DNA from: Patiria pectinifera
Lineage: Eukaryota; Echinodermata; Asteroidea; Valvatida; Asterinidae
NCBI GenBank assembly: GCA_029964075.1
Contig: CM057141.1
Coordinates: 11,098,001 to 11,162,000, forward strand
Direction of reading: 5' to 3'
DNA length: 64,000 bases
Shown here: positions 1-64,000 of the stretch, piece by piece
Layout: every line of letters begins with the position of its first letter
How positions within the stretch are numbered: position 1 is the first letter of the stretch
Program-made: the position numbers and the translations under genes
The notes under the pieces: generated by a model
What the model was told of the DNA's origin: nothing
Database searches by the model: none
The model's input: only the letters and a program-made list of their open reading frames with translations

Positions 1-1245
1 GCCCTCTATTGGCGGTCTGAAGTTCTGGCCGCGTCTGAAATTTTAAAAGCTGTAACATTTGATACAGCTCTCAACTACTCCATCATGGTACATGTACATG
101 AATTGTTTCCATTTTGTTTGATTTTACCCACAAAAAAGTATATATTACGATCCATAACTGATTGGTTTAACTCCTGAACATCACTCTAAAAATAAAAATT
201 GTCGATAGTTAAGTTCACACAAATTTTAAGTTTGTTCTCCTTGCTATGCAGCCAGAGCTAAGTTACAATATGATTCATTGCATAATTGGCATGAGGGTTT
301 TAACAGTTGGGCGAGGAACCTCAAGTAGAATTAATGCTGTAACTTACAAATCTCTCTTAAAAATGAGAGGAAACGAAATTTGATTTAGGTAGAATACTTT
401 GATATAAACGTAACGAGCATGGTTTTTGGAATAGATGGCATGCAACCCTCATGCACATTGCTGTATGTTGCCTCTATATCATGGAGGAAGCGAGTGAGCA
501 TTGCAAGTTGCAACTGAACACTTTCTTTGTTTCCCTCAACATGTCAATCCAACATTTTTTCCGTGCAGTGGAGAAAACTCCAAATTTGAAATGCATTATG
601 TCTCCTGATATATTAGAAAAAAACAGGATGAGATGGCGGTAAATATCTTCTTTTTTTTTAAAGATGGACAAAGTAGTTATCAGCTGAACTGAAACCCCCC
701 CCCCCAAAAAAAAAACTGCAAACAAACAACCCAAACACCCCAGCAAACAAACAAACAAATCTAAACCAGCCTTAGAAATTGATTGCATGTAACATTTATT
801 TCTGTTTCAAAAGAAATAAGGCAAATGCCAATAGAACAAGTCAAGCAACAAAAAAAAGGAACCTTCCATTGTTAATATATCAAGTGGAGAAAACAAGAGC
901 AAAAGGTCCTTTATCATTAACCTCATTGTTTAAAAGAAATGGAAACTTCAAAATTCCCTCGCTTTTATTTAATTAATTAGAGGTGCAGTTCCACTCGCCC
1001 ATCTCTTCTGACCATTCCACACCCCACACACAAAAAAGTTCACGTACAAGTGAAACTAACATCTTTAGTTTGGGAATTAACTGAAGGAATGCCTGGCCTA
1101 ACACTGAATTTTCTAGACATAAGCGCCTCAAGGTTGCATTACAGGTAAATCATCAAGAAAGATTTTGTGATGCCCATGGCAAACTCAGGCTGTTTCCAGC
1201 ATTGGAAAAATCACAATCAATTGATGGAGATAAATGTTTAAGACC
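1..1245. other. Intergenic stretch without recognised gene
   Basis: No convincing coding region on either strand. AT-rich sequence with simple repeats, including a poly-C/poly-A run near 695-716 and CAAA-type repeats near 717-760. The short open frames here have no recognisable domain and overlap one another on both strands, which fits chance. Confidence 0.6.
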
Positions 1246-1355
1246 TCGAATGGGACGTAAAGCCGTAGGTCCCGTGTATTGTGTAATGCAATGCACGTAA
1301 AAGAAACCAGTGACACTTATCGCTGAGAGAAGGGATTTGCCCAGGTGCTTCTGGC
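1246..1355 (+). mobile_element. SINE body fragment
   Basis: This segment is clearly similar to the non-tRNA body of the complete SINE at 27831-28240. Both contain GGGACGTAAAGCCGTAGGTC followed by a TGTAATGCACG block, AGAAACCAGT/AGAACCCAGT, CGCTGAGAGAAGG/CGCTAAGAGAAGG and a TTTCTGGC/CTTCTGGC end. The tRNA-like head with A and B boxes is missing, so this is a truncated copy. Confidence 0.7.
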
Positions 1356-1583
1356 CTCCTGTTAAAACTCCCACGCTGAGTATTTAGCTGAGTTTAAGAG
1401 AAGCAATCACTGCTATGGCTTATGCACGTCATCACCATCAGCGATTATTTTCTTTTGAATGATACAATTTCAGGCGGAATAACTTCACAGTGTATTTGGC
1501 ACCATCCCCATCTTCACTTTGAGCAAGGTTTTTTCATTTATCAGTAGGTGTAACTCCGGGTAATTACCAATGTTCCCATGTGC

Positions 1584-2069
1584 CTTTAAAGGTAGAGTAG
1601 ATCATTTGCAGCTACCCAAAAAGTAACTTACCAAATTATTAAACAACTTGGTTTAAAGATAGTAATGGCACTAAACTCCCTGTGAAATTATTCCTTCTGG
1701 CATGCTGTCATTTTGAAGAAAATAAAAGGTTATTTCCAAAGATGTGTCAAGTGACACATTTTAGGAAATTTCCGTTAGGTTTGTAATTGGGCGAATCCGT
1801 GAATGGGTGTGCACACGCATTGACACGACACACTTGCACGCACGATTGCTATTATTTAACGGTGCAGTGCGTGACATCGCGTAGCTGCAATCGGTCAAAT
1901 GAGAATCGAGATCCTAGAATATTGTTTTATCAAAATATACAGCATTCACAGAGCTAAAACTTCATCAGGTTAGTTGTTAAGCACCTGTTTTTGGATTATG
2001 AGCACTTTTGTTGCTTCAAACGAAACAATGTACAAATGATCTACTCTACATAATATGTACCTTTAAAGG
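1584..2069. mobile_element. MITE, family with GAGTAGATCATTTG ends, copy 1
   Basis: The ends are inverted: CTTTAAAGGTAGAGTAGATC at the left and GATCTACTCTAC followed by CCTTTAAAG at the right. Inside are blocks shared with two other copies (52380-52788 and, inverted, 60783-61133), such as GGCACTAAACTCCCTGTGAA and CTAAAACTTCATCAGGTTAG. There is no coding capacity, so this is a non-autonomous DNA transposon or another dispersed repeat. The superfamily was not determined. Confidence 0.7.
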
Positions 2070-2319
2070 ACTGCTTGAGATTCACTTGGCTGCTGCAGAC
2101 CCTATGCATGCAGCAGAAATCTTTGAGGTACTTTTCATATGTTATCCGTAACAACAAATGAGCAAGGAGCATACTCGTGTATTCCCGTGGAACAAAGGTA
2201 CACACCTCACAGATGGCTGTAATGCAAAGAATCTATTGGACCAATGAGCGCTAGAAGATCAACAGCTCATGAATATGTATGGTAGATTAAGTAAGAGGAT
2301 TTTCATAGACAAAAAAACA

Positions 2320-2564
2320 AATAGTTCTGCTTCCGATTGCATGGCATTTGAAAAAATTGTAGGTAGGTAGGTATTTTTTTATTTGGGGGGGGGGGCATGT
2401 TTGTGTGTGTTGATCATATGTAGGTGTCTGCGTGTAGTCAAGGGTAAAAGGTAGTAATTGAAGGTTTGGGCCCCCCCCCTCATTCCCCCCCCCCAAAAAA
2501 AAAAATTAGGGTAGGTAGGAGCTGTCAAAATAGGTTAGGTAAGGTAACCGAAAGCAGAACTATT
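2320..2564. mobile_element. MITE with AATAGTTCTGCTT inverted ends
   Basis: The left end AATAGTTCTGCTTCCG is mirrored at the right by CGAAAGCAGAACTATT. The interior is low complexity: GTAGGTAGGTAGG, a poly-G run near 2385-2395 and poly-C runs near 2471-2494. No coding capacity. A small non-autonomous inverted-repeat element is the simplest reading; no target duplication was confirmed. Confidence 0.6.
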
Positions 2565-2569
2565 AATTT

Positions 2570-3513
2570 TTTAGGCCTTATCAGTAGCATATTTCTATTC
2601 TTTGATGCAACCAAATATAAAAAAAAAAATTAAAAAGTGGTAATTTACAATTATTTAAAAAAAACATGTTAATCTTAAAAAATTCATCTTGTTTTACTGA
2701 AAGCTGTCTTTACTCTAGCTTTATTTTATGATAAACACGAGCATTCTTCAAGACTGAGAACAGGGAAATCGATATTGTAGAAAACTTAAAAGCATCTCTT
2801 ATTCACGTCCATTTGTGATGTTTCTGTTAAACCTTCAAATGGTGAACGCTCAAATTTTGAGGTTAAAAAAGACCATTGAACTTTGTGTTTCTTCACTGGA
2901 GCAGCAGTTTCCACCCAAAAAAATCAACAATGTTTGATGTTGTGTTAGAAAACTGAAAGAAAAAAACCAGCCCATCACAACTGCTCATCTCTGATTTTTG
3001 TGTGGCATAAAAGTTTAAATATGAATTTTTTTTTCACCGTGCGAAGGGTTTTTATCATCGCATTTGTAGATTAATTTGAAACCATATACACTATTTACAA
3101 TAGTCTTACATGTACTGATCATACCAACACGAATAACCCTAACCCTGCCAGATGTAGCACAGTGCAACAGGTTTACAGTCTGCGGGACCTTGCTGCACTG
3201 AGCCATCAACACCAGTGCATAAACTGCCAACAATAAAAAGCTGAGAGCTAGTCCCATTGAAAAATGTCACAGTTGAATCCTGCTGCATTTGGTGACCACA
3301 GACTCTGAGGCAGTTCAGCCCTGTGATTTTTAACCTGATGGATCTTGCTACACTGCGCATGCTTGTCATTTTGACAAGTGTTGAATGTTGCTGTATTAAG
3401 CAGGGTTTGTAGCCAAATTACCCTAGGTTAGGGTTAAACACCTCAAGGCCAATTTCATAGAGCAGCTTAAGCACAGATTTTGCCTACATGTAAGCACCAA
3501 AAAAATATGCTTA
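2570..3513. other. Intergenic stretch without recognised gene
   Basis: No gene recognised. A weak inverted pair, AACCCTAACCCTG near 3135 and CCCTAGGTTAGGGTTA near 3421, may mark another degenerate inverted-repeat element of about 300 bp. Confidence 0.5.
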
Positions 3514-3516
3514 TTA

Positions 3517-3852
3517 GGCCAAAAAAAAAAGTCTCCGGTTTCTGGTATGGAGCTTGCCCCAAAAGTGGTGCGGCGACGCGGCTTTTTTTCTTTTTTTTTT
3601 GGCTGGCTTCAAAACTGATGATGATGACTGGGTAAACTAAAGTTAGTGCAATATAGGAGTCCATTGGGAGTCCAGAGGTCTTCTTCATCTTAACCCTCAT
3701 AACCCCGTTAAAAAAATCGTTAAAAATCAGCAGCAGCAGAATCTAGTGAAAACCAGTGAGTTTGGTGGTTTTGAAAAAATTGGAAAAATTGAAAAAAACT
3801 TTTTCATTTTGCCGACGCTTCCGCATTACGACCAAACCGGGACTTTTTGGCC
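3517..3852. mobile_element. Tourist/Harbinger-like MITE, copy A
   Basis: The element begins GGCCAAAAAAAAAAGTCTCC and ends GGGACTTTTTGGCC, giving GGCC-terminated inverted repeats. It is flanked by a 3-bp TTA duplication (3514-3516 and 3853-3855). Copy B at 12003-12381 shares both termini in the opposite orientation. A GGCC start with a 3-bp TWA target duplication is typical of PIF/Harbinger Tourist-like MITEs. It encodes nothing. Confidence 0.75.
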
Positions 3853-3855
3853 TTA

Positions 3856-4892
3856 TAATCAGGTTACTGGCCCAAACGCCATGTGATGTACACTGTTTGT
3901 GACTGGTATTTACATGTAGCTGTTGTTTACTTAGCACAACAATCACAGGGAGTTTTGGCGGTTTTGGTGCTTAAACAAATTTTGTGCAAAAACTTTACAT
4001 TGAAATTTTTTCGAACTATGGAAAAGAACTAAACCTTCACACTCAGTTTTCACCAAGTCAAGAAGAAAATATCTTACAAACTAAAATCAACATTGTGTGA
4101 AAAAAAGCAAATTTTTTTGACCAAACACAACTCGAATAAGTCCATTAAATCCAATTTTTTTTTAACAAGTTCAAGTCTTGTACATGTAGCTTGTACAGAT
4201 GACAACATTTGCTCCTAAACACCTTGCAAGTCTTTCTAGTTCCTCTCTTGTTTAGGAAATAGTTTCTTTGGCTGAGCAAAATGGTCCCTGCTTGAATAAA
4301 GCAGTTTCCATCATGGGCTAGTTTTGCCTCAAGAACTAGTTCGTTAACTTCAATACTTAGGAGAACTTCGATACTTCAAAGGAGAGCTTTCTACCCACCC
4401 TCAAACCACATTACATGTATATAAGGGCGAGTAACACAAAAAAATACCAGTTGATCGTCTGGTCTGGGTTTTCAAAAACAGAGGATAAATAAGGGGGCCT
4501 TTGTATCGTCCCTTTTTTCCTCCCAAGAGGACTGCCGGTAGATTTGATATTAAAAATGGCCGACGACTTTTCAGTTCAAAATGACTGCCAGCTTTTTATC
4601 ATGTATTCTACCAATAAGCCACACATGTTCTATTGTACTGAAACAAAACTAACAATGATCACCACTCAGGTAATTATTGTCTCGGTGGTTGATACATGTA
4701 ATATCGAATAAACAATTTTGTTTTCGTGTTTGGGGGATCGAAAAGCTCAATCACCTTTTTAACACACAATGGGTAAAATATTAGGATAAAATATAGGGTA
4801 TATTTAGGGTAAAATATAGAGGATGCGGCTTCAAAGAACAATATGGGCAGGGACGATCAACTGGTGTTTTTTTGGCTTGGCCTTATGTTTTC
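3856..4892. other. 3' flank of the short CTCF-like gene
   Basis: No open frame of note. This stretch lies downstream of the stop codon of the minus-strand gene at 4893-5900 and may include its 3' UTR. I did not find an AATAAA signal on the minus strand that clearly ends it. AT-rich with several poly-T and poly-A runs. Confidence 0.45.
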
Positions 4893-5900
4893 CTACGCCT
4901 GATTTGTTGACGTTTCAACCACCATATCTGCCTCCTGTGATACTGTGCCCTCATCCATGCCTTCTCCAGACACGCTAAGCTCAATATTCTGTGAGATGTC
5001 TTGTAAGGTTTCATCCATATTGGGTGCAACTGTGACAACGGTGACGGTCATGGTACCTTCCTCATTCTGGATAATCTGCAGTGTCTCGTCTCCCGAGCTG
5101 CGTTGCATGGCATTGCGGATGGCCTCTGCATCAGCTTCTGTCAGCTCCAAGGTGTTGCCATGCTCGTCCACAATTTGGTACTGCTCTTCAAGCTCTTGTT
5201 GATTGGTCAGCTTCTTAGGGGCGGCATTAGCTAATGCTGCCGCACGTTCTTCCGATAAGTCTCCGAACATATTGATGCCATGCATCTGGAAGAGGTGACT
5301 GAGGAGGCCGGCCTTGCCTTTGTAGGTGTTCTTGCAGGCGTTGCATCTGAGTGGAGTGTGCTTGCTGTGCACACTCATGTGGATGATAAGCTTGTCCTTG
5401 AACTTAGACGAGAAGGCGCACTCCAGGCACTGGTAGCGGTACATGTCATCGTGGGTCTTCTCATGCTGCAGCAGGCTGTAGCGGTCATCGAAGACAGCCT
5501 CGCAGAAGGAGCAGGCCAGATTCTCAATGACCTTGCTGTGCATGTAGATGGTGTGGCTCTGGACGTCTGCCAGCAGGTTGAAGAGGGCATCGCAGTGGGG
5601 ACATTTGTGCCTCGAGTGCAGGACCGAGTGCTTCCACAGATGCTCCTTCAGGCTGCTCTTCTGGGTGAAGCTCTGGTCACACATGGCACACATGAACGGC
5701 TTCTCCCCAGTGTGGATGCGCATGTGGCGCTTCATCGCATAACCCGGGAAGGAGGTGAAGTCACACAAGGCACACTTGACTTTCTCCCTGGGCCGCTTCT
5801 TTCCCGAGGTTTTTTTAGACTTCTCTCCATTAGCAGGCTGCTTCTCCCCATTGGCATCCTGCTTCTCTACATTGGCAGGCTCAGGCTGCTTCTCACTCAT
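4893..5900 (-). CDS. Short CTCF-related C2H2 zinc-finger protein (six fingers)
   Basis: Predicted nuclear DNA-binding protein of 335 aa in one uninterrupted exon. The ATG at 5900 is the first in frame: a TGA lies four codons upstream. A lysine-rich head with ANGEK-type repeats (residues 1-41) is followed by six C2H2 fingers (about 43-207) that match CTCF fingers 5-10 in order. Finger 2 shares SFTQKSSLKEHLWKH almost exactly with the CTCF-like gene at 23495-32551 (SFSQKSSLKEHLWKH). Finger 4 has the RYSLLQHEKTH form of CTCF finger 8. The tail (about 242-305) repeats the DEHGNTL...DAEAI...LQII block of that gene. Fingers equivalent to CTCF 1-4 and 11 and the YDF motif are absent. It looks like a truncated paralogue from a local duplication. 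Unlike a processed pseudogene, it keeps an intact frame and has a good 5' splice acceptor. The function is unknown; DNA-sequence choice should differ from CTCF. Confidence 0.88.
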   Translation of the reverse strand: MSEKQPEPANVEKQDANGEKQPANGEKSKKTSGKKRPREKVKCALCDFTSFPGYAMKRHMRIHTGEKPFMCAMCDQSFTQKSSLKEHLWKHSVLHSRHKCPHCDALFNLLADVQSHTIYMHSKVIENLACSFCEAVFDDRYSLLQHEKTHDDMYRYQCLECAFSSKFKDKLIIHMSVHSKHTPLRCNACKNTYKGKAGLLSHLFQMHGINMFGDLSEERAAALANAAPKKLTNQQELEEQYQIVDEHGNTLELTEADAEAIRNAMQRSSGDETLQIIQNEEGTMTVTVVTVAPNMDETLQDISQNIELSVSGEGMDEGTVSQEADMVVETSTNQA

Positions 5901-6034
5901 TTTGGTAATTCAGATTTCTAGACAGTTGATATGTGTTGCAAGCTGTTGTCACAATTGACGGAGTATTTCTAGTTTAGTCTAAACCAACTGTTGCCAAGCA
6001 GTCTGCAGACTTGTGACTGAGGAATGTGGGAAAC
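5901..6034 (-). other. Predicted 5' UTR and splice acceptor of short CTCF-like gene
   Basis: On the minus strand a pyrimidine-rich TCTCTTCTTTTACAG acceptor ends at 6035, 134 bases before the ATG. Together with the in-frame stop upstream of that ATG this suggests a 5' UTR exon junction, with the promoter and first exon further upstream (above 6035), possibly beyond the FLYWCH gene. Predicted by eye. Confidence 0.5.
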
Positions 6035-6070
6035 CTGTAAAAGAAGAGACAAAAAAAAACCCAATAACAA

Positions 6071-6076
6071 TTTATT
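6071..6076 (-). terminator. Candidate poly(A) signal for FLYWCH gene
   Basis: AATAAA on the minus strand, about 240 bases past the FLYWCH stop codon and before the 5' UTR of the next gene. It is the only exact match I noticed in this short interval. Confidence 0.4.
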
Positions 6077-6317
6077 CTTCTCATTTAACTTACATGTCCT
6101 TAGACCTCCAGTTTTTCTACAGGACAGGGGCGAAGCTATTAACTTTAACTACCAGGGCATTTTTGATAGAAATCTTCTTGAATTCTAAAAATATTGGAAA
6201 CCAATAACACATCACTTGATCTCTTCACTTTCAAAGCACATTTTCCTTACCTTGTACTTTCTACCGCGTTACAGAAAAATCTCAAAAGTAGTTTTGTCTC
6301 ACCTATTTTGGGGGCTG

Positions 6318-7760
6318 TTACTGATCTTCATCACTATCACTACTGTTATCACTATCGCCGTCATCAAGGTTGCCCCCGGCCCAGCTACCTGTACCATCTG
6401 GGTGAAATCTAGCCAAGCCACACAGGATGTTGTTAAAGTACAGTTTCTTTTTCCCCTCCCGCGCCCTGTAGGCCATCCGAGCCAGGTTGACGGGACTCAA
6501 AACAGCAGCGGTGGGCTCCTCTGACACCTGCTGCGTGAGGACCTGGCTGACGATCTCCTTGGTAGGCTGGTTGAAGTTTTCAATGGCTTTGGCCTTGATT
6601 GCCGCCTTCACAACAGATTTGACCAGGGCCCCGGGCTCTGGGGCATGGGTGTGCTGGTGGGGACCTGGCGTGATAACCCCATCGCACTCCTTGAGGAACA
6701 CCGGGCAACGCATCTTCTTGCTTCGGACAGTGCACTGCCAGTCCACAGCTTTCTTTCGCACTCTTTTGACGTTGTACATAAAGCCCTGGCTGTCAACGAG
6801 TCGTGGGCGACGGCGCTGGGAGGATGACTGAAGAAAACGGTAGCCTGCTGCTTGAGCCTCCTCACTCAACCTGGATGTCTGAGGCTCAGAGGCCAGCAGA
6901 GCAACAGGTGGTTCACTTGTATTAGCACCTCCGTCATTAACAATGTCCCAAGCTTGCTCGGCGATGCATTTCTTTTGCTTCCTTTTGGCTTTCGGAGCCT
7001 TCTGTGTTTTTGGAACTGTTTCTACTTGGATGCCCCCTTCATGATTGTGTGGCTTCGAGCCGAGGGCAAACTGTTCCTTACACTGTCTAAGGACAGCTGG
7101 ACATTTGATGGTCGAGTCCCTTAAGATGCACTTCCAGCTGGTGTCTTCGTTCCGGACCCGCTTGATGCTGTAAGTGAATCCATTGCGGTTGTCCACAAGT
7201 CGAGGCTTTTGATAATTCACAATGTTCTGTAGCTTAGCCAACTTCTTAGATTTCCTGTACTTGCTATCAGGAATTACAGCTTTCATGGAAGACAGCATTG
7301 CCTTTGTCATCTTGACTGGCTTCTCTGCCTTCTTTGCCTTCTTTGCCTTCTTTGTGGTCTTGGATTTGGCATTTGAACCATCCACGACATCCGTTGTATC
7401 TATTTGCGACTCTGCCATGTGAACGTGTGGCTGGGGTCCAGGAATGAACCCGCCCTTTTTCTGTTTGACGGTAGCGCGGCAGGAGATGCTCTTACCTCTT
7501 GCTGTACACTGCCAGTCTGTAGCGCCATGTGCTCGTACACGTTTCACGTTGTACACATACCCCAGGGCATCCACAAGCTTTGGTTTGCAGATGCGTTTAT
7601 ACTGCTTTGTAGATCTTTTCCATTTGACCGGAGACAAAGAGGCCTGGCCAGGTACAAATTGGTCGTCTATGATTTCTACATCAACGTTTGATTCTGCTAT
7701 CTCTATGACTTGCTGTATCAACAGTTCTTGCATGGCAGTTTGCTCCATTTCAGTGGCCAT
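6318..7760 (-). CDS. Triple FLYWCH zinc-finger protein
   Basis: Predicted DNA- or protein-binding nuclear factor of 480 aa in one coding exon. I start it at the ATG at 7760, which sits in a perfect ACCATGG context; the frame stays open three codons upstream but without an ATG. Three copies of one module are visible at about residues 59-114, 185-240 and 319-372. Each runs K/R-P-K/R-LVD, then an aromatic-Y-x-(V/I)KRVR strand, W-x-C, a second C eight to nine residues later and a final H-x-H, which is the FLYWCH finger pattern. Basic lysine/alanine-rich linkers separate the modules. The tail is acidic (SDNSSDSDEDQ). FLYWCH fingers occur in insect Mod(mdg4) and nematode FLH/PEB proteins. Its spacing (about 420 bp) from the short CTCF-like gene on the same strand is tight. 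Exact orthology was not recognised. Confidence 0.85.
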   Translation of the reverse strand: MATEMEQTAMQELLIQQVIEIAESNVDVEIIDDQFVPGQASLSPVKWKRSTKQYKRICKPKLVDALGYVYNVKRVRAHGATDWQCTARGKSISCRATVKQKKGGFIPGPQPHVHMAESQIDTTDVVDGSNAKSKTTKKAKKAKKAEKPVKMTKAMLSSMKAVIPDSKYRKSKKLAKLQNIVNYQKPRLVDNRNGFTYSIKRVRNEDTSWKCILRDSTIKCPAVLRQCKEQFALGSKPHNHEGGIQVETVPKTQKAPKAKRKQKKCIAEQAWDIVNDGGANTSEPPVALLASEPQTSRLSEEAQAAGYRFLQSSSQRRRPRLVDSQGFMYNVKRVRKKAVDWQCTVRSKKMRCPVFLKECDGVITPGPHQHTHAPEPGALVKSVVKAAIKAKAIENFNQPTKEIVSQVLTQQVSEEPTAAVLSPVNLARMAYRAREGKKKLYFNNILCGLARFHPDGTGSWAGGNLDDGDSDNSSDSDEDQ

Positions 7761-7867
7761 GGTAGGCAACTCAGCACTCTACCTCAAAACAGTTACACCC
7801 TGTGGCTTATGGCTGTTACGCCAGGCAGGTGCCCACAAATGAAAGACCGAATGTCGAACAGTTGTTT

Positions 7868-8015
7868 CTGAAAAGAGCAGGAAAAAATGAAAGTGCTAGT
7901 CAGAAAGTTTCTTTGGTATTTAAAAAAAAGGAGAAATTTTTACTTAGAAGACACTATTAGAAAAAAAAAAACATTATTTTCAAAAAAGTTCCAACCTTGC
8001 AAATTATGTACTCAC
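7868..8015 (-). other. Predicted 5' UTR intron of FLYWCH gene
   Basis: On the minus strand a strong acceptor CCTGCTCTTTTCAG ends at 7868, putting a 5' UTR exon start at 7867. A consensus donor GTGAGTA begins at 8015. Together they delimit a possible 148-bp intron with a noncoding first exon upstream of 8016. The acceptor is convincing; the choice of donor is less certain. Confidence 0.45.
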
Positions 8016-8626
8016 ACGATTTCTGTGAATTGAACAGATCGAGTAAAGACAAGCAACAACACCTCACCATGTAATATTTTCATAAAATCATTTGCTGCAA
8101 GAGTAATGCTGAAATTTTGAACAACATTTGATTATCAAATAACATGCACCTAGACTGCAACATTAAGATGGTGATAAAATTTGTTCACTTTTATTTTTCA
8201 TCGTCACGTGTCATTTTGTCAAAGTACTTAATCAAACTAAATCTTCACTTGATCTTTTCAGAAAAACTGTTCAACAGGAAGCTCCATTTTTCCTCTGCCC
8301 TTCACGCTAGTTCAATGAAAATTAAAGATGTGATTTGATCGACGACAAACCAGCACTGGATTTTTCCACGACTGAAACCTTTGGGACTAAAAATCTCTTC
8401 GATCACCTAGACTTGATACCTGTCCTCTGTGTCTCTTGATGCCTGTGCTGTACCCCATGTCAAACCACATGGGCAAATGACAATCCCCATGGACACTTTT
8501 ACGGATAGATTGGAGGTTTGCAGTGAAGGTATGCTGCATTTTACATCCTGCGATTCATGTGCTTTGTGCGACGAACAGGAATTTTGTGCAGTGCAAACTG
8601 TCCCTGCAACTGCAAGCAACATAATA
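8016..8626. other. Upstream region of FLYWCH gene
   Basis: No coding region recognised. This should hold the noncoding first exon and promoter of the FLYWCH gene if the intron above is right. No TATA box or CpG-dense block stands out. Confidence 0.35.
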
Positions 8627-9339
8627 TACAGTAAACTCCGGCTAAACCGGCACTCTCGGGACCCGAGAATTTGTGACGACTTACGCGAATGCCGATATCT
8701 ACTGTAAGTCTTCATTTTTCCGACTTACATGAATGGTCTTTTGCACACATGATTCATTGCACTAATTGGCTTTGATTTACCCTGGATTATCTCCTTAATG
8801 CTTGAGTTGAATCCAGCAAATTAATCCTCGAATTGTATCATCACGTTTGGGGTATTGATAGTGGAGATCTTGATGCGTACGTGCACAGTAACTAATTAAA
8901 TGCGTGCATGGTGGTCCGGTATATACCACGCACGCATAGACTGCAGCAGTAGTCATTCAATTAGACGACCCCCAAAATTGACAGAGCGCATGCATACAGC
9001 CTAGAGGGCGTACTGGTATTGATATGCTCACGATGCATATGCGATGTATGCATCACACGACACACGAGTACAGGAAGTCGATGCCAATGCGTGATTTGTT
9101 GAATGCCGACTTACACAAAGGATTTTGTAATGCTTTTTATGGAAAGGGGACCGAGGGAAACACGACGACTTGAGCGAAATGGCGACTTATAACAGCAGAC
9201 TTAGAAACAAACAAGAAAAGTGTGTCTTCCAACACAAATGCCCCTCCACCCCAACCGTCCCATAACTTGACACACTGCCACCCTCTTGATATGATAATTT
9301 ATACGAGCTATCTGGTTCTGTGGGACTATTCAGTTACAT

Positions 9340-10840
9340 AACCATTGATTTGTTTAGTTAACACTGATCTTGACTTGTGGCAACCCCCTCCCTCTGAATT
9401 AAAACTGGTTTCACAGGGTAGGTGTTGTGTAATTAAATGTGAAGTGAAAAACAACAAGATCCTACAGAATGAAGTAGAAAGAGATGTACCACTTGTAAGC
9501 TACCCGACAAGTTTCATGACAATACACCAAGTCTAAATAGAGTTATCGTGATGACAAGCGTTTCTTTTGTTTTAGCCATATTGACCTTGACCTTTGACTG
9601 GTAACCCCCAAATTCAATAGGCTTCTTGGGCGTACCCCTAGCAAGCCACCTGTCAAGTTTTATGACAATCCATCAAGTCTTCCTTGAGTTATCGTGATGA
9701 CAAGCATTTCTTTTGTTTTAGCCATATTGACCTTGACCTTTGACCTGTAACCCCCAAATTCAATAGGCTTCTTGGGGGTTCCACTAGCAAGCCATCTTTA
9801 AAGTTTCATGACAATACATCAATGCTAATTTGAGTTATCGTGATGACAAGCATTTCTTTTGTTTACATTACCATAATGCATTTCTTTTGTTTTAGCCATA
9901 TTGACCTTGACCTTTGACTGGTAACCCCCAAATTCAATAGGCTTCTTGGGCGTACCCCTAGCAAGCCACCTGTCAAGTTTTATGACAATCCATCAAGTCT
10001 TCCTTGAGTTATCGTGATGACAAGCATTTCTTTTGTTTTAGCCATATTGACCTTGACCTTTGACTGGTAACCCCCAAATTCAATAGGCTTCTCGAGGGTT
10101 CCACTAGCAAGCCATCTTTAAAGTTTCATGACAATACATCAATGCTAATTTGAGTTATCGTGATGACAAGCACTTCTTTTGTTTACATTATCATAATGCA
10201 TTTCTTTTGTTTTAGCCATATTGACCTTGACCTTTGACTGGTAACCCCCAAATTCAATAGGCTTCTTGGCGGTTCCCACTAGCAAGCCACCTGTCAAGTT
10301 TTATGACAATACATCAATGCTAATTTGAGTTATCGTGATGACAAGCACTTCTTTTGTTTACGTTATCATAATGCATTTCTTTTGTTTTAGCCATATTGAC
10401 CTTTACCTGGTAACCCCCAAATTCAATAGGCTTCTTGGGGGTTCCATTAGCAAGCCATCTTTGAAGTTTCATGACAATACATCAATGCTAATTTGAGTTA
10501 TCGTGATGACAAGCACTTCTTTTGTTTACGTTATCATAATGCATTTCTTTTGTTTTAGCCATATTGACCTTGACCTTTGACCAGTAACCCCCAAATTCAA
10601 TAGGCTTCTTTGGGAACCCACTAGTAAACTACCTGCTATTAAGTTTCATGACAATCCATCAAGTTTATCTTGAGTTATCTTGATGAAAGCATTTTCTTTT
10701 GTTTTAGCCATATTGACCTTGACGTTGTACATGTAGCCCTCAAATTCAATAGGCTTCTTGGGGAATCCACTATCAAACTAAATGCCAAGTTTCATGACAA
10801 TCCATCAAGTCTATCTTGAGCTATCGTGATGAAAGCAAAA
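9340..10840. repeat. Tandem repeat array, 147- and 174-bp units
   Basis: The block GCCATATTGACCTT recurs at about 9574, 9721, 9895, 10041, 10215, 10390, 10559 and 10707. Spacings are about 147, 174, 146, 174, 175, 169 and 148 bp. Longer units carry an extra ~28 bp around CATAATGCATTTC. Each unit also shares CCCCCAAATTCAATAGGCTT, TTTCATGACAAT.CATCAA and GAGTTATCGTGATGACAAGC. Most units include TTGACCTTGACCTTTGAC, a cluster of nuclear-receptor-type half sites. The edge near 9340-9500 is degenerate. Confidence 0.9.
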
Positions 10841-10850
10841 GTGTGACATA

Positions 10851-10882
10851 CACACACACACACACACCCACACACACACCCA
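10851..10882. repeat. CA microsatellite
   Basis: Run of CA dinucleotides with occasional CC interruptions, directly next to the tandem array. Confidence 0.85.
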
Positions 10883-10883
10883 G

Positions 10884-11769
10884 ACGTGTGTTACATACCT
10901 TGTGTGGACATTGCTTTGTTTTCGTGTAGTTAAGAAAACTCGGTACAAAAAATAACTTTACTCAAACTGTGAAAACTCTTTTAACCCAATTTTTTTTCTA
11001 TGATTCCCTATAGTGTTTCTCTTCATTCTGCTACAGATAAACCTAACCCAAAAATGCCTCTAAACCTGTTTTCCAGAAAGGGCAAAACCTTATGTGGACA
11101 CGGCTTAGTCCACATAAGGTTAACACAACCTGCATTATGTGGACCTCTTTTGTTCACAAGTCCACATAGGGTATGTAACACAAACTCACCCACACACGGA
11201 AGGACATGACAGAAACAGTATGCCCTTCGGCTTCGCCGGGGCATAAAAAAATCAATGGAAATACATTACGGACAATTAGGACTTTAGTCAGACGGCCGAC
11301 TTGAGCGATTTGACGAGTTGCATGACGTCGGTTTAGCCGGAGTTTACTGTATACCTTCACTGCACAATTCCGGCCTGGCGGCTATCTGTAAAAGGGTCTA
11401 TGTCACTTTAAAGAGGACAGGACACCAGATTGAAAGCAACTGGTGATGAGGACCTAGAACACCATGAGTGAAGCCATATTGGGAAAATGCAGTCACTCAC
11501 AGGCTTACCTTTTAACAAACATTGTTTCAACTTCTTGTCAGCAAGCACAATCAACGTTCTCTATTTGGTAAACTTACCGTTGCAACGTCTAAATGAAACA
11601 GTTGATTTCAACAACTATGGTCCCTTGTCACAAATTGGCCAATAGTTGATTTATCAACATTATTGGAAAGGCGATTACAAGGCAATTCAGAATGAAGCCC
11701 TCCGTTGTGTGTACAAAGTGTGTGATAAAATTGAACGAGCCAAGGTTCTCTTTTTCTATCCCATTCAAA
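10884..11769. other. No gene recognised
   Basis: Holds the right part of the pogo-like element and flanking sequence. An inverted TTATGTGGAC motif recurs near 11092-11175. No domain is recognisable in the short open frames. Confidence 0.5.
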
Positions 11770-12669
11770 ATGCAAACCAAGTACACAATGCAGCAAAGCG
11801 GCAGTGAAGGGAATGCATTGTCTCAGGGTGGTGAAGCGATCATTCAAGTACATTGATATGGACAGCTTCCTGATTCTATACAAAACATACATCAGACCGC
11901 ATCTGGAATACTGTGTTCAATCATGGTGCCCATGGCTGGAAAAAGATACACATATCTTGGAAAAAGTTCAAAGGAAGGCCACCAAGTTGGTCCCAGCCCT
12001 AAGGCCAAAAAAAAAAAGTCTCCGGTTTCTGGTATGCGCGCGCGTCGCCGTAGCCATGCGCGTCGGCAAAATGAAAACGTTTTTTTTTCAATACAAGATG
12101 ATGTTTCAAAACCGCCAAACTCACTGGTTTGACTGGAATTCTGCTGCTGCACAATTTTAACGTGTTTTTAGAAGGGGTTATGATCGAGAATAAGATTTAT
12201 GTGGCCTCTCTGGACTCCCATATATTTGCACTAAGTTTAGTCGGGCACCATTTGCAGTCATCAGCCGACATTTGAAGCCAAAAAAAAAAAAAAAACCAGG
12301 TAAAAAAAAAAAAAGCCGCGTCCCCGCACCACTTTTGGGGCAAGCTCCATACCAGAAACCGGAGACTTTTTTTTTTTGGCCTAAGGGAGCTTTCATATGA
12401 AGAAAGACTGCAAGCTCTAGACCTATATTCCCTTGAGAAAAGAAGAGAAAGAGGAGACCTTATAGAGACTTTCAAGATATTGAAAGGCCTCCATAAAGTA
12501 GACAGCAGCAGATTCTTCAAAACAGCTGACAGATCCAGGACAAGAGGTCACTCTTTTAAACTCTTCAAGCCATCCCTGAAGAAAAACATTGGATGTAGGA
12601 AGAACTTCTTCACCCAAAGAGTGATAAACATCTGGAATTCCCTTCAAGAAGCAGTAGTAGATGCTTAGT
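11770..12669 (+). pseudogene. Non-LTR retrotransposon (CR1/RTE-like) reverse-transcriptase fragment, interrupted
   Basis: The first part (about 11801-12002) reads as the C-terminal region of a LINE reverse transcriptase, including YIRPHLEYCVQSWCPWLEKD and LEKVQRKATKLVPALR. The second part (12385-12669) continues with LSYEERLQALDLYSLEKRR, RTRGHSFKLF, RKNFFTQRVINIWNSL and a stop at 12667-12669. A Tourist-like MITE (12003-12381) sits exactly between and duplicated TAA. Upstream of about 11800 the frame is broken (stop and shift). The rest of the LINE is missing, so this is a dead 5'-truncated copy. Assignment to CR1 versus RTE is not resolved. Confidence 0.85.
12003..12381. mobile_element. Tourist/Harbinger-like MITE, copy B, inserted in LINE
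   Basis: Ends GGCCAAAAAAAAAAAGTCTC and GAGACTTTTTTTTTTGGCC are inverted, with a 3-bp TAA duplication (12000-12002 and 12382-12384). It is the same family as copy A at 3517-3852 but in opposite orientation, sharing GTCTCCGGTTTCTGGTAT and the GGGGCAAGCTCCATACCAG block. It encodes nothing. Confidence 0.85.
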
Positions 12670-13504
12670 ATTTTTTTTTTGGTACAAAGACTGCCCATTA
12701 TTGATTGCGCAAATAAAAATATGAGGCGCCAAAAATCGTATTTCCGAACTTCAGAATGGAACGATTCTGTTTGATTCAGTTCGGAAGTGCTATGTTCGGT
12801 GAATTATAGTTCGGTTCGGTAGGCGGCTCCAGCACTATTTTACAGTTGATGGATTTGTAAACAGAGTCGCAGTGATCATTATCTTTATTTTCAAGTTGCA
12901 TTTAGCATGTTTAGTCGTCTTCATCGTCGTTTTACCACAAACTTTCCCTAAAAAGAAATCAAAACCTTGCCCTCATTCCAACCAAGACACTCCTATTTAG
13001 TATTGGCATGATTGGTATTTAACATCACAACTAAAGCTTTTGAGTAGGAGCCTAGACTGACATTACACAATTGCCTACTTTTCGGTTCCTTGCATTTTCA
13101 GATATCGTCAGACCTCCTAAAATGACGAGGATATGTTTTGACACGCTCACATTCAATTTGCGTCAGACTACGCGCGCGCGTTACCTGCGTCAATTATGGT
13201 GACTCGAGAATAGGCCCATGGAGGAAGGATAGGCCTAGGTCTAGGCACTTTTCCCCCCAGTTTTGATACAAGGGCGCTGTTGCTTTCGAGGTCCCTACAA
13301 TAGGGAAGAAGTCCAGTATTTTAAGCTACATTTTCTGGAGCTAGATTTTGCCACATATGTATTTTGCAATACAAATACAATGGCAGTTGAAAATCCGTGT
13401 TGCATGTAATACGGCCGGCCTTTTTATAGCTCCATGATGATTAAACCAACGATAGCCACTGCCGGAATGCACTGGCCTAGTAGTACCATGAGTACCACTG
13501 TACC
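12670..13504. other. No gene recognised
   Basis: Moderately complex sequence without long open frames or recognisable repeats. A GCGCGCGCG run sits near 13173. A small hairpin of GGACTCCC and GGGAGTCC at about 13516-13551 follows at the edge of the next structure. Confidence 0.5.
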
Positions 13505-13726
13505 ATAGCCCAGGTGGACTCCCTTTCCTCCCTACGTAACGGAGGGAGTCCAGGGTATGAAGTGCTCAAAACGGGGCGAAAAAATTTATGACCGATATTT
13601 TCAATATTTTTACCTTGTTGGAGAAGCCAATTTTTACGTCGTAGTATTCTATGTGTCCTTATCTATTGGGCCGCAGGGTTCAGAAATTCCATATGCGATG
13701 CTGACCGACCTTAATCTGGAATATAA

Positions 13727-14229
13727 ACTCGAAAGCAACGTTAAACTTGTTTGTAGACTCTTTCCATCAGTTTCTCACCGCCGAGTCTATTCTAGTTGTA
13801 CATGATGTACGTCTGTGCAGCGTGTAGTCTGGTTCCCTAGACCGGACAGTTATTCTCGACGCTCATATCACGTCTGGTCCGGGGGCCAGACTATGCAGCA
13901 TGAATATGCAGTGCGCACGCGCGATTTGCTTAGTAACCACCCTCATACGCACGCGCACTTACTTGAAGGCGCAGTTGCTAATCCAATGACCGAGCGTGTT
14001 TTCGCGCCAGTTACCAGAAACACGTTTCGGCTTTGGTCATTGGTCGAGTGTTTTCATGACATCGGTTGGCTGGAGTGACGTCACGGTTCCAACCAAAACT
14101 AAACAAATGAGGGCGCTAGCGAGCATGCGCGCTTTCGTACGCACGTACATTGTACATGACGTACGACTCTGGGAATAAACTGATGAAAAGAGACTACAAA
14201 CACGTACAAGTTTAACGCTGCTTTAGAGT
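13727..14229. mobile_element. Hairpin element 0 in left outer arm
   Basis: Starts ACTCGAAAGCAACGTTAAAC and ends GTTTAACGCTGCTTTAGAGT, inverted over roughly 60-80 bp with small gaps, including TTTGTAG.CTCTTT.CATCAG. A smaller hairpin (TAGTCTGGTTCC / GGCCAGACTA, about 13829-13896) lies inside. No clear target duplication and no coding potential. Confidence 0.65.
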
Positions 14230-14242
14230 AGCTTGAGTAACT

Positions 14243-15134
14243 CCAGCTGACATGTTCCATATTCATTCACATGTAACGCTGGAGGAACAACCTGTTATTT
14301 TTATGTGGTAGCAAGAGACCCTAAAAAAACGGCCTCTCCAAAATTGTCCGAATTTCACCTCTTTTATCCCACCCCAGAGTTCATTTACATACCTCATACA
14401 TTCAGCAGTCATTTACGAAGCCTAATGATCGACTTGAAACAGACCACACAAAAAAAGAAGTGAAAAATCTTGACGATTTCGGTGGCTTGTCCGTAAAAAT
14501 ACGCCAGTTCCAACCGCTGTCTTCCATTTTGTTTTACTAATTATGTAAATGTATGCATCACGTGATTACATCAAAAAAAATCTGCGCGCGCGCGATGTAT
14601 GTGGGTACCACACCGCTTTCAGGCGCCGCAAGTGAGTTCAATTTTCGTCTGGTGCGTTGCCGTGGAGGGCATTCTCGTTGTCTTGCTTTCCGCGACAACG
14701 CACCAGACGAAAATTGAACTCACTTGCGGCGCCTGAAAGCGATGTGGTACCCACATACATCGCGCGCGTGCCGATTTTTTTTTGCGCCGATTTTTTTTAA
14801 TGTAATCACGTGATGCAAACATTTACATAATTAGTAAAACAAAATGGAAGACAGCGGTTGGAACTGGCGTATTTTTACGGACAAGCCACCGAAATCGTCA
14901 ACATTTTTCACTTCTTTTTTTTTGTGGTCTGTTTCAAGTCGATCATTAGGCTTCGTAAATGACTGCTGAATGTATGAGGTATGTAAATGAACTCTGGGGT
15001 GGGATAAAACTAAAAGAGGTGAAATTCGGACAATTTTGGAGAGGCCGTTTTTTTAGGGTCTCTTGCTACCACATAAAAATAACAGGTTGTTCCTCCAGCG
15101 TTACATGTGAATGAATATGGAACATGTTAGCTGG
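14243..15134. mobile_element. Hairpin element 1, near-perfect palindrome of about 890 bp
   Basis: Left arm 14243-14659 and right arm 14696-15134 are nearly perfect reverse complements around a 36-base loop (14660-14695). The arms meet at GCGTTG / CAACGC. They contain a CGCGCGCG run and poly-A/poly-T blocks. The single strand could fold into a stem of over 400 bp. No coding capacity and no direct target duplication visible. Confidence 0.9.
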
Positions 15135-15187
15135 GGTAGCGCCAGTATCACAACTCCAGCAGTACCACTCATGATAATTTATGCGCA

Positions 15188-16935
15188 CGTCACCACAAGT
15201 CAGGCACGTCACGTCACAGGACTTAAAATTGCAGTATCGATGGCGATCAGTGGCAATTAGTGGCGGAGCTTCGGAGAGCGGGAGGTTTCGCATCGAATGC
15301 CATAATCGGTCAACTTTCGGAATGTAACTCGCGTTTGAGCAGAGCCAGATCTGATATGTCATCCTTCCCATCCCAAACTAACTAGTGCAAACAATTACAA
15401 TAGCATTCGGTTGTACCACGGAGGTAGAATTACTTGTACTTGGGCTAATTGATCTGTAACTTTGTCAAGGTTAGCGTGCTCGGCGGATACTATTTTACAC
15501 AGTGTCGGCATTTTAGTCGATTACAACGTGCGCTTAAAAAAATAATACGAATAGATAAGGGAGCCTTCGTTTTTTAAATGACCAATGTTATATTAACCGG
15601 CTTGGGCAGATGATTCGGGTCCATGCATATTCTTCCATGATTTATTATTACATTTAGCATTCAAAAAGTAGGTATGATTACTTTATTGTGAACGCTTGCA
15701 TTAATTGTTATTTAGTTTGTTTATTTTTACTCTTTTACTTTTGACACAACCATAGAGAAAGGACATACCATATTTACATAAACCTTGTTAATATTCTTTA
15801 AAAAAAATAAAAAATATGTGAATAAAGAATTTATTTTGAATTAATGGATTTGAATCTGTATCAAAATCTTATTTCTGTCATTGAAAAAAATCTCCGCGGT
15901 TTTCAATTACTTCCGTGTGCATCCGTGGACTGCGTAACGCCATAACCACTGAAATCCTTGGATGCTAATTATTTATCCTTTACCCTAGTGTATGGGATGG
16001 TTGACCTAGCATGTCTCAAGATATTTTTCGCAGGAAATAGTAGATTAACTGTGAAGCTGACGCTTTCCCTGCATGCAGAAAAAGGTGTGTGTAAATGTAA
16101 TGATTTTTGTGCCAAAGAGGGTTGGTGGTTTTACCAAGAAAATTACCATACTTTTTTTTAATCGAGGAAAACCATATGGGCCCACCATGCAAGCTTAAAC
16201 GGTGCCTTAGGAGAAGCGCATATGGTTGCAAACAACATGGCGAATCGCCCAAATTTTGATGTTTGCACTGATTAGGCCCAATTTTGGGTATGTATACAAC
16301 CTCCAAGCGGCATTAGATCTCAAGCAACACCATGAGCTGACGAGTGGGTCAAGTTTTATCGTTGTTCCTAATTTTTTAAGTACATGTATATTATTTTGTC
16401 TTACAAAATTTCAGTTGTGTTTTGTGCTTTAACAGAAAAAATATTGGGCCTGTTTTGCTGTTGCTTTTGCCAGTGCCTCCTTCTTTTTTTTACTTGTCAA
16501 CATCACCGAACAAATTTCGATTTGATTTAATTAATTCGAAACAATGATGATAAAGATAACCGGGCATCGTTAAGCGTTCCGCGTTTAACTTGCTCTGTGT
16601 TTTAACCATTGATCTCAATTTTTCATTGATCTCTATTAGTAAGACTTAAATCAATGGTTTTAACCCATGCAGCTCTAAAACAAGTAGATACAGTACCGCA
16701 CCGATATTGGAGGAGGAGGGGGTATCAAAGGTCGCGTGTACGGCAATTATGGGCCGAGTCGTAACATTGCAGATTGTACATGTTACACCCGGTACCATTA
16801 CGTACGGAACCCTTGACATGTATGGATGACCGGCCGTGCTGGTATGGGCCTGCTAAAGAAGGACATGCACACGACGATCACGCGCGGACCGACGATGTAC
16901 ATAATTCATAATTTGATGACGCTGTACTGTTCACG
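15188..16935. other. Unique centre of the foldback structure
   Basis: No coding region, transposase motif or repeat recognised in either strand. AT-rich toward the middle. Confidence 0.5.
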
Positions 16936-16985
16936 GCATAAATTATGATAAGTGATACTGCTGGAGTTGTGATACTGGCGCTACC

Positions 16986-18106
16986 TAGCTCTACTGAGTG
17001 GAGCGCTGAATTACGGGTACCCCTTCATACTAGCGCTCCACCGTTTCGTGATACTTTGAGGGCACCATCACATAGCATAGTCACAAACCCACGCGAGGAC
17101 AAAAAGACCCCAAAAAACCGGTAAAGAGATTACAAATGAGAGAGACAGTTGTCCTGGATTGATCTATACATTCTTGACATCCCATGAGACCCCTTATATT
17201 GTTCCCAAACAGCGAACATTTTGGAAAAAAACAGGAAAATAGTCTGAAAACTTACAGTTCAATGTGTTTGCATGGAGGTCCGGTTCTTGAATTAGCTTGT
17301 CGCGGAGGGCGTCCTGACGTGACGTCACCGTCGTTGCTCGGTCGATCGCGAAGAAAAACAAGTCGCGCTTTATCAACGACTGTTTCGTGTAATGATACAC
17401 GCTCTCGATCACGCAGATCGTTTTTGGTTTTGAACGTGTCAGAAAAACACGCTGGCAGAGACTGCAGTGAATGTGGCTATCGATTTGAATTGCCATTTTC
17501 AGAATTGCAATTTCAGAAGAAGAAAAAATAATACTGGGATTCTCATTTGTCAGTATATTAGTAGTTCTTTCTTTGACACGAGTTTCATGTGGGTTTCTGT
17601 CGTCATTAATTTGTTTAGAACGTGTCGTTTCAGCCGTCTCCACCTTGGGTGTGTTCAAAGCCCATACTGTCGTACGGCGCGGATCGGAGCACGTATCATT
17701 ACACGAAACAGTCGTTGATAAAGCGCGACTTGTTTTTCTTCGCGATCGACCGAGCAACGACGGTGACGTCACGTCAGGACGCCCTCCGCGACAAGCTAAT
17801 TCAAGAACCGAACCTCCATGCAAACACATTGAACTGTAAGTTTTCAGACTATTTTCCTGTTTTTTTTCCAAAATGTTCGCTGTTTGGGAACAATATAAGG
17901 GGTCTCATGGGATGTCAAGAATGTATAGATCAATCCAGGATAACTGTCTCTCTCATTTGTAATCTCTTTACCGTTTTTTTGGGGTCTTTTTGTCCTCGCG
18001 TGGGTTTGTGACTATGCTATGTGATGGTGCCCTCAAAGTATCACGAAACGGTGGAGCGCTAGTACGGAGGGGTACCCGTAATTCAGCGCTCCACTCAGTA
18101 GAGCTA
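16986..18106. mobile_element. Hairpin element 2 with 9-bp target duplication
   Basis: Starts TAGCTCTACTGAGTGGAGCG and ends with its reverse complement. Arms of about 425 bp (16986-17410 and about 17683-18106) flank a less similar 270-bp middle. The 9-bp duplication GGCGCTACC lies at 16977-16985 and 18107-18115. Long inverted repeats with a 9-bp duplication fit a Mutator-like foldback element. The 225-aa and similar frames here are mirror images in the two arms, not genes. Confidence 0.85.
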
Positions 18107-18375
18107 GGCGCTACCGTTAGCTGGAGTTACTCAAGCTACTTTAGAGTTTATTTTCCTGATTAACATGATTAATGTCGGTCAGCATCACATATGGAATTCC
18201 TGAACCCAGCGGCCCAATAGGTAAGGATACATAGAAAATGTAGGCGTGAAATAAGCTTCTGTAACGAGGTAAAACGTAACAAAAATCTGGTCAAAATTTT
18301 GGGTGGTCTTATGTAGAGAATTCTCGTCCTGGACGTTAGTCGTAATGCAATGAAGACTTCGTCCAACCTGGGCTA

Positions 18376-18889
18376 CACTCAACCTCGTCCCCAGGGTGTC
18401 GAGCAGTACGCGCCCACCACTACCTGCTCTCTCACCCTGGTATTGGATCATTTGCATGTGCAAGATTTTTGCAGACGTATGCAAATGAGGAACAGTCTGG
18501 TGCCTGGATACGCGTTACACATTAGCGTTTGTTTTCGTATGCGGTGTCTGGGGTAAAAACAGAGTCAATTCGTAGCAGCGCGAGCACGGCGTGAGTTACG
18601 AAAACAAGATTTTTGAAATCAAACTGTTACGATCTTATCAAGACAACATGCAGTATCATATTTCATATTAATATGAGCAAATTGGAAAGGAAATTAGTAT
18701 TTTCGAGAAGGCGTGGACGAATGATCGCGAAAACACGTACTGCACGTTGTGAATATATAGCACCAAGTACAGGTACAACTATAGAATGCAGGGCCACTTT
18801 ACTCTACATCCGCGCCTCCGTACGGCTGCGTGGAGGCGTGGAGACGCAGTGCCTACCTCCGAAAATCGATCGTGGAGTTGTGGAGCCGC
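18376..18889. other. No gene recognised
   Basis: Transition from the foldback structure to a GC-rich repeat. A weak inverted pair around ATTTGCAT / ATGCAAAT (near 18451 and 18479) is present. Confidence 0.45.
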
Positions 18890-19260
18890 AGTCGATATCT
18901 CCGAGAATTGCGCCCTCCATCGGTGCGCGTCTCTTCGACTCCGCGACTCCGCCACTCCGCAGTGTCCCGCGTCTTCGCGACTCTGCGACTCCACGACTCC
19001 GCGCCTCCGCCACTCCAGACAGTGCCCCGTCGCCCTCCTCCCTTCCTAATTTGCGAGCCCATTTAAAGTGGATACGGATGCTTCGTTCTCAACAAAACTC
19101 CGCCGAGAATTGCGCCCTCTATCGGCGCGAGTCTCTGCGACTCCCCGACTCCGCGCCTCCACCACTCCGCAGTGTCCCGCGTCTTCGCGACTCCACGACT
19201 CCGCGCCTCCGCCACTCCGCGACTCCGATCCGTACCGTGCCCCCAACACATTTACAAGCA
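18890..19260. repeat. GC-rich tandem duplication of GACTCCGC-type repeats
   Basis: Two copies about 201 bp apart begin GAGAATTGCGCCCT (18903 and 19104). Both contain CACTCCGCAGTGTCCCGCGT followed by CTTCGCGACTC and short GACTCCGC / GCCTCCGC repeats. Lack of stop codons in several frames on both strands makes long spurious open frames of Arg-Leu-Arg-Asp-Ser-type repeats. Confidence 0.8.
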
Positions 19261-19320
19261 CGCCCTCCCTTCCGATCCTTCATGAGAAGCTTAGAAGACA
19301 AGTGCATTCGCTGTACTTAG

Positions 19321-22300
19321 CACTTTTTGCAGGTTTGCATATCTATTAGTATTAGTATTACTCCTATCCATCCACGCCTCCAAGCAAAATAAAAAACCTT
19401 GCTCCGGCGTGGCCCTGCATTCTATAGTTGCTCCCAAGTACACGATAAAAATCCATTACTAGCCAATTGCGGTATCCAATCAGGATACAGGAAGAAAGTT
19501 TCCTATCCAGGGTTTACTATTGGAAACGCGGTTGGAAATGAAGTAAGCACTGGGGACGAGGTTGGGGCTACACTGTACCAGTACCACTATCAGGCGTTAA
19601 AACTCATCATTTTAGCATTTCCTACCTCGTTATAAAGGCCTAACCTCTCTCCTTTACACACAAATTAGTTAAGCTTTAAACCTAGGCTTTCATATTTTTG
19701 CTAAACAAACCTTTTCGGCACTGTTTCGAAGTTTTTCATCGATGTATTTTCGTCATCCCGCTCGCCTCGACGTTACCTGTGTCTAGTTCCTGGCCCTGTC
19801 TCGTTCATCCGCGATACTTTTGTACACTATAAAGCGCGCGTTGCGTCTGTAACCAGCCTACTGGAACGAAAATCACGTGATGTGTGCAAATTAATTGAGG
19901 GCGGGATTTCAAACCTCTTTTTGCAAATACATGTACAGCCAGTGATTCATAAAAATGAACTTATTTACATGTATTTACAAAGCCAACGATAACCCAAAAA
20001 GCTGTATAGTGTTTATGACGGCTTATTTCCATTGGGGTCCTTAAAAAAAAATGTGCCCCATTACAAAAAAGATCAATATAATTATACAGGAAAAAGCAAA
20101 GAATGGTCATTAAAAACTCAGCTGCTTGAAAATTAGACTGGGCGATGTTCTTTCACTGCCCTTTTACTCTGATGATGATTGTTGGAACATTCAATGCTAT
20201 GTATTAGGAAGTAAATCCCATTCATGAATTCCGGTATAAACAAAATTGCTACTCGCCCTTTTTATTCTTGGAACAACAAAATTAGTTGAACCATGTGGTG
20301 GAATAATTATGCATTTCTGAAACCTTCCTAAATTTATGACAGAGGTAGTCTGGTGCCATTTCATGAACAATTTATGAACATGATTCAGCTTGAACACGAT
20401 CATTGACCCTGAGTCATGCGTGGCCCAGCTTGTTCAATTCTATTTGACCATATGTGATCTAGAATCCATGTTTAAAATAAACAACACTAATTTGTTTAGG
20501 GTAACTTGCAGCCATTTCTTCAATTTAACCGACAACGCCGAGCACCAGGATGAAGAATAGTCAAAATGACATATCAGCGCAGAGCAGAGTGTTTTGGGGG
20601 ATCTCTTGAAACAGTTAACATATCTGTTAAGAAATTGCAGTGTAGCACCGGCTTTTTTTATCAAAGAATTTGCAAAGTTCTCACCAGTTAGACTCTGATC
20701 GAGTGTTATGCCCAGATATTAACTGAATTTGAAGGAGTAACAATCTTTCCATAACAGCACACAGTCAAATTTAACACTGCACAGTTTCTAATAGACTTAA
20801 GTTTTGCCGAGATGCAAAGACACAGTGACACATGTTAAAAACACAATGTTCAGAATGTACACATGCATTTTCTGAAAGCTAAAGAATCAGGGGCCGGGGT
20901 TGAAGGTGGGCATTAATTTTTTTTTTTAAAGTATCTCACTTGAACCACCCTCATAATAAAGTCAGTCTACCTAAGTTTTAACACTTTGGAATGAGTTCCT
21001 GATGGGGAAAATTTGGTGGGGTTTTCTTTTGGGGGGGGGGGGAGGGGGGTGTAAAACTGCAAAAGACAAGAGAAAGGCAATAAAACACAAATGTTTACTG
21101 AAAAAAAATAATAAAGGACAAAACACAAGAAAAAAACGATTATGGAAGCTTATTACAGTTTATTCAAATGCCACAGTTAGCAGACCACAGTTGAATTTGT
21201 TTACTTGAAATTTTAAAAAGAAGAAATCTGCGGCAACTATCTAAAAAATAATATCTGTGAAGTGCCAAGGAAACTGCAAATACTGTACACATGTACTTGA
21301 AAGGTTATGGAATGGCAGTTGATACCCAGTTTTCAAAGGTTGGCACCTAAAACTTGGGGGTGGGGGTGGGGCGAAGTAACAACCAAAAGTGGAACTTGGA
21401 TTGTCAAGTACAATTTTTACCACAATCTAAGGAATAACCATCAATGTTCTAAAATAACAGAAAACTTTCTTGTTCGTCCACATATTTCCTTAAGAAAAAT
21501 CACACAATCAAGGAAACAATGAAACAATCCTTCACGGAGTACATCATAATTATATTTATCCCCTGTGCATTTTACAAGCAGTATATATGTACAATTTCTA
21601 GTAATAATGAATCCCCGTTTAAAATAATGCCAGTCCATTACAAGTCCAGTCCCAGAAATTCACAAGTTTGGCCACAAGCAACAGAAGATGCCCAATGAAC
21701 AGTAACAAAGGAATTCCTTTGGCACAGTTCATCTGAATATATTTTGACTTGGGATGGGATGACTGGTGATGAACTTGGGAGAATATTTGAAGACTTGTAA
21801 TGAGCTCAAAGAGCCTGTTTGTCACCAGATCCTGATCTGCGATCCACTCCTTTGCTTTACACCGGACCACAGATCTTAGGGATTCTTCCTGAGACTGTGT
21901 GGATCAGCGGAGGTTTCAAAATGTTAACAATCGAAATGACATACATGTACGTTAACTGTGTCCGTGTTCACTTTTTGCTTTGGATGAGGCCCAGTATTGC
22001 TATAGCACAGCACTGGTTCCAAGGATCTGGATTTGCTTCTGTACCGAAACAAACGCGCTCAAATACAACACTAAACTCAGAGAAAAACCAAAAGTACAAT
22101 GTGGGATATAGTTCGCAGGCGGTGCACTAACACTAAGAGGATATTATCTGTGTCAGTTTTGTGCAAATACTGAAAATCTATTTACAATTCTTTTAAAATA
22201 AGCAAAACTGTTCTAGAATTTAACATTTATCGGGAAGGTGTGTGACATCAGGAGCATCATCAGGAAGGTGGGGATAGGTAAACCAACGTGACAAAGAACA

Positions 22301-22421
22301 AGTTCACAAGCATTGAATTATAGCAGGATTCAAACGATTCCAATCAAACTCTTGGAACAAGGACACATGATGACTGAACCCTAATGCGTCAAGCGGAGAA
22401 TTATACTCAGCAAGTCAGCAG
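19321..22421. other. Intergenic region, possibly including 3' UTR of the CTCF-like gene
   Basis: No coding region recognised. From about 21.1 to 23.5 kb the sequence is complex and lies 3' of the minus-strand CTCF-like stop codon. A minus-strand AATAAA near 21153 (TTTATT on +) could end that transcript. A poly-G run lies near 21031-21046. Confidence 0.4.
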
Positions 22422-22566
22422 GCATGCAACTGAAAATTCTGAGGGAAAAACCCAGGAAATTCCAAACCACACAAGACTTTGTACAGTATTTTTCATTTTG
22501 TAATGGCATTCATGAGAAGAAAAAAACGAGGAAATCGGCTGGTCCGAGGAAGTTTCACACCTGACA
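22422..22566. repeat. Dispersed repeat with CAGGCATGCAACT end, copy 1
   Basis: Matches 27662-27812: both have CAGGCATGCAACTG, AGACTTTGTACA, ATTTTTC.ATTTT, GGAAATC.GCTG and a terminal (C)ACCTGA/GTGCCTGA. The ends are weakly inverted, so a small MITE is likely. No coding capacity. Confidence 0.6.
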
Positions 22567-23494
22567 CAGACTCGGCAGTAACATGGACAATGTTTAAAAA
22601 AAAATTTTTTTTTTGCCATAGCGAGTTTAGTTTTAACATCAAAAAAATCCTTTCCATTTTGGGAAATGGATTTCACAGTTTCACTTCCTGATGTTGTCCC
22701 TGAAACAAAGTGCATGCACCAACAAGTCCATTAAAATGGCATACAACAGTGATTGGATTTATACACGTACAAAGAATAACTGATAACTATTTTTGGTACT
22801 AACTTCTAAATTTACTTCAAATCACTAATTCTAACTAAAGATTTACTTTAATTGGTTAAGAACAGTTTTGTTTTGTCCTGATTCATATGTACAGCTAATG
22901 TGACATTAAAAATTCATCAAGAAACACAATTTCTGTTTTTGGATTTAAATGTGTAAACAGTAGTCTGCTGTGAGGCAAAAAATAAAACGCCAACAAAAAA
23001 ACTAAATAATAATGATAAAAACAAAAATTGTATGATATTCATCAAAGCAACTGACCCCAAAATATGCTGGTAATGAAAGGGCAGTCCACAAAGCATAATT
23101 GTCGTTGATCAAAGATAAACTACTGGACATGTCCAGCAAATTAGACATCTTGACAAAGTTTGTGCTAACAACATGCAAGCATAAAACAAAAATCTGACAT
23201 ATATATTTCAATTTGGTTACTACATAAAGACTACTTCTGTTACCAACTTTCAGCATCTACTCAAAGTTGTTTCTTTAAGTTGAAGGGTTAACCTTGACCA
23301 AATCTTAAAAAAAAAAAATGCCATGATGCAAAAAAAAATTTATTAGGGAACCAAAAAAACTTGCCTCACACAAACAAAAACCTGATGGAAATAAAACATT
23401 AAAATGGAAATTAACACTGACATAATGCAGTAAAGCAGTGACAAAGGGATTAATCCCTGTAGGACATTTCTATTTACAGAAGACTACGTCCTCT
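22567..23494. other. 3' flank of the CTCF-like gene
   Basis: Directly follows the stop codon on the minus strand and is probably 3' UTR. A minus-strand AATAAA match at about 23338-23343 is one possible early polyadenylation signal. No open frame. Confidence 0.45.
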
Positions 23495-25693
23495 TCACTG
23501 CTCTTCAACAAAGAGGTAAATGGTTCCATCATCGGCAACTTCTTCATCATCCTCTTCCTCCTGGTTCTGACTTATGGGCTGATTGGCTGGGACGAGAATG
23601 GACTCCGCCTGAGTGATTACGTTGGGTTCGCTCTCAGCTTCAGGTTGAGCCTTCTGACCTTCGACCTTTAGCTGTGGTTGGACCATCGTGGGTAGGCCAT
23701 CATCGGAATCTGTTTCTTGCTCAGCACTGCCTTCTGGTGCCTTCTGTGGAGTCTGCTCCGTCTTTTCCGTTTTCAACTTGACAGGGGTTGTCTCTGCTTG
23801 ATTCTCTGTGCCCTCCTCTGCTGGTTGACTGGTTCCCTCAGCTTCCTGGGAAGTAGTGGGCTGGTCTTCACCTCCTACTTGCATTAAGACCTGCCCTGGT
23901 AGAATGTCTCCGGCCATGCTCGTCTCAGGTTGCTCCTGCTGTTGGACAGTGGTCAGGGATCCATTGACTATTTGGAGATTCTGCTCAAGGTTGGCCACTG
24001 TGCCGTCTGGATTCTGAGCGACAGTGAGGACTGTGACTGGACCTCCCTCCTCTCCCTGAATGATCTGTAGCGTGCCGTCTGCTGTGCCTTGCTGCATGGC
24101 CGCCTGGATGGCCTCTGCATCCTCCTGAGAAAGCTGCAAGGTGTTGCCATGCTCATCAACTATTTGGTGCTGCTGCTCTGGCAAAGCCATTTTCTGTCGA
24201 CGGGTAACTTTCTTGCTTGGAGAACCAACCTCTGATGAATCTCGTCTTTTGCGCTTCAAGCCAACTTGAGAGGCCTCCTCTGGCTCAGGCTGGATGTCAT
24301 GCTTCTTCTGCAAGTGATTCACCAGGGTCTGCTTGTGTTTGAAAGTCTCTTGACAATCAGTGCACTGGAATGGGCGTTCTCCAGTGTGGACTCTCATGTG
24401 GACCACAAGGTGGCGCTTCTGAGGGGCGGAGTATTCGCATTCCAGACACTGGTAGATCTTCTCGCCCTTGTGCGTTTTCTGATGCTGCATGAAGCTGAAG
24501 CGGTCAGTAAAACCATTCTCGCAGATTTTACAGATGAGGGGCTGACCCTGTGTATGCATCTTGCGGATGTGGGTCTTCATGTCTGCGTGTCGGCCAAAGG
24601 TTGTGTCGCAGTACTCGCACTTGTGTGCTGGGCGGGAACCAGCATGTTTCCATAGGTGCTCCTTCAGGCTGCTCTTCTGGGAGAAGCTGTGCTCACACTC
24701 ACCACACTGGAATGGCTTCTCACCTGTGTGGACCCGCATATGACGTTTCAGCTTGTAGTTGTCTGTGCTTGCGTAGTCGCACAGCGTACATCTGTATGGC
24801 TTCTCTCCAGTGTGGGACCTCATGTGGCGTTTGATCTTGCTTGCTTCCACGCTGTAATACTCACACAGGGGGCACTTGTGTGGTTTCTCGTGGGTGTGCA
24901 TGTATTTCATGTGTCGCCCCAGCTCCCCGGACGTTCCAAAGGCCTTCTCACACAACTCGCATTTGTAGGGCTTAGTGCCGCTATGCGTGTTGAGGTGATT
25001 CCGCAGAAGTGTTGACGTGCGGAAGATACGGCCGCACTTGTTGCACTCGTGGACTTTCGGCTCCCTGGGACTGGCAGGGGTCTTCTTAGCCCGTCCAAGA
25101 ACCTGATCAATGAGACGACCATCATCAAATTTGGGGACCATGTATTTCTTGCGCTTCTTGGGGGAGTCCTTATCGTCAAGGCTGGGTTTGGTGACAGGCT
25201 CGTCATCGTTGTCTCCCGCGTAGAAGTCATAAACGGAATGATCCTGGATGGTTCGCTCGCCATCTTCGCCTTCTACCACCTCCCGGACGATCACAATCTG
25301 GGTGTTCATGGGGACCACCACCTCCTCATGATCCTCTCCCACCACCACTGATTCGCCTTCCACTCCCTCTACATCCACCTGCTGCCGTTTGCGGGGGGAC
25401 CTGCGGATGGTAATTACTTTCTCCTTGCTTTGGTAGGAGGGTGGGACTGAACCCTCCTGGATAGCTGCTGCATTAGCTACAGCCTGCTCCTCCAACTCTT
25501 CCTGGGTAGGCTCTGCAGTTGGGACCTCTTCGGCCGCCTGAACCACCTCGGTACTGCTGTGTGAGACTACTGCCCCTTCTTGTGCAACCACAGTGCCAGC
25601 CTGTGAGACCTCGACTCCTGATTGGTCAGCGCCTTCTCCCTGGACAATTGTGTAGACCTGGGTGTTGTTGCTGGTAACCTCAGTGGAAACCGG
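23495..25693 (-). CDS. Last coding exon of CTCF-like gene: YDF motif, nine fingers, tail
   Basis: This single exon holds the functional core. The acceptor TTTTTAACAG precedes 25693. The YDF codons are 25223-25231. The finger array spans 25045-24299 and the DEHGNTL block 24169-23978; the TGA stop is 23497-23495. About 60 residues separate YDF from the first finger. That space includes basic KKRKKY and a stretch where CTCF finger 1 would sit, but no Cys/His pairs. All nine fingers being in one exon differs from the multi-exon finger array of vertebrate CTCF. Confidence 0.9.
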   Translation of the reverse strand, partial: PVSTEVTSNNTQVYTIVQGEGADQSGVEVSQAGTVVAQEGAVVSHSSTEVVQAAEEVPTAEPTQEELEEQAVANAAAIQEGSVPPSYQSKEKVITIRRSPRKRQQVDVEGVEGESVVVGEDHEEVVVPMNTQIVIVREVVEGEDGERTIQDHSVYDFYAGDNDDEPVTKPSLDDKDSPKKRKKYMVPKFDDGRLIDQVLGRAKKTPASPREPKVHECNKCGRIFRTSTLLRNHLNTHSGTKPYKCELCEKAFGTSGELGRHMKYMHTHEKPHKCPLCEYYSVEASKIKRHMRSHTGEKPYRCTLCDYASTDNYKLKRHMRVHTGEKPFQCGECEHSFSQKSSLKEHLWKHAGSRPAHKCEYCDTTFGRHADMKTHIRKMHTQGQPLICKICENGFTDRFSFMQHQKTHKGEKIYQCLECEYSAPQKRHLVVHMRVHTGERPFQCTDCQETFKHKQTLVNHLQKKHDIQPEPEEASQVGLKRKRRDSSEVGSPSKKVTRRQKMALPEQQHQIVDEHGNTLQLSQEDAEAIQAAMQQGTADGTLQIIQGEEGGPVTVLTVAQNPDGTVANLEQNLQIVNGSLTTVQQQEQPETSMAGDILPGQVLMQVGGEDQPTTSQEAEGTSQPAEEGTENQAETTPVKLKTEKTEQTPQKAPEGSAEQETDSDDGLPTMVQPQLKVEGQKAQPEAESEPNVITQAESILVPANQPISQNQEEEDDEEVADDGTIYLFVEEQ

Positions 25694-28600
25694 CTGTTAA
25701 AAACAGACAAGAATGCAGTATTTACATTGTTGTTCAAAAATAAAGAAAGTTTAAGCTTCCCTCGAACAAACCTCTGAAAATGTATCTAATTAACGTGAAA
25801 GTTTTGGGGCCCTAATTAACTTCCATAAAATACTATTATTATGCCACCTCTGAAATAATGTGGTATGTAATGAATGACCCATAGATATGAAGTCACTGCA
25901 GTGTCTCGAAATATACGGTAAACAAAAAGACCCCCCCCCCCAAGTACCCATAACAGCTTTCCTACCTGTGTGAATGCAATCTGGGTTCCATCTTGAGAGA
26001 CAGGAATAAACTGTTGGCCTTGACTGTTTTCATACACGATGCTGTTGCCAACGACACTCACTGGCTGTCCAGTGTTTCCGTCATTTTGCATAGCAACCAT
26101 CAAAACCTGCAGAATATTCAGTGAATCACAATCAAAAGTTGGTATTCTAGCATCCTTAAAAGACATACTTGAATCTCAGAAATAACTATTTGAATACAGT
26201 GGAATGTCGCTATACCGAACACTGCTATACTGAACAACATCCTTGGCTCTCGATTTTTGTGTACAAAACCAACCGAACATTGTTGTTGAAAAATGTCAAC
26301 AGAACAGCAACAAGTGGCTATTATTTCCCCAAGGAATAGAAGGGGAAAGCAACCCATCAATGTAGGTAGTAAGCTCAAAACTATGTACATGTAATGATTC
26401 AATAGTCGGCACGTGTTCAAAGTCGCCTTTCAGCAACTACCAGGGTATGCAGGGTGAAGTTATGAAAAGTGTTATTTATTGAAAAGTGAGTACGGGAGTA
26501 CCGGCAGCTTAATCGATCCCACGATGTTCGTTATAGTGGCGTTCCACTGTACTTGACAACATCTTAAACTTCATACAAATCTTCTTTACCAGATACAAAA
26601 CCATTTTTATTTTATAAACAAACTGTTGGTCATTGCAAATGTAAATTTGGAAGAAGCATGAATATAAAGGAATATAAAGAAACATCAATGCACAATTTCA
26701 ACTCTTTGGGCAGATAATAAAAATGAAAGTATTTTTATCGTCACAAATGAGAAGCGTTGAAATATGCATCAGGTCCCCATGCACTACTTGCAATAGGTGA
26801 TCTAACTAAAATATTGGGCATGTGCATAAAATGTGTTGGCCAAGACTGCTAACCTGTTGCTGTTGCTGAACCATGTTTCCGTGCTGATCCACATGTTGCA
26901 CCATGACCATCTGTTCTCCTTCCATGTTTTGAAGACCCTCAATTCCTGCAACAATACCATACACAAACAACTTTATGAATTCGTCCTCGACATCTGGAAG
27001 AGACGAATTAAAATGAAATTCAAATGCTCCTGAGACAGGAATGTACCTATCGCCGTTTGCGAGTTAGCCAACCCCCTTAGGCAACCCTGTGGAACTTTTG
27101 TACGTTGAGTTTTGTTTGTCTCAGATTTTGCGCGTTCTGCGTCCATTTGTTTATCATGTAATTGGACAATATTTCACAGGATGCGTTGACGCGATTCTAC
27201 AGCGATAGGTCAACTGCACTGGGACCACTGTAGAATCCATCAGGAAGGAATTGAATGTAAAGGAGATTTGCGTCACAGAAATTCAATATGTAATTTTAGG
27301 GAAAGGCACACACAATTTGTTCATAATAAATAAGAGATGTTTTTAAATGAGTTAAGTTATTCTACACAAAATTGAACCGGGATGCAGAAACAAATAAAAA
27401 ATGTTACTGTTTCTATTATTGCAATAATACTCGCTAATACGGCTACTGTCATACATCCAACTGAGTCCATCATTTTTTTTAATTGATTGAGCTGATGAAG
27501 TGATCCTAGGAATGTTCAGACGTAAATGATTTGCGCATGAGCTTAGTTGAGCACTAAGATAAGTGGGGTGCCAAGATCTTTCGTGAATACCAAATTAAGC
27601 GCCCAACTTAAGATAGCAGGCTGCTTAGATTTAAGAGTGACTTAAGTATTGTCTTAAGTTTCAGGCATGCAACTGGAAAGTCACACAAAAAAAGAGGAAA
27701 TTCAAATCTTTCCTAGACTTTGTACAACATTTTTCTATTTTCAGTGGCACACTTGGAAATAAAAAAAGTGGAAATCAGCTGATCTGAGGAAAAGTTGCGT
27801 GCCTGAAGTTTGAGTTTTGTGAATAGTTTTGTGGGGCGCTGTGGTCCAATGGTTACGGTGTTCGACTTGTGTGCCGTGGTACATGGGTTCGAATCCTGAC
27901 CGTGGGAACATGGTGCTGGTGCTCTTGAGCAAGGCACTTTACCATTATTGCTTCATCCTTCGGATGGGACGTAAAGCCGTAGGTCCCGTGTGTTGTGTAA
28001 TGCACGTTAAAGAACCCAGTAACACTTGTCGCTAAGAGAAGGGGTTTGCCCCGGTGTTTCTGGCAGTGGCAGCAATATGCGCCGCAGCACCTAGCAAAAA
28101 AAAAGGCGCTACATAATGGGTCTCATATGTTCATATACTTCATTACCTGTCTTTCGTCTTTCGTCTCATAATTTGCGCCAGGAGTGTCATATTGACAGAT
28201 ATGGCGCGGTATAAATGTTCACTATTATTATTATTATTAATACGGCTCCTGTAGTTTACTTTTGAAAGTAGACTAGTGCTCACCTTGTATGGTGATGTTC
28301 TGCTGTCCAGCCAGTCCTGCCCCCTCAATACCTTGAATGAAGGCCTGCCCCATGGTGTCTGACGGGTCTGCCACTGTGACCACAGGCTTGCTCTGCTGGG
28401 CGCTGACATCTTGGCTCACAACCTGGTCAGAACACAGTCAAGAGATTCATATCAATCTATTTATTCTTTCCGTTCATGCACGGCAACTTTGTCAAAACTG
28501 GTATTTTAGGCATGCTTTCCTTGATGTTGTGATCTGATTTTCTCAATCCTTTAACCCTAACTCCCTAGCATGATTTACTAGGAACCATACCCATCATGGC

Positions 28601-31600
28601 CAATTCCAACACCATATGGGAAACTGCACACACATATTTCTGACTTTGATTCTGGAGGTGTGCCAACCCAATGTAAAAGACTGTCAGTTTAGGGGTACTG
28701 TAGCCATCCTGACTTTCCAACAAAACATGCCGTTGGTGTTTGTTGGGTTGAGCTCTGTTAGGGTTAATGACTAAAATTTTCCACAGTGAATAATGCTACA
28801 GACTGACCCATCTTCGTAGAAAATGACAACTGCGTATTCAACACCGTCAGGTGCGTGTACGTGCAGTGTCAAACAACTGAATCAAACAGCAAACGTTTTA
28901 AGACCTACAAGGGGCAAAAGTTAGGGGAAAGTTAAAAATTCATGACATAATCGGCCGAGGTTCTAGGGCTGCTGAGGGCCCAAAGCAACATAGGTCCTGA
29001 TCTGTTTGTACTTGACTAAGAAAAGACACCCCTTATCTCATGACAAAGAGCATGAGTGAATGACTGTGAAGGGGAAGGCCTTACCGGCTGGGTTGCAATG
29101 TTGGCTGATGCATTGGCCAGCAGCTGTAGTGTCTGAGTGATGTCCATGGCTGCAGCATCCTCCCCTGATGTTGTTGTCTCCATAGGAACCTCTTCGACAC
29201 CTGGTTGATTGTAAAATACCAAATAGGACAATCAGTACGACAAGGAAAAAAATTATAACAACTCAAGGGGACTACGCTTCTTAATAATGTAGTTAATATA
29301 GACAAGCATTTTTTATCAAAATATGTGATGCGATCGAGCTAAATGAGTCATTTGTTAACCCTGGTAAAAAAATTTTTTTACAGATTTGAAAAGAGCACGA
29401 GTTCAGCATTACTGTGAAAACCGCATGCTGATACCATCTTTTGTTCAAAAATTATGAAAATCGGAACACAAAAAGATGTGATGAAGTGATGTGATGAAGT
29501 GGCCCTATTTAGGCCTGAATCTCCAAATGAAAGTTCCAGACAAACAACTCATTTAGCTTGATCGCATCACATATGTTTGAATGGGTTTACTCGTAAATGT
29601 ATCAAAGATGAAACCTAAGTTGTCTATGCAAACTTTTCCTAATGCAGTTGTCTGTACACATGAATGATGCAGCAAAATCAGGGATTTTATTTCAGCTCAA
29701 GAAATAGTTACTGACCATGTTGGACAACTTCTACTAGCTGTTGAGGTAGCACCTCCTGACTCTGGGTTATACTGACTGGTGTCGGCTCCTCAGCTGAAAT
29801 CTATGATAAGAAAGAAAGAAAAAAACAATTTCAGAACAATATTAACACTAAATTTTATATTACCGACATACAGATTCTTGTCATTTGATTGGTGGAACTC
29901 ACATCACGTGACATTCATTAATGCTTCCACTCATGCCGGGGCTCAAAAAGTTACATTCGCCCATGGTCAATGTGATTTACTATTATTCAACAGTTAGGAT
30001 CAGCCTTGTTCCTTAGCGCGGTATTTGTGTGCAAATGCATGCTGGTGTGCGCGTTGAGCATATTGTTCCCCAGCGCCAGTACCTACAGAGTTGGGTTCAA
30101 ACATTTCGTGAAGGGGTGGTTTAGAACAGAGAAATATATTTCCCTCCAATTAAGGATTGAAATAGAAGTTCATTTTAACTGTTAATCAAATGACAAGGAT
30201 CTGTATGTGTTATATAAAACAAATATCGAGTGGCTTTAAATTGTAAAATGGGAGGAATGCTATCCCTCTGTAAAATCTGGACATTTCCTATTCACTGGAC
30301 TTCGCCTCATGAGATTAAAAAGTCCAGATTTTACCTTGCAACAATATCAATATCAAAGAAACTCACAGTTGCCAACCAGTCAACAGAGCATAGTGCGCGG
30401 TAAGGACGCAAACCCATGCACATGCAGGGTATGTAAGCACCGTTTTCCAACAACAAAAATGATAGCCTTAACGGCGCGAGATTCAATTCGGTGAATGAAG
30501 AATCATAAAACTCCTAAACATAGACAATTTTGCTGAGCAAGTAAACAAGTACAGGGACAAACATGCTTGGGACTGCTTAACAAGTAAACATGCTTGGGAC
30601 TGCTTAACAAAAACCCAAAAAAATGTCTAAGAACAATTTTTTGCTTAGCTGCTCCATGACATCAAACCCTTGTATAATATAAAGAATCTGCGCAGGAATT
30701 ACGGGAAAATGTGAGGTTCACCTGAAGGTTCTGCACGGTTTGTTTAAGCAGTGGCTATTGTTATGGCAGCAGTAATGCAATTTTCAACTAGTATCGTTAC
30801 GATACTGCAAAAACACTATTGCGAATCTATATCAACCGTCTGGTTCCCTGACCTAATAGTATTCAACATCAGGATCTTTGGCTGTTGGAACCAGATTATC
30901 AACCAAATGGTTCTCGGACATTATTTCCCTTTTTCAAAAAAAAATCCTCCAAAGAATACAAAGAAGAACATGAAATCTCCATAAATAAAAGCAAAGATTT
31001 GATTAAAAACATGAAAATAAAGAAAACCAAGTGTGCAGTGCGAATTCGACCCCGGAACTTTCAGCATAGTAGTCGTACATTTTACCCCATTGAGCTACTG
31101 AAGTGCTCTGGTTGAATGGGTAGTTATAAAAGTGATGTAGATTCGCAATGGTGTTATTTTTTGTTTTACGATAGCAGTTGAAAATCGCATTACGGCTGCT
31201 GTAACGATAGCCACTACGTTTTGTTTAACTTCGCATTCTTCCCTTAAGTCACCAAAAAAAGGAAACTCCACTTACATGCCGGGGTTGTCCAATGGTAATA
31301 CCCTGAGCAGCCACAAACTCTTGTTGTCCCTCGATGGCCTCTACTGCGGCAGGCTGGACCATCTGCTCTTTAGGCACCGAGGCCTCAGCTACAGGCTGCA
31401 CCATTTCCAGCTGTTGCTGCTGCTGGTGCTGCAGTGCCACCTGCTCCGGCAGTTCCGACAGCGTCACAGCGACTGCGGCAACCTAGAGCATGATTTGGTG
31501 AACACACAGGACAAGTTAGCACCATAGTGTCACACAATTATAATAATTTCCAAACACCCAAGCCCTAACACTGTCAATCTGGCATCAAGTCCAATGTTTT

Positions 31601-32551
31601 GTGATAAGGGTTTTTGTGCTTCCTCAAAATCCTTCAAGACCAGCAGGTGTATTTTAAGGATCAGTGAGGATGAGGGTTGAACAACAGTGTTAGCCAGAGG
31701 GGTGTCTGGGTGTCTTTTGGAGCCCTAACTTTAATTTGGAAATTCCACATTGTTATGCCAATATACATAAAAGCATACAACTTCTGCAAGTTTGGCCCCA
31801 TGTTCAAAGCAATTGCAGACTGTGCAGAATATATCAATATTAAAATATTTGATCTCCAACTAAATATCCAGAATTTTCTGAATTTGAATATTCGAAAAAA
31901 ACTGTGAGCAGTCTTGAGAAGATGAAGAGAAATGGCTGTGATGACATTTTAATCGTTTGAGTTTGCACCTTTCAAATCTTTCAAGTATCAGCTAGACAGC
32001 TACACGTAAACAATAAGTATACATTACATTTTTAATATTTATAAAGCTGATTGTTAATGCAGCTCATGATCAGTGAACCAATAAATTTCTGATCAATGAA
32101 CGCAAAATTTAACCAGGGCGTACACATGCAAAACTTGCTGTGTTTTGAATATTTGAATATTCGAATGAAGGTAAGTTTGAATAACAGAAAACTAAATTAT
32201 TTGAAAATGCACAGACCCAACGCTCAATTTTCAAATGCTGACAAAAGCCCTAGCTGTGATGAGTACCTGTTCTAGTTGGTCCTGGCTTTGGGTGTCTCCT
32301 GACGCAGCAGGAGCAGCCGGAGCCGTTGTCGTTGATGACAACTCTTGATTGAAGTTCTGGAGGTAGGTCTCCAGCACGTTAATAGACGCGGCGGCAGCGA
32401 TGCTATCAGCTGCAGCCGAGCTGTTGCTGGCAGCCACGCCGTCGCCAGACTCCGCAACCACTGTGGCTTCATTCTCCGCATCGTTAACGCCTGGTGTCTT
32501 GTTCACTGCCTCATCAGCCTGGGCTTGGGCTTCATCCAGGTTGGCTTCCAT
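23495..32551 (-). CDS. CTCF-related zinc-finger protein, eight coding exons
   Basis: Predicted 1087-aa architectural DNA-binding protein related to CTCF/CTCFL. Coding exons on the minus strand: 32551-32267, 31482-31276, 29800-29716, 29200-29085, 28422-28284, 26945-26854, 26106-25966 and 25693-23495. All have AG/GT boundaries, and reading phase is kept throughout (3264 coding bases). The ATG at 32551 lies in GCCATGG. Residues 1-355 are Gln/Ala/Val-rich and acidic, activation-domain-like, with repeated GIEG phrases. A SVYDF motif sits at about 508-512. Nine C2H2 fingers (about 572-820) follow, matching CTCF fingers 2-10 in order: for example RTSTLLRNHLNTH, TSGELGRH with the rare HTHEKP linker, SVEASKIKRH and NYKLKRHMR. 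Fingers 1 and 11 are absent. The tail has a DEHGNTL block (864-927) and Gln/Glu-rich sequence. It could be the only CTCF of this animal or a diverged paralogue. Confidence 0.88.
26197..26549. mobile_element. pogo-like MITE in intron
   Basis: Starts CAGTGGAATGTCGCTATACC and ends TATAGTGGCGTTCCACTG, flanked by TA duplications (26195-26196 and 26550-26551). Inner ends also pair (CGAACACTG..., ...GATGTTCG). Such ends are typical of pogo/Tigger elements. At 353 bp it lacks a transposase. It lies in the intron between CTCF-like exons 26854-26945 and 25966-26106. Confidence 0.85.
27662..27812. repeat. Dispersed repeat with CAGGCATGCAACT end, copy 2
   Basis: Second copy of the 22422-22566 repeat. 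Here the ends TTCAGGCATGCAACT and AGTTGCGTGCCTGAA are clearly inverted, supporting a MITE of about 150 bp. It lies in an intron of the CTCF-like gene. Confidence 0.65.
27831..28240 (+). mobile_element. tRNA-derived SINE, full length
   Basis: The head is tRNA-like, with an A box TGGTCCAATGG (27842-27852) and a B box GGTTCGAATCC (27886-27896). These are the internal promoter elements for RNA polymerase III. A body follows with TTGAGCAAGGCACTTTACC and GGGACGTAAAGCCGTAGGTC, then an A-run near 28095 and a (TTA)n tail at 28223-28240. It sits antisense in an intron of the CTCF-like gene, ending only 43 bp from exon 28284-28422. A truncated relative is at 1246-1355. Confidence 0.88.
28551..28767. mobile_element. 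Small inverted-repeat element with TTAACCCTAAC ends
   Basis: The left end TTAACCCTAAC and right end GTTAGGGTTAA are exact inverses 217 bp apart in an intron. A related left end (TTTAACCCTAACTCC) occurs near 63021. No coding capacity; probably a MITE, though such short ends could be coincidence. Confidence 0.5.
29319..29576. mobile_element. MITE with ATATGTGATGCGATC ends
   Basis: The left end ATATGTGATGCGATCGAGCT then AAATGAGT is mirrored at the right by ACTCATTT then AGCTTGATCGCATCACATAT. That gives inverted repeats of about 32 bp with one mismatch class, 258 bp overall, in an intron of the CTCF-like gene. Confidence 0.8.
29852..30219. mobile_element. MITE with ACATACAGAT.CTTGTCATTTG ends
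   Basis: The left block ACATACAGATTCTTGTCATT (29866 on) is mirrored by AATGACAAGGATCTGTATGT (right, ending 30208), with weaker TTTTATAT / ATATAAAA outside. About 370 bp in the intron upstream of exon 29716-29800. No coding capacity. Confidence 0.7.
30271..30333. repeat. Short inverted repeat
   Basis: TAAAATCTGGAC (30271-30282) and GTCCAGATTTTA (30322-30333) are exact inverses with a 39-base loop, inside an intron. Significance unknown. Confidence 0.6.
30555..30609. repeat. Direct duplication of about 27 bp
   Basis: ACATGCTTGGGACTGCTTAA occurs twice in tandem, separated by CAAGTA. A recent slip duplication in an intron. Confidence 0.8.
31030..31115 (-). pseudogene. Possible tRNA-like or SINE-head relic
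   Basis: On the minus strand TAGCTCAATGG resembles an A box and GGGGTCGAATTCGC a degenerate B box at roughly tRNA spacing. The cloverleaf is poor and there is no SINE body that I recognise. It may be chance or a decayed tRNA-derived piece. Confidence 0.3.
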
Positions 32552-32570
32552 GGCGGAGTCAAATCCTCAA

Positions 32571-34312
32571 CTGATGACAAAATAATATGAAAGCACATCA
32601 TCATTCCTTAGTACAGAAACAATTTTTTTTCTGCCACAGTAAAGATTCCATCAACATTTCTCAACCACCTCAGAATGTCTTCTTGAAGGAAAATAGCCTG
32701 TAAATATTAGTATTACCAGTATCCCAGTGTAACTTCAATGTTATTACCATAACATAGAAACCGATGATCTCGTAAGTTGTCAAGTTTTCTTTAAAAAGTG
32801 GTCAAAATGTACATGAAGTGGGACACTTGTTAACAAGAAACTTACAAAAACAAAATCTTTCTGAAACCATGAAACTGAAAACAAAATTTCTTGTGGTGGA
32901 ATCTTGTTTTTAAAATATGACAAGAAAAATTGAAAATGTTCATCATATGAATGAATGTTTACTCCATGAAAATGACTTTTGTCGTTCTGAAATGGCAGTC
33001 GCTGGTTTCATGATTGTAATATTCTGAATTGATTCAATGGATTAGCTATTTAAAAAATATTTCCAAACCAATTGTTTCAAATCAAATGAGAATTATTTAC
33101 CTTTAAAATAAAAAAATAGTGCTAGGCTTCTAGTTCTAGCAAAGATGGGTGTAGGCCTGGGAAAATATTGCAACCTGATGCCACCATTTTCTTCATATAT
33201 CATCTCAATGAGTCATTCATTGCAAAAAAGAAATGAATCTGGGGCTGAGAAACATTTCCAATTTTGTTAGGAAATACTTGGAAAATTTTCTTGACTCTCC
33301 ATAGACTTTGTACACAATCACAGAAGTGGCAGTCATGCAAAAATTCCATCAATTATCGGTTTCAATGTGGTCATGAATGGTTGTTAATCTGGTATGCATC
33401 CATCGATTAAAAAATAAACAAAACATAACACTAGGCAGCTAAATTGGAACACACAAAAAAGGCATTTTATTTTTAAAATTAAATTATGGAGTTATGGTTT
33501 CCCTTTTATTAAGAAGTAGGCCTACATTATATTAGGCCCAATAATGTTTGCCTTAATTAATCTTTTTCTTTTTTAAATAAGGGTAGGCCCCCCCCCCCAG
33601 CATTTCATTTTTAACATGTTTAAAGCTTTAAAATGTGGCCAATTTTATCAACATGATCACCCAGTACAGTGAGAGTCATGCACATGCAAATGTTGCACTA
33701 GCCCCATTAAATGTGGCCAATTTCAGAAAATTTATGGGGGTAGCATTGCAAACACACACAAAAGGCCACACCCTGTCCAGCTGCAATAAGCTGCATTGTG
33801 TCACATAACATTTATTGCCAAAATATCCACGAAAACGATGGGAGGTTATTCTGAGTTCACTTGTGTGTAACACAGACATGCCTTCGTATACCAACAGACC
33901 CAAAACAGATCCCCAACGGCCGCAAGAAAGTGGCGCTCTCCGTCCGCCTAGCGTCCAAATTTCGACAGCGTCATTTTCTTTTCTCATTTGCATAAAGCCC
34001 CTGAAGATTTTTTTGGGCCGCTTGGGGGCGCAAGATTACAAAACAACAGCGAAAACTTCACAAATATTCCCCTGAAATGACAATAGTCGGAAGAAATGAT
34101 ATCTGAAGAACCTATAAAACAAAGGATGCTAAGATATTGCAGCGTGATTAAGGTGAAAATCTGGTGTAAAATGAGGTCTTCCTCGTCAACTACGGAACAA
34201 GCTCGCGCGGTCATTTGCATATTTCCCAAAGACGACGATGGCTCAACGACGTCTGGGGGCGCTAACCAGCTTCAGCTCCTTTTCATGGAAATTATTCACA
34301 AATAAGCCTTAC
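32571..34312. other. 5' UTR intron of the CTCF-like gene
   Basis: On the minus strand a TTATTTTGTCATCAG acceptor ends at 32571, leaving 19 bases of 5' UTR before the ATG. A strong donor AAAG|GTAAGG at 34312 could start this intron. No coding region inside. A poly-C run lies near 33589-33598. Confidence 0.5.
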
Positions 34313-34470
34313 CTTTAGATCTATGACGATCTCTGGTCGTGTATGTCACTAATTCCAACAATAAAGTGGCCAGACTCTGCGAGATGACTGAGTATTTTAG
34401 AGGAAAAAAGCTCCAAAACGAACACGGACAATGGCGCCTTTATGAAGCAAGATGGCGCCCTTCGAGTACG
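34313..34470 (-). promoter_or_regulatory. Candidate noncoding first exon and promoter of CTCF-like gene
   Basis: A sequence ending in an AAAG|GTAAGG donor (exon edge 34313) includes two ATGGCGCC motifs (34431-34438 and 34452-34459). The second lies in CAAGATGGCGCC, which resembles a YY1 site of the kind common near animal transcription starts. The surrounding 34.2-34.5 kb is CpG-richer than average. The transcription start was not determined. Confidence 0.45.
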
Positions 34471-34995
34471 CATGCCCGTTGACTCAAAAGGTTGCATTAA
34501 CCCGACGACTCTTTAACGCCCTCTAAAATCCACCGAAATTCTTTTATTTATATTCCAATTTTAAATTTAGCTTGCGAGACAGGTCATTAAACTAAAGATG
34601 TTCATGTCCAATTGGAAAAAAAGTAAAGCTTTTGGTCACGTTTCGTTAGAACTGTTAAATTTTGAGGAATATTTATATTTGCCATGAACCAGTCGTCGGA
34701 TATGGATGCGCATACACATCGCATGCAGATTCGTCGGGCATGGCACGCTAGCGTCGCCGCGGCCGACCGTGTCACGATAATGCCCTGGCATATTGTGTAC
34801 AGTACATGATGCACCATTGAAAAAAAAATCTATAGAAAACGCTCAGAAAAAGGCGTTCATTCATTGTGTAGTTCGTGACGCAAATAATATTGAATCAATT
34901 AATAAATCAACGAAATATAGCATATGATTCTTCCACACCCTAGAACAGAAAATGGAAGAAGAACTTCAGGGGTGCCCAGGCTTGGAATAACTTAC

Positions 34996-35060
34996 CGCAG
35001 CATTTGAAATCTCCGCCGCTCCAACAACTCTTAATCACTTCGTCAAACAACTCAAACAGC
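34996..35060 (-). other. Alternative candidate first exon of CTCF-like gene
   Basis: A second consensus donor, GCTGCG|GTAAGTTA, lies at 34995 on the minus strand upstream of the first candidate exon. It may be an alternative noncoding first exon using another promoter, or a decoy. Confidence 0.35.
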
Positions 35061-35099
35061 TCAGTTAAAAAAAAAAAGTAAGTGGGGAAAAAAGAAGAA

Positions 35100-35346
35100 G
35101 AAAAAAAAGGGGGGATGTCATCTTGCAGTGATGTTTTGTATTGTATTGTAAATGTCTGTTTATCATCTGTGTAATTCCTCGTTTTTTAAATGAATCTTTT
35201 AACATTCTTACATTGTACTTTTAATATTTTAATTGTATTTTAATAGTAGGTTTGTGTGAGCTGGGATCCATGGGAGATCAGTGAGTTTTTCTCACTGAAT
35301 GGATCACCCAGGATAAATAAGAAATAAATAAATAAATAAATAAATA
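35100..35346 (+). mobile_element. 3' tail of a retroposon with (AAAT)n end
   Basis: AT-rich sequence ends in a hairpin-like GTGAGTTTTTCTCAC, then GAATGGATCACCCAGGATAA and a run of AAATA/AAAT units (about 35320-35346). A 3' tandem AAAT tail is characteristic of several non-LTR elements. No coding part is present. Confidence 0.5.
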
Positions 35347-38300
35347 GCATATAATTATTATCATCATATTTTCTTTCTTTCCATGTTAATTCTGCGACTT
35401 TTTGCCGAGTTTATTTTTTAAAAGTGAAAATTCATTTCTTATGATTTTTATGAGTACTGTGGTGAAATAGGTGGTTTTATTTATTTATTCACACCTGTTG
35501 ATGTACGGTATGTACCCTTAAGGAGACATTTTTGTCAGACACCCGACATTATAGAGACATTTAAATGTCTCCCTAATGTCACAACTTGTATTGTCGCAAA
35601 TAGGCTAGATCGATTGATCATGGTCCAAAACATAAATATACCAAACTTCGTGGGGATGGGATAAGGTGAAATTAGGGTTAGAGGTCACTTATCAGGTCAG
35701 AAGGGGGAATACCATTTATTGTAAATTTAGAAGTTTGGGAGAAATAGGATTTTTTTTTTTATTGTATTTGAAATCCTGGAATATTTTAAGTTCAGGCAAA
35801 AGTGAAACTTAAATAATAAATCATGGGTTACGACTGATGTAACAATGTAAGCAGCTCCCGAGAAACTTCTTCAATTTGGGCGCTTTGGTGAGTTAAAAAG
35901 AAAGAAAAGTTTTTTCACTTACCCGCCAAGCCACACCCTTGAATTTACCCAGGGTTCGAAATTAGCGGTTGCCTGCCAGCCAAATGCTAGTCAAAACAGC
36001 AGCGGGCTAGTCAAACTATTCCTTTATAAGAAGCCCGGCTGACGAGTTAAAATAATTTTGGGATATGGCAAAGATGAAAGGACAGGAAGAAATATATCAT
36101 TAAATTCAGAAATTTGTATTTGAGCTTTTATCTGAGTGTTTTCAGTTGGCGTCTTTAGATTTTCGCCCTTACTTGGTCTCACCCATGGTCTCACCCGGGC
36201 AACATCATCATTCGCCACTTCCATCCCTGCACAGCCTAGTGCCTTGGTTTTTATCATGTAGCCATTTAATAGTTCCATGGTTTTGTGCAATTTTCTAATC
36301 CTCTTAAATGTATATGAAAACTATTTGACATCCCTTTTTAGTTAATTTGATTGAAAAGTGCACTTTTTTTAACATTAAAAAAATGTCCTTGCTTTTCCTG
36401 ACAAATGAGGTATCCTTTCTCTCAGAAAAGTTGAAAAAGTTGAAACACCCTCCCTTTCCACGTCCTACTTCAAGTTGGTACGTTGGGATAAAAAATAGCT
36501 GGGTAGCCTATATTCGCAGGGCTATGTAGGCCCTATACACTGCGGGATGTAAGACCTACATTTTAACAGAGAAATAAGCTCCTATTATATACATTTTCCG
36601 ACTCCATAATGTCAGACTGAGCGCAGATTTTTGCACATCATCATCCAGCCAACCGCAAGTAAAAACCAACGAACTGTTAATGTTAAGTGTCCACAATATT
36701 GATCCTTCGCACCCGGCGTGCGTGGTTAGCTTGCCATCGACTCGAGTGCATTGCGATAGTGCAACGGGGTGTCAAAAGCAGACGATATTTTTTGAGCCGT
36801 GGCGCGGACTGGCTGAGGGCATTGATTTCCCGCCAAAAATGTCCGCCGCCAATTGACACTTTGATGTAACGGCGTGGTTATGGATAGATCATGCACCTAA
36901 TTCGCGTTTTTCGCTTCATATCTCCAGTCAAGAATGATGATGATGGGCAGGTATAGCCGTTATCTAAGCTCCAGCGCATTCTACAAACTCTATCAGGTTT
37001 GAAGCCGGTTTTCCAGGCCAGTTTTATTTAATGTGACATGTAGACAAAGACCTTGGCTTTGAGTTGGAGGCTGTCTCTTCAATATGCAGGCGTACCGTCA
37101 TCAGCCACGATATATATGTGGCGTACGGTAGCCGATCTTCATGCACGTGCCCCAACTTGAAAGTTGTCAAAGGCCAACCGGGAGAGGTTTGCACTGGCCA
37201 GCAACTCGACGGTTCAGTTAAATTATAAGGCGAAATGAAAGGTCTGACTGATGAAGAAGATGCCGAACGTTTCAAGTCTTTCAGCCTTTCTTGCTCCCAA
37301 ACCACGCAAACCAGGTCTGTTGTACCCTGCCAGGTAAATACATCATGGGCTAAGTGTAGAATGGGCCTAGTAATCTTCCATTAACGAATCCGGGCAAGTT
37401 ATCACTGTACACACATAATGGAGGCCCCCTATAATGGCGAAGACAATGTGCTAGCTACTGTACAGATCAACAGACAATACCAGTACAGTTGTCAATGCTT
37501 TCGCAATTGAAGGGGGGGGGGGGGCTCTGTGATAGTGTCCGGATTGGTCCGTAGATAAACCTAATGTACATGTATGATTTCTGTCTGCATCTATGAACCA
37601 GGCAGGTTTCCTCTTTCAGGACTTGTATATATTTCTCGGGTGTAAACTGCTGGGGAGTTGTTGCGCCCAAAAGCCAACAGGGATACTCAATTAAAATTCA
37701 GTAAATACATTTGTATGTCCACTGAATTTAACCAAACTTTCTCTTCTCGTTGAATTCGTTGAGGACGGGACCAAAGAAATCACTGACAAGAACTTTGACA
37801 GAGCGCCCTCTGTTGTCAGTAACTATCCTAATAGTTTTCAGCAACACACACACGGCCCGGATAAGGCCGAGTGTGGGCTACAACGCATTTAGCTTCAGTC
37901 TCATAAATGTACTGACACCCCCACCCCAAAAAAATTGTTTTATTTTCTTAAACGGGGGGGGGGGGGGGGGGTGATGACTTTTATGAATGGCAACATCTAT
38001 AGGCCCACTCTTATCATACATGTATCTGGGCTTCTGGCATTAACAGGAGGGAGTGGAGATTAAGTCAGAAAAGGAACAGAATTGCATATTCCCCTTTTCC
38101 TTGAAAAAAAGGTTAGCTTTGCCTATTTAGTGACCCAATATGCCACAGCTTTTTCTTTTATCACTGAGCATTAACCAAATCTTTTGACACTTAATACCTT
38201 GGAGTGGGTTTTGAACCAGCATCCTTTGGTATTGTGTTCTCGTTGTTACAGGTTCATATCCCATACAGTTTCATAACACATGAACATAGGCAGTTCCACA

Positions 38301-38480
38301 TTGTTGTTTGATGTGGATGGAACAGTTTCCATGCAACTGCATGTTCCTAATTGCTTATTGCAGTTTTTGAAACAAACTGTCTTCCCTATGGAAATGCAAC
38401 ACCCAAAAGGCTCAACAACAAAACAAAAACAAACCATGCACATCCATATATAAATATCCATAAAGTTGTCCTATTTTTTT
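35347..38480. other. Intergenic region between CTCF-like gene and SALL gene
   Basis: No convincing gene. A CpG-richer block lies near 36690-36880, and an 18-base poly-G run at 37954-37971 is closely preceded by C-rich sequence. Short open frames have no domain. Confidence 0.5.
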
Positions 38481-41281
38481 TTATTAGTTAAACCTCGGTA
38501 TCACAAAATATACAATGTTCCACTAAATACTACATCATACATATGCAGTGCATCTACAATACTTATAGTGGGTGGTGCAATGTACTACAGGCCATAGTTT
38601 TCTGTCTTTTTAAAAGCTATAGTGCACAATTTGTTCTACATTATTGTTCCTACAGACATGTAATAATACTGTTCCAGTTCGATACATTAACATGATGGTA
38701 TAACACAGTAAGGAGTGGAGACCAAAACTTAGCAGCCCTCAAAAATACAAAAATAACCATTTGTTGTAAAAGAACTCCGGATACTTAACTGTCCAAAGAA
38801 GAAAACAGGAAGGTCTAAAAATCAACGCAGAACTGTAAAAAAACAAACCCATCCAATTCTGTCAGATGATCAGTAGTCAGTCAAACATAATCCTACCCAA
38901 GGTGCTTGGGCGTTTATGGGACCCAGGGTTTTAAAGCATGCATTAATTTCAGTGGTGCTTGTGGGGACAGATGGCACATGTGGCTGTTTTGATTGTTTGT
39001 TGGCATTTCAACCAGGTAGATGTACCGTAGTACTTTGCCACTTAAGCCACACAAAGGTGGACACATTTAAGTGAAAAACAGGTTTGTGGAAAACCAGTGT
39101 AACTGATTGGCAAATTTGTGACAATGTTTTCTTGTGTAAGGATTTCCCTTTGAGTAAATCCCACTGTTACAAAATTAGATTTTGAGTTTGACGAATGCCA
39201 CAGAAAAGTAAATATTATGTTTGACTGACTAATTCGTAACAATCTCCCTTATCAACAAAGGTTATAAAATACGCACCCATGCTTTTCCTATATCACAGTT
39301 TTTAAATCACCATCTCCATTATTTTAAATGAAGCGGTACGATTAAAACGCAGTGAAACGTTGCCATGGCTACACAAATACAATCCAAAGAACTATTTGTG
39401 AAAGACTGAAAATCAAAGTGTTCGGTTCAATGAACATGGTATGGCAAAGTCAATTTAATGGCATTCAAAAGCTATAGTACACCAATACTGCAACTTCACA
39501 GAAATACCTTCGAACTCCATGAAAAAAACCTTCAAATTCTTTCAGAAATGCAACAGGAATTGAATAAGTTTTTTGTTCATATCACTATGGAAATCAATTT
39601 GTCCAATACAGATTGTTTGTGTTCCCAAAAAAAAGGTGTACAGAAAAAAAACAAAATGGCAGGTCTGAATGTATCAGAATGGCCAACTCTACAAGTTGAC
39701 AAAGCTGGCAGTATTACTTATTCTAGTAGGCAGTTAAGTTAATATAGCTCTGGTGATATATCCACACTGTACAAGTTTTGTACAATAAGAACACTGTATA
39801 CACACACACACACACACCTGGTCCACAGATTCTTGCATCTCACACGTATTTCGTTATCGACTGCTTTTTTTCCTTCAAAGTTTACACCTATTTACAAAAT
39901 TTTACTTTTCCTTTGGCTTGCTTTGGTCATCTGACCTGAAATGTTAAAAATTTCTTTTTTTTCTGCTGTACAATACAAAACACAATTTAATGCAATATTT
40001 TATTTTTTTGAGCACACATATGCAAAATAAAATTTAAAAAAAGGAAGAACAAAACTTAAATGCTGAAAGACTGTTAGAAAAGAAAAGGAAAAAAAGTGAG
40101 CAAAAGTTATGGGGATTTTAGAATATGCTACCAGCTGTTTTTTTTTTTAGAATACTTAAATGGTATAGATTGTGTTAATTGTTCATTAGTGGCTGTTAGT
40201 AGTGATCTAAACTATTTATTTTTGGGTGTATATCTACTGGTTATAGTAAAAAATAATCAGATGATACTAGTATATCTTAATACTGCATATTGGCAATAGA
40301 TGTCATGGCAGTGCACATGAAAAAAATCAAAATGTATAAGGTAAGCACAAAATTGCTATACCACTTTTTTTCAAAGATTCATACTGCGGCACTGACACAA
40401 ATCATAAAAGCTAAACTGCTACATCCACAAAAAAAGTCAACACAAAAAGTACAATTTACTACCAGCTCATTAACACATACATGCAAAATAACTCTAAAAA
40501 TTTATATGAAAATGGTTTAGTTGTTGAACAATAAATTAACGGTAAAACAAAGATTGGAAAGCACAAATTATAACCATTTAGAAGTTTTTTTCGTCACAGG
40601 CTGATAAAGAAGTAATGATAATTCATTGAGCTGTACATAAAGCTGCAATACTGAAGCAGATTTCAAATTGTAACGCTGCATAGGTTCCAAGCCAAAATAC
40701 AGAATAAGAAGTCAAATGCCTTAATAGTAGACAGGAGCATTACATCCCCTTTCTATGTAGGAAAAAAAAAGCTGTTTGTCTTGTTAAATTGTGGGGCCAA
40801 CATTACAGTGCAGAAAACAAGACAATGCAAGTAGGCTTTTACATTTCAGCTAGGCGTACCGAGAAAAGTGTTTGTTGTACATTAATGACTGCTTGTATAA
40901 TATACACAATGATACTTTTAAATACACTTATATACACACACATCACTACTAATGTGACAGAGTAAATGTTTACATCATTACATACAGAGATATCGGTACA
41001 TCTTTTACTTGATTGAAGTTTGACATCTTTAATTGGAAGTTTCCAGGGAGGGGTTTTTCTTTTTTTTTGACGGGAAATGTTTTTAATATGAAAGACCAAA
41101 TATGTAATGGACACAAATTTGTATTTACAACTCTCTTTCCATTAATCAATGTTGTTGATTATTTGTTTGCTTAAATATGCATTCAACAAAAAGTTATTAC
41201 AATTTAGAAATCAGATGACTCCGTTTTCTTACACTGCAAGTTGGAAAAGGTTTGCTGATGTTCAACAGTGAAGAGACTGCA
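38481..41281. other. 3' flank of SALL gene, distal part
   Basis: No coding region. Minus-strand AATAAA matches (for example at about 39998-40003) could be distal polyadenylation signals if SALL has a long 3' UTR. A CA microsatellite lies near 39801-39817. Confidence 0.35.
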
Positions 41282-41629
41282 CCATGGGCGTAAATCCTGC
41301 GGGGGATGGGGAGGATAATATTCCCCCCACTTTTTGACCAGGGGGATGGGCCATTGGATCAAACCCCCTCCCCATTTTTGTTGTGAGAAATAAAAAATGT
41401 ATGAAATTGTTTTGAAAAACGGAGAACAAACATACAAAAGCTTAATGCACCGTTTTGACATCGGGGACGTAAGGGGGCAAGTTGGCATTAGATGTACATT
41501 TGTGTGATGAACAGCCCCCTAGTGTGTGCTGCCCACAGCCCCCCCCCCCTCCCTCCCCCCAATTTTTGATCAGGCAATTTTACGATTTTTGGTCATCCCC
41601 CACTTGCCAACATGGATTTACGCCACTGG
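41282..41629. mobile_element. Foldback element with GGCGTAAATCC ends
   Basis: The left end CATGGGCGTAAATCC is mirrored by GGATTTACGCCACTG. G-rich then C-rich interior blocks also pair (GGGGGATGG..., ...CATCCCCC; TTTTTGACCAGG / TTTTTGATCAGG). About 348 bp with no coding capacity; CAGTGGCGTA-type ends are common among animal DNA-transposon relics. Confidence 0.65.
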
Positions 41630-43920
41630 ACACATCTTGGACTTGTAGTTGTCACAAGTTTTACTACTATACTGTATTTTATAAAAATCATTTTCTTTGT
41701 ATGCCACACAACCACTTCAACTGTACATCAGGAAACACAAATTAATTACGCGTGTAGAAATATGGGCAAAACATAATACTTAAAGCAATCAAATGCATTT
41801 TTCAATTACCCTGTTAAGGAAGACTCAATTCAAAATAGTGCATTTTTCTTAACACAAAATTAACAAATTACAGGCTGTTTTGGTAGAAATCCCTGAGAAA
41901 CTTAGCATGAAAAAAAAAATTACAAATGAACAACTTTCCATGACAGATATTAACCTGGAAAAATTATCAGTAATTGCCACAGCATATCATCAAAACTTTT
42001 TGGGCAGCAAAGTTATGCAAATGCACTAAAACCCCATTTTCCCCCTCACTATTTCAAAGCAGAGAGCAATTACTAAGGCAGGAATAAATGCAAAGCATTA
42101 AAAAAATATGATTTGTGTCCGATGGTACACCATAACCTTTTTAAAATTGTGGTGACATTTTGATACATCTTTGTTCTTCAAAAAAAAGGGAAAAAAAAGT
42201 TATCATAAACAATTATAGAAAATGTCAACATTTTGAGAGCCTAGGCGCAACCTAATACTTCATTGGGATAGTAAGTGGCGTAATGCTGTGCTTTGGTTTT
42301 GATGCAGAAAAACACAAAGAATAACTTCCAACTTTTAATGGATCTTTTGGAAAGCAAATTTAACCCATGCACTCAGCTTTTTTTTTTTGGTGGATGTTGT
42401 AATAGAACACAAAGCAGAACTCAAGATGTCTGGGTGACCAGTGACGGATTAGTGGCAGTTCAAGAGCAACAACCTCCAATCCACATCACAGATCAATCTG
42501 GCTTGAACATGTCTCTCCCCCCCAAAAAATGGATGTGAAATTTTTGGCGGGGCTCCCACAAACATATGCACATTGATGGTTTGGGCTGCAAAATATGACG
42601 GATGACATTGTAAATGTGTGGTTTGCGTGACAGAACCCGGGCTATGGGAATGGCCCTTTTGATTATTAATGACGACGCGCTTACCGTTAGAGTAATTCTC
42701 ACATCCATCACTCATCAAGGTGGATTTTGTTTTCAAAGCTGAAGAATTTACACTTTTCCCTCTTTTTATTGTGTATGAAAATCAAATGTGTTCACAGCCG
42801 GAGATGACGCCACACTATAGGGGTCAACAAAGTTGAGTGAAAAGTGCAAGTGGATCGGGTATTGTCATTGATGTATCTACACCAGAAACTAGAGATAACT
42901 TGTCTGAAGCTTGTAAGATCTCTGTGGCCAAGAGCAGAAGTACTTTGCAAACAATACGTTAAAGAGTTTGAGTACAATACATTATTGTGTGCAGTTTGTT
43001 TGTGAAACCCAAATTCACAATTTGGTTAGACCGGAGCAGAAAAAACAATGCCAGTTTTGACTTATTTCTGATAGTATTGCATCACATGCTTTATAGAATA
43101 AGAAAATCCAAACTGCATTTTGAACTTATGAATGATGAATCAATGGAAGGTTTCTTGAAAATTGTTTTGAGGAAACTCTTTTTTTTTGGGGGGGGGGGGT
43201 TATAGCATGTGCATCCAGTATTTAAAAAACCCAAACCTCATCAAATGTAAATTTGATTTTTAAAAAGTTTTGCCTCAAGACAAATGGAAAATATGTGTTA
43301 TTCTGTTTGCTGTCTAAATAACTAATTCATGGTGTTCTCACAATTGTGTGCTTTATAAAGTACCCTGCGGCAGAACATCCAATCGTAAAGATTAAATAAG
43401 CAATCATAACTGTTAGAATAAGTTAACATTCACCAATCTCAAGTATTGTAAATTTTGTCTTACTGAATATTTTACAATAAATATTACTTGAGAAATAAGT
43501 TAAGTGTCTTAAAAAAATTAATAAGGGTAAATACCAAGTATTAATGTGGTCATTTTTTTCGTTTCGACCCTGTGTCACAAATGTTTGGAGACAGATTATA
43601 CCCTTTCAATTAGGTGTACTGTCTTACTGCCGAGTAAGTCTACTGTACACTTTGAAATTAGTTTGTTAGTATTGAATGGATAAGGGAAATAAGTGAATAT
43701 GGCCACAAAGCAATTACATGTATTTACCTAAACATCAAGTTTTAACTGAAAAAAATTCACACACTCTAGTGTTCAAATACTGCAGCAAAACAACTTTGAA
43801 AAAGGAAGTAAGAAAAACAACGTAACTTTTGAGCTTTTTAAACCTCCATTCATAACCAAAACAAAATCTAACATCACATCCCTATCATCACAATGGACAC
43901 ACTTCTGTTCTTCTCATTTC
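41630..43920. other. 3' flank, probable 3' UTR of SALL gene
   Basis: Lies immediately after the SALL stop codon on the minus strand. A minus-strand AATAAA at 42765-42770 is one plausible polyadenylation signal about 1.15 kb past the stop. A poly-G run sits at about 43190-43199. No gene seen. Confidence 0.4.
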
Positions 43921-44568
43921 TCAATTTTGAGAGGCTACAGACTCAGGGATCTGGTCCCTACTGTCATGTCCCAGCTCTCTACTCTTCATAATGACGGAGT
44001 TTGAGCTTTCTGGAATGCGTGTGTGTCCTATCGAGGAATGGTGGTTCTGAATTACCGAGATCTCATTAGCCTTGGACATGGCAGCTGCAAAGCCATTCAT
44101 GATCGGCGGTGGGTACTGGAAGAAAGCACCCTCATACATCGGCCGTAGTCCAAACATGTCTGGTCTGAACATCTCGCCTTCCTTAGGGCTCCTCATGAGT
44201 GGGGCTTCCATGGAGATGCGCCTTCCCCGCCGCGTGGGGCCGCCGTTCCACATATGGGTTCCCAGATGCACCTTCAGATTTCCCTTGGTGGTGAACGCCC
44301 GGCCGCAGATGTGGCACTTGAACGGCTTCTCACCGGTGTGGGTCCGGATGTGGATCTGGAGAGCGCTGTCTGATTGGAATTGCTTGCCACAGACATGGCA
44401 GCTGTGCCTCAGCCGTTTGGGTGGGGAAGGACAACTGGATTCTGAGATGGAACGCTTCAGCGAGGGTTGGGACGGGGGGATGGGTAGATCAGTGGGATGT
44501 GGCTTCTGCAGGCTGGGATATAGCTTCTGATGTATGTCCGGTTGGTATTTGTTGTTATTGTTTGGAGA

Positions 44569-44601
<33 letters not shown>

Positions 44602-47600
44602 AAGCTGGCTGCTCGGTGTCAAGTGATTCTGACTGCTAGGTGGAGTGCTTTGTTGGCTGCTTGGTGACTTCATCTGGCTACTCAGGGGGATTTCCTGAGT
44701 GTCCTCAAAGGGAGAAGCTGGCCGTTGAGGGTTGAGGGGGGATATTTTTTGTGGGGAGCCCAGTGGTGAAGGCAGCTGCTGCTGATGGGTCTGTGGAGAT
44801 CTTTGCCGCTCTGGATGTGATGGCGGTGGATCACGCTGGATGAAAGGCCGGGGAGATGTTCTCTGCTGCTGCTGCTGCTGCTGCTGGTGGTATTGGTGCA
44901 TGGCCATCTCTGCAGCAAAGTTGGGCATTCCAGGCATCAGCATGGAATGAGGGGGTGACTGCAAATGATGCATTGGGTGTATCATTTGCTGCTGTTGCTG
45001 ATGCTTGTAATGGGGATGTGAGGGGTCAAGAATCTGTGTCGGCATGTCCCGAATCTTGTGGGTAAGCATATGTTGACGCAGATTACCTCTAGTTGAGAAC
45101 CCCTTGGAGCATATTTCACACTTGTATGGCCGCTCTTTTGTGTGGCTTCTGTAATGGATATTGAGGGCACTGCTACATGCAAAAGACTTGCCGCAGTAGT
45201 GACAGGTAGTGCTGGACCCATTGCTACGTCTAGACCCATAAGATGTATTGGAAGGATCTGGCATCAGTAAGCCGGCACTGCTTCCATTGAGCCTGCCATC
45301 CCCAGGGTGGGGGTAGCCCATGGGAAACAAGTAGTGGCTGTTATTAACTTGATTCTTCAGGGCTTCCAGGCTGTTTTCACTGCTCCCAGAAGAAACCGAC
45401 TTGGGGGTGAGATCCAGGGCTCCGTTGTTATCCATCCGGCTGGTGTCAATCTTGAGGGGTGCTCTTTGGAGATCATCCTGGTGGAACTTCAAGTTGTCGG
45501 GATGACTTTTGTGTTCATCAAAGATATGTCTGTGTTCACCCCTGTGCTCATCTGTAGCACCTCTGGGTTCCACATTTCTACTGATGCACTCATTGTCACT
45601 GATCTGCTCAGAGTCGCCTGCGTGACTTTTATCATCCTGCTTGCCTTGGAGCTCATTTTGATAGGTACTTCCTGGGTGTCTTCTTGAATCACCATGCTGA
45701 CTTCCCATTTCATCACGGTGTCTTCTTAACTCGTCATGATGGTTTTTAATGTAATTAGGCTGAAGATTAAGGTCATCAGAATGTCCTCTTGGTTCACTGG
45801 AGTGACTTCTTTGAATGCTGCCGTGTCGATTTAGTTCATCCTCGTGCCGTCTCACATCTTCCTGACTCAGTCTCTGGTCATCATTGTGATCATCAGGACT
45901 TTGAGATGCTTGGTCAGATACCAAGGACCCTTCTTGGCTTTTTTCCGAGGGGGACCGAGGATCTGGATTGGGAAGACGGCTAATGAGCTGTCGGTGGTGG
46001 TTCTCTGCATTGTTACTAGCTTGCAGGTGCAGTGCTGAGGCTATGGAATCAATACCTTTAGTGTAATTAGGTTGAGGTTCAGAGGACGGAGAAGCTACCA
46101 AACTGCTATCATCAGTAAGGTAGGCTGGCGGTGAGGTAGACTCACCAGTGGGAGGTACCCCAGAAGACTCTTCAACTTCTTTCCCCATCCAGTCCATGCG
46201 CATCTCCTTACTCACATCCATCACCCTCTCTATTCCTCTGGCACGGTCCATTAGGTCACGGTGGATCTTTTGGGTGAGGCCCTTATCTTGCTCGGAGGCA
46301 GATTGGATTTGTTTGAGATTTCCTGAATCAACAGGCAAGCCATTGGGGAGTTCACCTTCTGCTCCTTCTGGTTCAGAAAAACCTTCAGGTGAGGATTCCA
46401 TTTGTGAAGCCATCTCATTGAGCCTGGCATCTTCGTCGTCGTCATCCTGGTCTAGGCCTTGGTTTTCATCACAGACCAGCTCTTCCACAAATTTGTCTTC
46501 AGCATAATGCTCAAATGCAGACAAGTCTTGGGGAATCTGGAAACCCTCAGCCGCATGCATGCGAAGATGTTGCTGCAGCACCAAGACATTGCTGAATCGT
46601 TTCTGGCAAATGGGACAATCGTGGAACATCCTGAGAGGAGGTTGTGCACGGTGGACACTATAGTGTGTCTTGAGGTTGCCCTTGGTGGTGAAGGAACGCA
46701 AGCAGACTCGGCATTTATATGGTCGCTCACCAGTGTGGATCCGGTAGTGCATTTGTAGAGCGCTCTTACAGCTGAGAACCCGGTGGCATATGACACACTG
46801 ACTGGAGTCGCTTATCTTCTGCTCAATGTTCTCAACCAACATTTGTAGTTTGGAGGTTTCAGAAGGCCGGAATCCTTGCTCAGCCAAGGCAGCTAAGGAA
46901 GACGGTGTCTCTGTTTTGGAAGTAGCAATGGGGGCAGTGGTGAATGTACAAGAAGATTCTGACATAATTTGACTGATGGAGTGAGCAAAGCTAGAGGTCA
47001 TCGGGGCAGATGAAAATGCTGGGGATCTTTCCTGTGACAGTTGAGGGGACACAACTGCATCTGCATCCGAAGTCTTGGGCTCTGATTCAGACTTGGGGAG
47101 GACAATATCTGGAACTGATTTGGGACGCACTTCTTCTTGACTTTGCTGTTCAAGGGGCTGGTCACCCGAGATGCTGCTTGAGGCAGAGTCAGACCCGCTT
47201 GCCTGCGACATTGGTATTCCAGGGTGGAAAGATGTTGGAACATCATTAGGTAGGCGACCCATTTCACCTGGAATTGTTGGAAGTGGTACCTGCTGAATGG
47301 AAGGTGACTGGATTGGGAGACGCTCATTTGGCAGAGGAGGAGATGGTGGGTGGGGAGTAGTGTCCATTTTGACATGAGGATAGCGATCCACATGCCGCTG
47401 GAAGTGCACTTTTAGATTCCCTTTAGTTGAGAATCGGTTGCCACATATATTACACTTGAATGGTCGCTCACCTGTGTGAGAGCGGATGTGGATTTGAAGG
47501 GCACTGTCACTGCCAAAGACCTTGTGGCAGAAGCGGCACTTGTGCCTGAAGAATGGATCATCTGAAGGAAATTTGGGGTCAAAGACAGCAACATTCGGGG

Positions 47601-48716
47601 GCTTCCCCTTTCGCTGTAGCATCATAGCTGGTGGAAAGGGAAGCCTGGGTGGAGCCTGGAGTAGCTGACTTGAGACTGGTGGCATGACGCCCTGCTGATG
47701 CAACATATTGAAAGGTGGTCTTGGGGAGGGCATTGGAAAGGACACAGGGGGTATAATGGATGGCCGCAATGGCAGAGATGGCATCATCTGTTGGGGAAGT
47801 GGACGTGGCAGTGAATCAAAAGGATGCATGAGCTGCGGTGAAGGTCCTGAAGACGAAGTTGGCTGCGACATCAACTGTGGCTGTGATTCCACTGAAGGGG
47901 TGAGGGGAGCTGAGGTAGTGGTGACTGGTGTATTAGCCGAGGTAGTAGCAGGAGTGTTCTTGATCTGCATAGCCAGGTTCTGCAGCTGCTGCTGGATGCT
48001 TTGGATGAGCTGTAGCTGGTGAATGTGCTGCTGCTGCAGATGGAACAGCTGATCCTGAATGGATGCCATCTCTGGCCGGTTATGCGGTGGTCGAGGAAAG
48101 GGCCCCATTGGGAAAGGTGCATTCTCCAGACTCCCCGGAAAAACAGGTCTGCTGGATGGGGATCTGGAGTTTTCACAGTGCTGTTTCAGTAGGGAGTGGG
48201 ATTCCTCATACTCCATGGAATCTACACTCTGAGTTCTCAGCCTGTCTGAGTTGGAAGCCTTTATGTCTTCCTCGTGCATGCCATTGTCTAGGGATGGCTG
48301 ATGCTGCTGATGGTCCTGTGGACCATCCTCTTGGGTCAAATGGGCCTCTGGCTCTTCGGTCACGGAAGGCTCCTCAATTTCCTCCTGGTCAGCATACTGG
48401 CTGTCCTGTAGCTGCTGAAGCCCATTCAGTGCCTGATCATTATTGTTGTGATACACAGTCTTGGTGATCTCTTGGCCATACTGGTTCTGTGCAGATGGTG
48501 GACGGCTGCTGTTGGTACTCTCAGCCTGCGGCTGACCGTCATTGTTTATCACAACCACCACTGGTTTCTTAGAGCAGGTTTGTTTGTGCTGCAGAAAATC
48601 TGAGGAGACAGTAAACTCTCCTCGACACTTGCCACAGACATGAACACCTCCTATGATCACATCTTCATCTGTTTCTTCAGTGTTGGCAGCATTCAGATGG
48701 CTCTCCTTGGCAGCAC
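43921..48716 (-). CDS. SALL: Spalt-like (SALL) transcription factor, main coding exon
   Basis: Predicted nuclear C2H2 zinc-finger repressor of the spalt family. The exon begins after a CATTCCTATGCAG acceptor at 48716 with an incomplete codon, so the open frame beyond it is intronic and the N-terminal exon is elsewhere. It codes for about 1597 residues. Landmarks: an N-terminal C2HC finger (HVCGKC..., 48574-48636); a Gln/Leu-rich segment ([14 protein letters not shown]) typical of SALL dimerisation; finger pair 1 (47392-47544); the pair-plus-one triplet with [19 protein letters not shown] and CPICQKRF (46555-46797); a third pair (about 45057-45205); a fourth pair (about 44259-44407). It ends with the NEISVIQ motif seen in vertebrate SALL proteins. 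Long Pro/Gln/Ser linkers include two poly-Gln tracts. It is longer than vertebrate SALL1 (about 1320 aa) because of these linkers. All fingers and the C-terminus are in one exon. Confidence 0.95.
44570..44602 (-). repeat. CAG repeat encoding poly-Gln in SALL
   Basis: About ten CAG triplets (CTG on the plus strand) between the third and fourth finger pairs. A second glutamine run of eight codons lies at about 44862-44890. Such tracts vary in length among individuals. Confidence 0.9.
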
Positions 48717-51700
48717 CTGCATAGGAATGAAAAGAAGTAAACAAATCATAAGTCACTATCTCTTGTCATTTACATCAATATGGTAAAAAAATTGCACATT
48801 CTTTCAAACGTTTCATGACCTGAGTGAAGAGTGAAGACTGAGCTGCTGCAAAATCTGCAAAGGATTTTACTCTAAATTAAAATAGAAAGAGGAAAGCTTC
48901 ATTTAAGTATTTAGTATGCTGTTGGTAAATGTAAATGCAATACAACGAGAAGAGCAAATGACAATCCTTGATCAACAATCGCATAAAAAGTCTTTAATGG
49001 CTTTACTTTTTTCAGTAAAGGTTTTTCTTGTTCTACCCAACATGTTTACATAACAGAATAATTACTTTAAAAAGAACATGGAATGAAGCTATCTCCATGG
49101 AGGATTCCTTCTTATTCTTCCACGGTCTCTCTCAACCACAAATTTGAACAGCGCCCTCATATGAGAGATTCTCCACACATAATGTACACAGGACCCAAAA
49201 TCTGTGCACGCATATCAAGCAGTGCACATGCACTCACAGGAGTTACAGGTGATGTACTTGTTATTAAGCATTCCAGTTTCTTTTATTCTATAATCCTTTC
49301 ACCGAGAGACTTGGCAAGGTTATTCAAATACAATTGTCATGCAACACAAGCTGCTCCCGTCATGTGCCAATTCATATTCTCCCCTTCTTCTTTTTTTAAT
49401 TACAAATCTTCGGAGCGCGGAATTCTATTAGCTCGAACAAATTAGAGAATTTCCGTTTCAAGAGATGAATAATAAAGTGCCTTAAATTATTTTCCTCGGG
49501 GATTGCGGTCTGCCTAATTTCATTTCGGGATCCCTCTCAGGCTTTGCAGCGTGTTCATGGGGGACACTCTGTCGTCCAACAGGATGTCAATCAAGGAAAG
49601 ATCAATATTCACCCGTAATCACATTATTTTGGACGATTTGTGGGAAATACAGCCGTTAGGAGGAGAGTGAGAGACAGACAGAGGAAAAGAAGCTTCATCT
49701 TTTGTTGTTTGACGTTTATTTGTGGCAGGTTTGTTTTCTTAATCTTTAATCGTTAACTCACGGATCAGTTCTTGCAAATCAAAGAAGGAAAATTTGTTGT
49801 GCTTTAAAAAGGCAATCCACTTAAGTATTTTTAATTGTCAATTTTTTTTGTTACACACTGTCTACAAAGACTTGGACTTTGTTTTCATGCACACAGATGC
49901 TACATATATGCTACAAAAAGACTTCTTTGCAGGTAGATTTGAGCCTTTGTTTTTGAACACAAAGAAAGCCTTTGTGTCAGTTGTACCATGTTGCTTCTAC
50001 CTCAACCATTCAATCACCTGGTTTTCTACATAAAAACAGGTAATTTCCAAACAGTGTGGTCACAACCCTTTGCACTGTGCCAGTTCGCGAAGGTGCTTAG
50101 TACAGTCATGTAACTGGCTTGGCATTCCCAAGTCTTTTGACTATACATGCCTCATCAATATTTTTCCCCTAAACACAGCCTGTTTGTTCAATAGATGTAC
50201 ATAAGTGAAGCCTTATTAAGTCATTCCTGGATCTTCTCTGCAGGCAAGTTATTCATACCCAGAGAACAATGCCTTTAAGAATGCAGGTTTTTCTTGCCAG
50301 GGACTTAAAAGTAAGTTGTTAAATACCATCCTCCCCCTCCTCTCCGAATCCAAGCCAAGCTGACCCTGTTATGTTATGCTCCAATGTAACACACCAGGGC
50401 TTCAAGATAAATGCTACTTTTTTTTATTCCTCAGCTTTTGTGAATAAATTCCACCTAAAAAGGGCATCGACAAAGGCCCTGGGATGCACAAAAGCAAGAA
50501 AGCCTTGACTCCCTCCCGCACACGGAAACTTCTCTGCTTTTCATCCCAGGCTGACAAAAGCCAAATTGGCCAGCTATTTTTGTGCCCTCATCCACTATTC
50601 ACGCCTTGATGCAAAAGTCTTTCTCTTCTGCTTGGGAAGTCGGTGAAAATTTTCATTTATAATTTGGAGATGCTAGCTTAACTAACACAGGGAGGGGGGC
50701 ATAAGCCCCCCTCTTTTCAATTCATGCACTTATGGTCAATTATGAGAAAGTTGTTTGGAGTGACAAACAGGCTGAGTGATGGGGGGCATTAACTGGGTTT
50801 TCATGCCCAGAAAAGTTGGAGGGTTTGAATGGGAAGGGGGCAAAGACCCCTAATTTTCTGCCAAGGAGCCATTCACCCCACTGACCACAACATATTTTTC
50901 AAATAAATTACTTTTCAGGAATGCTCACAAAGACTACATACGAACTTCAAAACATGCAATCTATCTTCAAAATCTCTAGTACAATGAACACAAGGCATTG
51001 AATCACCATCCAACTTTCCAGCATCGGAAAAGTTATTAGCTTTCAAGTTTCAAATAAGGCAATGCATCAAACATTTGGCCAACAATGAGAAGGAAGGGAT
51101 ATTCCCATCTTGAAAATTATTATAAACCCTAGTAGGCCTATCAACCCTAAGTTGGTCACTGTACCAACTCACATCGCCCTGCCTGTTTCTCCCTGTAGCA
51201 CCCAAAAGGGCACAAGCACTCTGATTCCTCAGTTAATAAACACTATGCAGTACAGGCACTAACGCATTAATGCTCACATCTTCACGCTAAGAATGAAACC
51301 ATAATTTCCAAACACTTTATAAAGCATGCATGGACGTACTGACTATATGTATTTTTTTTCCAAAACAAAAGGAGACTGTACCAAGCCCAACTCCCTAACA
51401 GAACATCACATTATTAGCTCTGAAACCAACAACAGCAAGTACATGTATAAGAATTATGAAGTTGTCTACTTGAAAACATTCACATTTACAGGCCCCTCAG
51501 TCATTAATATGCGGCAGGCCTCGCAACTTTGCAACAAACATTGATCCCCTCGTTGCCTCTCAGCCATTCAATTTTCTCCACTCCCCGACTACGGCCAACA
51601 TCTGAACCACTCAAAAGCAACTGGCAAACAAACTGGTTTGTTGTGTGGATAACATTACCGGGGCTCTGGGCAATGTGAATGTAAGGATCTTCCGAGGGGA

Positions 51701-52379
51701 AAATATGTAAATTTGTGCGCTTTAGCTGATCATTACCGGCTAGATTGAGTCCTCTGTGCTTTCGTTAGACATGTAGACTCGTGTTTCTAAGCTTGGGACT
51801 TATCATATAATCATCATCAGCTTGTGAATTTTGTGTTTCTTCATGCTTTCTGTTCAAAGTGGAAATTGGGTTAAGGTTTTTCACCAGGCTTGCGTTACAA
51901 TTATGTGACCTTTGAGGGTTAAAGTGAATGCATACAATATCTGAATGGAAGCTTCTTCATTTTAGAAAGTTTCTGGGGTTTCAAGCCTTTAATAGAAAAG
52001 TCTTAGAGCATGTTTGTAATCTTGTGAGTAATCTTGTGACTAGGGTAATTTTTCTCTGCAACTTGGCATACAGAATTTCTGTAACACAAATTGTGTTAAA
52101 TATAAATAAAATTGTCCAAAAATGATCACAGTCATCACTTTCAATTCAATTCCAACTGCATCCTCCAAGTACATCCAGAGTTAGTTTTGTGATGAAATGC
52201 TGTACAAAATTATGCAGCTAGCTTTTCAATTTTCATGACAAGAGATCAGTTAATTGGCACGCTCTGCATCTGTTATCACACACGCCTCTAATGAACTGTC
52301 AACTGCTAGCCATAGGTAGAAACAAAGGCTCCACAAAGTTTCATGAAAGATTAAAAAAACAGACACTTTGGTAGACTTC
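48717..52379. other. SALL first intron or upstream region, proximal part
   Basis: No coding exon was found. I searched by eye for a start codon followed by MSRRKQ-like codons on the minus strand and saw none, so the SALL N-terminal exon probably lies beyond 64000. Long stretches are complex, non-repetitive and without open frames (for example 49470-49680 and 50440-50690), which is compatible with regulatory DNA. Confidence 0.4.
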
Positions 52380-52788
52380 AAGGCAGAGTAGATCATTTGA
52401 AGCTACATAAAAAGTAACTGACAAATTATTGTTGAAAAGCTTACTTGGTTTAAAGACAATAAGGGCACTAAACTCCCTGTGAAATAATTTTTTCTGTCAT
52501 GCTGCCAGTTTGAAGAAAATAATAAAAGAAGGGCATTTACAACGATGTGTCTAAGGACGCATTTTTAGAAATTTCCGAAATTTTCCGAGTGCAATTCAAA
52601 ACATGACTCAGCAACTTTTGAATTGAAATCAAGATCCTACAATATTGTTTTTCTTAGAATGTACAGTATTCACTGAGCTAAAACTTCATCAGGTTAGTTG
52701 TTAAGCACCCTTCTTTAGATTTTGAGCACTTTTGTTGTTTCAAAAGAAAAAAATGCACAAAATGACAAATGATGTACTCTACCTTTAA
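52380..52788. mobile_element. MITE, family with GAGTAGATCATTTG ends, copy 2
   Basis: Same family and orientation as 1584-2069. Starts AGGCAGAGTAGATCATTTG and ends GATGTACTCTACCTTTAA, with CACTAAACTCCCTGTGAAAT and AAAACTTCATCAGGTTAG inside. Confidence 0.75.
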
Positions 52789-54136
52789 ACTCCAATTAAA
52801 GTGTACTGCAAAACATTGCACATAAGTTGATCTTGCTAGCAGATATTAACTGAACGACATTTACTTGACCTATGATCTTCATATTTATGCAGAGCGAGTG
52901 GCAGCATTTGCCATGCTGTTTTTGCTCAACTTTCTTGATAGCTGGCACCTCGACGGGGACAGTTTATCAAAAATGCTCAAAACTTCCGCGAGAATTTCTT
53001 GCTTTGGGAGATTACTGGCCCTTCCCACACGTAACGAGTCATGATTCATGGTTCTAATTTAGAGTCGTGAGGGGGGGGGGGGGGGGGCGCATGGAACCAG
53101 GCTCAAAAGACAACATGCAAATGTGTATCCCCCCCCCCCCCTTCATCGCATCTCACTAGCACGCAGTGGCATTAACATCAATTTATGGACTAATGCCAGC
53201 GCAGGATATTTCTGTCATCAATTCGTAATGATAAATAATCCAGATTTTACACAGTGCAACAGGAGGGGGGAAAAGGCACTTGTTAATGCTCCCAAAACTT
53301 GCCAACAAATAAAAGAGGAACTAAGTGACTGAAATAATTCTCCCTCCGACTCAAGTACATGTCAACGGAAGAGACTATTGGGGTAACATTTACAGGAGAA
53401 GTGCATTTTGACCAAGGTGCCTCTTTTAAGAATTCACATGAAAAGACTGCTAAGATTTCTTGCTTCTATATTGTAATACAATTAAAATGGTTCTGTCACA
53501 GAACTTCTGTGGAAATCACAAGCAACAAATTTATCAGCAAAGCAAAATATACTGAATTTAAGAGTCACAGGTGTTTTTTTTCTCTTTTTTTAGAGGGAAC
53601 ATGAAAATTCTGAATTAGTGTTCACAGCCACCCCCCTCCCTCCCCACAACATGCCCGCAGATTTCTGTCATCAGTTGTGATTCATGTGTTGCTCAAGTGG
53701 GCTTGGTATTGTCATTATCTTTGAGTTTGTGCCAAATCATTTAATAAAGCACACCCACACCCACTAAAATCTGACGAGTAATGCATTGAAAATAACGAAG
53801 CTATTGCATTTTAAATATGCAAAGAATACAAAAATATCTTTTTTTTGGTTTCTGATGTGAATGATAATGTGCCACACAAGCACGACGAAGAGCACGCAAA
53901 GCAATATCAATGACACAAACTTTACTTTTTACGTTTGTCAAAAAAAAAAATTTCACATTTTACAATTAAAAACTAAAAAACTACAATTAAAAATTCAAAA
54001 ATTCAAAACAAAACACTACATCCAAGCTAAGACCTGCTGAAATACTAAATAGGTTTTGGAGACTAAACATTGAAAATAAAAGGGTGGCATTGTACAAGAT
54101 CAATGAAATCATCAGTTGGGTTGTTTTCAACCATCT
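52789..54136. other. No gene recognised
   Basis: Contains a 17-base poly-G (53071-53087) and a 13-base poly-C (53129-53141) that could pair, plus AT-rich sequence. No domain in any open frame. Confidence 0.5.
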
Positions 54137-54297
54137 AAAGGCTGGTTTATACTTGGCGCGAAAGTGAACGCTACTTTGTGATGTTACGGCAAGTATTTGC
54201 GCTCCGATTCGCAATGGCGAATTTCGCAGCAGCGTAAAAAATTCGCTTCGCATTCGCATCCACTTTGGCAATTGCATCAAGTTTGAAACAAGCCTTT
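54137..54297. mobile_element. Short MITE with AAAGGCT ends
   Basis: Starts AAAGGCTGGTTTATACTTGG and ends GTTTGAAACAAGCCTTT, imperfectly inverted over about 17 bp. The interior is rich in GCGAA/TTCGC motifs that also pair. No coding capacity. Superfamily unknown. Confidence 0.55.
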
Positions 54298-57200
54298 AGG
54301 TATAGATCTGGATTGATCATATGGCGAGAGATTTTGTGTTTCCTTTCTCTAAACTGAAACCAGAGGCCCAAGGATCAGTCAGCAGGGCAGTGTCAGCCCG
54401 GGCACCCTCCCATTTTGGTTTCCTGGCTGAGGATGAAGCAAATGTCTGCCTCTCCCCAAAATACAACCTGTTCACACCTGTTGTTTCCGGCAACTGGGGG
54501 GGGGGGAGGGGAAGAGGGATTGCAGGGGTGGGTCATCTGTCAAAAAATGCAGACCTAGCTGTACAGACGATGGGTGTACTTTTGAAGTGTTTCTAGAACA
54601 TGATGTAGGTCAGATTCTGGTTGGCTAGTCAGGGGGAGGGGGCACAACACTTATCTCACTTAACTGCGGGGGTCATCGTCGTGGAGATAATCTACACACA
54701 AGTTACATGCAGATGAGGTGTCATTGGTTACCAGTCACTGGTTACAAGTTGTGACCATTGTACTGCTTGAGACTGGTTTTCAGCTGAATTGAATGTATGT
54801 CCGACAACACCCCTGTGAAGCAACTTTGTTAATTGAAACCCGGTCGCTCTCATTTTAGATTTTAATTTTGGGGCTTTTCATTTGGGAAAATTTGTTGGCA
54901 GTGGGGTTATGATACGTAATCATTTGCGTTTTGAAACGAATCTGATTATAAATAACGTCTTTAATAACTGAATTTACAAGTGCAGAGAAATTGGAACTTT
55001 TTGTGTGATTGTCTCTCACAAATAAGGAAAGTGATTTCATTGGTAGATTAGAAGCAGTGGAATGTGAATCAAATTTAACGTGATTTTGACATCAATCATA
55101 GAACACTGAGTCCATATTTACCAATGTTCAGTGATTTCCAATACCTGTACTATAATGTCGAGGAAGGTTTCAAAGCCCTTTCCAAGAGGTTAAAGACAGT
55201 GCTCAGCAATCACTTAGCAGTGCCCAAATCACATGCTGTTATCAGATCTGAGAAGCCCTTCTTGCACTTCTTTAAAAAGTCAGTGCACCTCTGCACTGGA
55301 CACCCTTTCCCTGACGCTATCAAAAAAAGTGCTGTCAAAAATCTTAAGGGGTACTTGTAACAGAGGAAAGAAAAATTCACCTGAAAATGATAGGAGAATG
55401 AATAGGGAGAGAGAACATGAGAGAGAGAGACAGGGAGACAGAGGGCTGATGAGTGGATGAAATTCATCGTGTCCCCCTCAAGTGGTGATGTGTGCTTACT
55501 TGATGACAGCAGAGAATAATCTAAGTATCTCCTGCCGGCCCTAGAAAAATAACAGTCCCCAGGACTTGAACCGTGGCTGGGAATACAGCCAGACAGTTAG
55601 CACAAATCACAATACGTGCAGACAATATCATGGTGCGAAAAGACCATGCCCTGCCCACCACCACGGAGGGTAGGGGGTCACTGACCCCAATCAAAGGGAT
55701 CTTTCGCTCTGAAGATGAGGCTTTTTACGCCCTCAGTGACAGACAAGTGAGGGGGGAGAAAACACCAACTCCAGAAATTGCCAATATTCTTGTCAGTATT
55801 TTTTTGTTGTTATATACTTCTGGCTGGGGGCATTTCGTGTAAGAATCGTGCCTGTGAAGCCAGGGTGCTGGTGTATACTGCAAAGGAAATTTGAATTGTA
55901 AAAGCCTTTCAAGATGAAAAATGTTTTGAGGCATTCAAAAGTGTACATGCAGCACTGTAGTGTAGGCCTCACGTTATCTCAGCGAACCAGTCTTGGAATT
56001 CCAATGGTATGTTTCAATCGCACTCTCCATAATTGAACATTTTCAGAATGTAAATCATTCTTCTCTGCGTCATATACTCCCATCCCACCCCCCAACCCCC
56101 AACATGATTTAGTAGCAGTTCAACTGTGAAATAATTAACACTTGCTCATAACACAGCCAAGTCATTTGCCCGGCAGTTTATAAACATTTCTGTTTTAAAT
56201 CAGCACAGTGAAAGAAATGATTATACAGACAGCCTCAGCATCTGATATTCCAGGAAACAAGATGCGACTTTCTTTAGTTGTTTAGACAAAAAACAAAAAA
56301 ACAACAATTATTTGGAGCCAGTATGAAAAGGAAAATGATATTACTGTGAAATAGTCACTCTTGACCACAACTTAAATTGGGTTTTAAAAATTTCTGAAAA
56401 TGCTTTCAAGTTGAAAACATCTTTTGTTTTAAGCGCCGAATGAATGACTCTTTGTTATTATGAAGGACAAACAGTGTAATTTAGCTTCTCACAAGACTGC
56501 GGCTACAAAAACAAATACATTATATACATCGATACCCCTCAAACCCAACCTAAAATCTCAGGTAGAAAAAAAAGTATATACACAGCCTACTAAAAATGAT
56601 ACCGCTTTTATAATTAAAAGCGGCGAAGCAGAAAGGTTGGCTGTTATTCAAAACGTGACGATATGAAATTGCATGGGATCACGTTTACAACCCCCGTGCA
56701 AATAGCACGGAAAACCCTGTGACTGACCCTGTAAAACACTTCAACTTTTGAGACCGCTGTGCCACCAAACTGGCTGCTTTCATTTTACTGAAGGTGTGAG
56801 AAAGGGGGGGGGGGTGAGAAGGAAACATAACTTGTAATCAATCATGAATGGCTGTTTGTGTGAGTGATTTTCACGGAGGAATAGGTTCTGTAAGTAATTT
56901 TTGAGGAGACCCTTCCCATCCGAGTCCAGCGTCCGGGCCCTGCAGGCCCTGTCCCCACTCCCAGTCACTTTCCTGATACCCAAAAATTGCAAAAAAAAGT
57001 ATTTTAAAATGCAACAACTTCAGTCATTACATCAATAATGTACCAAGATCTCTCCAAGTCGAAAATATCCAAAGTCAATCTTTTTTCCTGACATTTTTTA
57101 ATCTTCAAAATTTGGATCAAGAACAATCAAGACCAGTTAGAAATTAGTCTTGTGCTTCCCCATTCCCCACAACACAGTGTCACTCTGTGACAATGCAGTC

Positions 57201-60200
57201 ACACTCAGTGACAATGCAGGACACATTCGATGACACCACAGCCACCCTCAATGACAAAAGTTTGACTTTGCAAGTGCACACCATGTATCTGTTCAAATGT
57301 GTGGATCAACAACATGCACAATACACATGTACAGACTTGGATGGTGACTAAATAGTGACCATACAAGTTTGCGTTCTGTGCCTTCTGTTGAAAAATAAGA
57401 CTGAATCATAGTGTTTGAAGCATTAATATGTTTTGCTCAATAAACGCAATTAAACTAATGAGAACCGGAATCAAATTCAGCAACCGATCTTGTGTTGCTT
57501 GTTCATGGAACATGCACCACAAGTGATAACTTGCGTTTCTAATAGTCAACCGCTTTCACCAATCACACGGTTAACTAGTCCCCTCCCCCCACCCCCTCTA
57601 GCCCTGATCACAGAAGCGACGTACATCCAACCTCCCAACAAAGGACTATACCCCCAGCCGCCGAACTCCTAGTGCAAGGGGGGACTATAAAACCACAGTA
57701 CATGAACTATTTAGCGCCTTGCGATAATTGAATAACTCAGCGGCCGCCGTGCACTGCAGGATACAAGCATTTAGCTCCCTGCTCCTGCAGGATCCCTCCC
57801 CTGTGAACAATTTCCTTCCTGTCTGCCTGGCTTGCTACACTAGCTGCGGCCCCAGGGAGCAGGCTGCCTTGTGTGTGTCTCCCCTTCTCTCTGACAGACA
57901 TGATGGGATGGGGGGGATGGGGAAGGTTTGATTCTCCGCTGCTGTGCTTCCCCTGCAAGCTCACCGCTTGCTTGGTAAACAGCTTAAAAATTGGGGGGGG
58001 GGGTTGACTCCCTGGCTTCAAACATAACAAAAAGAGCAAATCTGTTCCATTATATTTTCATCCGAGCAGATTTCCGAAAGAGAAATCTCCCAATACTGGC
58101 TCATGCCTACTGATTTTTGAAAGTTACCTACGCACTACGCATGGGAACAGAACTAGAGTAGCCTATATAAATGGACCCAAATATTGACATCAAACAATTT
58201 ATGGCATTTTGAGTGATTGTGTTATTCAGTTCAGACCACACTTGCAGTTTAGACCACACACCTCACCAAATAACTTGTCACTGCAACTGATAATTTCACT
58301 GAAAACCATAAGTTTTTGACTTCACACCCAAAACAAGAAAAGGATGCCTTTGCAAAGATGTAAAACCGGCTCACAGTTTGCACCCTTCCACTTTGCCAGG
58401 AGGTACCCGGGGCGCAAAAAGTGCAACAAGTTTTATTTTTGTCCACTTGTACTTTTCTTTTTTGATTAGTCACTAGTCAGTCGGTCAAACACCTCCTAAA
58501 ATTAACAAAAGACAACCCCATCTTTTAACGGGACCTCATCAGGCCCTCTTGCGATGATGGCCAAGGATGATGTAAAATGTGTTTTTCCATCGGCCGCAAA
58601 AAAACAGAAAAATCAGCCCCCGGGCCCTGACCGGTGTGGCAGACGTGAGTGGGGGTGAATAAAGTAGGGGGGGGGAGGGAGATCGCAGGGTGTCGTGCAG
58701 CCAGCTTGGGTCGGTATACTTGGTCTAGGTAGTAGTTTATGCAGCGGACAATACAATCTGTGTATTACTGATATTCCTGGTGGCTTGGGGCTATTTGCTG
58801 AAGTAAAGCTCCCAACAAGTGGCTTTTCACAGCCGCTGAATACCCAGTCTGGTTACTGGATATGCCTTCCAGTTACTGCACCCCATTACATTTTTCCCCC
58901 TCTATCAAACGTTCCACCAACAAAACCATTTTTTCCCCTTCTTTCAGTTTCTTTCTTTCCAACTCTCAATTTTTTTTCAAATTGAGGCATAAAAGCGGCA
59001 AAATACACCTGTTCTGGCCATTGTAGATATAAATGCCATTCAATCACAGAAGCCTTTTCTTTGTCTGGATCTCCTTAAAAAATGTTTCGCACAATTGAGC
59101 CCAGGCTATTGGTCTAAACTTGTGCGAGTAAGCGTGAAGTTTAGATACACCGGAGGCTTAAAGAACTGAATGAAGAGAGGGAAAAAGGGAAAAGAAAAAA
59201 AATGAAGCATTGAAATGACAAAATTCATTTCAGGCCCCCTCAATTACAACACACTGGCTCTTTCAAGACCACTTTTGTTACAATTTTCTTGATCAGTGGT
59301 CAGGTTGCAGGGTGCTCACAAACCTCTGTCCACCATTACAACGCAGGCCAGCTGTTCAATGGTTCATTACTCGGATAAACTTATCAATCTTTCATAAAAA
59401 AACGCGTAATGGTTTGGGGGAAAAATACAATTGAATAGATCCCTAACTTTGTTGCAAGGTCAGACGGGGCACAATTATATGCCTCCTTACACAGCCAACT
59501 TAAAAATAACCATTACTTCAGATACAGACAAATTATACCTTGCCATTCTCTGGAGTGAATGCCACCTCCGCGAAATTCTATTGATTCAAAACCCCATGAC
59601 ATTACTGCCTGCAACAGTACACACATAACCCAGATATGACCACACGGGAAAGAGAGAAAAAAAAACTACAATAACAGCATGACAAGCGTAACAGTTAACC
59701 CCGTCCCCGCTCACTCAAGTAAAACCCCAAAGAACAAGTGCAGTGTCAAACGGAGTGACATGAAATCCTCTGACAGGCTCCTGGCAGTACCGCAGTCCCT
59801 GACATTTCATGTTTCCAAACGGGTCCTGCCGACCTAAAAGCCGCCTGCCAATCAAAATCATTTCATGCATATTATCAATTACGCCACCCGTAGTGCGAAA
59901 ATCACTAACTGTATTTTTTTTTTTTTTTCAAACGTTGTTGTCACCGATGTAGCAAGGCAAGTCGGGCCTTTAAAATTGAGGGAAGAGATGTTCTCCTTGG
60001 CTGATAATTTCCGCACATCATGTGTCACAAATCATAGCCGTGCCTTGCTCTTTAAAAAGACAATATCTCAGACTATAGTTCAGGAACTTGAAATACACAA
60101 TGTACTGTACAATAGGGGGCATATCACCTAGCCACTATCTAAACGAAAACTTGTGATATTTATTATTTAGAAATGGTGGATTTACTAGGATTTTGACAAA

Positions 60201-60435
60201 AACCTTTACAAAAAGTGATTAATTCATTGGAAGGTTACAAGTTTCCACTGCAAATTTAAAACACGAAGTTCAACTGTATGTCTATTTTTAATTATTGCAA
60301 TTTTGTTTAAGTCTATTAGAAGATGAGCTCACACACTGAATGCAGTTGTATTTCACTGTCTCAACCTTTGATTCAAACTCCCCCCTCCCCCTTCAGCACA
60401 CACACCCACACACAAATTTCACCTTTGGAGAAAAA
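54298..60435. other. SALL upstream or intronic region, middle part
   Basis: No gene recognised. Includes a GA-rich tract (about 55400-55445), a four-unit short tandem repeat near 57181-57260, a NotI-type GCGGCCGC with locally higher CpG near 57739, and several G/C homopolymer runs. Complex stretches at 59030-59170 and 59820-59910 lack repeats and frames. Confidence 0.4.
57181..57260. repeat. Degenerate tandem repeat, about 20-25 bp unit
   Basis: CACTCTGTGACAATGCAGT, CACTCAGTGACAATGCAGG, CACATTCGATGACACCACAG and CACCCTCAATGACAAAAG follow one another, a decaying short tandem repeat. Confidence 0.7.
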
Positions 60436-60482
60436 CCCAACGAGACACACGTGCGGCGTTGGGTGACGTGTGTCTCGTTGGG
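60436..60482. repeat. Perfect 17-bp stem hairpin
   Basis: CCCAACGAGACACACGT (60436-60452) and its exact reverse complement (60466-60482) flank a 13-base loop. The left stem and loop junction contains CACGTG. Function unknown. Confidence 0.9.
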
Positions 60483-60782
60483 TGACCACGCCATGCGGCA
60501 CAGCGCAGCAGTTCTGGATTGGCAACATCTGTGAAAGTAATCACAGCGCTCCGATAACACGGCCCGAAGGCAGCAAATCTTGCCCGAATGGAGGAATGAT
60601 GCAAGATGGGCCTAGTACATATTACACCATGTGAGGTTGGCGGCCACAGATAATACATGTATGAGCCTCATAAAGTTTGAACCGACCCAATAGACAAGTC
60701 CCTACCTGAGTTAAAATTTGACAGAATGACTTCAGTAGGGAGGGGCAAGTATGGCAAGCACTAATTTTGGACGTCATCACTG

Positions 60783-61133
60783 AAGAGTATGCCATTTGTC
60801 ATTTATGCATTTTTTTGTTTGAAGCAACAAAAGTGCTCACAATCTAAGGAATGATGCTTCACAAAAAAACTAACCTGATGAATTTTTTGCTCAGTGAATG
60901 CTGTACATTTCGAGAAAACAATATTCTAGGATCTCTATTTCAATTCAAAAATTCAGACTTGCGCCTGAAATCAGTGTCCGGGACACATTCTCATTCAGCT
61001 AGGTTTTGCCCTTACTGCCATAGTGCCATTACTATCCCTAGTGCCATTACTATCTTTAAACCAAGTATGTTTTTCAACAATAATTTTGTCAATTACTTTT
61101 TGGATGGCTGCAAATGATATACTCTGCCTTTAA
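60783..61133. mobile_element. MITE, family with GAGTAGATCATTTG ends, copy 3 (inverted)
   Basis: On the minus strand it matches copies at 1584-2069 and 52380-52788: AAAGGCAGAGTATATCATTTG at one end, TTGGTTTAAAGATAGTAATGG and TAACCTGATGAA-type blocks inside. A GATAGTAATGGCACTA segment is duplicated within it. Confidence 0.7.
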
Positions 61134-64000
61134 CTGCTCTTAAAAATGGTAATACTGTGTTACAGGTAACATGACAGAATATTGGAATTTTATTACAGCA
61201 CACATGAATAAAACAGAAAAACCTTTGACCAACCCTAAAATTATATTTCAGTTTTATATAGGCAGGGGCCACGCAAGTGCATTTCCAATCTTTTCAGAAT
61301 TTTTTTCAAGTGCTTATGCACGCCTATTAATGTCATCTCGAGGACAATATTGTAATATTTCGGAGAACTTTGTCACTTGCGAGCGTCTCTACTCCGGCAG
61401 ACTGTCAACAGGACATGAATGCTCAGTAAATTTACACGGATTATCTCATAGACAAGTGGTCCGAGCGGGGCCTTTAAATACTGCCATAAAATACATCCCA
61501 TTTCAGGAAATTTGTAATAAATTTGGAACATCCGATGTGAACTCCTGCTTCTTTCTCATTCAGAAAGCAATTGATGAATCAAACCGTACAAAATGAAATC
61601 CCTGGATATTTTTGTTAGACAGTAACACTTTGAACATACTTAATCCATGAGAGTGCATCACTGTTCACATTCTGAAACAGTGCAACCTGTTTTGTGCTTG
61701 GTTTTTCTTGCACAAAGTTGTAGATTTCACAATTCCCCCCACAATACACATACCCCCTTCAGTTAAAAAAAAAGGGAAAAACTTGCCGTTAATGAACGGA
61801 TGACTGGCAATTTTCAGGCCGACATTAAATCAATCAGCTACCTTCTTGTTTTCTCTCCCCGCTAAAACCCAAGATGGCCCCCCGGAATTATAAACAGATG
61901 GATCATAATTTTTCAGTTCCCATAATTCACACCTTTCTCTCTCTCACTCTCTCTCTCACATCCCCCCCCCCTTATTTCGCTGCGCTGACATTAAGGCTCG
62001 CATGACTCATGGAGGAAATCTTGGGCCATCATGTGACAATATTATCACACCTATATCAGATGTCGTTTGGCTTGAACTACGCGTGAACTGGAAACAGATC
62101 AGACAAATCCTGCAAACAGGGCCCTCTCTCTATCTCTGAAGACAACATGAATTTTAGCGGCAAAGCACAGGTGACTGGCTTAGATGCCTTTGATTGAATG
62201 TAAGCGCCTTTTCCTATCCCCAGACCGTCCCCAGCTTTTCAAAAAGGTGGAAATGTTAACAGTTAATAACAGCAATGTGAGTTTACGGGAAGTGTGACCT
62301 TCAAGGTCTTTAAAGAAAAAGTCAATCTCATTTTTTTGTTGAATCAGTATGCAGTTTAATCCCAACAGAAAAAAAGTACATGTAACAAGGAAACAGGTGG
62401 AAAGTGAGCTTTTCACAGCATGCAAACATTCATGACCAGGAAATGCAAATAAAGCATGATTAACTAAACACTTCACATATTTCTATTCAAGGAGTCTGCA
62501 TGCTTATTCTCTAACTCTTTCAGCTTAATTTTTTTTTTTGGGTGGAGGTGCCGCACCTTGTTATTGGCAACAAAGGAAAAGTGAATTCAGCCCTTGGGGA
62601 GTTAAACCAACATTGCCTGAAGAAATATGACGGGGGCTGTCATCAATGCTCTTATTGATTGCTGTGTTGTTTCAGGGTGTTTGATAGGCACTTGTGGGTT
62701 TTAAAAGCTTTCTGAACAAGCACAGGTACGTAGGATACAACAACTTGTGGAATAAAGTCCTCGCCACTATTTTGGCTATTGTGTTTTGGCAAACTTGTTT
62801 CAAGGTTTTTTCGGCTTAAGAAGTACCACATATCAGGGAATTTGTTTAATTTTTAACTCCAGTTCCAGACTATGGAATTGAGTAAACGTAACCAACTTTG
62901 CATACTGCTTAGTAACTTGTTAGACAATGAAAAAGACAGGTTTGAATGTCATTTGTGGAGAATTTTCAAAATGAAAACCAGGCTACATGGAAAAACAAAA
63001 CCACTAATTACCACTCTAGTTTAACCCTAACTCCAAACTAAGTTTTACTAAGTGGAGGACCATGTCCGTCAAAATCCGTCACTCGCTCTGCTTCACATAA
63101 TGCTTCAGGACCAAATCCATTGAAATCCACCGCTGGTGCCGATGGATTTTGATGTACTTGGTATACACGTGGCTTATCTGCCAAGAACCCCCGAAGTGAG
63201 GGGATGGATTTTGATGGGAGTTGGTTACAGTTAGGATAAACAGATGAGCACAATAGCACAATTTCCAAAATGACTTTCCAACTGCACATTTTTTAAACTC
63301 AGCCGGTCCCATAAATAAATACATTTATATCAACAATTCGCTTCCTGTGATAATGTGAATGCTTCCAGTCGCCAGTTATATCCTGCATTTTAACTGCCGG
63401 TAACCACTTGTAAAACCTGAATTATGTTATAGTTATGAGGTGATGGATTTTTCGCACTTACCGGTAACCCGCCCATTTGACCCCCGACCCTTCTCGGATG
63501 CACATCCATTTTTCTGTCTGAACATTCTCTAAATGACAAGAGTTCATGTAAACCTTTTTTTTCCTATCATGTCAGTAATGTTCTTCGCAAACTTTGTTTT
63601 TCTCGTGGCTACAGTTTGATTGATTGCTGCCGAGAATGGATCCAACTTGTCAGGATGGTACTGGACTCCTCCATTCTCGCGCATGGGTAACACGATTAAT
63701 TGGACCGTACCATGTTTGCTTGGAATAAGAAAGAAAAAGGGTAGTGTTTTTCTTTCTAAAAACACACCATTGTCGGTATAATAATTTGTGGTCTTCGGAC
63801 TAGATTCAAAGATCAATCCACCATTATTGTCAGGAATGCAGACACTGGAAATAAGACATGCTATTGCAACACTAATTGTTTAAAATCTCTTCAGTTATTA
63901 AGTACATCTACAAACCCCTTTACATATACATGTACATCAGTTTGTCTAAAGTTGCTGATATCACAGATAAAGTTTTTCGTTTGGACTTTTTGAAAAAATG
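61134..64000. other. SALL upstream or intronic region, distal part
   Basis: No gene recognised. The 141-codon frame at 61171-61596 has no known domain. Blocks at 61250-61600, 61800-61920 and 61980-62100 are complex and repeat-free. A CT microsatellite lies near 61930-61960. Short ATGGATTTTGATG repeats sit at 63138-63215. Confidence 0.4.

Follow-up and report, generated by a model that had tools for sequence, protein, structure and literature searches.

A nine-finger CTCF gene, probably of the echinoderm type, and a six-finger CTCF-derived tandem paralogue

A zinc-finger gene on the minus strand of a 64-kb stretch of animal DNA (the window, used here for the whole stretch analyzed) resembles CTCF yet has nine fingers where human CTCF has eleven. 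The question is whether this is the CTCF of its animal with two fingers lost, a diverged paralogue of the vertebrate CTCFL kind, or an ordinary CTCF with its outer fingers overlooked. The gene is very probably an ambulacrarian CTCF orthologue, most likely from an echinoderm, with the array of fingers 2 to 10 (F2 to F10) as published for echinoderms.

The nine fingers correspond to CTCF fingers 2 to 10

The span first annotated for the gene coincides exactly with the last coding exon (Table 1), with the stop codon at 23495 to 23497 and the splice acceptor tttttaacag immediately before 25693. The open reading frame (ORF) itself runs from 23495 to 25696 (733 residues), its first codon being the CAG of the acceptor. 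It contains nine intact C-x2-C-x12-H-x3/4-H fingers, with first Cys positions from 25045 down to 24364. For comparison with human CTCF, each finger was represented by its first 20 residues. The best placement on human F1 to F11 was F2 to F10, in order, with 95 of 180 positions identical (16, 12, 13, 15, 6, 9, 8, 8, and 8 of 20 for F2 through F10). This sum was attained by only 2 of the 362,880 possible orders of human F2 to F10, the true order and one tie, which the identity matrix shows to be a swap of F6 and F7. Eight of the nine fingers had their own human counterpart as best single match; the exception was F6, which singly shared 8 identities with human F7, 7 with F10, and 6 with F6.

Using phmmer against the PDB, human CTCF was the top match (E = 1.2e-87; query residues 215 to 469 on chain residues 293 to 549), scoring 298 bits (7w1m_H) against 213 bits for ZNF568 (5wjq_D). 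A chance likeness of generic zinc fingers was ruled out by finger order together with these scores. Outside the array, no significant alignment to human CTCF was obtained in the PDB search. The HTHEKP linker after F3, remarked on in the first-pass annotation, is present both here and in human CTCF, and the one-to-one correspondence with fingers 2 to 10 proposed there is borne out by the register, the identities, and the PDB match.

TABLE 1 Coordinates of the nine-finger CTCF gene and its paralogue in the window
Feature	Position	Strand	Basis
CTCF last coding exon (SVYDF region, F2 to F10, C-terminal domain, stop)	23495..25693	-	Sequence, phmmer, finger register
IVDEHGNTL, within C-terminal block common to CTCF and paralogue	24137..24163	-	Sequence
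Nine-finger array, F2 first Cys to F10 last His	24299..25045	-	Pattern scan, register
SVYDF motif, identical to residues 224-228 of human CTCF	25223..25237	-	Human sequence checked against 7w1m_H
Coding exon in phase with last exon	25966..26106	-	Splice/phase analysis
Next coding exon upstream (MEGEQMVMVQHV...), also in phase	26854..26945	-	Splice/phase analysis
Probable upstream coding exon	31276..31482	-	Phase
Probable first coding exon; its ATG has a CCGCCATGG context	32267..32551	-	Inferred from phase, strand, position
Tandem paralogue derived from CTCF (335 aa); its six fingers (5774-5280) are in register with F5 to F10	4896..5900	-	Sequence comparison

The last exon and the two nearest upstream exons, read through from the most upstream of the three, encode 809 residues. 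The two outermost exons probably belong to the same gene. Because of the exon phases, one more small exon is needed between 31276 and 26945, where no candidate was found under strict splice rules.

Fingers 1 and 11 are absent

Every one of the 18 cysteines in the CTCF ORF is a finger ligand; thus, F1 and F11 are absent from it. The 59 residues from SVYDF to the first Cys of F2 are free of cysteine, as is the stretch from F10 to the stop, in agreement with the earlier reading that no Cys/His pairs occupy the place of finger 1 and that no finger 11 follows. SVYDF, the cysteine-free 59 residues, the array, and the stop all fall within a single open exon whose acceptor is good, and since SVYDF and F2 share this exon, a missed finger-1 exon is ruled out. 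A phmmer search with the 60 residues around SVYDF returned no CTCF chain in the PDB up to E = 10.

The window was also scanned in six frames for the finger pattern, a search that an intron-split or oddly spaced finger would escape, and no spare F1 or F11 was found among the 28 rows returned. Twenty-five rows were on the minus strand (9 in CTCF, 6 in the ORF at 4896 to 5900, and 10 in a Spalt-type ORF), while the 3 on the plus strand look like chance. On the minus strand, the scan gave no further finger in the intervals separating the CTCF array from the Spalt-type fingers (from 44316 upward) and from those of the paralogue (from 5774 downward). The Spalt-type ORF is a large one near CTCF (43921 to 48765, minus strand, 1,614 aa) with ten finger-like units, which we take to be of the Spalt/SALL type.

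That fingers 1 and 11 sit in exons missed at first reading, which the first-pass annotation itself had raised as grounds for refutation, is accordingly given hardly any credence. A small upstream exon has yet to be placed, and alternative 3' exons are compatible with the sequence alone; against this, SVYDF, F2 to F10, and the stop occupy a single open ORF and the pattern scan yielded no spare finger.

DNA-contact residues of the array

Residues at helix positions -1, 2, 3, and 6 were compared with those of human CTCF. The contacts are identical in F2 (TTLN), F3 (TGER), F4 (ESKR), and F5 (DYKR), whereas F6 has QSSE in place of the human QGTM. The remaining fingers differ in part (F7, RADT here and RSDV in human; F8, DFSQ and EYAQ; F9, QRHV and QRHM; F10, HQTN and QQLM). 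Among the core fingers, all four contacts are therefore shared in F3, F4, and F5, two of four in F7, and one of four in F6. The helices of both F5 and F6 had been described as differing from those of CTCF; this stands for F6, but in F5 the difference is restricted to residues outside the four contact positions. As the F3 to F5 contacts are the same as in human CTCF, their portion of the motif should be kept, with a change expected around F6.

In sum of likenesses, the protein shares with human CTCF (7w1m_H and other PDB chains) the order of F2 to F10, the F2 to F5 contacts, the linker after F3, and SVYDF, and it differs in F6 and in lacking F1 and F11. It would most likely bind a CTCF-like core motif through F3 to F7, and the SVYDF segment may engage cohesin SA/RAD21. 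With F1 gone, a cysteine-free linker standing in its place, and F11 gone as well, an insulating function of the vertebrate type would be weakened.

A six-finger paralogue lies downstream

About 18 kb downstream of CTCF, on the same strand, lies a second CTCF-derived gene. Its ORF begins with ATG and has 335 codons, with the stop at 4893 to 4895. Aligned to residues 302 to 576 of the nine-finger CTCF, it is identical at 130 of 277 positions (E = 2e-81), and the alignment takes in the C-terminal block with QIVDEHGNTL (IVDEHGNTL at 5174 to 5148 in the paralogue). All six of its fingers are closest to F5 to F10 of the nine-finger CTCF, in order. Its best PDB match is human CTCF (2.4e-50), but the finger register is clear only against the nine-finger CTCF: the best placement on the human fingers was F5, F7, F3, F8, F4, and F10, and the order was not recovered. 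No counterpart of F1 to F4 and no SVYDF, or even YDF, was found in this ORF.

In F6, 15 of 20 positions are common with the nine-finger CTCF compared with 7 of 20 with human CTCF, and the contacts are QSSE in both genes of the window, unlike human. F6 is the only finger in which the paralogue retains all four contacts; elsewhere they have changed (F5, PYAR; F7, LADS; F8, DYSQ; F9, FDKI; F10, GAGS). Across 120 positions compared three ways, 37 were identical in all three proteins and 33 in none; 25 were shared by the paralogue and the nine-finger CTCF only, 17 by the nine-finger and human CTCFs only, and 8 by the paralogue and human CTCF only. Since the paralogue has both the F6 contacts and the C-terminal block of the nine-finger CTCF, a duplication of the lineage's own is pointed to, and it would probably have followed the change of F6 in the lineage.

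The open frame and intact finger ligands argue for a working gene. Between the two genes, dN was 0.44 and dS 2.0 (NG86, 270 codons); because dS is near saturation, dN/dS is unreliable and no more than hints at constraint. The paralogue would probably differ from CTCF in DNA specificity and would probably not anchor cohesin. Of the two genes, the one with nine fingers looks like the main CTCF, and its neighbor looks like a diverged duplicate.

The situation recalls vertebrate CTCFL/BORIS, which is also a duplicate of CTCF and keeps the eleven-finger array. Compared with CTCFL as described, the paralogue has kept six fingers and is close to its parent gene. CTCFL/BORIS is a vertebrate- or tetrapod-specific paralogue (PMC13317027). 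That the lineage evolved a BORIS-like partner of its own, in the form of a six-finger CTCF-derived diverged regulator or of a competitor, is a tentative and rather doubtful proposal. No description of the paralogue was found in the open-access literature searched, which is weak evidence, as it covers titles, the starts of abstracts, and PMC13317027.

Other features of the window

Between CTCF and the paralogue lies an ORF with a FLYWCH domain (6318 to 7778, minus strand; Pfam PF04500, E = 1.8e-16, with two stretches passing), in which three similar units can be seen by eye. Mod(mdg4), an insulator protein of the fly, also carries a FLYWCH domain. Two ORFs at 11735 to 12668 (plus strand) resemble by eye the end of a non-LTR reverse transcriptase and had no Pfam match. 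Two nearby ORFs on opposite strands at 17194 to 18011 give nearly the same peptide, suggestive of an inverted repeat or a foldback element. At 27830 to 28000 (plus strand), a tRNA-derived SINE-like stretch with A/B-box-like sequence was seen by eye. Pfam searches of four further ORFs gave no family for any of the four at E = 0.01. Searches for relatives of the locus in the collections viral_contigs and genome_contigs gave 0 of 17 and 0 of 86 confirmed pattern matches, respectively, as expected for an animal gene.

Identity of the nine-finger gene

Of the eleven CTCF fingers, echinoderms are reported to have lost two and hemichordates one, in an account that does not name the lost fingers (PMC13317027); finger loss had been seen earlier in Hemicentrotus pulcherrimus (Watanabe 2023, as cited in PMC13317027). 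By description, then, Strongylocentrotus purpuratus and Patiria miniata (PMC13317027) and H. pulcherrimus show the same two-of-eleven loss. With this loss in print for echinoderms, the nine-finger architecture is already known and is ordinary for the group. Of the two options left by the first-pass annotation, the loss of both terminal fingers is supported by the sequence and by the published echinoderm state of two fingers lost (PMC13317027).

The other option, a diverged CTCFL-like paralogue with a canonical eleven-finger CTCF elsewhere in the genome, fares poorly and is very improbable. Duplication has happened, as the other CTCF-derived gene in the window shows, and the evidence covers 64 kb rather than a whole genome; however, the F2 to F5 contacts are fully conserved, SVYDF is present, a two-finger loss is the published state of the echinoderm orthologue (PMC13317027), and of the two copies it is the six-finger neighbor that has diverged more. 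An independent loss of F1 and F11 in an animal outside the echinoderms is also unlikely, if less so. A separate loss of F11 is in print for Trichinella, from which it was concluded that F11 is not strictly required, but the remaining ten fingers are reportedly retained there (PMC2749850); two lost fingers are the published echinoderm state (PMC13317027), and no other nine-finger CTCF was met in the literature searched.

The sea urchin factor MBF-1 has nine Krueppel-type fingers. An S. purpuratus gene annotated as CTCF related has been argued to be MBF-1, and the same source suggested that CTCF was possibly lost in some echinoderms (PMC3784565). A possible identity of MBF-1 with the nine-finger CTCF, considered by description, is a lead only; as to a loss of CTCF in echinoderms, PMC13317027 (2026) seems to speak against it.

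Implications for CTCF function

The orthologue reading places the gene in a group whose CTCF may function differently from that of vertebrates. Boundaries in sea star and sea urchin are reported to be enriched for CTCF motifs, less so than in zebrafish, and echinoderm CTCF motifs are described as having neither an orientation pattern nor enrichment at loop anchors (PMC13317027). Sea urchin CTCF has been suggested to be active in mitosis rather than interphase (PMC11457506, citing Watanabe 2023), and a study of the S. purpuratus CTCF N-terminal domain mentions an earlier claim of a role at TAD borders (PMC7021899). In human CTCF, most loop peaks were gone in a Y226A/F228A mutant, and insulation defects followed mutation of ZF1 or deletion of residues 264 to 288 (PMC7645679). 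Relative to these functional sites, the nine-finger CTCF has kept the YDF feature and lost that of F1.

As a natural experiment, the nine-finger state bears on which parts of CTCF are needed: F1 and F11 have been lost while the F2 to F5 contacts and SVYDF have been retained, and the group is one whose boundary motifs are reported without an orientation pattern (PMC13317027). The six-finger tandem copy would represent a duplication of CTCF distinct from CTCFL. If it does act as a competitor, it would sit on some CTCF sites but not stop cohesin, and it could be one contributor to the reported use of CTCF sites regardless of orientation in echinoderms. It would also be a confounder when CTCF is annotated or knocked down in this group.
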